From Balamuthia mandrillaris (lineage: Eukaryota; Discosea; Longamoebia; Balamuthiidae), in assembly GCA_031835245.1 (NCBI GenBank), contig JAVKOQ010000055.1:5001-69000 (forward strand): a DNA stretch of 64,000 nucleotides. The letters run 5' to 3'. The notes beneath the pieces were generated by a model, which saw nothing but the letters and a program-made list of their open reading frames with translations, had not been told where the DNA came from and did not search any database. The position numbers and the translations under genes are program-made. Within the stretch, counting starts at the first letter, position 1; every line of letters begins with the position of its first letter. Shown in pieces: positions 1-64,000 of the stretch.

Positions 1-11
1 TCTTGTATTCT

Positions 12-385
12 TGTTATTGGTTGAATCTAATCTTTGAAATAAAAAGTCAATGATGAGATAAGAAGTATATTCAAGAGAATAGAGGAAGGACAGTGAGAGT
101 GAATCTTCAACATTGCTTCAAAGTACACCATGAGAAAAGAAAAAAGGAAAAAGAAAAGATGGAGGATACAATAGAAAGAGCTGGGAATCTGGATAGAACC
201 AATATTATGTAATAGGGCTGGTGAGGAAACAACCCAACAGATACCAACTCGTTGTGTACAAGGAAAAGACCTTTAATAGAATGAAAGAAAAAATATATAT
301 ACAACAAGAGATAGAGATAGGTATTATGGGAAAGTAGTATAACAATTAGGAATCTTGAGATAAGTGTTTAGTGATTTTACCAACA
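12..385. repeat. LTR-like repeat family 1, copy 1 (interrupted)
   Basis: This copy matches the intact copies at 5328-5563 (same orientation) and 7274-7507 (opposite orientation). It runs from a degenerate TGTT(AT)TGGTTGAATC start to GATTTTACCAACA. It is split at 208-344 by a family 2 element, which accounts for its extra length. No coding potential is visible. The TG...CA ends and roughly 235-bp unit length fit a solo LTR of a retrotransposon; a small non-autonomous terminal-inverted-repeat element is the alternative. This copy has diverged and shows no clear target duplication of its own. Confidence 0.6.
208..344. repeat. LTR-like repeat family 2, copy 1, nested in family 1
   Basis: A 137-bp element starting TGTAATAGGGC and ending GTATAACA. 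It is flanked on both sides by ATTA (204-207 and 345-348), read as a 4-bp target-site duplication. Removing it restores the alignment of the host family 1 repeat to its other two copies. A second copy lies at 3564-3699. There is no open reading frame. Element class (solo LTR or MITE) is an inference from the ends. Confidence 0.6.
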
Positions 386-1783
386 TTGTATATTGGTGCA
401 AACTGTCAATAAAAGACAAGTTAGAACATAATTAAAATTTTAAAGTTTTGTTTATAAAGAGGAAATTTTTTAAATAAAGTTTGTATTTCATTTCTATGAA
501 AGTTATGAATTTGTATTTATGTGTATTATTAGACCTGATGGAACAAGAGTTTGTTATACTCACTTTAAATGTGTTTTTATTTTATTTAAAACACTTATGT
601 ACTTTCTTCTTCATTGTTATCAAGTTGAAAGGGAATGGTCCAAAAATAAAACTCTCCTTTCTCTATCATATGCCATGTAGATGACCATTCTAACCAATTT
701 GAAAATATAAGAGGAAATTGAAAGGTCTTTTCTTGGTTTGCTGACCGCCATGCATCTTGCCCAACACCACATAGTTGCATTGCAGAAAATATGGCCTGCA
801 GTTCAACTTCCAACAACGGAAGCCTTCTGATGATCACCCATATTTTGTTTGGGTTGGTTTCATCTTGTTTTACTTCCGCCCAGTAGCCTGGAAGATTTCA
901 CAACACCAAGACCACAGCATCAGTCATCTGAGCACACCAAAACCAGATGTCTTGTTGTGGTGATGGAGTGAGTTGGTGTGGTAGTGGTGATGAAGAAGAA
1001 AGGCGTTTGTGCTTGAGCCTTTGTGTTGGTGAAGTGTGATGAGTGTTGTTTGGTTGCTGTACAGCCACCTTTTGGTATTGTGGCTCAAGCGGTTCTTCTT
1101 CTTCTTTCTCTTCTTCTTCCTCTTCCCCCACTTCAAAAAGCCCATTGCTTCTTCTACTTCCTGATCTAAGAAAGGCTCAGCAGTTCATCTTGTGTTGTTT
1201 CTCAATGCAAAAAGGTCATTAATCATGGAGGTTGAGAGTGGGGGTACTTGTAAATAAAAGTTGTTAGCAAGTGCACTTAAAGGCTAAGAGCAACTACCAT
1301 TACCTTTTTGTTTGGCTTCATTTGTTTTTCTAGTTCTTTCCATTTCCTTTGAATGGTGACCACAGACCGAGATTTGCCAAGTCCTTTGTCAACATGGGAC
1401 ATGCTTTTTCCCAATCTCCATTGAAGCTTTTGATGGCATCACTCACAACTTTTAGTTCCTTTGCAGTCCATGTCTTGCCTCTTTCACTACTCATTGTGTG
1501 TGTTTGTGTGTGCGTGCATACATGTGTGCATGTATGTGTAAAATGTTAATGGTCTTATTGTTAAAAGACAAACAAAAAAAACATTCAAAAAGAACTTTTG
1601 CCACCATGGCAATGCCCAACTCATCTTTTTTGCTTTCCTCCTTCCTCTTTTTCAAGTACAGAAATTTCATAAAATGAAGATCATAGCAGGTTGTTTGCCA
1701 GATTGGGGAGGATCATTTGTAAGTTCAAAAGTTCATTATTGAGGTTGCCAAAGTTTGTTAGTTTGAATGGTTGGTTTAGTTCT

Positions 1784-2040
1784 CAACTTGCAAACTTCAA
1801 ACTTCAATCGGACAAATACCTGACAGAAACACAGTGTGAACCCATCAATTTTTTAATCTTTTTTTACAAAATTTGGGAATAATTTATAACTCCTAATCAA
1901 AGAAAACACAAAACCATTGATTGTTGGATAAATTGAATTAAATTTCGTTTGGAGAGGATCGAGATCTTAAGGGTTCGCACTGTGTTTCCGTCAGGTATTC
2001 ATCAGATTGAAGTTTGAAGTTTGCAAATTCAACCAAGTTG
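1784..2040. repeat. Inverted repeat (foldback) within copy A
   Basis: An arm of about 60 bp at 1784-1843 is repeated in reverse complement at 1971-2040 with few mismatches. The shared core includes AAACTTCAAACTTCAATC and AATACCTGAC. The arms are separated by about 127 bp of AT-rich sequence. The block lies in the part of transposon copy A that is missing from copy B. It could therefore be the remains of a later foldback or MITE-type insertion. Confidence 0.6.
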
Positions 2041-2358
2041 TGAAATTTGATGAACTTAATCATAAGGTGACCTGACGATCTAACGATCTTCAATCTCTGG
2101 AATTTCTTGACCAAGGATCGGGTACTACTATAGAGTTCATGTCATTATTATTATTTTTTTTTTGTACTGAAGCAAAGAGGGCTTCTTCTCGTGGTGTTGC
2201 TGCTATGCTCCACCTTCTTGAGTGTGATGAAAAGCTTATTGGCAGCAAAGTCAACAAGCACAAGTGGTGAGCCCATTTTGGGGTTAGTTTTACAAGAAAC
2301 AACTGTTGTGTTAATGTGTATTTTACAAGGATGTCACTTTGAGCGACCATTTACTTGC

Positions 2359-3236
2359 AAATACTTACTTTGGATGCTGTACTTCTTGAAAGTGTATCCC
2401 ACTGAGGACATGGGTTGCACTTTTTGCTGTTGTACTCCCAAAACTTTTCAATTTTGGGTTCATCATGTCATTGAAGTATTATTAGAACCACTCGTCACTA
2501 TGTTCAAGGTTTTTTATTACTTCCCCTTCCCTTTCTTCCTCTCCCTTTCTCTCTCTCCTTTTCACTTTTGCTCTTTCTTTTTGTTGTTGTACTTTTTCTT
2601 GTTTCTTCATTTTTTCTTTCTTCTTTTCTTTTTCTCTTTACTGTCATTCTTCTTTCCTTGCTTTAATCTTTTTTCTTGTTTTTTCTTTTTCATTTTTTCT
2701 TTTTTTTGCTTATAAAGCACTTTGATTAGTATCATGGCCAAGTTCTCCACCAACCTTTAGTCACAGGCATCATAGATACTACAGAGTGTCCTGTTCAGCA
2801 TTCCTATGAATGCCAACACAATAAAGGCAAAAAAAGCAGCACACAGTCATATATGAACTCATGTGGGACTTGATGACAAAGCTCTTTTCTTGGGTCAACA
2901 GCCCTTTTCCAGGTGCAGTACATGACCTCATAATTGCTCATCAAGCTTTCCATTCATGAGATCCTTTTAGGTGACCTTGCTTACCAAGGCAAACCGAGTT
3001 TTTTTACTCCCATCAAGAGAGAGCGAAGACAAAGCTTGGGCGAGTTGGCTCAAGTTTTTAACCGGCTGTTGGGAGCAGAACAAGTGGAAGTGGAGAGGGC
3101 GATTCATCATCTAAAAGTTTTCAACTGCTTACATACCACTTGGCATCACTCATTAGAGTTTCATTCTTCATGCTTTACCCTTATTGTTTGTATTGTAAAC
3201 ATTGATTTATGTTTTTTTCCTTTGACTGGCAAATAA
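2359..3236 (+). pseudogene. Decayed DDE_Tnp_4 (Harbinger-type) transposase, copy A
   Basis: Three blocks in different frames together match the HARBI1/DDE_Tnp_4 architecture. A helix-turn-helix-like block near 2359-2490 contains KVYPTED and TPKTFQFW. A middle block near 2770-2945 has IDTTECPVQ (first catalytic Asp), then a frame change, then WVNSPFPGAVHDLII (second Asp). A C-terminal open frame at 2934-3236 has GDLAYQGKPSFFTPIKR, FNRLL and EVERAIHHLKVFNCL, where the third acidic residue sits. Family assignment rests on these motif orders. The frame changes make it a pseudogene unless some are introns. Confidence 0.7.
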
Positions 3237-3563
3237 ATCTTCGTTCCCTCAGGTCTATTATACATAATCAAGTTTTTTCAAATTTCTGGGTTTATTAGTA
3301 TTTTCTCATTTAAACCAAGTATGAAAAAAAGTATTTTTGGAAAAACTTGCAAGTGCTAAGTAATATACTTGAAGTTTAAAATTCAACAATTAATTTTTGA
3401 CATTATATCATTGTTATTTTTGTTTTTAAACATATTTTAAACAATGATACTAATTATTGTTTAATCAAAATATTCAATATAATGATTTTTTATTATTATT
3501 GAATCTACAAATGATTGGTTTTTTCTCATGATGATAATGCTTTGTCTAATTAACAATGCATTA

Positions 3564-3699
3564 TGATAAGGCCGGTGAGGGAACAACCCAACAGATACCA
3601 ACTTGTTGTGTGCAAAGAAAAGACCTTAAATAGAATGAAAGAAAGAAATATTTATACAAAGAGTGATAGGGATAGGTATTATGGGAAAGTGGTATAACA
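3564..3699. repeat. LTR-like repeat family 2, copy 2
   Basis: About 136 bp closely matching 208-344: shared GGTGAGG(G/A)AACAACCC, AGACCTT(T)AATAGAATGAAAG and GGTATTATGGGAAAGT. It ends GTATAACA like copy 1. No matching target duplication is evident, so this copy is older or was altered at its edges. Confidence 0.55.
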
Positions 3700-4006
3700 G
3701 AACTTAATAGCACCAGTTATAGCATTATAATCAATACTTAATAATGTATAAGGTGATACTTCACTACCAATCATTACAAGTATTCTCTTTGTATCAAAAT
3801 GATTATCAAGTTCACTGACTGTATACTTTGGTTCACTTTCTAATGTTATATTCAAAATTTTGCAAGTAATCTGTTTAGCAATGTGAGATTTTTTACAACA
3901 AACTTACCCCATATATTTCTTAAAATAGGACATCATTTCAATAATACCAATCCATTGCACTGCGCAGGTGTAGCTCCATGCAAAAGATGTGACCCTCATT
4001 TGGGAG

Positions 4007-4056
4007 CAAAAGTGTAATTTTTCCCAATCAAAAAATACCCAAAAATTACACTTTTG
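4007..4056. repeat. Perfect 16-bp hairpin
   Basis: Arms CAAAAGTGTAATTTTT (4007-4022) and AAAAATTACACTTTTG (4041-4056) are perfect reverse complements around an 18-nt loop that itself begins and ends in CCC. It lies between the two transposon copies with no gene attached. Function unknown. Confidence 0.6.
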
Positions 4057-4135
4057 TACATGTTGACAAATACATGCAGCTGCATCAGTCGACAAAAACA
4101 AACAAGACAGTTGTGGAGAGCTTCTAGTTCCTAAT

Positions 4136-4513
4136 TTGCTCCAAATGTTGCAGCACTTGTGCGTCCTTCCACCCGAACATGGAACTGGGACAAAATATGA
4201 TAACCCTACATTCTCCTACAGTCATAGTGGTTGTAAGATGAAATCCAAATCAGAGGGAGAAAGACGGAATCATGAGAAAGAACATACCGAATGCCCTACT
4301 GGTTGTGAGTGTTGTCCTGAGAACAGAAAAACCAAACGAAAGAAGATCACAGAGATTGGCAGTTTCTGTTTTGCCTTCAAAATGGTGGTTGAACAACTTC
4401 TTCAATTGACGTTCTTTACAGCAGGCCTCCTTGGCGTCATGGTTTCAGCTGTTTTCTTCATTGTATGTTTTATAACAGTGTCAACACAAGAAACTCGGTT
4501 AAATCAAAGATAG
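4136..4513 (+). CDS. Unassigned ORF with C-terminal hydrophobic segment
   Basis: A 125-codon open frame between the two transposon copies. The middle is basic and Cys-containing (CPTGCECCPENRK). The C-terminal third has a plausible membrane helix (GLLGVMVSAVFFIVCF). I recognise no family. It sits in AT-rich repeat territory with no nearby conserved gene, so it may be a chance ORF or a fragment of a decayed gene. Confidence 0.2.
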   Translation: MLQMLQHLCVLPPEHGTGTKYDNPTFSYSHSGCKMKSKSEGERRNHEKEHTECPTGCECCPENRKTKRKKITEIGSFCFAFKMVVEQLLQLTFFTAGLLGVMVSAVFFIVCFITVSTQETRLNQR

Positions 4514-4738
4514 AAAATTGTCTACAAATACAGTGGGGTTGCTTGGCGCCATGCAAGCCTTTTCCTGTACAGTGGTTTGAATCAACAAAAAAAGAAGGTT
4601 TATCTTTACAATGAATGAATAATTTTTGAATTTGTTGATGATTTGATATATGTCCTTGAATAAAACTTCATTTATTCAACCAAGAATAGACCTGAGGGAA
4701 TGAAGGTTTATATGTGAGTTAAAGTAAAAAAACATAAA

Positions 4739-6352
4739 TCACTGTTTACAATACAGACAATATATGTAAAGCATGAAGAATGAAACTCTAATGAGTGATG
4801 CCAAGTGGTATGTAAGCAGTTGAAAACTTTTAGACAATGAATCACCCTCTCCACTTCCACTCATTCTGCTCTCAACAGCTGGTTCATCACCTGCTTTGGA
4901 CTGGTAGGCTGTCGTTAGCATCATTCTGGTCAGAACTCAGTTCCTCCTTATTCAGGGCCAAGGGACAGAAAAATGAACAGAATGAAAAGAGAACAAGCTG
5001 ATATGTGAAAGGGTTATATTTAATGTAATTACAAACCTCATCTTACTGACATGTAAAGAAAAAGTGAAATGCACCAAGTTGAAACAGTCATTAGGCAGGT
5101 AATATGATGGTGAAATAGTGTGAATAAAGTAAGCACAAAAAACAGAAATACAAAGAAAAAGCCTAAGGGGACCTACCATTAGTAACGTCTTTATAAGCAG
5201 GGAAAGCATCAAAACAACCTTTTGTATGACATCACTTTTTCCTTTTTCATGCTTTTTTTCATCTAGACCTCCATTCTCTATGCTGCTCTCCTGCTTGTTT
5301 AGATTTAGATTTTAGATTTTAAAAATATGTTGGTTGAATCCAACCTTAGGAAGGAAAGAGTCAGTGACAAGACAAGAAGTGAATTCAAGAGAATAGAGGA
5401 AGGACAATGAGAGTGAATCTCTGACATTGCTTCAAAGTACACCAAGAGAAAAGAGAAAAGGGAAAAAGAAAGGATGGGGGGATACAAAAGAAAGGAGAGC
5501 TGAGGGTCTGGGACGGATCCAACATGAGGAGTCTTGAGATAAGTGTTGGTGATTTTACCAACAAATACTAAAATCTCAAACTGAAATCAGCTAGAGGGTT
5601 GTCATAATTTTGACCAATAGGAAAAACTTTTGACATCAGTACGATCATGTCCTCTCTCCTCTCTGCTGTTGGCTTTTCTAATCAATACCCGAATATCTGC
5701 TTCAGATATCTGCCTGGATAACCACTTGGATATCCACTATTTCTACTGAAAAAGGGCAGACAAGGGGACAGATAAGAACAGCATATATGGGAATTATCCA
5801 CAGATATCCACTATATCCTACCCACAGAGAACGCCCTAACAAGTAATTGTGAGGTCATGCACTGAACCTGGAAAAGGGCCGTTGACCCAGGAAAAGAGCT
5901 CTGTTATCAAGTTCCATACAAGTTTGTATTTGACTGTGTACTGCTTTTTTTTGCCAAAATAAAATGTATGTTGAGTATTGGCATTCAAGGAACGCTGAAC
6001 AGGACACTCTGTAGTGTCTATGATGCCTGTGACTAAAGATTGGTGAAAAACTTGACTGTAACACTAATCAAAGTGCATTTCAAGGAAAAAAAAAGAAAAA
6101 GAGAAAAAGAAAAAACAAGAAAAACAATTAAAGCAAGGAAAGAAGAATAACAGTAAAGAGAGAAAGATATGAATGGAGAAACAAGACGAAGTACAACAAC
6201 AAAAAGAAAGAGCAAAAGTGATAAAGAGAGAGGAGAAAAGGGAAGGGAAAGTAATAAAAAAACCTTGAACATAGTGACATGTGGTTCCAATAAAGCTTCA
6301 ACAACATGATGGACCCAAAATCAAAAAGTTTTGGGGGTACAACAACATTCAA
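4739..6352 (-). pseudogene. Decayed DDE_Tnp_4 transposase, copy B
   Basis: On the minus strand, about 6020-5836 keeps one open frame containing IIDTTECPVQRS, FGKKKQYTVKY and WVNGPFPGSVHDLTIT. This is a cleaner version of the catalytic core than in copy A, with two of the three DDE acidic residues. The C-terminal block appears only after a roughly 950-bp interruption, at about 4880-4740, and is frame-broken. The first half (6352 onward) holds the HTH-like region with indels. No intact transposase can be read from it. Confidence 0.65.
5328..5563. repeat. LTR-like repeat family 1, copy 2
   Basis: A 236-bp intact copy from TGTTGGTTGAATCC to GATTTTACCAACA, flanked by AATA on both sides (5324-5327, 5564-5567). 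The 7-bp ends TGTTGGT are inverted. No ORF. It is inserted inside the interrupted part of transposon copy B. Confidence 0.65.
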
Positions 6353-6706
6353 AGGAAATGGAAAGAACTATTGAGTGCAAAAAAGATGAAGCCAAAAAAA
6401 AAGGTAATGGTAATTGCTCTTGCTAACTTTTGTTTACAAGCACTCCCACCCTCAACCTCCATAATTAATGACCTTTTTGCGTTGAGAAACAACATAAGAT
6501 GAACTGCTGAGCCTTTTTTAGATCAGGAAGCAGAAGAAGCAATGGGCTTTCTGAAGCGAAGAAAGAGGAAAAAGAAAAGGAAGAAGAAGAAGAACTGCCT
6601 GAGCCACAATACCAAAAGGTGGCTGTATAGCAACCAAACAACACTCATCACACTTCACCAACACAAAGGCTCAAGTGCAAACACCTTTCTTTTTCATCAC
6701 CACTAC

Positions 6707-6971
6707 TGTTGAGAATTACTCTCAACATATTAGTTCCATTGCCCCTTTCCTTTCCTTTCCTCTCTGTCGATATCTGTGACATGAACCAATCGCCTGCTGC
6801 CACATTGCTAGGCTTCTTCCTTTTATTCTGTTGCTTCCTTCTCTCTTTCTTTTAGTTAGTTTTGTTTTGTTCACACCACACCTTTCCCTCTTGACACCCT
6901 TTGTTCCCTTGTTCCCTCTTTGAATAATACGTTTTGGCCCTGTCTGTTCATGTTATTCGCCCTTTCTAACA
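6707..6971. repeat. LTR-like repeat family 3, copy 1, nested in transposon B
   Basis: A 265-bp element starting TGTTGAGAATTACTCTC and ending TTTCTAACA. CTAC is duplicated on both sides (6703-6706, 6972-6975). The uninterrupted target is present in transposon copy A near 978-985 (reverse complement of CACTACCAC). TG...CA ends and a 4-bp duplication fit a solo LTR. Confidence 0.65.
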
Positions 6972-7273
6972 CTACCACACCAACTCACTCCATCACCACA
7001 ACAAGACATCTGGTTTTGGTGTGCTCAGATGACTGATGCTGTGGTCTTGGTGCTGTGAAGTCTTCCAGGCTACTAGGTGGAAGTAAAACGAGATGAGACT
7101 GACTAAAACAAAATATGAGTGATCATCAAAAGGCTTCCATTATTGGAAGTTGAACTGCAGGCCATATTTTCTGCAATGATGCAACTGCATGGGGTTAGGC
7201 AAGATGCATGGTGATCAGCTAACCAAGCCAAGACCTTTCAATTTCCTCTTATATTTTCAAATTGGTTAGAATG

Positions 7274-7507
7274 TGTTGGTAAAATCACCAACACTTATCT
7301 TAAGACTCCTTCTGTTGGATCCGTCCCGGACCCTCAGCTCTCCTTTCCTTTGTTTTCCCCATCCTTCCTTTCTCCCTTTTCCTCCTTTCTCTCGGTGTAC
7401 TTTGAAGCAACGTCGGAGATTCACTCTCGTTGTCCTTCCTCTATTCTCTTGAATACACCTTGTCTCGTCACCAACTCTTTCCTTCCTAATGTTGGATTCA
7501 ACCAACA
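7274..7507. repeat. LTR-like repeat family 1, copy 3, nested in transposon B
   Basis: A 234-bp element from TGTTGGTAAAATC to GATTCAACCAACA. AATG is duplicated on both sides (7270-7273, 7508-7511). The corresponding empty site in copy A (686-689, CATT on the plus strand) is intact. This gives direct evidence of insertion after the two transposon copies had formed. Confidence 0.7.
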
Positions 7508-7956
7508 AATGGTCATCTACATAGCATATAATAGAGAAAGGAGGATTTTATTTTTGGACCATTCCCTTTCAACTTGATAACAATGAAGAAGAAAGTGTAT
7601 AAGTGTTTTAAAATAAAATAAAAAACACCTAAAGTGAGTAGAATAAACTCTCATCCTCAACCCTGATAATAATTTTAATCAATTTTTTGCTATTGTTTTG
7701 TTTGGTTCTGTACCTTATCATCAAAATAGTCTTGCATATAATGATACTATGCATATGAGCCATGAACAATGTGCATTATTCCAGTTGAACTAAAAGGAAT
7801 ACAAGCAATTTTGTGAGAATTAAAATAATGAATAAATAAACACTTACCTTCTGATCCTCCTAACACCTTATGAACATTGCATAATCAGGCTGATTTTAAA
7901 AATAATAAAAATATACACAACATTGCATTAGTATGAAAAATATTCACCTTGAGTAT

Positions 7957-8122
7957 TGTTGAGAATTACTCTCAAAATATTAGCTCCATTGCCTCTTTCC
8001 CTTCCTCCTTTTCCTGTCAATATCTATGACATGGACCAATCACCTGCTGCCACATCACTAGGCTTCTTCCTTTTATTCCATTGCTTCTTTCTCTTTTTCT
8101 TTTAGTTAGTTAGTTTTAAACA
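7957..8122. repeat. LTR-like repeat family 3, copy 2 (3'-truncated)
   Basis: Matches the first ~160 bp of 6707-6971: TGTTGAGAATTACTCTC, CACCTGCTGCCACAT, AGGCTTCTTCCTTTTATTC and TTTTAGTTAGT. It then diverges. No flanking duplication is visible. Its right end overlaps the putative last exon of the UFSP2/ODR4-like gene. Confidence 0.55.
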
Positions 8123-9310
8123 AGTCATGTGGTTGTATAATAAAAAGAATTAAAGCTTTATTTTTTGGTTGCTTTAATGAAGCATAAACTATAACATCCA
8201 AGCTTAAGTAAAGAATATAAATATTATTATCAGTATTTGGAGTAAACTGAAGGATTGGTGATAGTGTCTTCATTGTGTTGGAAGAGAAAGACTCTTGAAA
8301 CTCAAGAACACTTAGAGTTAAATCATTTGATAATGTTTAATGTTTCTTTTTTTTGCGTTTTTGGAATAAAAATAAACAGGTTAGAATGAAATATGTAATT
8401 TGAAAACTTGGAACCTTTTTAGTGTTCTTATGTGCATAAACATAGTCTTTACATGTTTGAAGGGAAGCAACATCTTGTAAACCAATAGGAAATATGAGCA
8501 TTGATTGTGGTAAGTCAGGTAATGGTGCCTTTTTGAATTGCAGGAATGTGTTCTGGCTATGCAGTCTCTGTTGAACTTCTTCTAAGGCTGTTATCAATGC
8601 TATTTATTTATTACAACAAAGTAAGAATAAAGTGTTAAGTTGAATGCTAGCTAGTACCTTTCTTATCAGGAGTGAAATGAAACCTTTGAGTAAACCTAGC
8701 ATGAAGAAGCAAGTGCTGGTTCCAAAAGCTTTCTCGGAGGTTTGGCTTTGAGACCACTGACAAACCAAACCATTGTGCGTTAGTCATTTGCTGTCAACTC
8801 TGACGAAAGCTGATCCAAAAATAAATTAGGATGAAAAAAAATGAAAGATGAGAGAAAATAGTACCAAGGAAAGTGAGTAAAAGGAGAACAGGGCTTGCTC
8901 TTCACTTGTTACACGCTCTTCAGGTCTTCTACCCCAAGAGAGGGCTACCACCAGACTTGCTTGTTCATCGCAAGCTTCCTGGAAGAAAGCTTTCACATGT
9001 GCTTCCTTTTGTCATCCTCTTCGCTTGCAAACACGAAGTATGCCCCAACGACATAGATTCCACCAGGGATACTGGCCCTCACAAACTCCATCTCTTGTCT
9101 CCAATATTCTCGTCCTCCACACGGCAGAAGGTCGTGGCTGCAGGCCATGCAGCTCAGCAGGGAGGCGGAGGATTGCTCTCCCAACAACCAACCCAACTTG
9201 CAAGCCTTTCCATCTCCTCCTGTAGTCCCTCCACTCAAATGACGAACCACCCACTCAGAGCCAGGGTGCAGGCAGGGAGAGGCTTGCCACTGTTTGCGAC
9301 TTGCTGCCAT
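8106..9310 (-). CDS. UFSP2/ODR4-like protein (UFM1 pathway), N-terminal region
   Basis: The start ATG at 9310 has an in-frame stop just upstream. The first exon contains GWLLGEQSSASLLSCMAC and SIPGGIYVVGAY. This resembles the N-terminal domain shared by the UFM1 protease UFSP2 and its partner ODR4, whose hallmark is an LPGG-hydrophobic strand. A 56-nt intron (9038-8983) is preferred over a frameshift. Later exons: about 8982-8880, 8794-8660 (QWFGLSVVSKPN), 8608-8418 (LIFPIGLQDVAS) and possibly 8311-8106 (LDVIVYASLKQ), stopping inside a family 3 repeat. No Cys-box catalytic domain follows before the transposon zone. The protein is therefore either ODR4-like or a UFSP2 gene that lost its protease half. 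Family known only by weak similarity. Confidence 0.4.
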
Positions 9311-9399
9311 CTATCACGTCGTCACGAAAACCACAAACCAATTTTGTTTGCCATTGGGGATGTCTCTTGGCGCAACAAAACGGAAGAGAAGAAGAAAGA
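9311..9399. promoter_or_regulatory. Putative bidirectional promoter
   Basis: Only 89 bp separate the minus-strand UFSP2/ODR4-like ATG from the plus-strand thioredoxin-hydrolase ATG, so both promoters must share or overlap this interval. No TATA box is evident. Inferred from gene spacing only. Confidence 0.3.
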
Positions 9400-10992
9400 A
9401 TGAGGTTTGCGTGGGTGTTGTTGCTGATGGTTCTGTGCTGGTTTGTTGCCGAAGGAGCTAGACAGAAGGAACCCCTCAAGTCAAACTTTCGGGTGGGAGA
9501 AGACATCAAGAGGAACGAACCTCAGTACACCAGAAGAACAGCCCCTGCACAAAACGATCGAGAGCAGGCACAGAACGAGCAGGGCGGAAAGATGGTCGAT
9601 GTCTCTGGCTATAACTTTGAAGCCGCAGTGTTAAACTCCAACAAGGATGTCTTTATCGAATTCTACGTTGCATGGTTTGTATCTTAGTGTTCATTTTTTT
9701 GAGCAAGTGTTCGTTGGTCTGTTTAAAATCATACTGTGAGAACTATCGTTCATATCTTCTTTTATCTCATACGACCTCGCTTTTACCCATTTATAGGTGT
9801 CCTCACTGTCGCAACATCATGCCGGTAACGTACAAATCGCCGTTTCTGTGTGGTCTACATTGTAGTGCCATTTGCTAACATCACCCATTCTTTTGTGTCA
9901 ACAAAAAGGTACTCGATGAAGTGGCCGAACTTTATCAAGGAAAGAAGGATGTACGTACGACCTTTTGAACTGACCATCATTAAAAACAACAACCTAACGT
10001 GTTGGTGGAACTATCATAAGTTCTTAATGGCTCGTTTGAACTCTAATAAGTTCAACGACGTGGCGCAGCGCTACGGCGTAAGCGGTTTTCCAACGATGAT
10101 CCTCTTTCGCAAAGGAGACACGCAAGGAGAGCTCTACAAAGGAAAACGGGACGTGGAGTCCTTTGTGACGTGGTTGACGGCACGTATCGGTCCTCCTCCT
10201 GACAAGCTGAGCATTGAACAACAAGGAAAAGGATCAACGAGTGTTGATGAAGAAGAGGCTAAAGAAAAAACGAAACGGGATGGAACAGTTAAAGAAGAGG
10301 AGGTGAGAAAAGAAGCAGAGCAGAAAGCAGGAGAAAAGACAGAAGAGAAAGAAGAAGATGAAGCCGAAGAGGCAGTTGTGAAGCAGAACACAAAAGAAGA
10401 AAGGGCGACATGGGAGGACGAAGGCCAAGGTGATGATGACCAGCTGTTACAGAAAGGAAATAGGGCTTATTCCTTCAAAACCAAAGAAGAGGAGCTGAAG
10501 GACAGGATCAAAGAAGTACAGATGGCAGTGATGGAGGCAGCCAGGAACATGGCCGCCAAAGCCAATCAACAACCATTGGAATCTCCTCCGCAAGAGAACA
10601 ACGAGTCATCAACAACGATCCAAAGCTCTGCTCCTGTCAACCAAGCCTATCAAGGCTCTCTACCAGAGGCTCTTCCAACAACGATGAGCGAGCCTTCCGG
10701 TTTGCTGGAGAAGCAAACGAGTGAATTAGTTGAGGAAGAAGAAGTGTTAAACTCGGAAGAAGAGGCCTTCTTTGCAGGCTACGCTGGGTGGGTACCCTTC
10801 GTCTGCCTTTGCCCCGCTGCTACTTCGTCAACTTTTTTTTTTACGTTGAAAACAACAGTGTTCAATTGTTTTATCGTAGTTGGACAAGGCAACGAGCGAA
10901 GGGAGCTATCATCCTCGTTCACGATGTGGGCTCTCATAGCGGACGCTATGAAGACCTGTACTCCGCCCTGTTCTTCTCTGGTACCTCTTTTT

Positions 10993-11023
<31 letters not shown>

Positions 11024-11888
11024 CAGAAAAAGAAAGAGACCGAGAAAATAAACTGACCTTTAACAAATAAAGGTTACTCCATCTACTTATACGACTTACG
11101 CGGACATGGTCGATCACCAGGACAGAGAGGGCACGTGGAGGACTGGCTTCACTTTCGCAGCGACCTTCATACGTTCGTGGAACTGGTCCACAAGCAACTT
11201 AACAACAAGGCAAAGCACAACGCTAACAAGCACCATTCAAAGTCAGAGCTTAACGCTGCCTCAGCTTCCGCTGTCCCACTTCCATTGTTCTTGATGGGAC
11301 ATGGAGTTGGAGGCACCATCGTCGCTGACTATGTGTTGCATTCATCTACAAGAGTGTCAGGTCTTGCTCTGTTCAGTCCTTGCCTTCACTCTCCAGCCAA
11401 CAGCTCGGTTGTGCAAGAGTTGGCAACTTACACCATGTCCATGCTGTGGCCTACCTATAATTGGAACTGGCGCACTGGTGCAGTAGCGGAAGAGCTGCTT
11501 GTGGATGAGGTAGATCCTCTATCTCATTCTTTGGTCTCTGCTAGGTTAGATGCTGAGGTATGTGTTGATATTCTGCTCTCCGCTATCTTACTTTGCCACC
11601 TCAAGTTGCTTCTCTTCCGGAAATAAATAGCTCAGGGAAGCCGAAAAGGCAATACATGGTCGCGTCTCCCGGCTTGCGTTGCCGTTGTTTCTCACCGTTG
11701 CCAAGGAGGAAGCTGTTGAGAAGAGAGAGGGCATCCAACATTTATATGCGAGCGTACCCAATAAGGAACAAACGGTGGTGCTGCGCTGGTATGATGGCAA
11801 CGGGGACTACATCTTTACCGAGACTCCTTCCATTTTCTCCTCAGATCTTGAGCGGTGGTTGCAAGAACTGAGCGGCTCTTCATCTTAG
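9400..11888 (+). CDS. Thioredoxin/PDI domain fused to alpha/beta-hydrolase pseudoenzyme
   Basis: Seven exons (9400-9674, 9797-9824, 9909-9950, 10021-10787, 10859-10980, 11073-11557, 11631-11888) give 658 aa in phase. The N-terminus is a signal peptide (MRFAWVLLLMVLCWF). A thioredoxin fold follows, with WCPHC (Cys 93 and 96) on a 28-nt exon and the cis-Pro loop GVSGFPTM. Residues about 190-365 are an acidic/basic low-complexity linker. From residue 371 a monoacylglycerol-lipase-like fold begins (VQLFYRSWT, DLRGHGRSPGQRGHVEDW). The nucleophile elbow GxSxG reads GHGVG (Gly near 489), the HG oxyanion motif reads HD, and the terminal Asp and His regions lack the acid and base. The hydrolase is probably dead and may act as a binding module. 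The protein should enter the secretory pathway; there is no KDEL-type tail. Exon 4 spans thioredoxin to hydrolase in one frame, so the fusion is not a prediction artefact. Confidence 0.8.
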
Positions 11889-11962
11889 GAAAGAGGCAGT
11901 TGGATCCAAATATTATATGCTCCTATTCTACAACATATACAGGAATGAAGGAGTGGGACGTG

Positions 11963-12486
11963 TTACAATGATTTTAAGCTCTGTGTGCTGTCTTGTGGCA
12001 AACTTGCTTGGTTGTTGCTCCGTGTTTGATAACACAATAGCTCCGCCTCCAGCTCCTTCACTCGTTGTAACAGTTCCTCGCATCTCTCCTCTGCTATCTT
12101 GCGAAGCGCAGTTTCTCGCTCCAGCTTTATCAACAACTCTTCTTGCTGGTGATGCTGCTGTTTATCCCCTTCGTTGCTGTCTGTCGTTGCTTCAATGTTT
12201 GCATCATCCTTCGATCCCAACACGATGCTTGACATCCTCTTACCCAAACGCATCGTCATGAAGCCTCGAAGCCGTGGGCTTGGTAAAACTCCTTGGCTTA
12301 GCTCTTTCAGAGTGATTAGTTAGAAAGAATACGCTAACAGTGACGAAGCGAGAAACGCACCTCGTTGTTTGCGGTTATGAGTTGAAGCACGCGGTCTTGA
12401 CGGTGGCAGGAGGTGCATACTTTGATCTTTTCCTCTTTCCACTTGAGCTGCAAAGTTAACATTAGTGGAGAGAGAGAGAGAGGGAA

Positions 12487-12536
<50 letters not shown>

Positions 12537-14856
12537 GGAAAGAGAGGGAGGGATAGCCAGAGTGGCAACGAACCCGTTTCTTCCAACTTGGTGCTCCAAT
12601 CCTGCTTTTCCTCAGGGCTGGAAAGAAGTATTCTCAATACGGTCTTCTTGTCCTGTTCGTTGGCTTGCAAGACTAAAACGCTCTCAGCTTTACCTTCTTG
12701 CCACCCTCGTGGCGACAAGCCTTCCTCCTCTTCTGCATCTTCTTGAAACGATTCACGTTTTCTAGGAGAGAGCAAAGGGGACTTTGTGGTTGGTGTCGTT
12801 GGTTCTTTACAGTTTTCTTGTCTGTTGTCTTCCTCCACAACCTCAAAACTCTCTCCACTTCCACTTGACTCGACCGACCGAAGTTGAACGACGGTAAAGC
12901 TGTGTAGGAGAACAAGGTGCATCGTCTTCTTGCTGCTCTTCTTAATCTTGGCGATGATGAAGGAGTCGTTGAAGAGGACAAGAAAGACCTTTTTGCTTTG
13001 TTTGGGGCCTGTTAGCAGCTTGCCTCTTCCCTCTCGGACTATGTAGCGTCCCCATCCTAAAAGGTTCGTCTGTGGGTGTTGTCCAAACGAGAAGAAGGAA
13101 AAAGGAAGATAGGAGGAAAAGGAAAGAAGCGACGTTTAGCGCTGAGAAGAGAGCACCAACGAGAGAAGAGAGCGGTGAAGAGGAGAGGAGAGAGCGAGAG
13201 AAGAGAGAAGTAGAGAAGAGAAGAAAGAATACGAAACTTGATCATCATCAAAATAAGACTGCAATTGAAGCATTCTCTGCGTTCGCTCTTCTTGCAATGT
13301 TCTTTCGTTGACCCTATCCAACACCTTCCTTATGTCCTGCAGCGCTGCGACCAGGGCCTCATGGTCCGGATGGTCCTCCGGCGTGTCATGCAGGATGCCC
13401 TCTAAGAGCAGCGGATACTTGACCATCCGCTGCAGCGGCATGATTAAGAAGGAATCCAAAGGAAGATGTCGGCACCGCTCGGACTGGAAGCACTCCTCGA
13501 GGTATCGATCCAACTCGGGATGAGCGGCACGAAGCGCGGGAAGCTTCGTAGGGATGGTCGTATGGTTGCTGCTGTAAGGGGCGTAGTGCTTGAAGAGGTT
13601 TGCCTTGGTAAGAAAGAGCTCTCCCAGACCTTCGTCCACCAGACCAAGCTTGTCCTTCTTCTTGGTGCGAAGCAACTCCAGCTCGCGAAGGAGGTCTTGG
13701 TGCAATTGCAGGAGAGTATCCACGTTGCCAAACAGAGAGACTAGCTGCTCCTTGCTTAGAAGGCCCTTTTGTCGGATGCCCTCCACGAACAAGGAGTTGA
13801 GCAGTTGAAGGTCTCTCACGTAGGAACGTTCTGTGTTAATGAGCTCGTAGATCGCTTCCTGTCTTCTCCGTTGTTGGGCGGTGAGAGAGGCCAATTGTTC
13901 TGCATCCACTGCATCTTCTAGCTCATCAAATAGTTCACTTGAACGAAACGCCTATTTGTTGTTGTTTTTACAATCATTATTTTTGGAAGAAGAAGAAGAA
14001 CAACAACAACAAGAACAACAACATAAGACAACAACAACAACATAAGACAGCATAACACAACAACAACAACAGCGAGAAAAAGAAACAGGAGTTGAACTAG
14101 AACTAGAAGGAGAAACCTGCGGTCGAAGCAGCTGGAGTAAGAGATGGACCTCTCCTTCTCTGTCTCTTTCTTCACTGGCTTTGCGTCTTCCCCTTTTATA
14201 TACAGGCCACCAAGAGAGGTTGGTATCACCGACCTCTTTGAAAGCTTTGTCCAGGTCCACCATCGAATCTCCCACGAATTCTGTAACAAAAATATATAGT
14301 AACGCATAGGTTTTTGTTGTTGGGGAAAAGTGTGGAAAGAACCGCACCTGCTTTACCTCGACGTGACACACGCCACACCTCTAACAACAATCGCTTCCCT
14401 TCGCAGACCTGCTTTGACCCTTTGAGACCATTACTTGGGCACGGAAGAACGAAGGGTCAACGAAAGAACAAAGGGAGAACGAAGGAAGAAGAAGAAGAAC
14501 AAGAACAAGAAGAAAAGCGAATAATTACAAACGAAAGGCTTCATCTTGGAAATGGAGAGGAAAAGATGATGACTTAGCAGCGTTCGTCTTATGGACATAT
14601 TTCCGATCCGAATGAAGGTCTTGATAGTTCTGCTTGAAGGACCTTGGCGTGCGCGAGACCGCTTCGTCATAGGCTTCCTTCGCACGCAGCAAAAGAGCCA
14701 CCACACAAAACCATTCTGTCGTGCTCGAATAGCTTTCTCCTGCCGGTCTTGCTGCCAACACTTCATATACAAACGATCAACTACTGCTTGGAACATGGAA
14801 AGAAGAATAGAAGGAAAGAAAGAGCTACCTTTTCCTTGAAGGTAGCATTCGCTCAT
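11963..14856 (-). CDS. C2-DH-PH RhoGEF
   Basis: Eight exons (14856-14829, 14786-14533, 14408-14357, 14280-14117, 13951-13238, 13069-12574, 12447-12361, 12291-11963) sum to 707 aa. Residues about 45-165 form a C2-like fold (KTFIRIGNMSIRRT, LLLEVWR, EFVGDSMVDLD, GEVHLLLQ). Residues about 180-400 are a Dbl-homology domain (EAIYELINTERSYVRDLQLL; MPLQRMVKYPLLLEGIL). The PH domain follows (GRYIVREGRGKLL, FLVLFNDSFIIA) with a long acidic insert. The C-terminus has a predicted coiled coil (ALRKIAEERCEELLQRVKEL). DH-PH proteins activate Rho-type GTPases; the C2 domain could add membrane targeting. It converges on the thioredoxin-hydrolase gene with 74 bp between stops. Introns carry (CT)n and (TTG)n in sense. 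Confidence 0.8.
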
Positions 14857-15041
14857 GTCGGTGACACACACCGTTCTTCTTTCGGGTTGCTTTCTGTTTT
14901 ATAGAACCGGGTTACAACCAGTTATTTTAAAATTGCTCATTTAATCATGAGAAGGTAAGAACCGTGTTGCGTGGTGTTGCTTTTATTTTGTTATGCAAAC
15001 ATTTATGTTAAAATAAACAAGCGCAGAGAGGGAGAAAGCGC

Positions 15042-16311
15042 TCAGACAAGAAGTAGCTGACGAAGGCGGCTGTTGGCGCTGTCTTCGCTGGAGGCGCTGC
15101 TGCCATCGTCCCCATCACTTTGGCTTGAACTATCATCTGTATAAACTGTTGGGACTGTTTTGACAAGAGAGAGAAAGAGAGAAGTAAGAAAATGGAAAAC
15201 ATAATGAAAGGACGAGAACAAACAAAACGTACCATAACCAGCTGTACAAAAGTCTGTTTGACAAACTGAACTATCTTTGCCACAGTGAGGACAATGAGTC
15301 TTTGCATCGATTTGAGCATTGAGCAAGTGCAACGTTCTGCAAAGCGTAGAGTTGCCTTTCAAAGGATAGTCCGCACAAGTTCCTTTTGTTAAGATAAAAG
15401 TTAGTGAAACACACAAATAAAGAAAAAAACATACAGACAAAAAATTGAAGGTTTAAAAATACCAGGAAGACTTTCCATAAACTTGGTGCATTCCTCTATA
15501 TTGGCGTATTGTTGGTTCTCTCCTTGACACACGACTGCAATGCCAGCGCAGATGAAGCTGATTGGAGGAGACTCTTCATCCCTCAAGAAATCGCCAGAAA
15601 GGTTGTTGTAGATGTAGAGCAGCTTTTCCGAGCAGTTCACAAACTCGAAACGGTTAATTCCGGTTTCATTATAGAATTCTTCTCCTTTTCTGTTTTGAAA
15701 AGGAGAGCAAAAAACAAAAACAAAAACAAAAACAAGACAAAAACAAAACAAAAGAAAAGAAAAAAGTAACAACAAAAAAGTGGAAAGGTGTCAGTCTCAA
15801 CCACAAACAATAAGAAAGAAAAACAAAAAAGAAATATGACTTACTTGGCCCTAACCACGTCCTCTTCAGTTTCGATGTAAAGTTCATTTTCAGAGAGCCA
15901 CTTGATGGTGTCGTTGCGAGGGTCGCGACGAGTCCATTCGAAGTTGTTGTCATTGTACTCAGGGTTACCCAACAAGCCATACTCCAACTGGACAGAGAGG
16001 AGAGAGAAAGAGAGAGGGATTAGTGAACTTCAAACTTGTCATCGGTGATCAGGAATTCGGTTCAACATACCACCATCTCCAGCGGTCCCCATTCGCCAGA
16101 CTGTTCTACGTTGTGGTAGGTCTCGTTGACCATAATGCTGCACGGAGGAAACCACATACAGAAACAAGCGGATTGGAGTGACCATTATTTTTTTAAGAAA
16201 ATAAAAAAGAAAATAAAAAGGTAGGCAAAGCGCAAAAAAAAAGGGGGGCGATAGAGGTACGTACGTTTTCATCTTTGCGGTCCATTCCTCAACGCTGGGC
16301 CTGGAGGGCAT
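15042..16311 (-). CDS. Cys-rich secreted-type protein, 5' end displaced
   Basis: Six exons (16311-16265, 16137-16071, 15987-15845, 15689-15463, 15382-15233, 15154-15042) give 248 aa from the only local ATG. I do not recognise the family with certainty. The second half has a conserved-looking pattern, ECTKFMESLPGTC, CRTLHLLNAQID and THCPHCG, of the kind seen in secreted fungal and protist proteins, then a Ser/Asp-rich tail. The local N-terminus (MPSRPSVEEW) has no signal peptide. Residues from V7 continue in frame from the signal-peptide exon at 23062-23213 if the 16295-23213 inversion is undone. The first six residues here are then fortuitous sequence from the WD40 gene's antisense strand. 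Confidence 0.6.
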
Positions 16312-16778
16312 TACGGCAGCATTTACTCAGTAATGGTGGTAGACAGGCTGTTATTGGCCGGTACCTACGAGAACTCCATCATGATCTTCGACTTGGGAAC
16401 GTTAGTTTGTGTTAGAGCTTTGGCCGGACACATCGGCGCGGTATACGCGGTGTGCGCTCAGGACGGCAAGCGAGTGTTCAGCGGCTCCTACGACAGCACC
16501 ATCAAAGTTTGGAACTTGGAGAACTACAAGTGCATACAAACATTGAAGCGACACGCGAGCAGCGTTGAGGTTCGTTTTAGTTGGGTGAGTTATTATAATT
16601 TTTGATTAACAATGCCATGAAAAAAGGCCCTTGTTTGTGCTGGCGACTATGTCTTTAGTGCTTCTTCTGACAATTCCATAAAGGTCATCTCTCATCTCTC
16701 ATCTCTCTCCTCTCTCCTCTCTCCTCTCTCCTCTCTCCTTCGATCTGACCTATATTTTGTTTACAGGTGTTTCGCTAG
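16295..16778 (+). pseudogene. 3' end of a WD40 gene, separated from its body
   Basis: Exons 16295-16569, 16627-16683 and 16767-16778 encode about 2.5 WD40 blades: GGHYGSIYSV, GTYENSIMIFDL, GHIGAVYAVCAQDG, SYDSTIKVWNLENYKC, SASSDNSIKVFR, then stop. There is no plausible start or upstream exon, and its first 17 bases overlap the antisense of the adjacent gene's first exon. The blades match in style those of the RING/TRAF-WD40 gene that ends prematurely at 23209. At 16291-16294 the sequence AACG is shared with that gene's break. It is probably its true C-terminus, moved by inversion; alone it would not fold as a full propeller. Confidence 0.7.
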
Positions 16779-16838
16779 GCCGGGTAAGAATAATATTGTA
16801 AAAAATAAACATTATCCGCAAAAGCACAATTTTTTTTT

Positions 16839-18978
16839 TCATTGCTGCTGCGCGAAAAGAGCCTCTCTGGAGATCCACTTGCCATGGAAGCCGTAAGGCA
16901 CCCTTCTAGGAATTGGGATGGTGGCAACCGGCTCGCACTCCTCGGTGAAGGAGGCAGCATCCATCACCCATAGCTCGGTCGTATCCCTCAACTCATCATA
17001 AACGAAAGTGATGAGATAGCCGTCATCCTCGTTCTCTGCCTGTTTACGCGGAACAAACACACATTCACCTCCATATTTGCCACGAGGGAACTTCATCACC
17101 TTCACGTTTTTCTCTTTCTTCACACTGCTGCTACCACTTTCTTCTTCGCCGCTCTGTTTAAAGTCGAACTTGAGGATGGCATCCAACTTTGGGGCAACGT
17201 TTCCGCTGTCTTTATGGTCTTCCACGCGCATAGCATAACCATAGCGAGTGGGATAGCCTAGCGAGTCATCCCGAACACGAGGGAACTCACAAGGCATATG
17301 CCACAGTCTTCTCTCCTTGACAGAGTTGCTGGCCAAGTTGAACCTCCACTCGTGGGCGAATGGGAGGTGAGCCTCCGAGAAGCCATATCCATTGTCGTCC
17401 AGGTTGAGAGAACCAGTGCTCTTGCTGCGGCAAGCCAGCAGCACCACCTCATGCTTGCCCTCCTCCCAGGCATTGAAAGTATGGAAGATGAAGCAGGAAG
17501 GCGTCTCAAACCAACGGATGTCTGCCTGTTTCTTGGCGTGGCGTGGCAGAATGCCGAATCTGCTGCGTCTCATAGGCTCAAATGCAAGAGGAGACTTGCC
17601 TTCTAAAAGCCTTTCTGGGCGGAAGGTAAAAGGTAGTTCCATTATTATACTTTGGTTGAAGTATGCATGGTTTAAGTTTAGCGTGTTGAAGCTTAAAATT
17701 TAGGAGAAGAATCTAGGAGAACAAGCAAACCTGTAGTGTTGAGTAATGGCAAAGTCGTGCATCATGACGGGCACCTCGATGTCAATAGGCAACGTACGGA
17801 CAAGGCATCCTTCTTTGGAGACCACACTGTAAAAGACATAAGGTGCGCTTTCCACGCGATAACCAAAGAACACCATCTCTCCAGTCTTTGCGTCTACCTT
17901 TGGATGAGCTAAACACAAAAAAAATGTTTAGTCTTGGCTTTAACGGGCACTGTTGGTACAGAGGTCGTTTGTATTAGCGAAGGGTCAAAAGAAAACAAAC
18001 CTGTGAAGGTATGTTGCAGCTTGCCGTTATAGTCATAAGGGCCAACTGTCTCCAATCTGGGCAACTTCACGTGGTGAGGCACATCGTTCTCTACTAACGC
18101 CAACAATCTGCCATCATGATACTCCACATTTGTGTTGGCAGTTCCTATTGTGACCAAGGGGGGGGGGATAGAGAAACACGACAAAGAGAGAACAAGTGAG
18201 ATGGACAATTGGAAATAGATGAATCAGTGAGGTAAAGAAGCGAGAAGAGCAGGAACGAATAGAGGTCGCAGGAAGAAACAAGTCCAACCTTTGCCAGTGA
18301 GACGCTTCTTTATGTGCAGCGTCCTCAACAAACGGTCAGCCAGCAGAAGGAAGAAGGCAGAGGCGTTTCTAAGGTCGCCCAACCGAGGGTACAACCTTTT
18401 GCCACTCTCATTCTCATCTTTCCACCTTTGAGTTTTGACCCATCTGTTCGTGTACGTAGCTCGTCCATCCTCAAAGATCACAGCGTGCAACATGCCATCT
18501 CCATCAAACCTTTTTTTCGACATTTTACTCAGTAACGAACAAAAGAAGTTGAGAGATGAAGGAAAACGAACCAATGATAGTGTCCTCCTTGAGAAGGATG
18601 GTGATCGAAACGAGGATTAGGCCCATTGCGAACCTGCAACAAGCCATAAGAAAAAATAAAAGCAACGAAACAAAAAAAAAACTCGTACAAAGACGCCATC
18701 GAGGTCTTCTGGCAGTTTGCCGTTCACAGGCAGGTCAGAAGCCCACAACTCATCAAAAACAGGAGCAAAGTTCTCCTCCAAGAAAGGATCTGTATTCGAG
18801 TAGCAAGGTTATTCAAACAAGAGAAGCAAGAGGGGAGAGAGAGAGAGAGAGAGAGAGAGAAACTACTGTGGGCAGTCTTCTTATTGCCAAGCAGGCCAAA
18901 GAAGTATTGGGAGGCCTCCCCGAGCAGGGTGAACCACAGCTTCACCGCTACTCGGATCAGCACGAAGAGCTTCCACAT
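16839..18978 (-). CDS. Carotenoid cleavage oxygenase (RPE65/CCD family)
   Basis: Seven exons (18978-18867, 18789-18689, 18633-18572, 18509-18289, 18144-18001, 17908-17731, 17649-16839) give 542 aa, the usual family size. All four iron-ligand histidines are in place: His215 in AHPKVDAKTGE, His264 in MMHDFAIT, His329 in FIFHTFNAWEE and His528 in YGFHGKW. Other family signatures are VRNGPNPRF and HWFDGDGMLHAV. The first ~40 residues are hydrophobic (MWKLFVLIRVAVKLWF...LLG), a possible membrane anchor. The enzyme class uses non-haem Fe(II) and O2 to cleave carotenoid or stilbene double bonds; the substrate cannot be told from sequence. It lies inside the proposed inverted segment, intact. Confidence 0.88.
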
Positions 18979-19195
18979 TTTTTGCGCAAGGAAGAGGTAT
19001 TGGCCTTAATGAAAAGGGGAAAAAAGAAAAGAAAAGAAAAATAGGAAAAGGGGTGTGGCCAAGGTTTCTTCAATAGGGGAGTGAAGGAAAGGATGCTGTG
19101 CGAATAAACTTCAAAAATGTGCCTTTTCTTTCGCTTGTGCTTGGTCTTTATGTATTTTTTCTTTCAGTTTTCTTTGCGGTGATGTGAATGGGTGG

Positions 19196-19673
19196 TTAAA
19201 TAAACGACAAAAGATGATCAACGGCACCTAGTGCTGGAAGAGTTGGTTTGGACGCAGAAGAGACATCATCACCTTCGTTGCCTTCTCCGCCGTCAAGGGA
19301 AATAATGTCGACGTCTCTTTTGGTGGAAGACGAAGGCGAGGAGAACGAGGAGGCGGAAGAAGAAGAAGAATAAGACTCGCTCTCGAGTGTTGTTTCTTCT
19401 CCTTCTTCACCTTTCGCCGCTGTTGTTGCAAGTGGTGTTGGAACAAGACAAGAGCTGCTGCCAAAGCTCGATTTAGGAGAGCTTCCCAACGTTAAGTTGC
19501 AGAACTGTTCGATGGAAATAGGAGCAAAGTAAGTGGCATAAATGTTGACTGATGGTCCCATGATTTGCACGCTGTGCTCAGCTCCAAAGTTATGTCCGAC
19601 TTCATGAGCTGGCACCAGCCACTGTGGATGAACGAAAAGAAGGGAGGGATCATTTAGTTTTGAGTGAGCGAGC

Positions 19674-19706
<33 letters not shown>

Positions 19707-21091
19707 CGAGAGAAGAGATACACACGCCAGCATTTCCGGTCATGAAGCCAGACACAGCCGAACTTGTGACGCCATCAAAAGTGCTGCCATTGTAGCAAAG
19801 CACTCCCACCCATCCCCTTCCTGCCTTTCCTTCAACTCCTCTATTTTTTTTAAAGAAGAAACTTAGAAACAAAGGAGAAAGGGCAATAAGAGAAGAGCAT
19901 ACGGATAACAGCCGGAGAGCAAATGCCACAAGCCAATGGACGTATCCGTTTGTTGGACTTGCCAGCGACCAAACTCCAACAATTTGTTGTGAATGGGAGG
20001 GCAAGTGGCAGCATTCCAGGTTGGGTCATAGGAGTTTGTGGTTTGTATGACTAGTCGCTGGATGCGTGGAGTGACGTTGACAGCCTGTTGGTAGGCTGCT
20101 GCCATCAAGTTCCAATTGAAGGCGATAGTGTTGAAGGCTTGCTCCTCTCCACCTGCAAGACTGGTGTACTGAGCATCCGCAGCAACACCCTATTCGTTAA
20201 GAAGAAAAAGTTAGATGATCATTGAATAAACAACTGCATTGAGGCAGAGAGGGTGTTGTTTCTTACCATGTATAACGTAGAAGCTGGCAATAAAGGACAG
20301 TTTCCTCTTTTTTGGGAGGAATGTTGGCGAGTATTGACGGTTCTGCCTCTTCCATCTCCAACGATGCCATCGGGATTCCCACATCTGATTGATGGCTCAT
20401 CACGCGAGAGCATAAAATCGGTCTCTTCCTCGCCTTCGCCATGTTCCGTAATGGCAGATGGAAAGTCCTTTGTTGACTCCTTGTATACGATCATCTTGTC
20501 TTCGCCTCTCTTGTTCACTGAGCTTGGATGCAGGTAAGTAGGTTCCACGACGTATCCTTCATTGGTGGCCTCATTCCAGATGCGCATGTGCCAAACGCCG
20601 TTAGGCTCATCCACCAACACCGCATGAACCGAAGCTTGCTCTTCATCATCTATACGTCCCTCTCCAACAAACGCTACTTGCCGCGGCGAACGACTGTCCA
20701 ACAGCACGCCATCCTGATGGATCTCCACAAGGGCGTTTTTGGCGAACACCATATGGTTCGGTCGAAGCGATGCTACAAAGTTTCGGCGAAGAGCAGAAAA
20801 CGAAACGTGGAATGTGTTATGACTTGATGATACGGGTTGAGGGTCACGGCGTATCTCGTTGGAAGGAGAATAGCGAGAGCTCTGGATAGATGTTAGCGTC
20901 TCGTATTCTCGTGGCATCCGCTTTGCTACATCGAAACAGTTAAGTGTGTGTGAGAGCGAGAGAGAGAGAGAAGGCATGAAACAAAAAAGCGAGAAAACGG
21001 GCGTACCTCCAACGGAAAAACTAAAGGAGATGTTCGGAAGCGTAACCAACAACAAAAACGTGATCCCAAGGAGCTGTTTCATCTCAGTCAT
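19196..21091 (-). CDS. ADAM-like (M12B) metalloprotease
   Basis: Five exons (21091-21007, 20925-20267, 20189-19903, 19840-19726, 19621-19196) give 523 aa. A signal peptide (MTEMKQLLGITFLLLVTL) precedes a pro-domain of the ADAM10/17 type (LRPNHMVFA, GYVVEPTYL). The catalytic core has CYNGSTFDGVTSSAVSG, then the zinc motif HEVGHNFGAEH followed by a Met (QIMGPS) and FAPISIEQFC. There is no disintegrin, Cys-rich or EGF domain and no membrane helix. The C-terminus is instead a Ser/Glu-rich tail. This makes it a shortened secreted protease compared with animal ADAMs. Substrates unknown. It lies inside the proposed inversion and reads through cleanly. Confidence 0.82.
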
Positions 21092-21636
21092 GGCCCGGCA
21101 CGCAGCGCTTCCTTTTTGTTTGAAAAAAAAAAAAAGAGTAGCACGCAGTGCACCGCTTGTGGATCGGAAGCTAGGAGGGGGAGAGAGCAAAAGAAAAAGT
21201 AGCGAGGAAAGAGCTGTTTTGTTTGTATGGAGCAAGAAAAAAAAAAACGATGACAAAAAAGACAAGTCACAAGTAATGTCTGGTTGAAACAAACAAACGG
21301 GGGAGGAAGACATGTCTGATTGATGGTTGTCGCCAAAACGAACAAGTCAAACAGGTCAACCACCCATCCACCCATCCCTCCCCCACCCATCCAACAGCGG
21401 ATGACGAATGCCAACAATAAATAACAACAACAATAAATAACAACGGCTACATTATTTTTTTTTCCTGTTTTGTTTGGTGGCCCTTTCCCTCTCCTCTCCA
21501 CGACTCTATGACAGGTTGTGGGAGGGAGGGGCCAAAGGAAAAAAATGGCCGATGGGTAGACATGAGAGAAGGCGAGAGAGAGCATGTGAGAAGGGAGGGA
21601 GAGAAGGGAGAAGCAGAGACGAGAGGAGACAGGAAG

Positions 21637-21681
<45 letters not shown>

Positions 21682-21810
21682 GGATGAGAGAGGAAGAGGG
21701 GGGGAGACAGAGGGAAGAAAATGAAAAGAGGAGAAGAGAGATGTACGTTGGTTGCATGCGGCAACTACTGCTTCAAGAACCGTTGAAGAACTTTAGCCAC
21801 CAGCGCGTTG
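21092..21810. other. Intergenic region with GA microsatellite
   Basis: About 720 bp between the protease start and the stop of the glutamine amidotransferase. It is strongly purine-rich on the plus strand with a (GA)n run near 21641-21675. Open frames here are low-complexity shadows. No gene, RNA or clear promoter element was recognised. Confidence 0.5.
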
Positions 21811-22797
21811 CTAGCCTCCTTTTCCAGCGATACCAAAGCAGCCGTATCCTCTGCGTCCGTCAAGCGACCTCCTTTCAAAGAAGGGTATATCTTCTCTGTT
21901 TATGTTTGCATGTTTCAACATATATCTTAACTCTTCATAAACGGCGAACAAAAAGCAAATCGTGGTACCGAGCATGACTGAAGGCGTGAACTCAGGATGT
22001 CCTTGAATAGCGATAATGTGGTCGGCAACGCCATATATCTCGTTGAGGTTAGTCGCGGTGGAGGCCAATAACTCAGCCTCTGCCGGAAGCGCCGCAACAG
22101 CATCGCCATGGCTTTCCAACAGGGTTAACTGCTTCGGCAACTCCTCCAATGACAAGTCCTTCAACGCCGCTTTGACGTAGGCCTTTTCCACAAAGCTGTT
22201 TGCAGTACGTGTTACTCGTGAGCACAAACGAATTTCTCTTCTCTTCTAATGCCGGGGATATCCCTCTCATTCTCTCCCTCCCTCTGCTCCGCTCATATTT
22301 GAAGAACCAACCAAGCTGTAGGAATAGCCTCCTCCGTGCCAAAAATGAAGCGGCCATGGCTGTTGGGGGTGCACAGTCCACCAAGCGAGTGAGCAACGAG
22401 CTGAGCTCCAAAACAAATGGCGACCATGCGTGGCGTTCGTTCTGGCTCGCGTTTTACCAGCTCCCAATAACTTAAGTTTTGTTTTCAGTTTGTACGTTAA
22501 GCACAGTAAGCAATCACGCCTGTGGTGTAAAAGTTAAAAATACCCTTTCAACCACTGTTTTAAGTCGTTGATCCACGGCTCATCGTCATAGGCGGACCAC
22601 CGGCTGCCAGACACAATGAGGCCTTTGAAGGAAGAGAGCTCCTCCAGGGGAGGCAGCTGCCGGTTGATCGCTTGGTGCACGACAAACGCGGTGGTGGGCT
22701 CCTCTTCCCGAATGAGGTCCACCAGCAAGCTCTCAAAACCCTCCCACTTGGGCGCGTCTTCACACCACAATATGGCAAACTTGTCCCCCTTCTCCAT
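21811..22797 (-). CDS. Class I glutamine amidotransferase (GATase1) domain protein
   Basis: Three exons (22797-22544, 22470-22312, 22195-21811) give 265 aa. The order of signatures is that of single-domain GATases related to GMP-synthase glutaminase: FAILWCED, FKGLIVSGSRWSAYD, the nucleophile segment AICFGAQLVAHSLGG, NSHGRFIFG, and the catalytic His-Glu pair in IQGHPEF. The triad Cys-His-Glu is therefore present. No synthetase domain is attached, so it may hydrolyse glutamine or a gamma-glutamyl compound, as stand-alone members do; the exact substrate is not predictable. It is inside the proposed inverted segment and undamaged. Confidence 0.8.
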
Positions 22798-23061
22798 TTG
22801 CTTTTTCTTCCCTTTTTTTCTCTCTTTGTTGCATTTTTCTCTTTCTTCCTATTTGCCTAATATGCAGACCTTATAATGACATATTCGGCCCATAACAGCC
22901 AACGGCATTTGACCCGATAGCAATTCATCAAGGCAATAAAAGATACCAGGCAGCGGCGGCGTCAATACCTCGCAAATTTTATCGTTGCGCAAATTGTTGG
23001 CGTATTTTTTTTTTTTGCTTTTGTGTGCGATCGAAGAACAGAAAAAACAAACGTAACCGAC

Positions 23062-23217
23062 ATGAGGCAGTTTCTGGTGGCCTGTTGCTTGCTGGTGTGC
23101 GTCGGCTTTGCCGCGGCTTGGAGCTGCCCTGACTGGGAGTCCGAGGAAGCCTTGCAAGAGGCCCGCATCAATGTGGCTGTGCTGTACCTCAAGTGGGGCG
23201 TGTGGTTGTTAGACGTT
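23062..23217 (+). pseudogene. Orphan first exon with signal peptide
   Basis: The ATG at 23062 opens a secretory signal (MRQFLVACCLLVCVGFAAAW) followed by SCPDWESEEALQEA and LKWGVWLLD. The frame then runs into unrelated sequence that belongs to the antisense of the WD40 gene and stops. At 23214-23217 the sequence CGTT is the reverse complement of AACG at 16291-16294. Joining here continues in frame into VEEWTAKMKT of the Cys-rich gene at 16293, supplying that gene's missing signal peptide. Taken alone the exon has no donor site and no downstream partner on the plus strand. Confidence 0.7.
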
Positions 23218-25770
23218 TATATTTTTTACACACTGGAACGTTTTTGTGTCCCATATCTTTTTTTTTTTGATTTACATCATTAAGACTAGAGGTAAATAAA
23301 AAACAAAGAAGCAGAAAGAAAGCGAACCTTGATAAGATTGTAGCAGCCACTGTAGAGGTAGTCGCCATCGACACACATGGCACGGACCCAATGGTTATGG
23401 CCTTTCAATGTTTGGATGCAGGTAAAGGAGGCGACGTCCCATACTTTAATCTCGGTGTAGCTACCGCTGAACAAAAAGTTGTCCTTTACCAACAATTTGC
23501 ATATGGTATTGCCATGCCCTGTTATTGTTTGTACACATTTCATCGTTTTTGTGTTCCACACCTTAACGTTTGCTGTTAGGAAAGAAAGAGACAGAGACGG
23601 AGACAGAGAGACAGAGATAGACAGAGAAACAATAGAAATGGTTGAACCTTGATTGTTTTGTCAGAGGACCCACTAATGAGTCTCTTGCCTACCACGATAA
23701 CTGCATGAACTATGCCGTTGTGGCCTGTTAACGTATGCCTCACTTTGAATGTCGCTCTGTCCCACACCTGTTATTTAGGAACAAAAAAAAAGAATTTCAA
23801 CAAAACAATCACGAAGAAGAAGAAGAAGAAGAAGAACAAAATAATTACGCGAATGGTTTGATCAGAGGACCCGCTAATGAGTAAAGTGGGCGTGACAGCC
23901 AAAGACCAAACAGGGCCTTCATGTCCCATGAATGTGCCTTTGCACTTGAAGATGTGAGTGTTCACCTCCTCTATAGATATTTAACAAAAAGGAAGAAGTG
24001 TAAGAATGAGAGGACGCCACACGAAGAAGCAAGGTACAGACCATCTGGGGGAATGCCACTTGCAACTGATTTTGTCTTTTTGGTTCCACTGGTTTTTAGA
24101 AACGGCAATGTATCGATTGGAGCTACGCAATTTTCTGTTTGTTCTTTTGTTGTGAGTCGAGTGAAAAGAATAAACAAAGCATCAAAGCAACAAACCCGGT
24201 TTTAATTGTAGCATGTGAGTGAGATCATCCACTTTGGTAGTCAAACGTTTGACAGCCTCTCTGAGTTCATAGTTTTCTTTCTTTTGTAACTGGAGATGAG
24301 TCATTAGGACTCTGGCCTGTTCTTCCTGTTTCTGAATGAAGCCCTTTATCTTTTCATAAGGACATTGCTGCAGATGAACGTGAACTTCATCCTTCCGTGC
24401 AATGTAATCACAACCTGCTTTCTGTATGGATAGAAGAGAGAGAGAGAGAGTGTGTGTGTGTGTGTGTGTGTGTTGTGTGTTAGTGAATGAGTGAAGGTGT
24501 AAGTAACAGAAATACAAAGGCAACAGAGGATGATGAACAATAAACAAACCTTGTGAGGGCAAGGTATACGATCGCACCGTTTAACGTGTTGATCAATGTT
24601 CATTCGAAGAAAGAAATTCTCGCAAAACGGACACTGCACGGGAGCGTGCAAACAAGTCCGTTCGTGCTCTCGCTTTTGTCCCAACTTTACCTTCTCTTTA
24701 CATCCTCCCTCATCACTGACTAACTTCAAACTTGTTGTTTGCTCCGCCGCCGATTTATTTTCTTCGTCAACATTATTGCTGGAAGAAGGAGCGCTCGTCG
24801 TTGCATGAACTTGTTTACAGCCATATTTACAATGCACGAGAAGATCGCTTATTTGTCCCATGATAGCCAAGTTTGGGATCAAGTAATGCAGGTCAAGTTC
24901 CTCGCCGCACTCTGGACACATCACCTCCATCACCGCTGTATTTGCTGCTTCGTCGTTGTCTTCCACACCGCCGCCAATGCCTGATTTCACCCCTTCCATG
25001 GCCTTTGCTGGATATGGCGTGTTTGTCGTTATGGCTGCTGTAGGGGAGGAGGAAGATGGGCTTGTTGCTCCTGCTTTTGTGGGCATTGCTTTGCTGATGA
25101 GCCGAGAAGAAGACGGAGCAGAAGGAGAGGACGGGGCAGGAACAATCGGAATTTTGCCTTTACGAAAAGCAGAGGAGGAGGAGGCTAATGGAGGTGAGGC
25201 CTTGTTGCCGTTGTTACTTTCATGCTTTGCCGCAGCCTCTTGAAGAAGGCATCGTTTGCAAAAGGTGTGTCCGCAGGAGGTGATGACAGGGTAGACGAAC
25301 AAGCCCTTGTGCAAAGGGCAGAACAAGCTGTCCGAAGGTTGATGTACGAACAACGTCTCTTCCTCCTTCCAACTTATTCTTTCTCCTCCTTCGTCATCCT
25401 CGTCTTCCCCCTCAACCTCAGCTTGTTCATCTTCGAATTCTTCGGCAATGTCTTCGTCCAATATCACAGCGTTTTTGCTTTGCTGTTGTTTGCGATGACT
25501 GCTTGTTCGTGGAAGCTGAGCACGCTGGTGTCGACGAGAGGCGGTCAGGGAACCTCCCGCCGCTACAGAGGAGGCCACATCGCCCTTCCAACGCGCAACA
25601 GGAGACAGCTTCCCGGCAGAGCTGCTCTTTTTGGTTTTCTTTTTCTTCTTGACGGAAGCCGTGGCGGCGGAGGAACTCAAAGCCAACGGAGAGCCCTGCA
25701 CCTGTGGCGGCAGCGGAGATGATGATGCTGATGACGGCGGCGTTCCAGCAGCACTCTCCGTCCTGTCCAT
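23209..25770 (-). CDS. RING/TRAF-zinc-finger WD40 protein, 3' truncated
   Basis: Seven exons (25770-24550, 24421-24196, 24134-24042, 23970-23849, 23767-23648, 23561-23328, 23256-23209) give 687 aa. After a Ser- and acid-rich N-terminus comes a RING-like finger (FCPLH...CGHTFCKRC). It is interrupted by about 100 residues of Ser/Pro/Ala-rich sequence before the last pair (MCPECG). TRAF-type zinc fingers follow ([39 protein letters not shown]), then a coiled coil and about four WD40 blades ([41 protein letters not shown]). Architecture recalls TRAF7-type E3 ligases. The stop after VKNINV falls mid-blade, and the missing blades are at 16295-16778. As assembled, the propeller is incomplete. Confidence 0.8.
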
Positions 25771-26209
25771 TGCTTACCACTTTTTTACAGCACAACAAAA
25801 AATCAGAATTATTTTTTCCTCTGTCGCTCTTCTTTCCTTTTATTGTACGTGCTATTTTTAGATATTCCTAATTTGAACAATTTGTGGACAAAATCTCCGA
25901 ATTATTATCGATAATTAATCTCTTTTTATCAAATTATTGTTTAAACAGGAGCGCCCTGCCAGGGAGCACGGGGGATGAGTGGTGAGGCCACACCACCTTC
26001 TTCTTCTTGTTCTTCTTCTTCTTCTTGTTCTTCTTCTTCTTCTTCTTGTTCTTGTTCTTATTCTTCTTCTTCTTCTTCTTCTTCTTCTTCTTCTTCTTCT
26101 TCTTCTTCTTCTGTTCGCAACAACGACAGCAACAGGCAACTCGAAGGATATTAAGATCACGACATTCATAAATACTTGTATACATCGCCTCGTATCCCTT
26201 CCTAATAGC
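25771..26209. other. Intergenic region with (TTC)n microsatellite
   Basis: About 440 bp between the RING/TRAF start and the stop of the PSI protein. A (TTC/TTG)n run covers about 25997-26112 (plus strand). Flanks are AT-rich. Six-frame translations here are mono-amino-acid artefacts. It may contain the PSI gene 3'UTR and the RING/TRAF promoter. Confidence 0.5.
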
Positions 26210-27861
26210 TCACTTCAACGTCTCAAAGTACCACCGCCGATGCCAATAGCGCCTATAAAGCAGCAGGCCGATGCCAACCGCCACTCCCACAAACAACGTC
26301 GATGCTATCGCTATGAATGCTATCATCCCAGCGTTAGATGCCTTTTCATCACTTTCATGAGCGCCATCCGTTCCATCTCCGTCGTGCGGTCCAGGAAAGC
26401 ATCGGGACTGGTCGCTGAAGCAGAGGTCAGAGGTCGAAAGGGTTGCGGGATTGCAGGTGGAGGTGTCGCCACACCATTCGCATTCTGGGTAGTCCGTGCA
26501 TGAGACACATGTTTTGTAGACGTGGCACATCACCGGTGCTGCTCAGATGATTTAAAAAGAATCAAACATCAATAAAGGTAATAAATATCGATAGCGATAT
26601 AATATCTAACAAGAGAGAAGAGAAGGAGATATCATACCAGGACAAGCGGCAGTGAACCAGTTAAAGGGACAGAGAGGATTCTTGGTGGGAATGTCGGCTG
26701 GTAGGTCCAAACATGCTTTCTTGTCATCGCACCAGCCGCACTTGCTGTTGGAATCTTGAAGACAGCTGTGGCAAGTCAGAAAGTCTAAACACTTTGCTAT
26801 AATGTTTGTATCACCAAAAAGTTAGATAGGTGTGGCAGAACAAGACCACGAAAAACAAGAAGAGATGAAGCAGAATACGAACGGGTTGCACAATCCTCCG
26901 TAGCGAACTGCCATTCTCCACAAGTAACTGCATAAGGAGTAGATGCATTACCGGCGGCACAGGTGACGGCATTGCACCAGCCACAGCGATCATCACTCGA
27001 GCAAGTCTCGCATGAGCTGAACTCCACACAAGGATCTTGTTCGTGGCAAAGGGGAAAACAAAATGAGTTACAATGACCTCAGAGGAAACAAAAATAACAC
27101 AGGCAAGGAGGTTACCTTTGCAGGAAGTCGTTCGAAAGTCCAAGCAAGAGTTCTCTTTTCCATCAGTGCTCACTGGCTGACATTGCGCAGCGGTCTCGCA
27201 CCAGCCGCACTGCACCTCTCCCTTGTCGTTGTTGGAAGCAAGACAAGTGCTACAGTTGAGAAAAGTGCTGCAGTTCTTTGCCGGAGGAGGAGGAGGAGGG
27301 GGTGCGCATTGATCTGTTTGGTAGAACCATTGACTCAAGTCTGCCCATCAAAGAAGCAGATAGCAAGAACGACAAGCAAGCGAGGAACCAAAAAGAAAAG
27401 TCAGAGATAAGAAGAACAACAACGGAGAGGGAGAATGATGAGGGGAGGCAGACACAAAAATGGAGAGGAGAGGAAAAAACGGTAGCGCACCAGGGCATTG
27501 GGCTTGGTCGGCAGGGCTGGCAGCGGAGCCTTTGAGGCAGGCGCTGGAGGTGTTGCACCACCCACAATGAAATTGGTTCGTGCAAGTGTCACAACTATGT
27601 AAAGTGGCACAGTCAACCACTTGTCGAGCTGTACAAAAAAAATTCAATAGCATGAGAGAAGATTAAATCACTGCGAAGATTTGAGATCTTTGACCGTTTC
27701 AAACAAAAAGATGGTAACAAGAAAACTTGAAAAAAAAAATTAGTGGATATACCTCCAACAAACGCACTAGGTAGAGGAGAGCAAGTCACCACGGAGACCA
27801 ACCAAAACAACAGGGCGAGGCAGCCAAGCCGCCATCTCCTCCTCGTGGTCGCCCCAACCAT
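26210..27861 (-). CDS. Type I membrane protein with five PSI (plexin) repeats
   Basis: Six exons (27861-27753, 27628-27491, 27340-27116, 27035-26883, 26796-26638, 26538-26210) give 370 aa. A signal peptide (LGCLALLFWLVSVV) is followed by five Cys-rich modules with the PSI pattern C..C..C....CGWC, roughly one per exon: CDTCTNQFHCGWC, CSTC...CGWCETAAQC, CETCSSDDRCGWC, CHSCLQ...CGWCDDKKAC and CVSCTDYPECEWC. A membrane helix (MIAFIAIASTLFVGVAVGIG) and a short basic tail (YRRYWHRRWYF) end the protein. PSI modules normally space other extracellular domains; here they are alone. The last repeat has Glu in place of Gly before WC. Role unknown; likely cell surface. Confidence 0.82.
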
Positions 27862-27972
27862 TCAGGCCTTCAGTTCCTCTTTTCTTCCGTTTCCTGGCGG
27901 CATGCCAACCATTCCAACCATTTCTTAAATACTTGGCAATTTTTACATTGTTTTCATTCCGTTGCTCAACTC

Positions 27973-28960
27973 ATGACGACCTGGGTTATGTTACTTCAAA
28001 CAAAAAAAACCACGATGAGAGGAAGGAACGGCCTGATTACCTTCTCTTCTTCTGTCTCTCAGGGTCGGGCGGTGTTCGCTCGCAAAGGAGCGTTCCAACG
28101 AGCAGGAAGTGGGAGTTGTTTTTCATCATGTTCTTCTTCTTCGCAACTTGCTCCATTCAACAAATTCGCTGGAAGGAGAAGCCTATTCCATTGGGCATCG
28201 AACATCGTTTCCTCCATTGCTGGAGATCAACCCGACACTCACGTCTACAATGAACGAAAGATTTTCCCGTAAGTAGTTGCAAGCAGCAGGTGCAATCCAC
28301 GCTTTGTTTTTTCCTTCCAATCTACAGACCCCGTCCTCCTCCCTTTGAGAGAGACAAAAAGTTCATTTTTTTCTAATCATCAAAACTCCACAAAAAACAA
28401 AAGGTTTACCAGAGAGGAAGTGTTCGACGTGGTTGCTGATGTGGACAACTATCACAAGTTCGTGCCGTGGTGCACCCACTCTGCTGTCCTGCAAAGGAAT
28501 GGCCCCAACCGAATGGAGGCAGAGCTGGGCATCGGTTTCAAGTTTCTCAACCAGCGCTACACCTCAAGCATTGCCATGCAAAGACCATCCGCCATCAAGG
28601 TCCATCGCTCTCTTTCTATCTTCGTTCCTTCTTCTCCTTCTCCTCCTCCAAAGTGTTAAACGTCGTGAGATACAGGTGGAAGTGCCAGAGAGCACGCTGT
28701 TTCACTTCTTGGTCAACAATTGGGAGTTCAACGAGGTGGAGGGCAACAAAGCAGCCTGCGAGGTGCGCTTCCACGTCTCCTTCTCCTTCCGCCTCAGGCT
28801 GCACCAGGCAATGGCTGACAAGTACATGGACGAGGTCGCTCTGCGAATGGTCTCCGTCTTTCAGCGTCGCTGCGCTGACCTTTATCGTTTACGAACGAGT
28901 AAGCAACATCAACCACAACAAAAACAAGAACAACAGTCCCCACATCAGCCTCTTTCCTAG
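27973..28960 (+). CDS. COQ10: COQ10-like START-domain protein (coenzyme Q chaperone)
   Basis: Three exons (27973-28268, 28404-28599, 28676-28960) give 258 aa. The first ~80 residues are Ser/Arg-rich without acidic residues, consistent with a mitochondrial targeting sequence. The rest follows COQ10/ribosome-association-toxin-family SRPBCC proteins: TREEVFDVVADVDNYHKFVPWC, NRMEAELGIGFK, LVNNWEFNEV, CEVRFHVSFSF and YMDEVALRMVSVFQRRC. The known family binds coenzyme Q and supports respiration. There is a Gln-rich C-terminal tail. It diverges from the PSI gene with about 110 bp between them. Confidence 0.85.
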
Positions 28961-29163
28961 TAAAGTATGTTGCTCTTATCCTTCTTGTAATGGTTAACAA
29001 TTACAGAAAGAGAAGAGAAGAGAAGAGAAGAGAGAAAGAGAGGAAACCGTCTAGTTGGAGGAAGCAGACCGTATGGACAGAGTCCGGCAGCATTGGGTCC
29101 TACACCCGTGAATGCATCCACCCATTGTGGTGCATTTGTGCAAGATTTGCAAAAGGTGCAAGT

Positions 29164-30715
29164 TTAATGTAGGCGTAACCGGTCGAGGCGAATAGAGCTG
29201 CACCACCGCCTCAACACATTGATATCAGCAGACTTTGGTAAGGCTTGTTCCCGCTCCTTTTGATGTCTCTGAAACCATTCCACTAGCTTATGATACTTTC
29301 TCAACTCCTCTTCTTCTTGTGCTTCTTCCCCTTCTGCAACTCTTTCTGCTCCTGATAGCAAAACATCTCTGCAAAGACAAAGGAAGGAATAGACTCGAAA
29401 GAAGCTTGCCGTCAACGTCTTCGTGGTTATCCGCTTCAGCTGGCCTTGCAACAAACCGATGGATCGAGAGACGGCTTGTTGCGTCAGTAGTTTATCCCTC
29501 GAGCTTTTCAGCGCAATCCATGGTGATGTTTCCAACAGACAGTGATATGCTTGTTCTTGTTTGTCTTTCTGATTAGGGGGGAAGAAGAGCAGTTCGAGGC
29601 TGTTGGGATTGCCTTGCATCAGCATGGAACAAAACTTGCTTAGCTCGTAGAGGGTACAAGAAGCAGGAGAAGAAGAGGGGGTAGAAAAAGCAGAAAAGGT
29701 TAACGTGGCGTCCTCGTTTTGCGGAGCTGAAACCACTCTGTCTATGGGCGCGGAAAGGACTTGCATGGGATCCGCAACGTATACCCCTGTATACACTGTT
29801 TCTTGCTCTTCCCATCGTTTGACGAGGAAGAGCAGGTCGAGGTTATCTGCTTGCAATTCAGGAAATAGCGATTGGAGATGTTCGTTTGCTCTCGTTGCTC
29901 GTTCCTTGTCTTCCTTTGTGGTTGTTGCTGCTGCATTATAGTTGTGATGTACTTCCTCGAGACGATGTTTTAGGAGCCAATCTTTCAGGAAGAGGGCAAC
30001 ATCAGAAGCAGCAAGAGTGCTTTGTTGTTGTTGCTCTCTTTGTTCTTCGCCTTCTTGAGGAAGAATGCCTCTATTCCGAGCGAATTTTCGTATCTCTGTC
30101 AACTCAGCTTCTGCTCGCTGCAACAGCTGTTCATGAGAATATTGTCCCTGTCGTATACTTAGCAAAAACTCTCTCTCTGGACTTCGTTCCTTCAACCAAA
30201 GATTCAACTTTCGCCCTTCCACCAATCTCTTTGCTTGCATTAGCAGTCGAAAGTTGATGTACCATTTCTTGTGAACCAGTTCCATTGTCACCTTTTTTTT
30301 CTTCTGTTGCTTCCTTTTGTCATAGTAAACGTTGTTGTTCTCGCTCGTTTGCTGTGTTGCTAATTCTCTTTCTTCCTCTTCCACTTTTTGAAATAGTTTC
30401 TTGATGGCCGGAATACCCTTTGCTCCTTCCACTTCACTTAGATACTTTTCCAGCACATTTTTGAGAAACCGTAATGCCGAAGATGACAGCAAAGGAGAAG
30501 GTGAAGAAGGCTCAGAAGCATGCGGAAGAAAGAGCTTCATTCGCTGGTCACGAAGTTCTCGCCACTCGGTGCTCTCAAAGACGACCGAGTGACGGCGCGA
30601 TTGGAAGAGCGTTTCCAACATGCGAGTATCTCCGCCTGCCAACAGCTCGCAAAAGTAACCAACTTCATGTACCGTAAAGTCCGGCTCAAATCCAGTCGCT
30701 GTTTATATTGTCAGA

Positions 30716-30753
<38 letters not shown>

Positions 30754-32033
30754 GAGAGAGAGAGAAGTTACTAGAGAGAAGGGGAGGGAGGGAGGGGGAG
30801 GGAGGAGGAGGGGGAGGAGGGAGGGAGGAGGGAGGGAGGGAGAGGGAGGGAGGGAGGGAGGGAGGGAGGAGGGGGGGGAGGGAGGGGGGGGGGAGGGAGG
30901 GGGGGGAGGAGAGGACGCATACCATTTTTCACAGTGGCTTTAGGAGGATCGAAGGTGCAGAGTACGTCCGCAAGAGGAGCGGCAACAATGGCAAGCATGT
31001 CTGCATCGCTGCCCTGGTGGTGGAGGTTGTAGCTTCGGCTGCCCAAGTGGCAGGCAAACAACACTCGCCCCAACTTGGATACCTGTTTATCCACATTGCA
31101 GTTTTGGTCAGCATTACCGGCATATGAGAGAGAGAGAGAGAGAGAGAGATTGCCTCTTCTAAGAAGCCAGTCCAGTTCTGCTCCACATCAGACTCACCAG
31201 ACGCCAAAAAGAAGTGAGAACGAGCAACTTTCTCTTCTTGTCTGCAAAGCAATCAGAGTTTAGGAGGAAGAAAAACAACCGCAACAACAATGGGCACAGA
31301 ATGAGAAGCATACAAACGGGCAAGCTCTTCCATTCTATTGTGCTCTGCAGAGACGGCCTCCTCGATGAGCTTACACAGAGCCTCTCCTACCTCCGCCGAA
31401 AGCTCCTGACAGTTCCGACTCTGGTTCACCAACGCTTCTTCCGCGGCTTCACCCCCTCTCCTGGCAACGGCCAAGGGGTTGATGAGGTGCTGCGTGGCGG
31501 CAAACGGAAGGCCCTGTTGCTTCAGCTGCGGAAAGCTGCACAGCCACTTCACTCCAAACGGCTCGGAGAGCCTCTCCCTGGCATCCACCTTGTTCGCTTC
31601 CCTGCGGAAACGCATTTGTTTGCCACAAGCGCAGAGGAGAAGAGAGAGGAGAAGCACAGCGCGAGAGAGGAGAAGGGGAGACGTACCCAAGGAAAGTCTC
31701 TTGAGTGTCGGCTGCTGCAGAGGTCATCACCGCAAAGCCTTTCCATGACTTAGTCTTGTTGACAGAAAGCACAAGCAGGACCCGCTCGCTACTCTTTTTG
31801 TTGTTGTTGTTTTGAAGATTTGGGATCAAAAAAGAAGTTCACCGACATCATCTAATGATGTAATGTCTCTCTGAAACAAAAAAAACCTGAAAGGCTTCGT
31901 TCAAGAGTTGATGAGGCTGCGGTGGGTTCTTGCGAAGGGGGGTGGCCCATATGCCCTCCTTTCGCGACAAGTGCAAGCTCTCAAACCCGTTGCTCTTCAA
32001 CACAAAGTACCTCGTCCCTTCCTTCTTCTGCAT
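29164..32033 (-). CDS. YTH domain fused to RlaP-type nucleotidyltransferase
   Basis: Six exons (32033-31887, 31793-31687, 31601-31318, 31241-31198, 31082-30923, 30698-29164) give 758 aa in phase. Residues about 6-150 match YTH RNA-binding domains: TRYFVLKSNGFESLHLSRKE, GIWATP (cage Trp29), LNEAFQ, VLLVLSVNKTKSWKGFAVM and FGVKWL. The segment that normally carries the second cage Trp has none, so m6A binding is uncertain. From about residue 195 a Pol-beta-type nucleotidyltransferase starts with GSRSYNLHHQGSDAD (GS...DxD metal motif). It continues through EPDFTVHEVGYFCELL and SIGLLQGQLKRI, as in the predicted RlaP family (PF10127). Middle and C-terminus are helical and charged. The joining exons share one frame. 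Function inferred: RNA-guided nucleotidyl transfer. Confidence 0.72.
30719..30912. repeat. Purine-only tract inside an intron
   Basis: About 190 bp, almost pure purine on the plus strand: a (GA)n run followed by GGGAGG-rich sequence. It fills most of the 30699-30922 intron of the YTH-nucleotidyltransferase gene, so the transcript carries a long pyrimidine tract. The G-rich strand could form triplex or G-quadruplex structures. Confidence 0.7.
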
Positions 32034-32088
32034 TCTCTTCTTCTTCTAAACTTTTTTATTATTATTTGTGGTGGAAATAGAAAAGGGC

Positions 32089-33883
32089 TCACAAGGAGAA
32101 GCCTGAGACAAGACGGTCGGTGCGTCTCCTCAACGCCCCGTCCGAGTGGGACATCTTCAGCTGCACCTTTCTCTTCAGCTTGGCGGGGAGGGAGGTCCAG
32201 CCAGCGTCCCTCACCTCCGACTTTTCTCCATCCCTCTCCGCGATGGCCGCCACTTGCTTCACCCGCCCTACCCTCTTGTTGCTGTACTCCTGCAAGGCTT
32301 CTCTGATGGGGGAAGAAGAGGAGGAAGAGGAAGCGAGCGAGGAGGCTAAGGTCCAGGCGTCCTCGATGTCCAGGGCGGTGTCTTGTTGGGGGAAGGGAGC
32401 GATTTTGTGGGCGGCGTTGGCGATGAGGGCGGTGTTGCCGGTGAAGAAGGAGGGCATCACGAGGTCGATGGGATAGTCCACCCACAGCTTTTGGGATGTC
32501 TGGGAACAAAAAGCCCCAACCATGACATTGGTGAGAAGAATAAGCAGGGCGGTAGTGTAAGAGAGAAAAGAGGAAGAGAGAGAGAGAGAGAGAGAGAGAA
32601 GAGGAGAGGGTACGGATTGAAAAGCTTTGATGACTTCAGGAGCGCCATAGGCTGTGAACCTAGGCCACTGGTCTTTGGGAAACATGATAGAGTCCTTCGT
32701 GCCGGAACGAAGCAGGCGGGTGTTGATGCCTAGTGGTGTCGGTAAAGCCTGCGCCCACACGTACACCTCCTTCTTTGAAACTGGAATCATGCCAATGCGG
32801 CCAGGTGTTCCCCTTTTACGTGTTGTTGTTGAGCAAACACAACAAAAAAGCAGTGAACAAGAACGAAAGAAATGATAACATACAGCAGCTCAACGGCATA
32901 ATTGTCCGGCAGTTCAACGGGACGAGGCAGTATAGCAGACCATATGGCGTAGTTGTAATGCTTCACCGTGTTCTTCTTGTTGGTGTACCATGTCCTCAAC
33001 GATGGAAGCATTTCCTATGTCATAAACAAAAATGAAGAAACAAATACCAAAAATTGTACAAAGTAAGTACGGAGTCTTTCAAGCGAAGAAAGGCGGCTTA
33101 CCTCCGCAGTGAGAACATCAGCACCAACGACTACATCATACTCTTTGGTGGGCCTCCCTTCTGTAAATCTGCACGTAACTTTTTGCGTTTGTTCATCTGT
33201 TACCATGCTGGATACCGCTCCTGCTCACGCCAAACAGAGTCAGCAAACAGATCCTCCAGAAGAGAGAAACGTGATAACCTTTTGATACCATCGACTTCGT
33301 TACCAAAGAAGGATGCTTTGCGGTACGCTTTCTCAGTGCTTGATTCAGGATCTACTTAGTGAAGAAAAGTGGGAGTCTTTCATGATTAGAAGCAGAGAAG
33401 AGAACGAAGAAAGAGGAGAAAGAAAGATTGAGAAGAGAGAAGGTAAGGAGCGTATAACTTGAATGAGATCCGAAGTGCGAATGCCAATGTTAGGAATGTT
33501 ATTATACCGTTGTGAGAGATCGCCATAGGGTATTCTACCCAGAGTATCTCCATTAGCCATCGCATGCACCAACTTGTCCACTCTGCAACCTGTTTGGAAG
33601 AATGCACTTGTTTAAATCTACAAGAGAAAGAAAAAATAGCACGCAAAAGAAGAAGAAGAACAAGAAGAACAAGAAGAAGAAGAAGAAGAGAAGACGATGA
33701 AGCAGACGAAGAAGGAGAGCAAGAGTAACAATACGATGAAGAAGAGAAAGAAAGAGTAAGATATTGGAAGGAGAGTGAAAGAAATACCCTGAGCTTCTAT
33801 TTCCTCACGCAAGCCAAGCTTTTCCATGACCCGCATAGCATTGATCGGGAGAAAGGAGCCCATTGCTATCACCACAAAGAGTG

Positions 33884-33926
<43 letters not shown>

Positions 33927-34370
33927 AGTTGACAAACAGAAAAACAAACAAAAGCAAAAGGAGCGAACCAGCGAAGCGTTCCGGATTGGTGTGATGCTGA
34001 ACGATTTCCGAAGCGATGCCATGTTCTTTGAGGCAAAGGGCTTTTTTATTGCATTGAAGTGGTCAAGTGAGTGAGTGTCCTTCCTCCAACGACCAAAAAA
34101 AAAAAAGAGAAGAAAAGGAAGTTCACCAAGAGTCAGGGCCGCCACATTCGAGCCAGCGATCAGCACGGTCGGTTTGGCCGGGTCATCGGCCGCGGAGGAG
34201 GAGGAGGAGGGAGGAGTCGCGCTGGAAAAAAGACGAGCGGAAGACAACAGGGCGAAAGAGGGTTGTTGGTTCTGCAGCGCAGCGAGCGCTCCACCACCGG
34301 GCCGTCCCGCCAACGGCGAAAAGCGGGCAGCGAGCTGCACGCTCACCGACGAGACTCCTCTTCTCTTCAT
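32089..34370 (-). CDS. FAD-dependent monooxygenase (PHBH/UbiH-like)
   Basis: Nine exons (34370-34127, 34040-33969, 33865-33788, 33589-33459, 33351-33279, 33220-33102, 33014-32884, 32812-32614, 32499-32089) give 485 aa. The first ~60 residues are Arg/Ser-rich and look mitochondrial. The FAD-binding fold begins at TVLIAGSNVAALTLALCLKE, a deviation from GxGxxG. The family landmarks RTSDLIQILNQAL, YDVVVGAD and NTALIANAAHKIAPFPQQDT...IEDAWTLA follow in order. The last corresponds to the GDAAH...GQG...ED motif, with Asn replacing Asp. Such enzymes hydroxylate aromatic or quinone-precursor substrates. The altered FAD motifs could mean weak or lost flavin binding. Neighbouring COQ10 invites a link to ubiquinone metabolism, but adjacency in eukaryotes is weak evidence. 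Confidence 0.65.
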
Positions 34371-34617
34371 TTTTTTTTCTTCTCTTTTCTTTTAGGGTGT
34401 AAAAATGATGGTGATGAATGGGAGTCGAACCGTCGATCCCATCGGGGAGAGACTTGGAAGGGGCTCTCCCTTTCCGCCAAAAAGTCGACAGAGTTCCTGC
34501 AGGAGTGTTAGACATTATTTGCCCTGCCTAGGAGAATGGCGGATAAGCTCAACGAAACGGTGCGGCGGAGAGCTCCGTTTGGCCTGTTAGGGCAGAAAAA
34601 GGAGGGAAAGGGAGAAG
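34371..34617. promoter_or_regulatory. Putative shared promoter region
   Basis: Divergent starts at 34370 (-, monooxygenase) and 34618 (+, LRR-PP2C) leave 247 bp. No TATA box was recognised. Inferred from gene layout only. Confidence 0.3.
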
Positions 34618-37560
34618 ATGGGGAACCTGCCATCCTGCCAGCTGGAGCTCGATGGCTTTGACGTCAACGCACCGACCCCGGTGGACAAATCACAGCACGA
34701 TGAGCTGGAAAAGGGTACCCTGCTCCTCTCCGCCTGAGGCAAAACCTCGTTCGTTCTCAATATAACAGTCAAATGCAGGAAAGAAGAATGGCAACGTCGC
34801 TTTCTTCCTGAACAAACTTACCCAGGTGCCGGTCCAGCTCTTCACCGACGTTCCTCAGCTCTCCTCCCTCAACCTCTCCGTCAATTTCCTGCGGTATCTT
34901 CCGCCTCCACTCTTCGAGATGCAAGCTTTGGAGACGCTAGACATCAGCTGCAACGAGATCGAACAGATAAGCTCCAACATCTCTCGGCTGCAGGCCCTCC
35001 GGTCCTTAGAGATGAGGCATAACGAGATAGCCTATCTTCCGGCTGCCTTTGGGCAGCTCACCAACCTGGACAAGCTCAACATGGAGTACAATCACTTGGT
35101 GGAGCTGCCCAATACGTTTAGTGGCTTGGTCTGCCTGCAACAGCTTAAAGTGGCACACAATGAGCTGTTGAGCTTGCCTGAGATGAGCCCCAACTTGACG
35201 TACTTGGATGCTTCCTTCAATCGGTAGGTTTTACTCGGTAGTCTTTTTTTTGTATCTAGCTTGTTAACTTTGAAGAGGAAACAGGTTGATAGAAGCCCCG
35301 GTGTCCAGAGGGAACTTCGAATACTTGCAAGAGCTACACCTTCATCACAATCAGATAGTTGACCTGTCCCTCCTTGGTCAATCTCTTATTCATTCAAAGG
35401 TCTCCTCTTTCTCCTCTCCTCCTCCTGCTTCTCCTTCGTGTAACGTATGTACACAAAACATAGACAAAAGGCAACCTTACCAAAGTATCATTGCAATGCA
35501 ATCGTCTAAACGAACTGCCGGACGTCATAGGTCATCTGCCCAACCTCACCGAGCTGGACATACGCGAGAACCAACTCACCAAAGTGCCAAACTCCCTCTC
35601 TCAGCTCTCCTCCCTTAAGAAGCTCCTCCTGGCCAGCAACAAGATAGCCCGCCTGCCAGATGACTTCTTCACAGCGGATGGCCTGCCTAACCTCGTCACG
35701 TTGAACCTGGGAGATAATCAGTTGGAGACTTTGCCGCCGGGCATTCAACACCTGACTGCCTTGCGAGAGCTCATGCTTGGAGGTTGCTTTCTATTCCTCC
35801 GCCTTTTGAGTTGTTCTTTCTTATGTTTTATTTTAAAGCGAGTGTTAACAATACTTGCATGGTTGAAAATATAGGAAACAAGTTTACGGAAGTACCAGCT
35901 GGCATCACGAGAGCAACTGCCTTGACAACTCTTTACTTGGGCTGGAACAGGATCAGCAGGGTGGACCCTTCCATCGGAGCCATGAAAAAGTTGTCCGTGC
36001 TGTTCCTGCAAGGTAACCGCATTAAGGAGCTGCCCGCTGAGTTGGCAAACTGCAAGGCCTTGAAGAAGCTCTACCTCGCCAACAATGCCTTCACCAGGTT
36101 TCCTGAGGTGATACCTGACATTAGGAGTATGCTTTCCTCTTCTCCCGTCCTCCCTGCAATTCGCACTTACTGTTGTTTCTTCTGTTGAAGCATTGGAGAC
36201 AGTAGATCTACGAATGAACGGTATTAAGGAGTTGGCCGAAGACATGCGGTCCATGAACTTCATCGAATACATCGACCTCCAGAACAATCCCTTGCCGTCA
36301 GTGCCAAAGAGGGATGAAGAAGGAGCAGAGAACGGGGAAGAGAGGAAGGAGCGCGCCGTTAAACTGCCCAAGGCGTGGGTAGACAGACAGCACCTTAAGC
36401 ACCTCTCCGTTGTTGTTGGCAAAGGCATGCACAGCGGAGGAGGCATCCTCGTGGCTGAGGCCGAAATGCAAGGCAAGAGGTGGAACATGGAGGACGTCAT
36501 CGTTACTGACTGTTGTTTTGGCGGCGGTGGGTACTTTGCTGTGTTTGATGGCCATGGCGGAGGACAGGTGCTTTCTCGTCTCTTTCTTGTTTTCGTCCTC
36601 ATGGTAGCTGACCTTCGATGCAAAAACAAAAAGTCGTCAGAGTACGCTTCGAAGAATCATCCAGCTATTCTGAAAGAAAGGCTGGATGCCATCAAAGCAC
36701 AAGGTGTCTGTCATGCAGATGAAGCTGAAACAGAACTGGTTGTGAATGCCATCCGCGAGTCCTTTGCGCAATGCAGCGCAGGCATGACTACCGGGATCAT
36801 TCGAGACAGCGGCACGACATCTGTGCTCTCGTTGAGATGGGGCGACTTCCTTTATACTGCCAACGTCGGAGACAGCAGGGCCGTTGCTTGGCGAGGCGGT
36901 AAGGCCATTCGTCTGTCTGTTGATCATAAACCTGATCTCCCTTCTGAAGAAGTACGCTTTTGTTTTGTTTTTTCGTCTCTGCTATTCCCTAAATAGAAGC
37001 TAACATTCGCTCTCTTTCTCCCTCATTCGTTGGTTGGACACGAGAAGAAGCGAATTCGGTACTTGAACGGTTTTGTGAGTGCGAGTGGAAGAGTGTTCGG
37101 CACGTTGGGCGTATCCAGAGCAATGGGAGACCTGGCACTGCAAGGGTACGGCGTGACCGCTGATCCCTACATAAACGTGCTGCCAGTCGATTTGTCCTTG
37201 CAGTTTGTAATATTGGCTTGCGATGGTGTGTGGGATGTGATGTCCGATGAAACGGCTTGTGAGCTCGTTGCTTCGGAGCTGGAAGCAAAGCCGAGAAGGT
37301 CTTCTTCCGTTTCTTTCTCTCCTTCTGCGTTGAGTAACAGCGGCAGTGGGAGTAGAGTGGAAGGTCACGAAGCAATGTTGGAGATGGAAGATAGTGAAGA
37401 TGGAACGGAAGGCGACGAGCAGAAACGAGTGCAGGAAGAGACGGAAGAGGAGGCGCGGTTGTTGAGGGCTTGCATGAAAGTGAGGGACTATGCCTACCTC
37501 TTTGGAAGTGAGGACAATATCAGTGTTGTTGTGGTCAAGTTCTCTGCATCAGGGGAGTAA
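34618..37560 (+). CDS. LRR-PP2C protein phosphatase, probably N-myristoylated
   Basis: Eight exons (34618-34714, 34779-35223, 35285-35399, 35464-35782, 35875-36126, 36191-36567, 36634-36951, 37045-37560) give 812 aa. The N-terminus MGNLPSC fits the MGxxxS myristoylation consensus and adds a Cys that could be palmitoylated. Residues about 40-500 hold some 15-18 leucine-rich repeats (LETLDISCNEIEQIS, LTELDIRENQLTKVP, LTTLYLGWNRIS). The rest is a PP2C (PPM) Ser/Thr phosphatase with its metal motifs: RWNMED, FAVFDGHGG, GTTSVLSL, NVGDSRAV, SRAMGD, ACDGVWDVMSD and SEDNISVVVV. An acidic insertion precedes the last motif. All metal-binding Asp residues are present, so it should be active. The layout resembles PHLPP-type phosphatases without a PH domain. 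Confidence 0.9.
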
Positions 37561-37725
37561 AGGGAAGCTGAAGGGGATACACGGGGTAGAGACTTGCTTG
37601 CTATAGACACAAGGGGAAAAAAGGCAAAGAATCGCGTATGCTAAATAAACAAATTCATTCATTGCTTGTTATATAGGTCTCTTCTCTTAGTGAAAATATT
37701 CGTGTCAACTAACTTCTTCTGACAA

Positions 37726-37768
<43 letters not shown>

Positions 37769-37859
37769 GTACCACAAAAAAAAGTATGGACAAGTGGATG
37801 ATTGGGTTGTTGCCTTAAGAGAGCACTTCTCTTGAAAACAACAAAACAGGTATCGAAGG
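37561..37859. other. Convergent intergenic region with GA microsatellite
   Basis: 299 bp between the PP2C stop and the ESS2 stop. It contains a (GA)n run at about 37729-37765. No gene seen. It should hold the 3' ends of both transcripts. Confidence 0.5.
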
Positions 37860-39586
37860 TTACTTGGAAGAAGAAGTTGCAGTTAACGGTGTTACTTTGG
37901 GCGTGGGAGTTCTGGGCGAAGAAGACAAAAGAGGGCTCTGGCCATAACTGCTTCGTAGTTGAAGGTCCGAAGTTCGAGCTTTATGCTTCATCGCTCTCTT
38001 TACCAGCTCCTGGCCTGCAGCAGAAAGCTTAGGTGTCATCGCGCTTGGGCTCGTCATCCGCAACGGAGTGCCGGTTCTCCTTGGAGATGGTGACGCACCA
38101 GCAAACAATGGGGTTCTTTGGGGTGTTGTTGCTGTGCCAGCCCCATGTCTACTCGGTGTTCTCATTGGAGAACGAAGACTGCTCGCTTTAGATGGTTTGT
38201 TTCTCTTAAGCATCTCCTTGCTGGCTGACTCGGCCAGTTTCATCGCCAGCTTCTCTCGTGGGCTCTCCTCCTTCACTTCAAATTGAGGACCTCCTCGAGC
38301 TTCCCTCGCGGAGGAAATGTCTACAGGGAGGTCATCCAGCTCGCCAAGCAACAAGGGTGTGCCCTCGATGCTGCCCCACGTCATGAACGGAGATTCTCCA
38401 CCATCTCTTCCGGGTGCTGGAGAGGGAGTCACCACGAAGCCATAGCCATTGACACGAGGAGAGTCAGAGGGTGCCATTCTTCTTCGGGAAGCGCGCAAGT
38501 CGTCCAAGTCGAAAGATTGTATGTTCTCTCGATTCATTCTAGCAAGGCCGAGGAGGTCTCCTTCTTGAGGGAGAGCCTGCCATTGAGAGTCCTGCGATGA
38601 AGATGATGGTTTCTGTTGGGGGGTGGTAGTCTTGGGTTTTCGTTGTCGTGGAAGGCGGGTGTTGCTGTGATCAATGATCTTTTGCTCGCTCAAAAGCAAT
38701 TGCTCCTCTTCTTTGGCGGTGAGGGGGGCTCCTTCTGGTTGGTACATCAGAGCGTTTTTCGCCTAAGAAGGAGTCAACAAATGATTCTCTCGACAAAGAA
38801 AGAGAAGAGGAAAGAAGTACTCACTTTGTAATTGCGCATGGTAAGCAGAGCAGGACGAGCGTTTGACGAACTTCCTCCCTCAAGCAAGAGCATGCCTCCC
38901 TCCGTCTTCACCTCGCTTTTATACAACCAATGGTACTTCTCCTTCTTCCTCTCGTTCATCTTGTCCACAATCTCTGAGAAGGAGGCGTTGTCCTCGCTGG
39001 TGTAGGTCGCCAGAAACTTGTCTAACGTGAGCGACGTCTTCACCACCACCTCCTTTCCCTCCGCATCAAACCCCACCACTTCTTCATGTCCTTCGCTTTC
39101 TCCTCCACCTCCACCAAGCGCTGAAGAGGAAGGAGTGGAAGACGAGGAAGAGACGGCGGAAGAGGTGTGTTGAGGCGTCTCAAAGCCAGACATGGCGGCA
39201 AAGGGAGTGTGCGCTCCCGTTCCTTCTCTTCGCATGGAGCTGAACTGGGCGAGCTTGAGCTTAACCTCTTGGAACTTGGCCAGGTCGTGGCTCTCTTGCG
39301 CCTCCATCAGTTCCTGTTGCAGGCGCAGCTTGGGGAGGTCCGGAAAGAAGTCACGTTGAATGATGTCCTCGAGGGCCTCCACGTAGGTCTCCTCTTCCAA
39401 GACCTTGGGCTTCTTCTTGCGGGCGGGCAAAGTGGGAGATTTGAAGGTGGCGGAGGAAGAAGCCTCCACGAGGGCCTTGCTGGCAGCGGATGATGCTGCA
39501 AGGGCAGAAGATTCTTCTGGCTGTTTCCTCTTGGCTCTATCACCACTGACCACAAAGGTCTCGCGTCGTTCAGGATCGTCCTCCAT
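37860..39586 (-). CDS. ESS2: ESS2/DGCR14 splicing factor homologue
   Basis: Two exons (39586-38825, 38762-37860) give 554 aa. The family's core is clear: VLEEETYVEALEDIIQRDFF followed by PDL and LRLQQELMEA, the TSEDNASFSEIVDKMNER motif, HWLYKSE, the junction NYKAKNALMYQPEG, and IDHSNTRL. ESS2 (ES2/Bis1) is a nuclear protein that associates with the C-complex spliceosome. The C-terminal third is rich in SP/TP sites (RTPSRHG, TPQRTPL), plausible CDK-type phosphorylation sites. Long Ser/Gly runs interrupt the middle. Strong identification. Confidence 0.88.
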
Positions 39587-40752
39587 GTGTCAGCAGCTGT
39601 TGTTCTCTTTTTTTTTCTTATCCGCTTCACCTTTCTTTACTTTACTTCTGCGCTGCGGGGTGAGGTGAGCACCTTTGCTGCACCAATTCCTCTCCCATAA
39701 TCAGGTGGCCCCGGTGGGGAGGGTATAAATTTTTCAGGGAAACAAACAAAAAAATTTGTCTTTGTTAAACCTTAGACTGCAACTTCATTTATTTGATACA
39801 ATGGCAGTGGTGACGATACATTTTGCTGATGTCTCCCAGGTTTTCTCCATTGTCGGCTGAGGGCTTGCAGTCTGTTCATTGAGCCGCGGCCTCGCCCTTC
39901 TTTCGAGGGGCTGAGAAAGTGGTTCTGAGCTTGGCTGTTCCTCATGTTGGCTTGGGGAGTGTACCTGAAACGGTAGAGATAGCTGAGCTGCCCTTTCATT
40001 TTTAATTGTAAAGAAAAAAGAAAAATCGTAAGTTTGCGTTTACGGAATGTGGATATCTGTCCGGCAATAAACTTTTGTATTCCTCCATTTTTCCACTTTT
40101 TAATTGTCTACAGTTCTGAACAGTTCTTTGCAGGTTTGTTGCACTTATCGTCGCTACACAAATCTACTTTGATAAAATGGACAAGAACCATCAGGATACC
40201 GATTTTACGGGGCTGGTGGTACGGCATTGTTCTCCCGTTGTAACGCAGATCCTCTAATTTCCCCTTTTGAGGGCAATTGCGCAACGGTTCGTTCTCTGCT
40301 CCGTTTACCAATTTCGGGCCGTTTCCGTCGACATTTTCCATGCAAGGAAAATCTGCACCGCGTTTGGTAAACAACGCACCGCTCGCTGCGTGGTGTTTTG
40401 GAGCGGTGCCTCTTCCCGCCACTAAAAGGTCGCAGCGTGGGAGAGAGAGTGTTCTTTATTTTCCCCCAACAAACAAAATAGAGCCACTATCGGGCTACTA
40501 GTTTTTCTTTCAGCGTCCCTTGCTGCCAAAACAAAAAAAAAAAAAAAGCGAGCCTTTCTGCACTGCAGCACAAGGTCCAGAATAAAGCATATAGCAGCAG
40601 AGCAAGCACCCCTTGTACAAAAACTCACAAAAGAGGGAGCTTGCACTCGTCCTCTCGTTTTTTCTTTTTGTTTTTCTTTAGCGCACCTCCTTCGTTCGGC
40701 TCTTCTTCCCGGTTCTTTTTTTTTTACATTCCTCGACCGGTGGTGGACAACA
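39587..40752. other. Intergenic region, possible small unassigned ORFs
   Basis: About 1.17 kb between the divergent ESS2 and RasGEF starts. Two minus-strand open frames (40422-40108, 104 codons; 39999-39772, 75 codons) have mixed composition and no recognisable domain. They could be exons of one small gene, since 39999 begins with a Met after an AT-rich gap, but I see no convincing splice pair. Poly-A runs and a T-rich tract near 40700 precede the RasGEF start. Confidence 0.35.
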
Positions 40753-41417
40753 ATGACCTCGAAGTCGGACAAAATAACGCCCGCGGTGGACAAAGCCAAG
40801 GTCAAGGCCTTTGAGGAGCTGGCCCTCAAGTTGTGGCAGAAGGGCAGCACAGACCTGGAGCGCCGCGCCTTCCTGCTCTGCCTGCGGCTCATCCAAACGC
40901 CGCAGAACGACCTCTGCCAGCTGTGGATCAGCCAGTACCTCACAGTGCAGAAGAGCCCGCTGCCGGCCGCCCAGAAGACCGCGCTCACCGAGTCCCTCTT
41001 TGCCTTCCTCCGGCTGTGGGTCAGAGAATATTATTTCACTACCCCTTCTCAGGTTTGTTTTTCCCCCTTCACTTCGACCCTTTTTTCCCCCCTCACCTCC
41101 GATGAACTGATCCGATTGGTTTGTCTGTGCGTTCACCAACACAACAGAGGCAACAAATCAAGTCGTTTTTGCAAAAACAAAGAGAAGAGAAAGTTTCGCT
41201 CCCGCCCGAGATCATCAATTCCTTCAAGCTGTTGGTGCTTCGCAGCGAGACCCAGAAGAAGAACCCCTCCAAGCTGGTGGGCAACCCTGGCGGCAGCCCC
41301 GCCTCCCTCCTTCCTGTGGCCCAGAGCTCCCCCAACCTTGCTCCCAAAGCCGCCGTTGAGGCCGAGCAAGAAATACAGGACTTTATGGCCATTCCTTCTC
41401 CTGTTCTCGTTCGGTTT

Positions 41418-41457
<40 letters not shown>

Positions 41458-44400
41458 GCGTTTGGTTTTCTTTAACTTTTCTCTCTCCACTGTTTATTTC
41501 GTTCTTTCTCCCCCATGTAGGGAATTGACGCTATATGACTTTGAACTGTTTCAAGGAGTGAAGTTGGGAGATTGGGTCCGTCTTGGGTCCTCCAGACGAG
41601 GGCCTAGCAACGTAGAGAAGCTCACTCTCCAATTCAACAAGATCAGTTTTTGGGTCGTGAGCGAAATTCTTCTCACCAAACACAGGAGAGAACAAGTCAA
41701 GTGAAGGTAAATATTTTTATTCTTAGTTCCTCTTTTGCTCTTGCTCACTATTTTTAAACAGGTTCTTTGCAAGTTCTTAAGATTAGCAAGTGGATGTCTG
41801 GATCTGCGCAACTTCAACAGCTTGATGGCCATCTTTGCAGGTCTGGGTCACCATTCCGTCCGCCGGCTCAAGATCGTTTGGGACATGCTCCCCGCTCGCT
41901 ACATGCAGGCATGGCAGGAACTGGAGGAGCTGATGAGTCCCATCGAGAACTTCAAGAACTACCGTGAGGTCCTTCGAGCCTCACCACTTCCGGTGATGCC
42001 CTACATTGGTGTCTTCTCCAGGGACTTGACGCTCATTCATGAGGGCAATAAGTGCTACTTGGACAATGGCGCTATAAACATGGAATTGTTGGAGTTAGTG
42101 CACGAGCGATTGAAGAGTATTTTTAGGTATCAGAACAATCCTATGATTGCGGAGGAGACATCTCCTGCGGTTGCTCATTACGTGCGCAACTTGGATCCTA
42201 TTTGGGATGAGGTTCATCTCTCTCTCTCTCTCTCTCTCGCTCTCTCTCCCTTGCTCTTCCTCTCTCAACGCTAATGTTTTGCGTGATGGGCTGTAGGAGG
42301 AACTTCATCGCCTATCTCTTAAATCCCAACCCAGTCTCTGGAAGAGCAGGTTAGTTCTTCTCCGTCTGGTTTTTAAAACCTTTTTTCTTACATATTTCTG
42401 TTCCATAAACTTACAAAAGGGATCGCTCCGAGTCCGACTTTAGTACTGATTCCGAGTCGCAGATATCATCTGATCGTTCTTCTGGTTCTGTTTCAGAGAC
42501 AGAGAGAGAGCTCTCGAGAGTGGCTCGGGGAGAACGGAGAAGAACAATGGATGATGACTCGACCTCTGGAAGCGAGTTGACCGAAGAGGATGAGAAAGAG
42601 GGTAAGTGGGATGAGGACGAGAAGAAGACAGCTGAAGAAATGAGGAAGCAAAAGAGAAAGAAACGCACCAAGGGGAGGAAGGTACGGACCACTGGGCCTC
42701 AGCAAAGTCAGAAGGGAGTAAGAGACGAAGGAGAAGAGGAGCCCCCGGCCAGAACGGTTCGCGTATCCTCCGACTTGATGTCTATCTTCACTCGGGCTGA
42801 GGATGACGTGGCTCGTTTGTTCGCCTCTTTGGCCCCCTCTCCAAAATGGGGAGAGATCACTCTGTTTGGCGATGACCGATACTTGATGTTGCGGGCTAGC
42901 TCGCTCTCTGCAGAGTTGGTGCCTTACTTTAGGGAAAACTTGGGATGGCTGCTGTTTGGAGGTTTGTTTCTCCTTCCTTCTCTCTCGTATTGACATATTA
43001 TTTATTTTCTTTTGTGTTTTTGTGTGTTTTTTTTTTTGTTGCAGTGGCGGAACGACCAGACTTTGTTTCCAATTTGCTTTATGATATGGGATGCTTTATG
43101 GGTCTCTCTGACTGCGAAAGCTTCAGGAAGAAGATGGGCTACCGTTTGAAACAGGATAACTCTGCTGTTGCTGCTGGTACGCATTGCCTTTGTAAAGAAT
43201 AATCTCCCTTTCAAAATTTTTAAATGTTCATTTCATACAGGAGCTATATCGTGCGCGTACAGTGGTTGGTTTGCTTCGGATCTCACCAGTGGCCTGCCGA
43301 TGGATCTTACGCAATCACCGGATGCCTTCCAGATGGAGCAGAAGTGCCTCAACAGCTTTGAGGCTGATAGCTGGTTGGCCAAGAAGGACGCACCGAGGCC
43401 AAACCGTGGTGTCTGCGTGCTGTCTTGTGGTTATTTGGCTGGGTGGTTGCGAAAGTGTCTTAGAATGGAAATTTGTGTCGTTGAAACTTCATGCAGAGCA
43501 AAGGGTAATATTCGCTGTTTCACCTTGCCTTTTCTTTGTCATTTGTTTCCATCAGTAAGAGTAACCTTAAAATGACCACAAAGGTGATGCGGAATGTAGA
43601 TTTACGATTGCTCACAAGTCAAGGATAGATAGCTTGCTTGAGACCCGCCATACAGCAACACCGCGCTATCTCTCCTCCCTATCCCATGTTACAGGCCGCG
43701 ATTGCATTGTTGATCACACGAAATCTGGTGGTGCGTAGTCTTGTACTTCTTTGGCATTCTCTTCGCTAACTCTGTTATCATTGTAAAGGTAAAAAGCGGC
43801 CACCGCTACCAGCCAAGGAAGTATCAGTGGGGGTCTACAGCATACAAGCTGCTCGTGCCAAACAAGTACTTTCCTGCTTTACACGCCCTACAAACACAAA
43901 TATGTTTGCTAACCGTATTATATTCTTTCGACCTTGCAGTTTGAGTCCTTGTTTGAAGCTAAGCATCACTTTAATCCTTCGGAGGGTGTTGTAAGGATTG
44001 GCAACGAGCGATACCTGCTTGTGCGGGCTCATTCTTTGACCGTTGACCTCTTTACTTATCTGAAAGGCATGTTCCCTGTGGAACAGGATGCCATTGCTGA
44101 CGCGAGAGCCGCTCATATTATCCATGGCGTCGGTAAAGCCATGGGCCGAGCCGACTTCACAAACTATGCCACTGCTCTCGAGTTTGAAAAGTTCGCTCTT
44201 TATTTCTCTACTTTCTCCTTATCTCCTTTTAACATTTCTCTCAAAACACTTTTTTCTTCCGAACGATAACAAACAGAGCCCCTGCTGCACAACTTATCAT
44301 CGGGCTGGGGGCTGTGCTTGCTAACCAGGGATGGGGCCGCATGGAGATGGACATGGCTCATGCCTGCTTCGAATACGAGGGCAAGAACAAGAACGCATTC

Positions 44401-44899
44401 TACCTCAAGTTCACCCTGCGCAATAGTGTTGAGGCTGCTCTGTGGTCCTCTAAGATCGAACAGAACAAGGTCGTGCAGGCCTTCCGCGCCAAGAAGGGCA
44501 AGCTGCCCACCAAGCATAAGCCCGGCGAACCCGTCCCTATCACCTCCTTATCTTCTCCTGCGTGTGTTATGTGCTCTGGTTTGTTTTTCGTCTTTCTTTT
44601 CTCAGCCTTCTCTCTGCGATTCCTTGTTCTAACTGCTTATACACATTACTATAGGATACACAACGGGTTACATTAGGCAATGCCTAGCTGGCGAGCACAA
44701 AGCAAAGGTGGGAGTGGTGGAGGTGTCTTGCAAGGCCTTGGGCCACAAGATGTGCGAGTTCATAGCCGCGCCTGTCAGCTGTATTCACACCGTCGTTGGC
44801 GATTACCTTCGAGAGGCTGGCAGAGAAGAAGACCTTCCCAACATGCGTCTCTTCCTTACCTACGACAGAGAGGATCACCACAAACCATTCTGGAAGTAA
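40753..44899 (+). CDS. RasGEF fused to two XylR-N/V4R sensor units
   Basis: Thirteen exons (40753-41052, 41148-41413, 41521-41695, 41762-42211, 42297-42349, 42420-42961, 43045-43176, 43241-43504, 43584-43730, 43789-43865, 43940-44190, 44277-44578, 44655-44899) give 1,067 aa in phase. Residues about 1-100 resemble a RasGEF N-domain. About 190-400 is a Cdc25-type RasGEF (VLCKFLRLASGCLDLRNFNS, MPYIGVFSRDLTLIHEGN). An acidic linker follows. Then come two tandem units of the bacterial phenol-sensor type: an XylR-N-like part (GDDRYLMLRASSLSAELVPY; GNERYLLVRAHSLTVDLFTY) and a V4R part (SCGYLAGWLRKC...SCRAKGDAECRF; CSGYTTGYIRQC...SCKALGHKMCEF). In bacteria V4R/XylR-N bind small aromatics. Here they may tune GEF activity. 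GEF function is inferred from the domain; residues were not checked individually. Confidence 0.85.
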
Positions 44900-45179
44900 G
44901 AAACAAAACTCAAAACAATCCACAACTATCCTAGCCTTTCTCACTAGATAGCACAAACTATCTTTTTTTTTTTACATATTATCTATTATTCATTTTCAAT
45001 GTTATATTTTTTTTAAAGTTTGTTTTGTTACAAGATCTCATCACCCTCATTTTGCCTTTGGCAATGCATTTTAACATTGTACAAGAAACATTTTTCTGGT
45101 TTGTAATAAAAACAAACAAGACAAGTGAAGAGAACGTTGGTTGTTATTGTGGCAAAAGAAATAAGAAGAAAAGGGTCCT
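44900..45179. other. AT-rich convergent intergenic region
   Basis: 280 bp between the RasGEF stop and the SPRY-DCN1 stop, AT-rich with T runs, containing AATAAA-like sequence near 45105 (TAATAAAAAC). Likely 3'UTR and polyadenylation territory. No gene seen. Confidence 0.4.
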
Positions 45180-45508
45180 TTAAAAGTCAGAGTGGCCATC
45201 TTGCTTGCCGGTGGCCCATTCGTGAAACTCGTCTATGAGGATGGGCCAGGAGCCCATTTCGTCGTAGCCCTCAAGGCTCGTTGGGTGAGTCAGTGTGAAG
45301 TCGTAGAATTGACGCCAGGTGTCCTTTGATATTGACTTGGTTGATTTTTCCTGAATATTTTGAAGATAAGAATTGTTGTTATTGGTGCGGAAAAGAGATT
45401 GAGGAAAAAGAGAGGAAAGATAGAGAGATAAGGAGAAAGTATTTCAGAGTGTAATTGTGTCCACATAAAATTCAGACATATGCTTGTCAAATTTGTTTGG
45501 CTCATCAT

Positions 45509-45539
<31 letters not shown>

Positions 45540-47387
45540 AAGAAGAAGAAGAAGAAGAAGAAGAAGAAGAAGAAGAACAAGAACAAGAAGAAGAACAAGA
45601 AGAAGAACAAGAAGAATAAGAAGAACAAGAAGAAGAACAAGAAGAATAAGAAGAACAAGAAGAAGAAGAAGAAGAACAAGAAGAAGAAGAAGAAGAAGAA
45701 GAAGAAGAAGAACAACAACAACAACAACAACAAGAAGAACAAGAAGAACAAGAAGAACAAGCAGCAAAAAGCAAAAAGCAAGAAGAACAAGAACAGGAAG
45801 CATACATTGAGGAACTTGGTCCATTGGTCCCAGAATTTGGGCCACTTGCTTTTCATGTCCAAAATATCCCAAATAGTGGTCGCCTCTTCTAACACTAAAT
45901 ATTGAAAAAATAAGAAAGGGAGAAGGAGGAAATAAACTAGGCAAAGAAAGAAACCAAAGATACGTACAAAGGATGGTTTTCTTTTCTTCTTTAAGGTAGT
46001 CAAAGAGCCAGTAGTAAAACTTTTTGAATTCCTCTGTGTTCTGGAGCTCGCTTCTCCATTCAGCAAGTTTGCTTTTCATCTTATCCAACGAAGCAGCACT
46101 GGATAAAAGGAAGAGCATGGCCAAGTTGTTAACATTCGCACTTTCAAAAAAAAAATGGAAAGAAAAAAGAGAATAAGAAAAAGAGGTGTAGGAGGGATAC
46201 CTGTAGCCAGTCCATCCACCCACAAACTCCTCCCGAGAGAATTCCCATTGTTCCTCGGCACCCAATTTAAAAGCCAAGATAAGCAAACCAGGGTCTGTAT
46301 CCTCGGTGATGCCGAGATCGGCGGCGTATTGCATCATGCCTTGTCCTTTCATGACATCTCCTGTTTCTCCAGATTCACTCAAACTGATGCCCACTCCTTT
46401 AGGTTAAGAACAAAAACGAGTTGTTTAGTAGAGCAAAAACGGACGGAAAGAACAAAAAGAACAAGGAGATGCAGAGGAGCAAAGAAGAAGGAAAGGAATG
46501 AAAGAGCTTGTCGAACCTTTGTATTTGTTGAACAGGGTACCCAGGTTTTGCATGTCCTGCTCACTAAGGAAGCAGTGGAGGCCCTTGTGGCCTTCCAGGG
46601 GGTAGGTGAAGTTGGTGCTGCCAAAGTTGACGACAACCTTTTGACTTTGGGAGAGGGTCATGGCAGGGAAGAGGCCCTCTCCAGCGTTGAAATTATCAAA
46701 GGCGACACCAAGGTTGCTGCCGTTCTTGTAGAAGCTCATTTTCTTCTCGTCAAAGTCCACAGCACAGCCGATCACGTCGCCTGTTTTTGTTTTGTTGTTT
46801 TTTCCGGTTAAAGTGAGCTCTGAGGAGAAGAGGAGGAAGGGAAGGGGCGCGGTACCTGTGTACCAGTATTGGCCATAGTAGGTGGAGCCGCTGTGCCATT
46901 TGAGTGAGCGGCTTCCATCGTAGGCCCAGGACTTGTCGTCATCACCGACGCCATTGCCTTCCTGCACGTAATAAAACCAAACATCAGAAACGAGCGGAGC
47001 GAGGGCGTAACAGAACAGAGAAGCAGAGGAGAGGGTAGAGAGGGAGGGAACGAAATCTTACCGAGGCATTGGGAGAAAAGCTGGGGGTACACCAGCCGAT
47101 TTGCATGAGGCCATTCGTTTGCAGTTTGACTTCGTAGTACCACTTCCCGCTCTTTACTTTCGTGTTGGCCTTCACTGACTCAAATTGTCTGCCGTTGTTG
47201 TTTGCCTACATTTAAAAAAAAGCAAAGGAAAGACGACACAAAGATAACATTAACATTTGCCTTCAAGTCCCGAAGGAGGAGAGTGAACAAAAAGAAAACG
47301 TACGGTAAGACCATCGGAAGCGATGGTGACGTGGCTTTGTCTCTCGATCTTCACCAACTTGGTCTGCGGCGGTCCTTCACGGCTCAT
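45180..47387 (-). CDS. SPRY domain fused to DCN1-like (PONY) neddylation domain
   Basis: Eight exons (47387-47304, 47205-47062, 46961-46856, 46780-46517, 46396-46201, 46098-45968, 45894-45806, 45350-45180) give 394 aa. The N-terminal half is a SPRY fold: SGKWYYEVKLQTNGLMQIGW, SWAYDGSR, DVIGCAVDFDEKKMSFYKNG and LGVAFDNF. The C-terminal half is the cullin-binding PONY domain of DCN1: LLILAFKLGAEEQWEFSREE, EFKKFYYWLFDYLKEE, KSISKDTWRQFYDF and GYDEMGSWPILIDEFHEW. DCN1 proteins act as co-E3s that promote NEDD8 transfer to cullins. SPRY domains recruit partners, so the fusion could target neddylation. The last intron (45351-45805) is filled by a long microsatellite. Usual DCN1 N-terminal UBA is absent. 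Confidence 0.85.
45510..45780. repeat. Long (AAG)n/(AAC)n microsatellite in an intron
   Basis: About 270 bp of AAG repeats with AAC and AAT interruptions on the plus strand, entirely inside the last intron of the SPRY-DCN1 gene. It is (CTT)n in the transcript. It produces long artefactual Leu, Phe, Ser, Lys and Arg ORFs in six frames. Confidence 0.85.
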
Positions 47388-47734
47388 CTCTTTTTTTTTT
47401 TTTTGTAGTGTTACCTTTGTTCTCCTGCTACTCAGATCCCCTGAGGTCTCCTCCTCCTTCTTGTGCTACGCGCTGCCCCAAATTTTTTTTTTCAGTTCAC
47501 GGCAGTATTTTTGTAGACAATTCCTTATTCAGAGATTTTTTCCTTGGCGGAATAATTATAATTCAGCAGCGGGCAAGCGAAACGTAAAGGAGCAATTTAT
47601 GCCCAGATTTCTCGTTGTTTCGGCTGAGGAGAGTCCAGCCACCAACAGGGGCGCTCCACCTTTGTCTTGGTGAGGGGGGGGCTTCGTTTGGATTCTTTGG
47701 TTTTACATGGTGGATAGCTCCAAGTTTGGCCCTA
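47388..47734. other. Intergenic region
   Basis: 347 bp between the SPRY-DCN1 start and the homocysteine methyltransferase stop, both on the minus strand. T-rich near 47390-47405 and 47485. No gene or RNA recognised. It should hold the promoter of SPRY-DCN1 and the 3'UTR of its neighbour. Confidence 0.4.
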
Positions 47735-49077
47735 CTAAGCAGAGTGGGAGGTTGGTTTGGAAAGCATTTGGGCTATGGTGCGAGTGTGCTCTGAGCAGAA
47801 TAGCTACTGTCAATTTGAATACACACATACATGAAGAAGAAGAAGAAGAAGAAGAAGAACAAGAAGCAAGAAGAAGGGGTTACCGTACCAGGAGTGGTTC
47901 TACAACAGCCTCCTATGAGGGAAGCCCCCTCCTGCCGCCATTGGGCTACCATAGATTCCAGCGAGAAGGTTTCTGCAGGTGCTGTCCATTCTTTAGAGTG
48001 GGCGTCCCATCCCTCTCCGCTGTTCGGGTAGACGATTAAAGGAATGTCTCTTCCCGCTTCTCTCAGAGCGGTCATCAAGTTTTGTAACAGCCCTGAAATG
48101 AAGGCAGGAGAAGTGCAGTTAACACCGATGGCTGCCACAAGCTTCCTTCTTCCGCTCTTCGCCTCTTCCTCCAACAACTCTCTAACACAGTCCGCAATCC
48201 TCTCTCCGCTGTTTAGATGCTTCTCGTCCTTACAAGAATAGCTGAACCACGCTTGAATGTGTTGTGCGTTTCTCTCTCCTTCTCCTTCTTCTGTAGGCTG
48301 CAACTCATCCATGAGGCGAAGAAGAGCCTTGGCTTCTGCTCCGCAAGGAATGGTCTCACAGGCCACAAGATCTGGCCGCAAAGACAACAGTAATTGCAGC
48401 CTCTCCCTATGGAAGTCGATCAGTGACTCTAAGGATGATGGCGTGAGGCCGTAGCGACCGTCGTACTCGGAGCCGTCGTTCAGATGAGCCCCGTAGGGAC
48501 CTACCGAGGCTGCTATCAACGGCTTGATGAGTTCTCCTTTGTTCTTCTTCTCTCCTGCTACTTCTCCCCAGTACGCATCTCTAGCTTCCTGTGGATGTGT
48601 TTGCAAAGGGCAAAGAAGCAGATGAGTTGAACGAGCAAAAAAAGTGGAGAGAAGCAGCCACAAAATACTTTGGCAAGAGATATGCTCAGTGCAAAGAGTC
48701 TTTGGCTCTCACTGTGAGAGAGGCCGCGTTGAGCAAAGCCTTGGAAAGTGGCTTGGTAGGAGGACGTTATGATGATGTCCGCTCCCGCTTCGAGATAGTT
48801 CTTGTGAACCTTTTTGATTTTGTCTGGGTCCTCCACCAACAGTCTTGCTGACCACAACCTATCTTTGTGAGCCTGGTTCAGACGAAAGAAGAAAGAAGAA
48901 GAAGATAAGGAGGAGGAGCGGGAGTAGAGGGAAAGAAAAAAAACCTTTCAAGTCGAGACCCATGCGTTCCAGTTCAGTAGCAAGCCCACCATCTACCACA
49001 GCAAAGCCCTGGACGGCCAACAACCGCTCCAACGGAAACCTAACATTACATTTCTCACTCTCGCTCTTGCGCTCCAT
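47735..49077 (-). CDS. Homocysteine S-methyltransferase
   Basis: Four exons (49077-48945, 48862-48669, 48588-47889, 47790-47735) give 360 aa, the usual length for stand-alone enzymes. Landmarks: VVDGGLATELERMGLDLKD, LWSARLLVEDP, ITSSYQATFQGF, SVGPYGAHLNDGSEY, and the three zinc-ligand Cys in IGVNCTSP and IGGCCRTTPEHTR. The last exon (47790-47735) is needed to complete the CCRTTPEH motif and brings the stop. The family transfers a methyl group from S-methylmethionine or AdoMet to homocysteine, forming methionine. No targeting signal is obvious; likely cytosolic. Confidence 0.9.
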
Positions 49078-49152
49078 CTTGCACCAATCCCTTTCTGCTT
49101 CTCAAGCACACACAAAAAAAAGTTGAACTTTTTTATATTTGTTTCTCTCTCG

Positions 49153-50365
49153 TTATGCCTGCATGACGCTCTCGATCTCCTGCACCGTCTTTGGGGCTTC
49201 CCAAGTGAGCACCTCGGGCGCCTCGCCGTCCTCCCTGATGACCAAGTCGTCCTCGATCCTGATGCCGATGCCCCTGTACCTGGCCGGGATGTCCTCCTGC
49301 ATGTCGGAGGGAATGTAGATGCCCGGCTCCACCGTGCACATCATGCCGGGGCGGAAGGGCGTGGCCGTGCTGATGGAGTGGACATCGTGCACGTCCATGC
49401 CGAGCCAGTGCCCGATCGAATGGGGATAGAACTTCACGTAGGACTTTGTTGTTGTTGGAGTTAGGTTTGGTGTACGAGAAAGAAGAAAGAAACAAGAAAG
49501 AAGAAAAGTAGGTACACGACGCTTGATGATGGTAGAGGCAGAGTCCTGCGACAAGCCAAGCTTGATCAAGAGGTCCGCCATAAGCTCGGCAGAATAATGG
49601 TGTAACTCCAGAGGACTCATGCCATGTCCAACTCTGCATTTCTGTAAAGATGATAGAAAAGTTCATTGGGCATGAGTACGTAAGAATAACAAAGATGAGG
49701 AAGAAATAAAAGAAACAAGAAGAAGGAAATAATACATCAATGCATTTTAGCTGTACTTCCAACAAAGCTTCATAAAGTTCTTTTTGCGCAGCAGAAAACT
49801 TGCCTGAGATAGGCCATGTACGAGTGATATCGCTGGAGAAGTTACAATATTCTCCTCCGGCATCCACCAACAACTAAACGAATGTGAGCAAGGAGTCGTT
49901 AAAATGGAGAGCGTAATCTTTCGTCATACGTACCAGATCACCCTCTTTCAATATATCATCGTTGGCGATATAGTGAAGAATGTTAGCGTGTTCACCAGAA
50001 GCAATCACCGGTGGATAGGCTAGCCGCAGTGCTCCTAAAGCGATATGAGTAGAGGGAGAGTGAGAGAGGAGAATGAGTAAGAGAGAAATAGGAGATAAAA
50101 CAGATTATCTGTACAAACGCACCTCTCTTTCTTACTTCGTATTCCATCATTGCCTCTATTACATTTTCAGTCATACCAGGCTTCGTATCTTTCATCACCT
50201 CTTTGAAAGCTAATAGCACATTGGGTTAACTTCAAGGAAGAAGCAAATGAAAGTAGAAAGAAGAACCTTGGGCGCTGATATGCGTGGAGCGTCTCATGAT
50301 CGCAATCTCCGCGGGTGACTTTACTAATCGCATTGACTCCAATATCTTTTTGGGATTTTTGATCT

Positions 50366-50415
<50 letters not shown>

Positions 50416-51649
50416 AATAAGTGGGAAGGTAAGAGAAGAACACACATCTGAGAGATAATAACAAACCTTTTCCTTCAACTCGTAATAAATAAGGAGCTAA
50501 CTTTTCAGTAGCCTTCATATTGGCATCTGCATCAAAACATATGACGGACGCGGAGGAGAGCAGCTTTGGCAATTCCTCCAAATGATGCTCTATGGAAAAA
50601 GCTTCATCGGCACCAAAGAATTCTACTGCTCCCTCCAACCCAGAACGCGGTCCATCCCATATCTCTCTTAAATAGAACTGTATTAGGACGAGCTACAAAC
50701 AATGAACAAGAAATAGGCAAGAACACAAAAAAGCAATGAACAGCAAGAAGACCAAAAAGAACGAACAAGAACGACGAAACATAAAGAAAACAGCGAAAGA
50801 AAGCGATAGTATGATATAGTGGAATGATAGAAGCTACCTCTTTGGATCTCGTGGTCGCACAAACATGCTCATGTGGACCTCGTTCGTGTTTTGCTTTTCT
50901 GCAGCGCCAACACAAAGCAAAAAGTCAGCGTATGAAGAAAAAAAAGCAGAGGAAGAAGGAGAAGAGAAGGAAAGAAGAGGAGGAGGAAGCAAAAAGTAGC
51001 AGCAGACGAGAGGAAAAAGAGCAAAAGAAGAAAACAAGAAGAATGATGAAGAGTAACTGAGCAACAAAAACGCATCCGGTTCATCATAGCCACACAAATA
51101 GTAAAAGTCTGTGTGTTGACGAAAGCGATAACTGCAGAAGCAAATGAGGAGAGAAAACGGTGAAAAAAACAAACGCAACACAAAACAACAAAGCAAAAGG
51201 ATGTATCTCACGGTATGTCGTTGCTCATGATACGCTCCGGGTTGGATGGGACCAAGGCGATGGCTCCGGCAGGCAGTTGCTCCACGAAACGAAGCCGTCG
51301 CTCCTCGTACTCCTCTGCCGTAATGCCGGGTGTCACTGTTCAACGAGGTAGCACCGCGGTGAGTGAAAGAGGAAGAACAGGAAGAACAGGATGAACAAGA
51401 CGAACCTTCGCCAGGTTTCAGCAGATGAGCGTGAGTGGAAGGATGAGGTTGGCCCATGCGGCGCGGCGGTTGTTGGCTGCTGGTGGTCTGAGAGGAAAGC
51501 GATCTGGCGAAAAGGGAGTGGCTGGACTTTGAGCCACTGGCAGCAACAGCAGCAGCATTCTTCACTTGCAACCCGGACCAACAGGCCAAAGCAACACCGC
51601 CACTCAAAGAAGGAGCAAAGCCAAGCGTTCGTTTCATCTTTCTCTCCAC
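49153..51649 (-). CDS. Mitochondrial Xaa-Pro aminopeptidase (ICP55/XPNPEP3 type)
   Basis: About eleven exons on the minus strand. The first ~60 residues are basic and Ser/Ala-rich (MKRTLGFAPSLSGG), a likely mitochondrial presequence. Next comes the AMP_N domain: PGITAEEYEERRLRF, VPSNPERIMSNDIPYRFRQH and DFYYLCGYDEPDAF. The M24B catalytic domain carries all five metal ligands: VDAGGEY and DITRTWP (two Asp), HSIGHWLGMDVHD (His), VEPGIYIP (Glu) and GIRIEDD (Glu). The family is an intermediate-cleaving peptidase acting after mitochondrial processing peptidase. It is head-to-tail with the methyltransferase gene (75 bp between them). A (CT)n intron lies at about 50367-50412. Exact exon edges in 50.3-51.4 kb are less certain than the identification. 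Confidence 0.88.
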
Positions 51650-51770
51650 AAACGAAATTTTAGTTTTTCTTTGTTTAACGTCACGTCGTCGCGGAAAAAT
51701 ATCATGTCGTCACGATAATATACACTTGGAGTGGAAAGAGAAGCAAGAAAACCTGAAGCGCAACCAGAAG
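51650..51770. promoter_or_regulatory. Putative bidirectional promoter
   Basis: 121 bp between the divergent aminopeptidase (-) and SAP-protein (+) starts. It contains several near-palindromic ACGTCGTC/GTCGTCAC motifs (51678-51713), possible transcription-factor sites. Inferred from spacing. Confidence 0.3.
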
Positions 51771-53015
51771 ATGAGCCTTCATGCCCGACGCAAACATCCG
51801 GACAAGCTCCAAGAGCGGCAGGAGCAGCAAAAGTCAAAGCCTCGACTACGCTTCCGAAGCCAGGGATTGACGGAGGTGCACTTCATCGTCAATGCGCCTC
51901 CTGCTTATCATTATTCCCTGGATGGCTTTCTTGATGAGGAGGTGTTGGAAACGTGGCAACCGGAGGAGATGACGGTCAAGGAGCTGAAGATAGCCTTGAA
52001 GAGCAGGAACCTGTCGTGCAGTGGAACCAAGAAGGAACTAGCGGAGCGGTTGAGAGCCGTCATAGAGCCAGAACGCGAGGAAAGGAAACGAAGGCTAGCA
52101 GAAAGGAAGCAACGGATGGAAGAGCTTGATAAAGCGAGGAAAGAACGACTAAGACGAAAAGGTATTCTGCCTGACGAAGAGGCAGAAGAAAAAAGTAGAG
52201 ATGGTGCACAGAGTGAGACCTCCAGCACGAACAGAAAGAGAAAACGTAAAGAAAAGGGACCGGAAGAGCTGCAACAATTCTTTGCCATGTTAGAGGCTGA
52301 CCAACGGAAGCAAAAACAGGAAAAGATGGTAGCAACACCACCAACAGATGCAGCATCAAAGCAAGAAGAGGTGTCAGCCACCAACACAGAGCTTGCTTCT
52401 GCGTCTGGCCGCGTCCTGCGACCTCGCCGCCAAAGGCGTCTCTTTTCTGCACCCAACAACGAGACACCCACGATCACCATGACAGCCGCCTCTTCCTCCT
52501 CCTCTGTTGACACGAAACGACCCACCAAGAAACAGCGTTCTTCTTCTCCTGCCCCCTCTCCTCCCGTGTCTCCCTCCTCTTCTCCCATGCGTCCTCAAAG
52601 CAAGAAGATCCTGCAACACCTGCTCTCCTCCCCCACACAACGTCTCCTCTTTTTCCCTCCTCAACTACCCGCCGGCAAAGAAGAAGAAGCAGACGAAGAC
52701 AAAGAAGAGGAACAACCAACCACAGAGAAAACACCAACAACGGCAACAGAATCACCACTACCTCCTTCTGGTGGAATTCCACCAGCAGCAAGCAAGGGTC
52801 CAGCTGCCAAGGGCAAGCGGCCGCTCAAAGGGGTGCTCAAGCAGCGCAAAGAGAAGAGCCCGGAGGAGATGAGCCGCAAGGAGCTCTGTGAGCATTTGAT
52901 AGCGTTCGGCGTGACGTCCCCCGCCAGCGGCAAGCGCAAGCAAGCCCTCGTGCAGATGCTGCGGCAGGCCATGGCCGACCACCAAGGCAACCTTGGTGGG
53001 ACGACGGGCAAATAG
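51771..53015 (+). CDS. Two-SAP-domain nuclear protein
   Basis: A single exon of 414 codons from the first in-frame ATG (51771); the open frame extends upstream without an ATG, so an upstream exon is possible. A SAP motif lies near the N-terminus (MTVKELKIALKSRNLSCSGT then KKELAERL). A second lies near the C-terminus (MSRKELCEHLIAFGVTS...GKRKQALVQMLRQ). SAP motifs bind scaffold or AT-rich DNA. Between them are a highly charged helix (REERKRRLAERKQRMEEL), basic nuclear-signal-like clusters (NRKRKRKEK, RVLRPRRQRRLF) and Ser/Pro/Glu-rich linkers. No enzymatic domain. Likely chromatin or RNA-processing related; family otherwise not recognised. Confidence 0.75.
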   Translation: MSLHARRKHPDKLQERQEQQKSKPRLRFRSQGLTEVHFIVNAPPAYHYSLDGFLDEEVLETWQPEEMTVKELKIALKSRNLSCSGTKKELAERLRAVIEPEREERKRRLAERKQRMEELDKARKERLRRKGILPDEEAEEKSRDGAQSETSSTNRKRKRKEKGPEELQQFFAMLEADQRKQKQEKMVATPPTDAASKQEEVSATNTELASASGRVLRPRRQRRLFSAPNNETPTITMTAASSSSSVDTKRPTKKQRSSSPAPSPPVSPSSSPMRPQSKKILQHLLSSPTQRLLFFPPQLPAGKEEEADEDKEEEQPTTEKTPTTATESPLPPSGGIPPAASKGPAAKGKRPLKGVLKQRKEKSPEEMSRKELCEHLIAFGVTSPASGKRKQALVQMLRQAMADHQGNLGGTTGK

Positions 53016-53202
53016 CTGACAAGTTCACCTTTTCGCTAGTATTTTTGTGCGGGTTTTTTTTTGGCGGGAAAGTTTGGCTATGTGGTAAATGAGGCACTGT
53101 AAAAAAAAAGTAGCGAGCAAGAAAAGAAGTACCGAAACAGAGCCGAAGAGAGAGAGAGAGAGCAGCGCCGCAGACGTTTGCGTGGAGAGAGATAAAGTCT
53201 TC

Positions 53203-56200
53203 ATGGCCGACGATGCCACACCCAACAAACCGAGCAATGGGGTCTCAGTCATAGATAGTCCTCTCGGCAAATTGGCGAACGGAACGCGCACGCACGCAAC
53301 GCGTAGCGCAGCGGCGTCTCCTTTTCGCTCCTCTCCAAAGCGAACGGCTGCTGCCTCTGCTTCGACGAAGAGGAGTGCTCCATCATCTGTCGCAGAGCTC
53401 TTAGAACGGCTCAGTACAAGGTTTAGGATTAAAGGGTTGCCGCTTGGAGAAGAGTCGGTTCCACTGGTCCTTGCACTCATGGAACGCTTGGAGCACACCA
53501 CCAAGACGTGGGCCACTCAAACAGCAGAGCTTCAGCTCTACAAAACAAAGGTTCGTTTTGATGTCCCGTTTTTTTGGAGAGGGTTTTTCTAAGTTGGAAT
53601 GTATACGTGCTTTATAGACAAACGAGCTGCAACAACAAAATGCAGCACTGGAGAAAAAAGTCATGAAGCAACAGAAAGAGATAACGCAACTGAAGGAACG
53701 GAACGGATCAGCTGTAGGCAAAGTGGAAAGAAAGGAGAAACACAAAGAACAAGAGGAATCACAAGAAGAAGACGAGGAAGAGACGGAGCGAACACGCGAG
53801 GAGCTGAAGCGGTATCAACGCGAGATAGAGAAGCTCTTGACTGAGCGAGAGCTCATTCTGGGCAAGTTCAGAGAAAGCGAAACGTGAGAGACCTTCTCTT
53901 TTTTTTACCGACTCTCTTGTTCATTTTTCTTGTATTTTGAAAAGGGAGAAAGAAATGGCTACGAAGAAACTGGAGGAACTGTTGGCTTCTGTACAAGCCT
54001 TTCGTGCGCTTGCTGCAGAACGAAATAAACAACCTAACCACGAGACGATACAACTTCTTCAGGTTTGATTTCTCAATCTCTCTCTCTCTCTCTCTCTCTC
54101 TCTATTCTCCAATCATGCTTATGTTCTTTTTACGTATCACTAGGAATGCGACCAACTGAGACAAGTAGAACAACGGTTAAAAGCCGAGTTAGCGCACTAC
54201 CAATTGGAGCATGGAAGGATGGTGAAAGAATTGGAGAAAGAGCGGAGAGAGAAGGCAGAGAGCCTACGGGAAGCTGAAGCACTGACGGAACAGTTTAGAC
54301 AACAGAGCGAGGCTTTGAAACAGCAACAAGTTGGCAACAACGAGACACCTGAAGCCAAAAAGAAACTGAAGCGGATGAAAGAGCAGGTGAAGCATCTCAA
54401 CCACACGGTGCAAGACTTGCAAGGAAAGCTCCAACACAAAGAAGAACTGTTACGCTCGTGGATGCTGTTGGACAAAGGGAGACTTCCATCCAGAAGCACG
54501 AAAATGAAGCAAAAGGAGAAAGAGAACCTGTGGGAAGAGGAAGAAGGAGATGAAGAAGAAGATGGCAAGAGTAAACGGCACAGAGGCAGCATGGCAGAGA
54601 ATAAGAAATTGAAGGAACAGGTAACAGATCTGTTGGAGCAAGCCAAAACATTCGAGGCCAATATGAAGCTCTTGCAGATGGAACTGGAGGAAAGCAGTGT
54701 TTTGTTGGATGCCAAGGAGAAACAGATCCAATACTTATTGGGAGGAGGGGCTACCAGTGAAAACCTGTCCCCCTACTCTTATAACAGCAAAGCACGGAAG
54801 AAGTGGGATGAGGAGGACATCACGACGACTGAGAACAATTCTTTCTTGAAAACGAAAAAGATGGCGGCAAAGCTGAAAAAACTTGAAACGAGTTTGGAAG
54901 AAAGCGAACAAAAGATAGCTGCTTTGACGCACGAAAACAAACAACTAGAAAAACGGCTGAAACAACACAATCCAAGCGAACACTCCAAAAGAGAGCAACA
55001 ACGACAAAGTGGGAAGCAACAAGACTTGTATGAGTTACGGATTGAACTGGATTCTCTCAAACACGAGCACAGTCTTCAAAGAGATTTGCTAGAGCTGAAA
55101 GAGAGCGAGTTACGAAAGTTGGGACAACGACTGGAGAGCTTGACAGAGGCACACGCTAAGCTTCAAAGAAAGTATCAAGACTTAGAAATTCTGAAGGCCT
55201 CCTTGGAAAGCGAGCTGAACGACAGCAAAACTGAAGCTGCGGTTTGTTTAGTCACTTTGTATGTTTCTCACACTTTACGCAACTCTAAGTATAAAAACTA
55301 TCCAGAGAATAACGCAGTTGTTAAAGACATTGAGCCATGAAAGAGGAGGAGCCCATGAGGAGATGGAAAAATTGCACAAACGCCACTCACACACGGAGCT
55401 GTTGCTGAAAAGGAAAGAAGAAGAAAACGAACAATTATTGCTAAACAATCGTCGGTTATCTGATAGCAATGCCTGTGCGTATTGGTTTTGCATTTTCGTT
55501 TGAACATAATCATGTTAACTTGCTTTTTTTCCCTGCTCAGTCCTCACACAAGACAATAAAGCTTCCCTAGAAGAGAATCATCGGCTTTCTAGCAACATTC
55601 AACAGTTGCAAGACCAATTATTTATCGTTGAGGACCGTTTGAAAGAAGAGGTTAGCCTTGACCACGTTTTTTCTTTCTTTCGTCTTGCTTTTTCCCTTGT
55701 CTGTTGATTGCTTCTTTTTGCTCAAGTTTTGTTAAAAAGCGTAATCATCGAGAAAGATTGCAGGCGATGTTGGAAAGTGAGAAAGAGAAAGTGGAGCTGA
55801 CGGACCAGATGCGAGAAAAGCTCAATCTACTCATACAACGATCCGAGATGACAGGAGAGCGAGTGAAGGCCTTGGTTCACACCAAGGAAAAGCAGGAGGC
55901 GGAAATCACAAAGCTACGGCAGGAAGCTCATGAACTGCTGCGGGAGAGAGATCAGACCAGCGAGCGAGAAAAGCAAAACCAACGCAACTTCCAGTATTTG
56001 CAAAACACTGTGCAGCTTCAAAAAGAAGGTACAAATTCTTTTTCGCGATTCGCTTTTGCAGATACGTTATTCAACCAAACTTTATTCTTGTTCCTCTTTG
56101 TAGCATTATCTTTGATGGAAGAGGAGAAAGCGAAGCTGCATGAGTTTGTTTGTAAATACGAGGCAGCGTTGCACGCTTGCGAGCAAAAACTAGAAGCTTT

Positions 56201-56573
56201 AACAAAAGAGTTTGTTGAGGTACACATTCTCTCCTTTCACCATCAGATGATAGTTAACAGAAGTCACTAACTTTGTTATTCTCCCTGTCCTGTTTCTCTG
56301 TTATCTCTTCACCTCTTCTTCACCTTCTTAAAGCTGGAGAGGCACGTGGTGGAGGTAGAGCAACAAAACGTTCGCTTGGAAGGGCTGCTGCGGCGAGTGT
56401 ACGACAACCTGACCGACAGGGAGCAGCTGCGGGACCAGTTCAACGCGCTGATCCGGACCAATCCCGCTCGCTTGCGGGTGCAGCCTGGCGGTGGACCTGC
56501 CTCCGCAACTCCTGTTCACGGGTCGCTTAGCGGCAGCCACATGCCTCAGCCTCCTCGCTCCTCTCCCAAGTAG
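53203..56573 (+). CDS. Long coiled-coil protein
   Basis: About ten exons from the ATG at 53203 to the stop at 56573. After ~70 Ser/Ala-rich residues there is a short ordered block (VAELLERLSTRFRIKGLP, ESVPLVLALMERLEHTTKTW). The rest is almost continuous heptad-repeat coiled coil (TREELKRYQREIEKLLTERE, KYQDLEILKASLESELNDS, LRQEAHELLRERDQ), ending in a Gly/Pro/Ser tail. There is no motor, EF-hand or DNA-binding motif. The N-terminal block before the coil is reminiscent of centrosomal or cilium coiled-coil proteins, but I cannot name a family. Conserved introns keep the frame throughout. One intron (54066-54143) carries (CT)n. Confidence 0.7.
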
Positions 56574-56766
56574 CGTGGTTTATTTATCATTTTATATCAA
56601 CAATTCAACAACAGAAAAAAGAAAATAAAAAAAATAGGAAAAGAAAATAAAAATTCCAAGAATTATTAACATTCATTTTTTTAGGCCTTTGAAAAATTTC
56701 GAAGAAGAAATCTTGGTTTTTTTAATACCACCACTCTTCGCACAGCAAAGGCAGTTGATCTTCAAG

Positions 56767-59700
56767 ATGCAAAAGATGGATGCCCCTTGTTTGGCCGAGA
56801 AAGAGGATGACGACCTATGTTTACACCGTGGGCTCAACGAACAACAGCTACGAGTCATCAAAGCTCCAGTATGGCAGCCCTTGATGGTCAGTGCTGGCCC
56901 AGGAACAGGTTCGTCTCCTCGCTCAACGGAAGTTTCAACTCTCTTCTGCTTTCAAGTTGGTTCACGTAGAGGTCTTTTTTAATTAAAAAACCAACAGGAA
57001 AGACCATCACTTTGTGCCATAGAATCATAGAACTCATTGAAAGGGGGAACGTAGACCCCAAAACCATACTTGCCATTACCTTCACACGTAAAGCGGCTGA
57101 GGAGATGAAGGAGAGACTCCATCGCGTCCTCAACGAGAGCAGTTCTCGGTGGAAGAGCAGTCACGTCACCGTCACCAACTTTCACAGCTTTTGTTTGAAG
57201 GTGTTGCGACGTTATGCCAACAAAATGCAAGCAATGGGAGGAGCAGGAAGAGGTGAGAGAGGTGCAAGCGAGAAGGGCCATGGCTCCTTCATAGCACAGC
57301 TGGAACGAACCGCGGATACCAACTTTGATATCGTGAGCGGAAAGCAGCAGTTTGTTATCATGAGAGAGTGCGTCAAGGAATGGTTTTTGGAGAAAAAACG
57401 GCAGAGCAAAGAAAAGGAGACAGAAGATGAAAGTGGAGAACAGGCGGAGCAAAGAGGGAAAGCGGAGGCGAAAGGACAGGAAGAAGAGTCGGCAATTCGA
57501 AAGTGTGCCCGTTATTTTGTAGCTTTTGTAGGGAAGAGCAAAGCAAACCTCTCGATCCTCGCTGATGATGACGAAGCTAGTATGGCAATATCTACGAGCT
57601 TGCTGCAGTCCTTTACAGAAAATGAAGGCAAGTCTTTGAATGAGCAACAGCTGATGTGTGGAGAAAGGTATGTTTTAACACGATGCATATGTTCTGTGGC
57701 AAAGTTCTTACTATTGCATAACACTATCAACCACAACAAGCATGGCACAATGGGATGAGATGCACAAATTCGTGTATCGCCAGTACAACAAGAAATTGCG
57801 AGAACGTAATGCCATTGACTTTCCTGGTATTGTTCCTACTTTGTGCTTTTCTCTTGGTAGCCATTGCACTAACGTCAAGGAACAAAGATATGCTTAGAGA
57901 AGTCGTTCGCCTCTTTGTCGCGCGCCCGAATATATTGCTACAGTACCAAAAGTTGTTTGCCGTCGTGCTTGTTGACGAATTTCAAGACACCTCTTTCATT
58001 CAATGGGAGCTTATTCGTCTGCTCACCGCTGGAACACGACAATTGACCGTCATTGGAGACCCTGATCAGGTTATTATAACGAATTGTTTTGCTGCTCGCA
58101 GGGTGCTGACGACTGCTTTGCTCGCAAGACAATTTATAGTTTCAGAGGTACAGACTTTCACAATTGGAAACGGTTTGATACAGTCTTTGGGAATAGAGTC
58201 CTGCGAATCAACCTTGAGCAAAACTATAGATGTTCTAAGAATGTGCGTAGAATGTTGTCTGTAAGCTCTGTATTTCTCTCTTTTAACTTGAATGATTTTG
58301 TGTTGCATTAAGATCCTCTCTGTCGCTCAGCGATTGATACAACACAACTCGTATGAAGAGGCCACATCAGAACCGCATATGAAAGAAGAGGTGGGCATGC
58401 GAAAGTTTCTCTGGACAGCCAATGCAACGGGTGAACCTGTGCATATTTTGGCCTGCTCTTTGGCAAGTAAGGAGATAAGTCAAGTGGTGGATATGATCCA
58501 GCAACAGAAGAAAGAGGGTAATTACAGTTACGGTGACATGGCGGTGCTTTTCAGGAATTATGCTTGCATTGCTTCACCTTATGCAGTGGATGATAAATCT
58601 CAACGCTTTGGAGTTCAGGCCTTTGTGGAAGAGCTAAAGAGGAGAGGAATACCCTACGAACTGCTTGGCAAAGGTCGAGGGGGTTATCGCAGAGAAACAA
58701 AAACAAAAGTCAATGGAGATTCACAACACGTCACATTTGTTTGGAATAGAGGCCAAGACAAACAGTGGCGAGAGAGTCCTGAGGTTCAGTTTGTTTTGGC
58801 GCATTTGAAGTTAATCGCTAATCCTAACGACGATGGTTCCTTCCGCACTGTGTTCGATGTGCATGTTTCCAACTTTGCCACTGGTAACATTCAACTGTTT
58901 TCCTTTACTTCTTATTTCTCATTCTTGATATTTTAGTCGATAAAAGGAATGTTTTGGAGGAACTTGAAGCCATTGCGAACCGTGATGGTCTCTCGTTGTT
59001 GTCTGCAGCCAATCAAATGGTACAAGAAAGAAGAGGACGGCAGAGTGGCTGCGGACGGTCCCTTACCAACCTGTCGCGGCTATTTGCTAAGTTGGAACGG
59101 GAAATCAAAAAGAATGCAACGGAAGCGAATTGGGTACAACAACAAAAATGGGCAAGAAAGGAACGGCTGCAACGTCGGGATTTGAATAATGAGTTCTCTC
59201 AAAGCTTGCAGAAACAAAAGGAAAGAATGGATAGAAGACGGATGTTGAGTCTCGCTGAATTTGTGAAGAATGTGATAAATCGCAGCCAGTATATTTCGTA
59301 TGAATGGAGAGAAATGGACAACGACGTACATACCAACAAACGGAAAGATGAAGAAGAACAAAACACAGAATTCGGAGATTCAGACCAGGAAGACGAATTC
59401 TACGCTCAAATCATAGAAGACTTTGAATGCAGCAACGATGAAGACAGCCAACTGTTGTTCGAGGATGATTTCAACGATGAACAGAGCGAAAGCTATCCAT
59501 CTACTCCGGCTCTTATCAAACCTGCAACAAATAATGAATTGATATGCATGAACAGAGTACAAAGGTTAGAGAAAGAAGCGGCTCAGTTTGAAAATGAAGC
59601 ATACGCCTTATATAGCAATAGTGAAAGTCAAGATAGCGACGCCAGCGATGAAGAAAGCATTGGAGATGATGAAGATGAATGTGAAACCCCAAACTCTGCA

Positions 59701-61117
59701 GAGCAAGAAGAAGAAGTGATCCGCAACGTGGTGGAGGGCGACTTTTTGGTAGAATTGTTAAAGACTTTTCTGCGGCGACTGGATAGTGGTCCTTCAGCTT
59801 CAAGCACTGACAAGCGGGACATTCTTACTATTAGCACTATTCACAGGGCCAAAGGACTGGAGGTACTCTCATTATTCTTTGCTTTCTGTATGTTCTTGGT
59901 GTTGTGCTTGTGTTGGTTCTTCTTTTTCATGTTCTTGTTCTTCTTGTTCTTGTTCTTCCTGCTGTTTTCTTGTTCTTCTTTTTCTTGTTCTTGTTCTTCT
60001 TCTGGTTCTTCTCCTTCTTCTTCTTCTTCTTCTTCTTCTTCTTCTTCTTCTTCTTCTTCTTCTTCTTCCTGCTGTTCTTCTCCTTCTCCTCTGACAATTA
60101 TCCAAAAAAAAGTGGGACGCCGTATTTTTGGTGCAACTAAATGAGGGAGTGCTTCCTTCTATGTATGCGCAGGAGCCAAATAGCCTCCAAGAAGAACGAC
60201 GACTCTGCTTCGTAGCGTTGACCAGAGCCAGGCGCTTCCTCTGTCTTAGTTTCGTAATAGGAGAGACAGCTCTTAGGGGATTCACTCCTCGAATGGACCT
60301 TTCTTCCTTCCTTCCATCCGCAATTACCGTTGGCGTTTCCAGGTTCTTAACGGAGATGCCTGGCCAACTGCTCGTGATGGCTTCCTCTTCCTCTTCCTCC
60401 TCTTCTTCCTCTTCCTCTTCCTCTTCCTCTTCCTCTTCCTCTTCCTCTTCCTCTTCCTCTTCCTCTTCCTCTTCCTCTTCCTCTTCCTCTTCTCTTCCTC
60501 TTCCTCTTCCTCTTCCTCTTCCTCCTCCTCCTCCTCTTTCTCTTTCCTCTTCTTGTTCTTGTTCTTCTTCTTCTTCTTCTTCTTCTTCCTCTTTCTCTTC
60601 TTCTTCTTCTTCTCTTTCTTCTTCTTCTTTATCATCCTTCTCTTCTCCTTCTTTATCCTCAAACTCGTTTGTGGATGCCTCTCAATTGAAAATGGGACTT
60701 TCAACTCCAACAACAACAAGAAGAAGACTTATTCATGCAAAGAAGAGAAACAAAAGAGACGTCTTGGAAGATGAAAACGAAGATGAGGAACAACAAGAAG
60801 AATTGACAGTAACGCCAAGGAGTCCGCCCTCCTCAGGAAGGAGAACTCCCAAGCTTGTCGGTTTGCGGCGAAGGAACAGCAATACCCCTGTTCGCATCAA
60901 CTACGGAACCACGCATACTTCTAACAACACTCGGACGGAGAGGACGGAATCCAGTGATGACGAACAGGAACAAGAAACCGCTGAGAGTACGCCCTCACGA
61001 CCCTCTCGCACTGCGCCTGCCTTGCCGTTCGTAGTGCGTGGCCTGAAACGACGACGTTTGTTTGGTTCTGCAAAAACCAATTCTTCTGCTTCTTCCGATA
61101 AACCCACGACGCAGTGA
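56767..61117 (+). CDS. SF1 UvrD/Rep/Srs2-like 3'-5' DNA helicase
   Basis: About nine exons. All UvrD-type motifs are visible: LNEQQLRVI (Q), SAGPGTGKT (I, Walker A split by an intron), TFTRKAAEEM (Ia), TVTNFHSFCLKVLRRY, VLVDEFQDTS (II), VIGDPDQTIYSFRGTD (III; acceptor taken at 58130), RINLEQNYRCS (IV), STIHRAKGLEWDAVFL (V) and EERRLCFVALTRAR (VI). A ~300-residue acidic insertion (58.95-59.8 kb) separates IV from V. After motif VI comes a poly-Ser tract of about 80 residues, then a basic SP/TP-rich tail with RGLKRRRLFG. Role inferred: removal of recombinase from ssDNA or repair, as in Srs2 and fungal/plant homologues. The start is ambiguous (56767 or 56776). Confidence 0.88.
60000..60075. repeat. 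(TTC)n microsatellite in helicase intron
   Basis: A CT-rich intron between motif V and VI exons of the helicase, from about 59863 to 60107, filled with TTC/TTG repeats on the coding strand. Confidence 0.7.
60379..60655 (+). repeat. Coding poly-Ser microsatellite (TCCTCT)n
   Basis: A hexanucleotide repeat inside the last helicase exon encodes about 50 consecutive Ser, then LPLPLP and further Ser-rich sequence. The array shifts phase near 60490 (Ser to Leu-Pro and back), showing slippage within the coding region. It does not break the frame, which continues to the stop at 61117. Confidence 0.75.
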
Positions 61118-61445
61118 TATTTTTCTTTGTTGTCTCATTTGTGTCTTGTTTGTTTAAGCTTGGGAGCGTCTCTTGTTCTAGGCAGCTGGGGCAACAATAC
61201 TAAGCCGACGAGATGCATCACTGCCCATCGCAGCAGCCCTGTTTTTGTTTGGACTACATTTGCTCTCCCGCTTACTTCCCTTACTCCCCCATTTACTCTT
61301 GCTTGTGCAGCAAAAAGGCGGGAAAATATTTCCGTCACGACGTCATGAGCCGCAAGAAAAGGCGAAGAAAAAGCGGAAGACCCAAAAACAACGGAAAAAA
61401 CAACAAAGAAAACAAACCAAAAGGGAGGAGAGGGAGGAGGGAGGG
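61118..61445. other. Intergenic region upstream of TAF7
   Basis: 328 bp between the helicase stop and the chosen TAF7 ATG. An open frame in the TAF7 phase extends upstream through a Lys/Arg-rich stretch (from about 61245), so translation might begin earlier. No other feature seen. Confidence 0.35.
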
Positions 61446-63381
61446 ATGTCGAACAGGAATGGGGCACCGCCGCCAGAGGCGGCCGCTACGGAAAACGAGG
61501 AGCAGATGATACTGCGAGTGCCTCTGCACATCGCAGAGGAGCTACGACAAATGATCCGCGGCGCCTCCAAAGGAAAGAAGAAGCAGTTTGACAAACGAGT
61601 AGCGTTCGCTTTTGATAGTCCGTGGCAAACGATTTGATTGATTTCTCTTTTGAATTATCATTTTTTTTTTGGACTAATGTTTTTTTTTTTTGCTCAACCA
61701 TTTTTTTTGAAACAGCAACACCAACGGGTACTGCCACGTTTGCCTTTGGAGACAAGAAGTACCAAGCCTCTCTTGTAAACTTGCCCTGTGTCACAGAGTC
61801 ATTGAAGACCAATGACTCTAGCAACTACTACAAGTCAGCTGACATAGGCCAAGTCAGTTATCTCCTTTTCTTCTTCTCTTTCTCTCCTCCCTTTCTCTTT
61901 CTCTCTTTTCTCCTCTCGTGTTCTTTCTAATGGTATTGTTTGTTAGATGTTGATGGTGCATGACATGGAGAAGGGCAAAGCACCGACTAAACGTGCCAAA
62001 ACGGATGAAAAGGGCACCCTTCCTAGTGGCATTGTGCCCGCCTTCAGAAACATACAAAAGATGTGGCGGAAGCCTTATCCAAATGTTTGTCTCCTCCCTT
62101 TCTCCTTCCTCGTAGTTCAACTCTCAAACAAGCCAACAAAATGCACAAATGATACAGAAAAAAGAGTTGCAAGAGGTAGAAGCGGAATACATCAGAGTCA
62201 AAGGAGGCACTGTTGATAATTTGGAGGAGATAGAAGAGGTGGAGGCGGAAGAAGTGGACGGAGAACTAAGAGAAGTGGAAATTGCACCAGAGCCAGAAGA
62301 GAAGTCAAAGAGGAAACACAAACCAAGGGCCAAAAAGGAGAAGAAAGACAGCACAACAGACGAAGAAGGAACGAAGAAAACAAAGAGAAAGCGGAAGGAG
62401 AAGAAAGAAAAACGAGAAAAGAAAGAACGAAAAACGAAGCGAAGGCGCAAGTCCAAAGGCGAAGACACAAACGCAGCAAAACCAAAGGAAGAGACAAGGA
62501 CAACTGCTTTGCCTGCTGCTTCTTCTAACGAGCTTGACGAATTGGAAATGAGCCTCATGAGTGAACTCGAAGAAGGGATGAAAACACCAAAGGTAGAAGA
62601 AATTGAACCTACTATCTCAAGTCCCCATCCACAACCTCCAACAACTATCACTTCTCCTTCTGTTCCTGCTCGTTCTCCTGTTCCTTCTCCTCTTCCTCCT
62701 ACGGCTGCCATTTCAACCCCTCCCCTTCCAGCTCCATCAACCCCAACTCCTCCTCCACTGCAAACAACTACTATACCGTTAGAGCCTGTGTCTGTTCGTA
62801 CTTCTCTTCCTTCTCCTCTGTCTACCATCCCCAAAACTCCCCCAGTAGCCACTCCTCCAACCACACCCCAACCCGCTTCTTCATCGTTAGAAAAAGCGCC
62901 CTCTCCTTCTCTCCTTCCTGTAGAACCAACGCCACCAATGCCTTCCCCAATGGTTGCTTCTCCTCCAACAGCAACAACAGCCACTACCATAACTGCTTCA
63001 ACTCCTGTTGCCGCTACTCCTATTTTAGACGCTCCATCTTCACCAACTGATGCACGATACTTGGAACTAAAAGCCAATCGCGGAAGATTGCTCGCTGAGG
63101 TCGAAACTCTCAACGTCAACATCAAAAACAGAAGGACCAACATTCAAACAGCCTCCAATCCTATTGTCAAGGTCTTTTCTCATTCTTTTCTCTCGTTCTC
63201 TCTTTTCACTTGTCTTGTTCTCTCACTCTCTCTCTCTCTTCTTTCTCATTTTATTTTTTGGGTCCTGGCACAGAGTCGCTTCGAGAAACAAGTTCAACGC
63301 ATGGAAGAACAGCTCAAGGCCAAAGAAAGCAGCCTTCAAGCTGTGGAGGAAGAGCTTGCCAACCTCAAACAAGCGACCTAG
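61446..63381 (+). CDS. TAF7: TFIID subunit TAF7
   Basis: Five exons (61446-61617, 61716-61852, 61947-62084, 62158-63171, 63274-63381) give about 522 aa. The conserved TAFII55 N-domain is clear: ENEEQMILRVPLHIAEELRQ, ASLVNLPCVTESLKTND, YYKSADIGQML and LPSGIVPAFRNIQ with KMWRKPYPN. TAF7 binds TAF1 and inhibits its acetyltransferase until initiation. The C-terminal part is much longer than the core: a Lys/Arg/Glu block (KKTKRKRKEKKEKREKK), ~170 residues rich in Pro/Thr/Ser, and a final short coiled coil (RFEKQVQRMEEQLKAKESS) that may match the metazoan TAF7 C-terminal helix. Confidence 0.92.
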
Positions 63382-63696
63382 ATGGAAGCCTTTTGCCAGT
63401 AAGCCTGTTTCTTTGGTTTTTTGTCGCATAAAAGAGAGAAAGAAAATTACCGAAAAAAACCGGCCGCGACCACGTTAAGATTTCTGATTGGTTTGTTAGT
63501 CGATCTTCGATGGGTTATATGAATTTCAACTGGTCCGATCAATATTTAATTAACCTTTTCTTTTTAAATTATAAAATTAATACATGAACGTGAGCATGAA
63601 CACCAGTTAATCCTCCTCGGAAGAGAGAACCCGCTCTTGTATTGCCAATTTGAAATTCTCTCTTGTTTTTTATTTTTGCCAAGCAACAACCAAACA
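63382..63696. other. Intergenic region
   Basis: 315 bp, AT-rich in the middle (63480-63590), between TAF7 and the terminal gene. No gene or RNA recognised. Confidence 0.4.
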
Positions 63697-63946
63697 ATGG
63701 CAGCGACAGCAACGGCAGAGGATACCGACCGCAAAAGGAAGACGTTCAACGACGTGAAGGACCCCAACTATGCGCACATTCGCGTGCTGATGCAACGGCC
63801 CTTCGTAGCATGGCCCACCGTGCTTTTGTTCTGCTTCCTCTTGTGCCTGTGGCTGTTCTCCGTAGCCTTAGGGACCGGTGCTCTGGAGCTTTTCCTTCGT
63901 CAAAACAACTATGTTGCTTCCGATGGCAACCACTATGCGTTTGCGC
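63697..63946 (+). CDS. Membrane protein, first exon only (runs off window)
   Basis: The ATG at 63697 follows a clean CAAACA context. The exon encodes a ~40-residue hydrophilic N-terminus (DTDRKRKTFNDVKDPNYAHI), a short basic segment and one strong membrane helix (WPTVLLFCFLLCLWLFSVAL), then a lumenal-looking segment ending at a GTAATA donor (63947). The pattern of a cytosolic N-terminus, RPF, one helix and a large loop is typical of RND/Patched-Dispatched-like or other polytopic transporters, but too little is visible to assign it. Confidence 0.55.
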
Positions 63947-64000
63947 GTAATATTCTTTCTTCTTCCGAAGAAGAAACAAAGTCATGGCTTTCTCTGTTGA

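What the first reader, a model, noticed from the sequence alone, without database searches (positions are those of the whole stretch)
16291..23217. A 6.9-kb inversion has cut two genes, and undoing it restores both in frame
At 16291-16294 the plus strand reads AACG; at 23214-23217 it reads CGTT, its reverse complement. Left of the first break is the minus-strand Cys-rich gene without a signal peptide. Right of it is a plus-strand WD40 tail without a beginning. Left of the second break is a plus-strand signal-peptide exon without a continuation. Right of it is a minus-strand RING/TRAF-WD40 gene that stops mid-blade. Flipping 16295-23213 joins GVWLLD to VEEWTAKMKT and CVKNIN to AGPGGHYGSIYS, each within a codon-exact frame and with no intron needed. 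Two independent reciprocal joins make chance very unlikely. The three genes inside are intact. It could be a recent rearrangement (microhomology-mediated), a polymorphic inversion between haplotypes, or an assembly orientation error.
Basis: seen in the sequence. Interest (0 to 1): 0.92.

Follow-up and report, generated by a model that had tools for sequence, protein, structure and literature searches.

The report
Small inversion splits two amoeba genes
In this genome assembly of a free-living amoeba, a 6.9-kb stretch lies flipped so that two neighbouring genes are each cut in two; it looks like an ordinary recent inversion, and only raw reads or a second strain can show whether all copies of the genome carry it.

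Summary
The window is contig C54 of the Balamuthia mandrillaris ITSON01 assembly. One cut gene is TRAF7, a conserved RING/zinc-finger/WD40 ubiquitin ligase: its head ends at 23214 in mid-blade, its tail starts at 16295 on the other strand. In 93 of 97 zinc-finger-bearing homologues the two pieces map to consecutive residues of one protein; four decoy WD40 pieces come near that place in 0 to 3 of 97. The other gene belongs to a small secreted-protein family; that side rests on frame, place and architecture, since its short N-terminal piece has no significant match. The breaks share exactly 4 bases and none of the listed long inverted repeats joins them, so an assembler flip is unlikely. One correction: the TRAF7 pieces hold four residues more at the break than homologues. 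Only one version of the locus was found in the assembly. Best reading: a recent balanced inversion with microhomology in the sequenced DNA, perhaps on only some copies of a genome reported as hyperploid. A new example of a known kind.

The parts
16295..23213 (.). inverted segment (6,919 bases)
   Evidence: both ends cut a gene, on opposite strands
16291..16294 (+). AACG, shared bases at break 1
23214..23217 (+). CGTT, shared bases at break 2
24550..25770 (-). TRAF7 head, exon 1: RING and zinc fingers
24196..24421 (-). TRAF7 head, exon 2 (coiled coil by eye)
24042..24134 (-). TRAF7 head, exon 3 (boundaries after the deposited protein)
23849..23970 (-). TRAF7 head, exon 4: WD40
23648..23767 (-). 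TRAF7 head, exon 5: WD40
23328..23561 (-). TRAF7 head, exon 6: WD40
23214..23256 (-). TRAF7 head, last piece before the break; absent from the deposited protein, which reads into the intron before it
16295..16569 (+). TRAF7 tail, first piece after the break: WD40
16627..16683 (+). TRAF7 tail, next exon (splice sites by eye)
16767..16778 (+). TRAF7 tail, last exon with stop codon (splice sites by eye)
23062..23213 (+). signal-peptide-like first exon of the secreted-family gene, cut off from its body
16265..16294 (-). secreted-family gene, rest of the cut exon
16071..16137 (-). secreted-family gene, exon
15845..15987 (-). secreted-family gene, exon
15463..15689 (-). secreted-family gene, exon
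15233..15382 (-). secreted-family gene, exon with conserved Cys/His region
15042..15154 (-). secreted-family gene, last exon
16842..18616 (-). inside the inversion: RPE65-like oxygenase exons
19196..21346 (-). inside the inversion: M12B reprolysin-like peptidase frames (matches below Pfam cut-offs)
21811..22848 (-). inside the inversion: class I glutamine amidotransferase-like gene (one frame, 21811-22245, matches above cut-off; the rest by eye)

Best explanation
The sequenced amoeba DNA carries a recent balanced inversion of 16295-23213. Two double-strand breaks, one inside TRAF7 and one inside a secreted-family gene, were rejoined the other way round at 4 shared bases, as end joining with microhomology would do (mechanism inferred). 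Shown: two split genes with reciprocal geometry, and TRAF7 continuous in relatives. Inferred: that this is a change from the ancestral order, that it is recent, and that chromosome copies carrying it have no full TRAF7. Whether all copies carry it is not known.
For: TRAF7 pieces map to consecutive residues in 93 of 97 zinc-finger-bearing homologues; the other 4 have the tail 5 to 8 residues further on. Under a looser rule (start within 8 residues of the head's end) four decoy WD40 frames of the same genome do so in 0, 0, 3 and 0 of 97 (two decoys are long frames of 486 and 587 aa, so weaker controls). Head and tail are 71.0% and 76.4% identical to the nearest relative P0002, so the cut-off tail has not decayed more than the head. 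No stop or frameshift in the exons as drawn; the one TAA that flags lies just past a splice donor. The deposited protein of this contig (P0001) is a truncated 'traf7'. Head exon, interior and both breaks match only C54; the tail's next match is 45% identical (150 of 297 candidates scored). In the secreted family 8 of 10 members have a strongly hydrophobic N-terminus, the other 2 looking incomplete; the exon at 23062 has one and the body has not; landmark spacing over the two pieces is 55 residues against 49 to 60 in the 9 of 10 members that could be measured, landmarks picked by eye. The breaks share exactly 4 bases. No gap at the joins.
Against: No second strain and no reads could be searched. 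The TRAF7 pieces carry four residues more than homologues exactly at the break: a native longer loop or about 12 added bases. The N-terminal piece of the other gene has no significant match to the family profile (E 0.17). No inversion was seen in four pairings of homologous contigs from two other regions (130 rows of 300 bases or more, many of them overlapping repeats, one orientation per pair), so such events are not frequent there.
Confidence: 0.78

Rival explanations
1. Assembly or library artefact: the segment was put in backwards, or chimeric molecules were assembled.
For: Hybrid ONT plus Illumina assembly by MaSuRCA. 'Whole genome amplification', a step that can make chimeras (recalled), is a keyword of the paper; the word stem occurs nowhere else in its main text. 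Redundant, mosaic contigs show that the assembly is not clean.
Against: Only 4 bases are shared at the breaks, and none of the 25 longest of 151 inverted pairs listed joins the two breaks, so there is nothing for an assembler to flip on. Chimeric molecules would have to form both reciprocal junctions at matching places. No gap at the joins.
Confidence: 0.17
2. The inversion is real but carried by only some chromosome copies, and the assembler kept that path (a sub-case of the best explanation, not a competitor).
For: The V039 genome paper reports 'indication of hyperploidy' (PMC4582570, read whole). In this assembly C58, C609 and C524 cover one region in divergent versions and C481/C56 another. 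No decay of the cut pieces.
Against: No other version of this locus was found: left flank, interior, right flank and both breaks match C54 only.
Confidence: 0.45
3. Old arrangement: the halves are now separate genes with their own partners.
For: None found.
Against: The head reads one more codon and then a stop (by eye); the deposited protein just reads into an intron. The tail has no start codon before the break in its frame. The WD40 propeller is cut in mid-blade.
Confidence: 0.04
4. No rearrangement: unrelated WD40 and signal-peptide fragments lie there by chance.
For: WD40 and signal-peptide stretches are common.
Against: 93 of 97 homologues continue from head to tail; decoys 0 to 3 of 97 under a looser rule. 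The tail's next match in the genome is 45% identical.
Confidence: 0.01

Closest known systems
Small balanced inversions joined at microhomology (end joining), known from many eukaryote genomes (recalled)
   Same: Reciprocal junctions, a few kb, a few shared bases at the ends, no long inverted repeats seen.
   Different: Cuts a coding exon at both ends, so two genes are broken together; four extra codons at one junction.
TRAF7 (E3 ubiquitin ligase with RING, TRAF-type zinc fingers and WD40 blades)
   Same: Domain order and sequence; nearest relatives P0002 (metagenome, 51% over the searched region) and Acanthamoeba P0004 (45%).
   Different: Split over two strands in this assembly; no second copy found.
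Recombinase-driven invertible switches (phase variation; recalled)
   Same: A flipped segment between short inverted bases.
   Different: Ends share only 4 bases; no recombinase among the frames tested.

Membership tests
TRAF7 | RING domain | tested here: met
   PF13445, 27.1 bits against cut-off 25.2
TRAF7 | TRAF-type zinc fingers | tested here: met
   matches to TRAF5 and TRAF6 chains at residues 342-403, E 1.5e-4 to 1.1e-3; 97 of 119 homologues align over this part; no Pfam zinc-finger model of this part above its cut-off
TRAF7 | C-terminal WD40 blades | tested here: met
   PF00400 above cut-off in both pieces; colinear in 93 of 97
TRAF7 | all parts in one gene on one strand | tested here: not met
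   head minus strand to 23214, tail plus strand from 16295; hence 'split TRAF7 gene'
balanced inversion | both reciprocal junctions present | tested here: met
balanced inversion | no bases lost or gained | tested here: inconclusive
   four extra codons against homologues at the TRAF7 break; ancestral bases not available
balanced inversion | ancestral order seen in a sister genome | not testable with these tools
   no second Balamuthia genome was available; only protein continuity in other species
microhomology-mediated joining | short shared bases at the junctions | tested here: met
   exactly 4 bases, chance about 0.016
invertible switch | inverted repeats at both ends and a recombinase | tested here: not met
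   4 shared bases only, none of 25 listed inverted pairs joins the breaks; recombinase looked for only in the 30 frames
assembler flip | long inverted repeats or gaps at the joins | tested here: not met
secreted family whose members bear the label PF28386.1 | conserved C-terminal Cys/His region | tested here: met
   profile of ten members, E 1.3e-19 in a search of two sequences, match limited to body residues 110-193; match to C11 at E 4.3e-9; direct protein search with the body found nothing
secreted family whose members bear the label PF28386.1 | hydrophobic N-terminus joined to the body | tested here: inconclusive
   exon at 23062 hydrophobic (2.81), body not (0.39); the piece alone has E 0.17

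The most novel reading that the evidence does not exclude
The inversion is a standing or reversible structural allele in a hyperploid amoeba, present on some chromosome copies and absent from others, that switches off TRAF7 and a secreted protein together and so varies their dosage between isolates or during culture.
Probability: 0.06. Interest if true: 0.6.

Novelty: new member of a known kind. Interest (0 to 1): 0.3.

Why it matters
If real and on all copies, ITSON01 (isolated from an artificial lagoon) is a natural loss-of-function strain for TRAF7, an E3 ligase whose relatives listed here come from amoebae, sponges, fishes and other animals. If on some copies only, it is a marker for structural variation in a hyperploid amoeba. 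If an artefact, two gene models of the annotated ITSON01 genome need flagging, and comparisons that count these genes as absent or broken would be wrong.

Tried and rejected
Pfam on single exons and on the spliced body of the secreted-family gene gave nothing above cut-off, and a protein search with the body found no relative (0 of 111 candidates); the family was reached through a paralogue on C11. PDB sequence searches with WD40 pieces showed generic WD40 proteins and no TRAF7 among the 60 rows shown of 432 and the 60 of 159. The idea that the four extra codons mark a lost intron was dropped by eye: no usable donor at the cut end and no pyrimidine stretch before the tail. The extra bases have no second copy in the window. 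A 19.5-kb DNA query for other versions of the locus was swamped by simple repeats and did not list the locus itself, so it says nothing; short coding queries were used instead. Homologous contigs were compared in four pairings from two regions; a further pair (C88/C179) was not done. My first exon 3/4 boundaries (also in the head used) differ from the deposited protein and were corrected for the parts list. Papers: listings for Balamuthia with inversion (10 shown of 23), with heterozygo- (10 of 16), TRAF7 with amoeba (4 of 4) and for false or polymorphic inversions (8 of 39); by title and start of abstract none reports a nuclear inversion in Balamuthia or this gene there. PMC4665321: passages only, nothing on ploidy. 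PMC10196457: outline and methods only, not used.

Full report
What the window is. The window is bases 5001-69000 of contig C54 (245,870 bases) of a 64.8-Mb assembly in 775 contigs. The paper gives 65.2 Mb in 841 scaffolds with 0 N; the held version is slightly smaller. What I read of it: abstract, introduction, most of the methods, results, most of the discussion, and passages. It describes a MaSuRCA assembly of ONT and Illumina reads.

The breaks. AACG stands at 16291-16294 and CGTT at 23214-23217. The outer flanks share exactly these 4 bases and the inner ends none; 4 or more would occur in about 1.6% of random breaks with equal base use. Of 151 inverted pairs in 14.0-26.0 kb the 25 longest were listed; none joins the two breaks. 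The longest (47 bases, 70%) lies some 200 bases off and pairs two WD40 blades.

TRAF7. On the minus strand from 25770 to 23214 seven exons or exon parts give about 670 residues with a RING, TRAF-like zinc fingers and WD40 blades. The best named relatives are TRAF7 proteins (120 listed of 5,504 at E up to 0.001, from 8,000 scored). The head ends in mid-blade and, by eye, reads one more codon and then a stop. On the plus strand from 16295 a WD40 tail runs to a stop at 16778 with no start codon before the break. I tested the link without joining the pieces: each was aligned on its own to the 119 homologues other than this contig's own protein. In 94 of 119 the two lie next to each other with the same small overlap. 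Among the 97 that also match the zinc-finger part it is 93; the remaining 4 have the tail 5 to 8 residues further on. Of the 22 without that part, 1 is colinear and 21 are not; where named these are mostly repetitive WD40 proteins. Four decoy WD40 frames from other genes of this genome start within 8 residues of the head's end in 0, 0, 3 and 0 of 97; this rule is looser than the one for the tail, and two decoys are long frames and so weaker controls.

Between the blade cysteine and the next GSIYS-like motif, 61 of 62 motif matches in the homologues have 8 residues and one has 9 (120 proteins scanned; the others did not fit the motif), whereas the two pieces here add up to 12. The surplus sits exactly at the break. 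It may be a native glycine- and proline-rich loop or bases added when the ends were joined. It has no second copy in the window. The pieces differ from P0002 by indels of one and two residues elsewhere, so a native loop is possible.

The other gene. The body (16294-15042, minus) belongs to a family with members on C11, C58, C609 and C524 of this genome and in metagenomes (8 proteins found with the C11 member, its own included). They carry the precomputed label PF28386.1, which the Pfam copy used here did not report. The profile match of the body is confined to the Cys/His region. Of ten members 8 have a strongly hydrophobic N-terminus; two that look incomplete do not. The exon at 23062 has one and the body has none. 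The spacing of two landmarks, picked by eye and summed over the two pieces, is 55 residues, inside the 49 to 60 of the nine members that could be measured. The N-terminal piece alone has no significant match (E 0.17), so this side rests on frame, place and architecture. The function is unknown.

Copy number. Queries over both breaks, the left flank, the interior and the right flank each match C54 only; the tail's next match is 45% identical, with 150 of 297 candidates scored. So I found neither an ancestral version nor a second TRAF7. One long query was uninformative. Other regions do exist in two or three versions: C481 against C56 (about 87 to 99% in pieces of 1 kb or more), C609 and C524 against C58 (about 77 to 99%). 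The 130 aligned rows of 300 bases or more, in four pairings from these two regions, keep one orientation per pair, so no inversion was seen there. The V039 genome paper reports 'indication of hyperploidy' (PMC4582570, read whole). An inversion on one of several chromosome copies is thus easy to imagine, but not shown.

Real or artefact. An assembler normally needs long inverted repeats, or gaps, to place a segment backwards; neither was seen. Chimeric molecules would need two reciprocal junctions at matching places. I therefore hold a true inversion in the sequenced DNA to be more likely than an artefact, but only reads can show it. The lack of decay (tail 76.4%, head 71.0% identical to P0002; no stop or frameshift in the exons as drawn) says that it is recent or that uninverted copies exist.

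Verdict. A sound first reading, confirmed on one side by independent evidence and consistent on the other. In kind it is ordinary: a small inversion with microhomology. Its interest lies in the double gene break and in the possible natural loss of TRAF7 in this isolate.

Noticed in passing
window 16295-16306: Four codons more than in TRAF7 homologues sit exactly at the break; native loop or bases added at joining.
   Followed up: partly
C58, C609, C524; C481, C56: The same regions occur as two or three divergent contigs with mosaic identity, about 77 to 99%, as expected of a hyperploid or hybrid-like genome.
   Followed up: partly
P0001; window, intron after 23328: The deposited 'traf7' protein of this contig reads into an intron and stops, which hides the break.
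   Followed up: yes
window 1-8000: G+C is 0.34 to 0.38 against 0.41 to 0.53 in the rest of the window; one long frame there (2134-2712) gave no Pfam match.
   Followed up: partly
window 25997-26112, 45510-45793, 60381-60659: Long CTT, AAG and CTTCCT arrays.
   Followed up: no
C58:34199-38818: Three tandem copies of the secreted-family gene, beside long repetitive frames that look ankyrin-like by eye.
   Followed up: no
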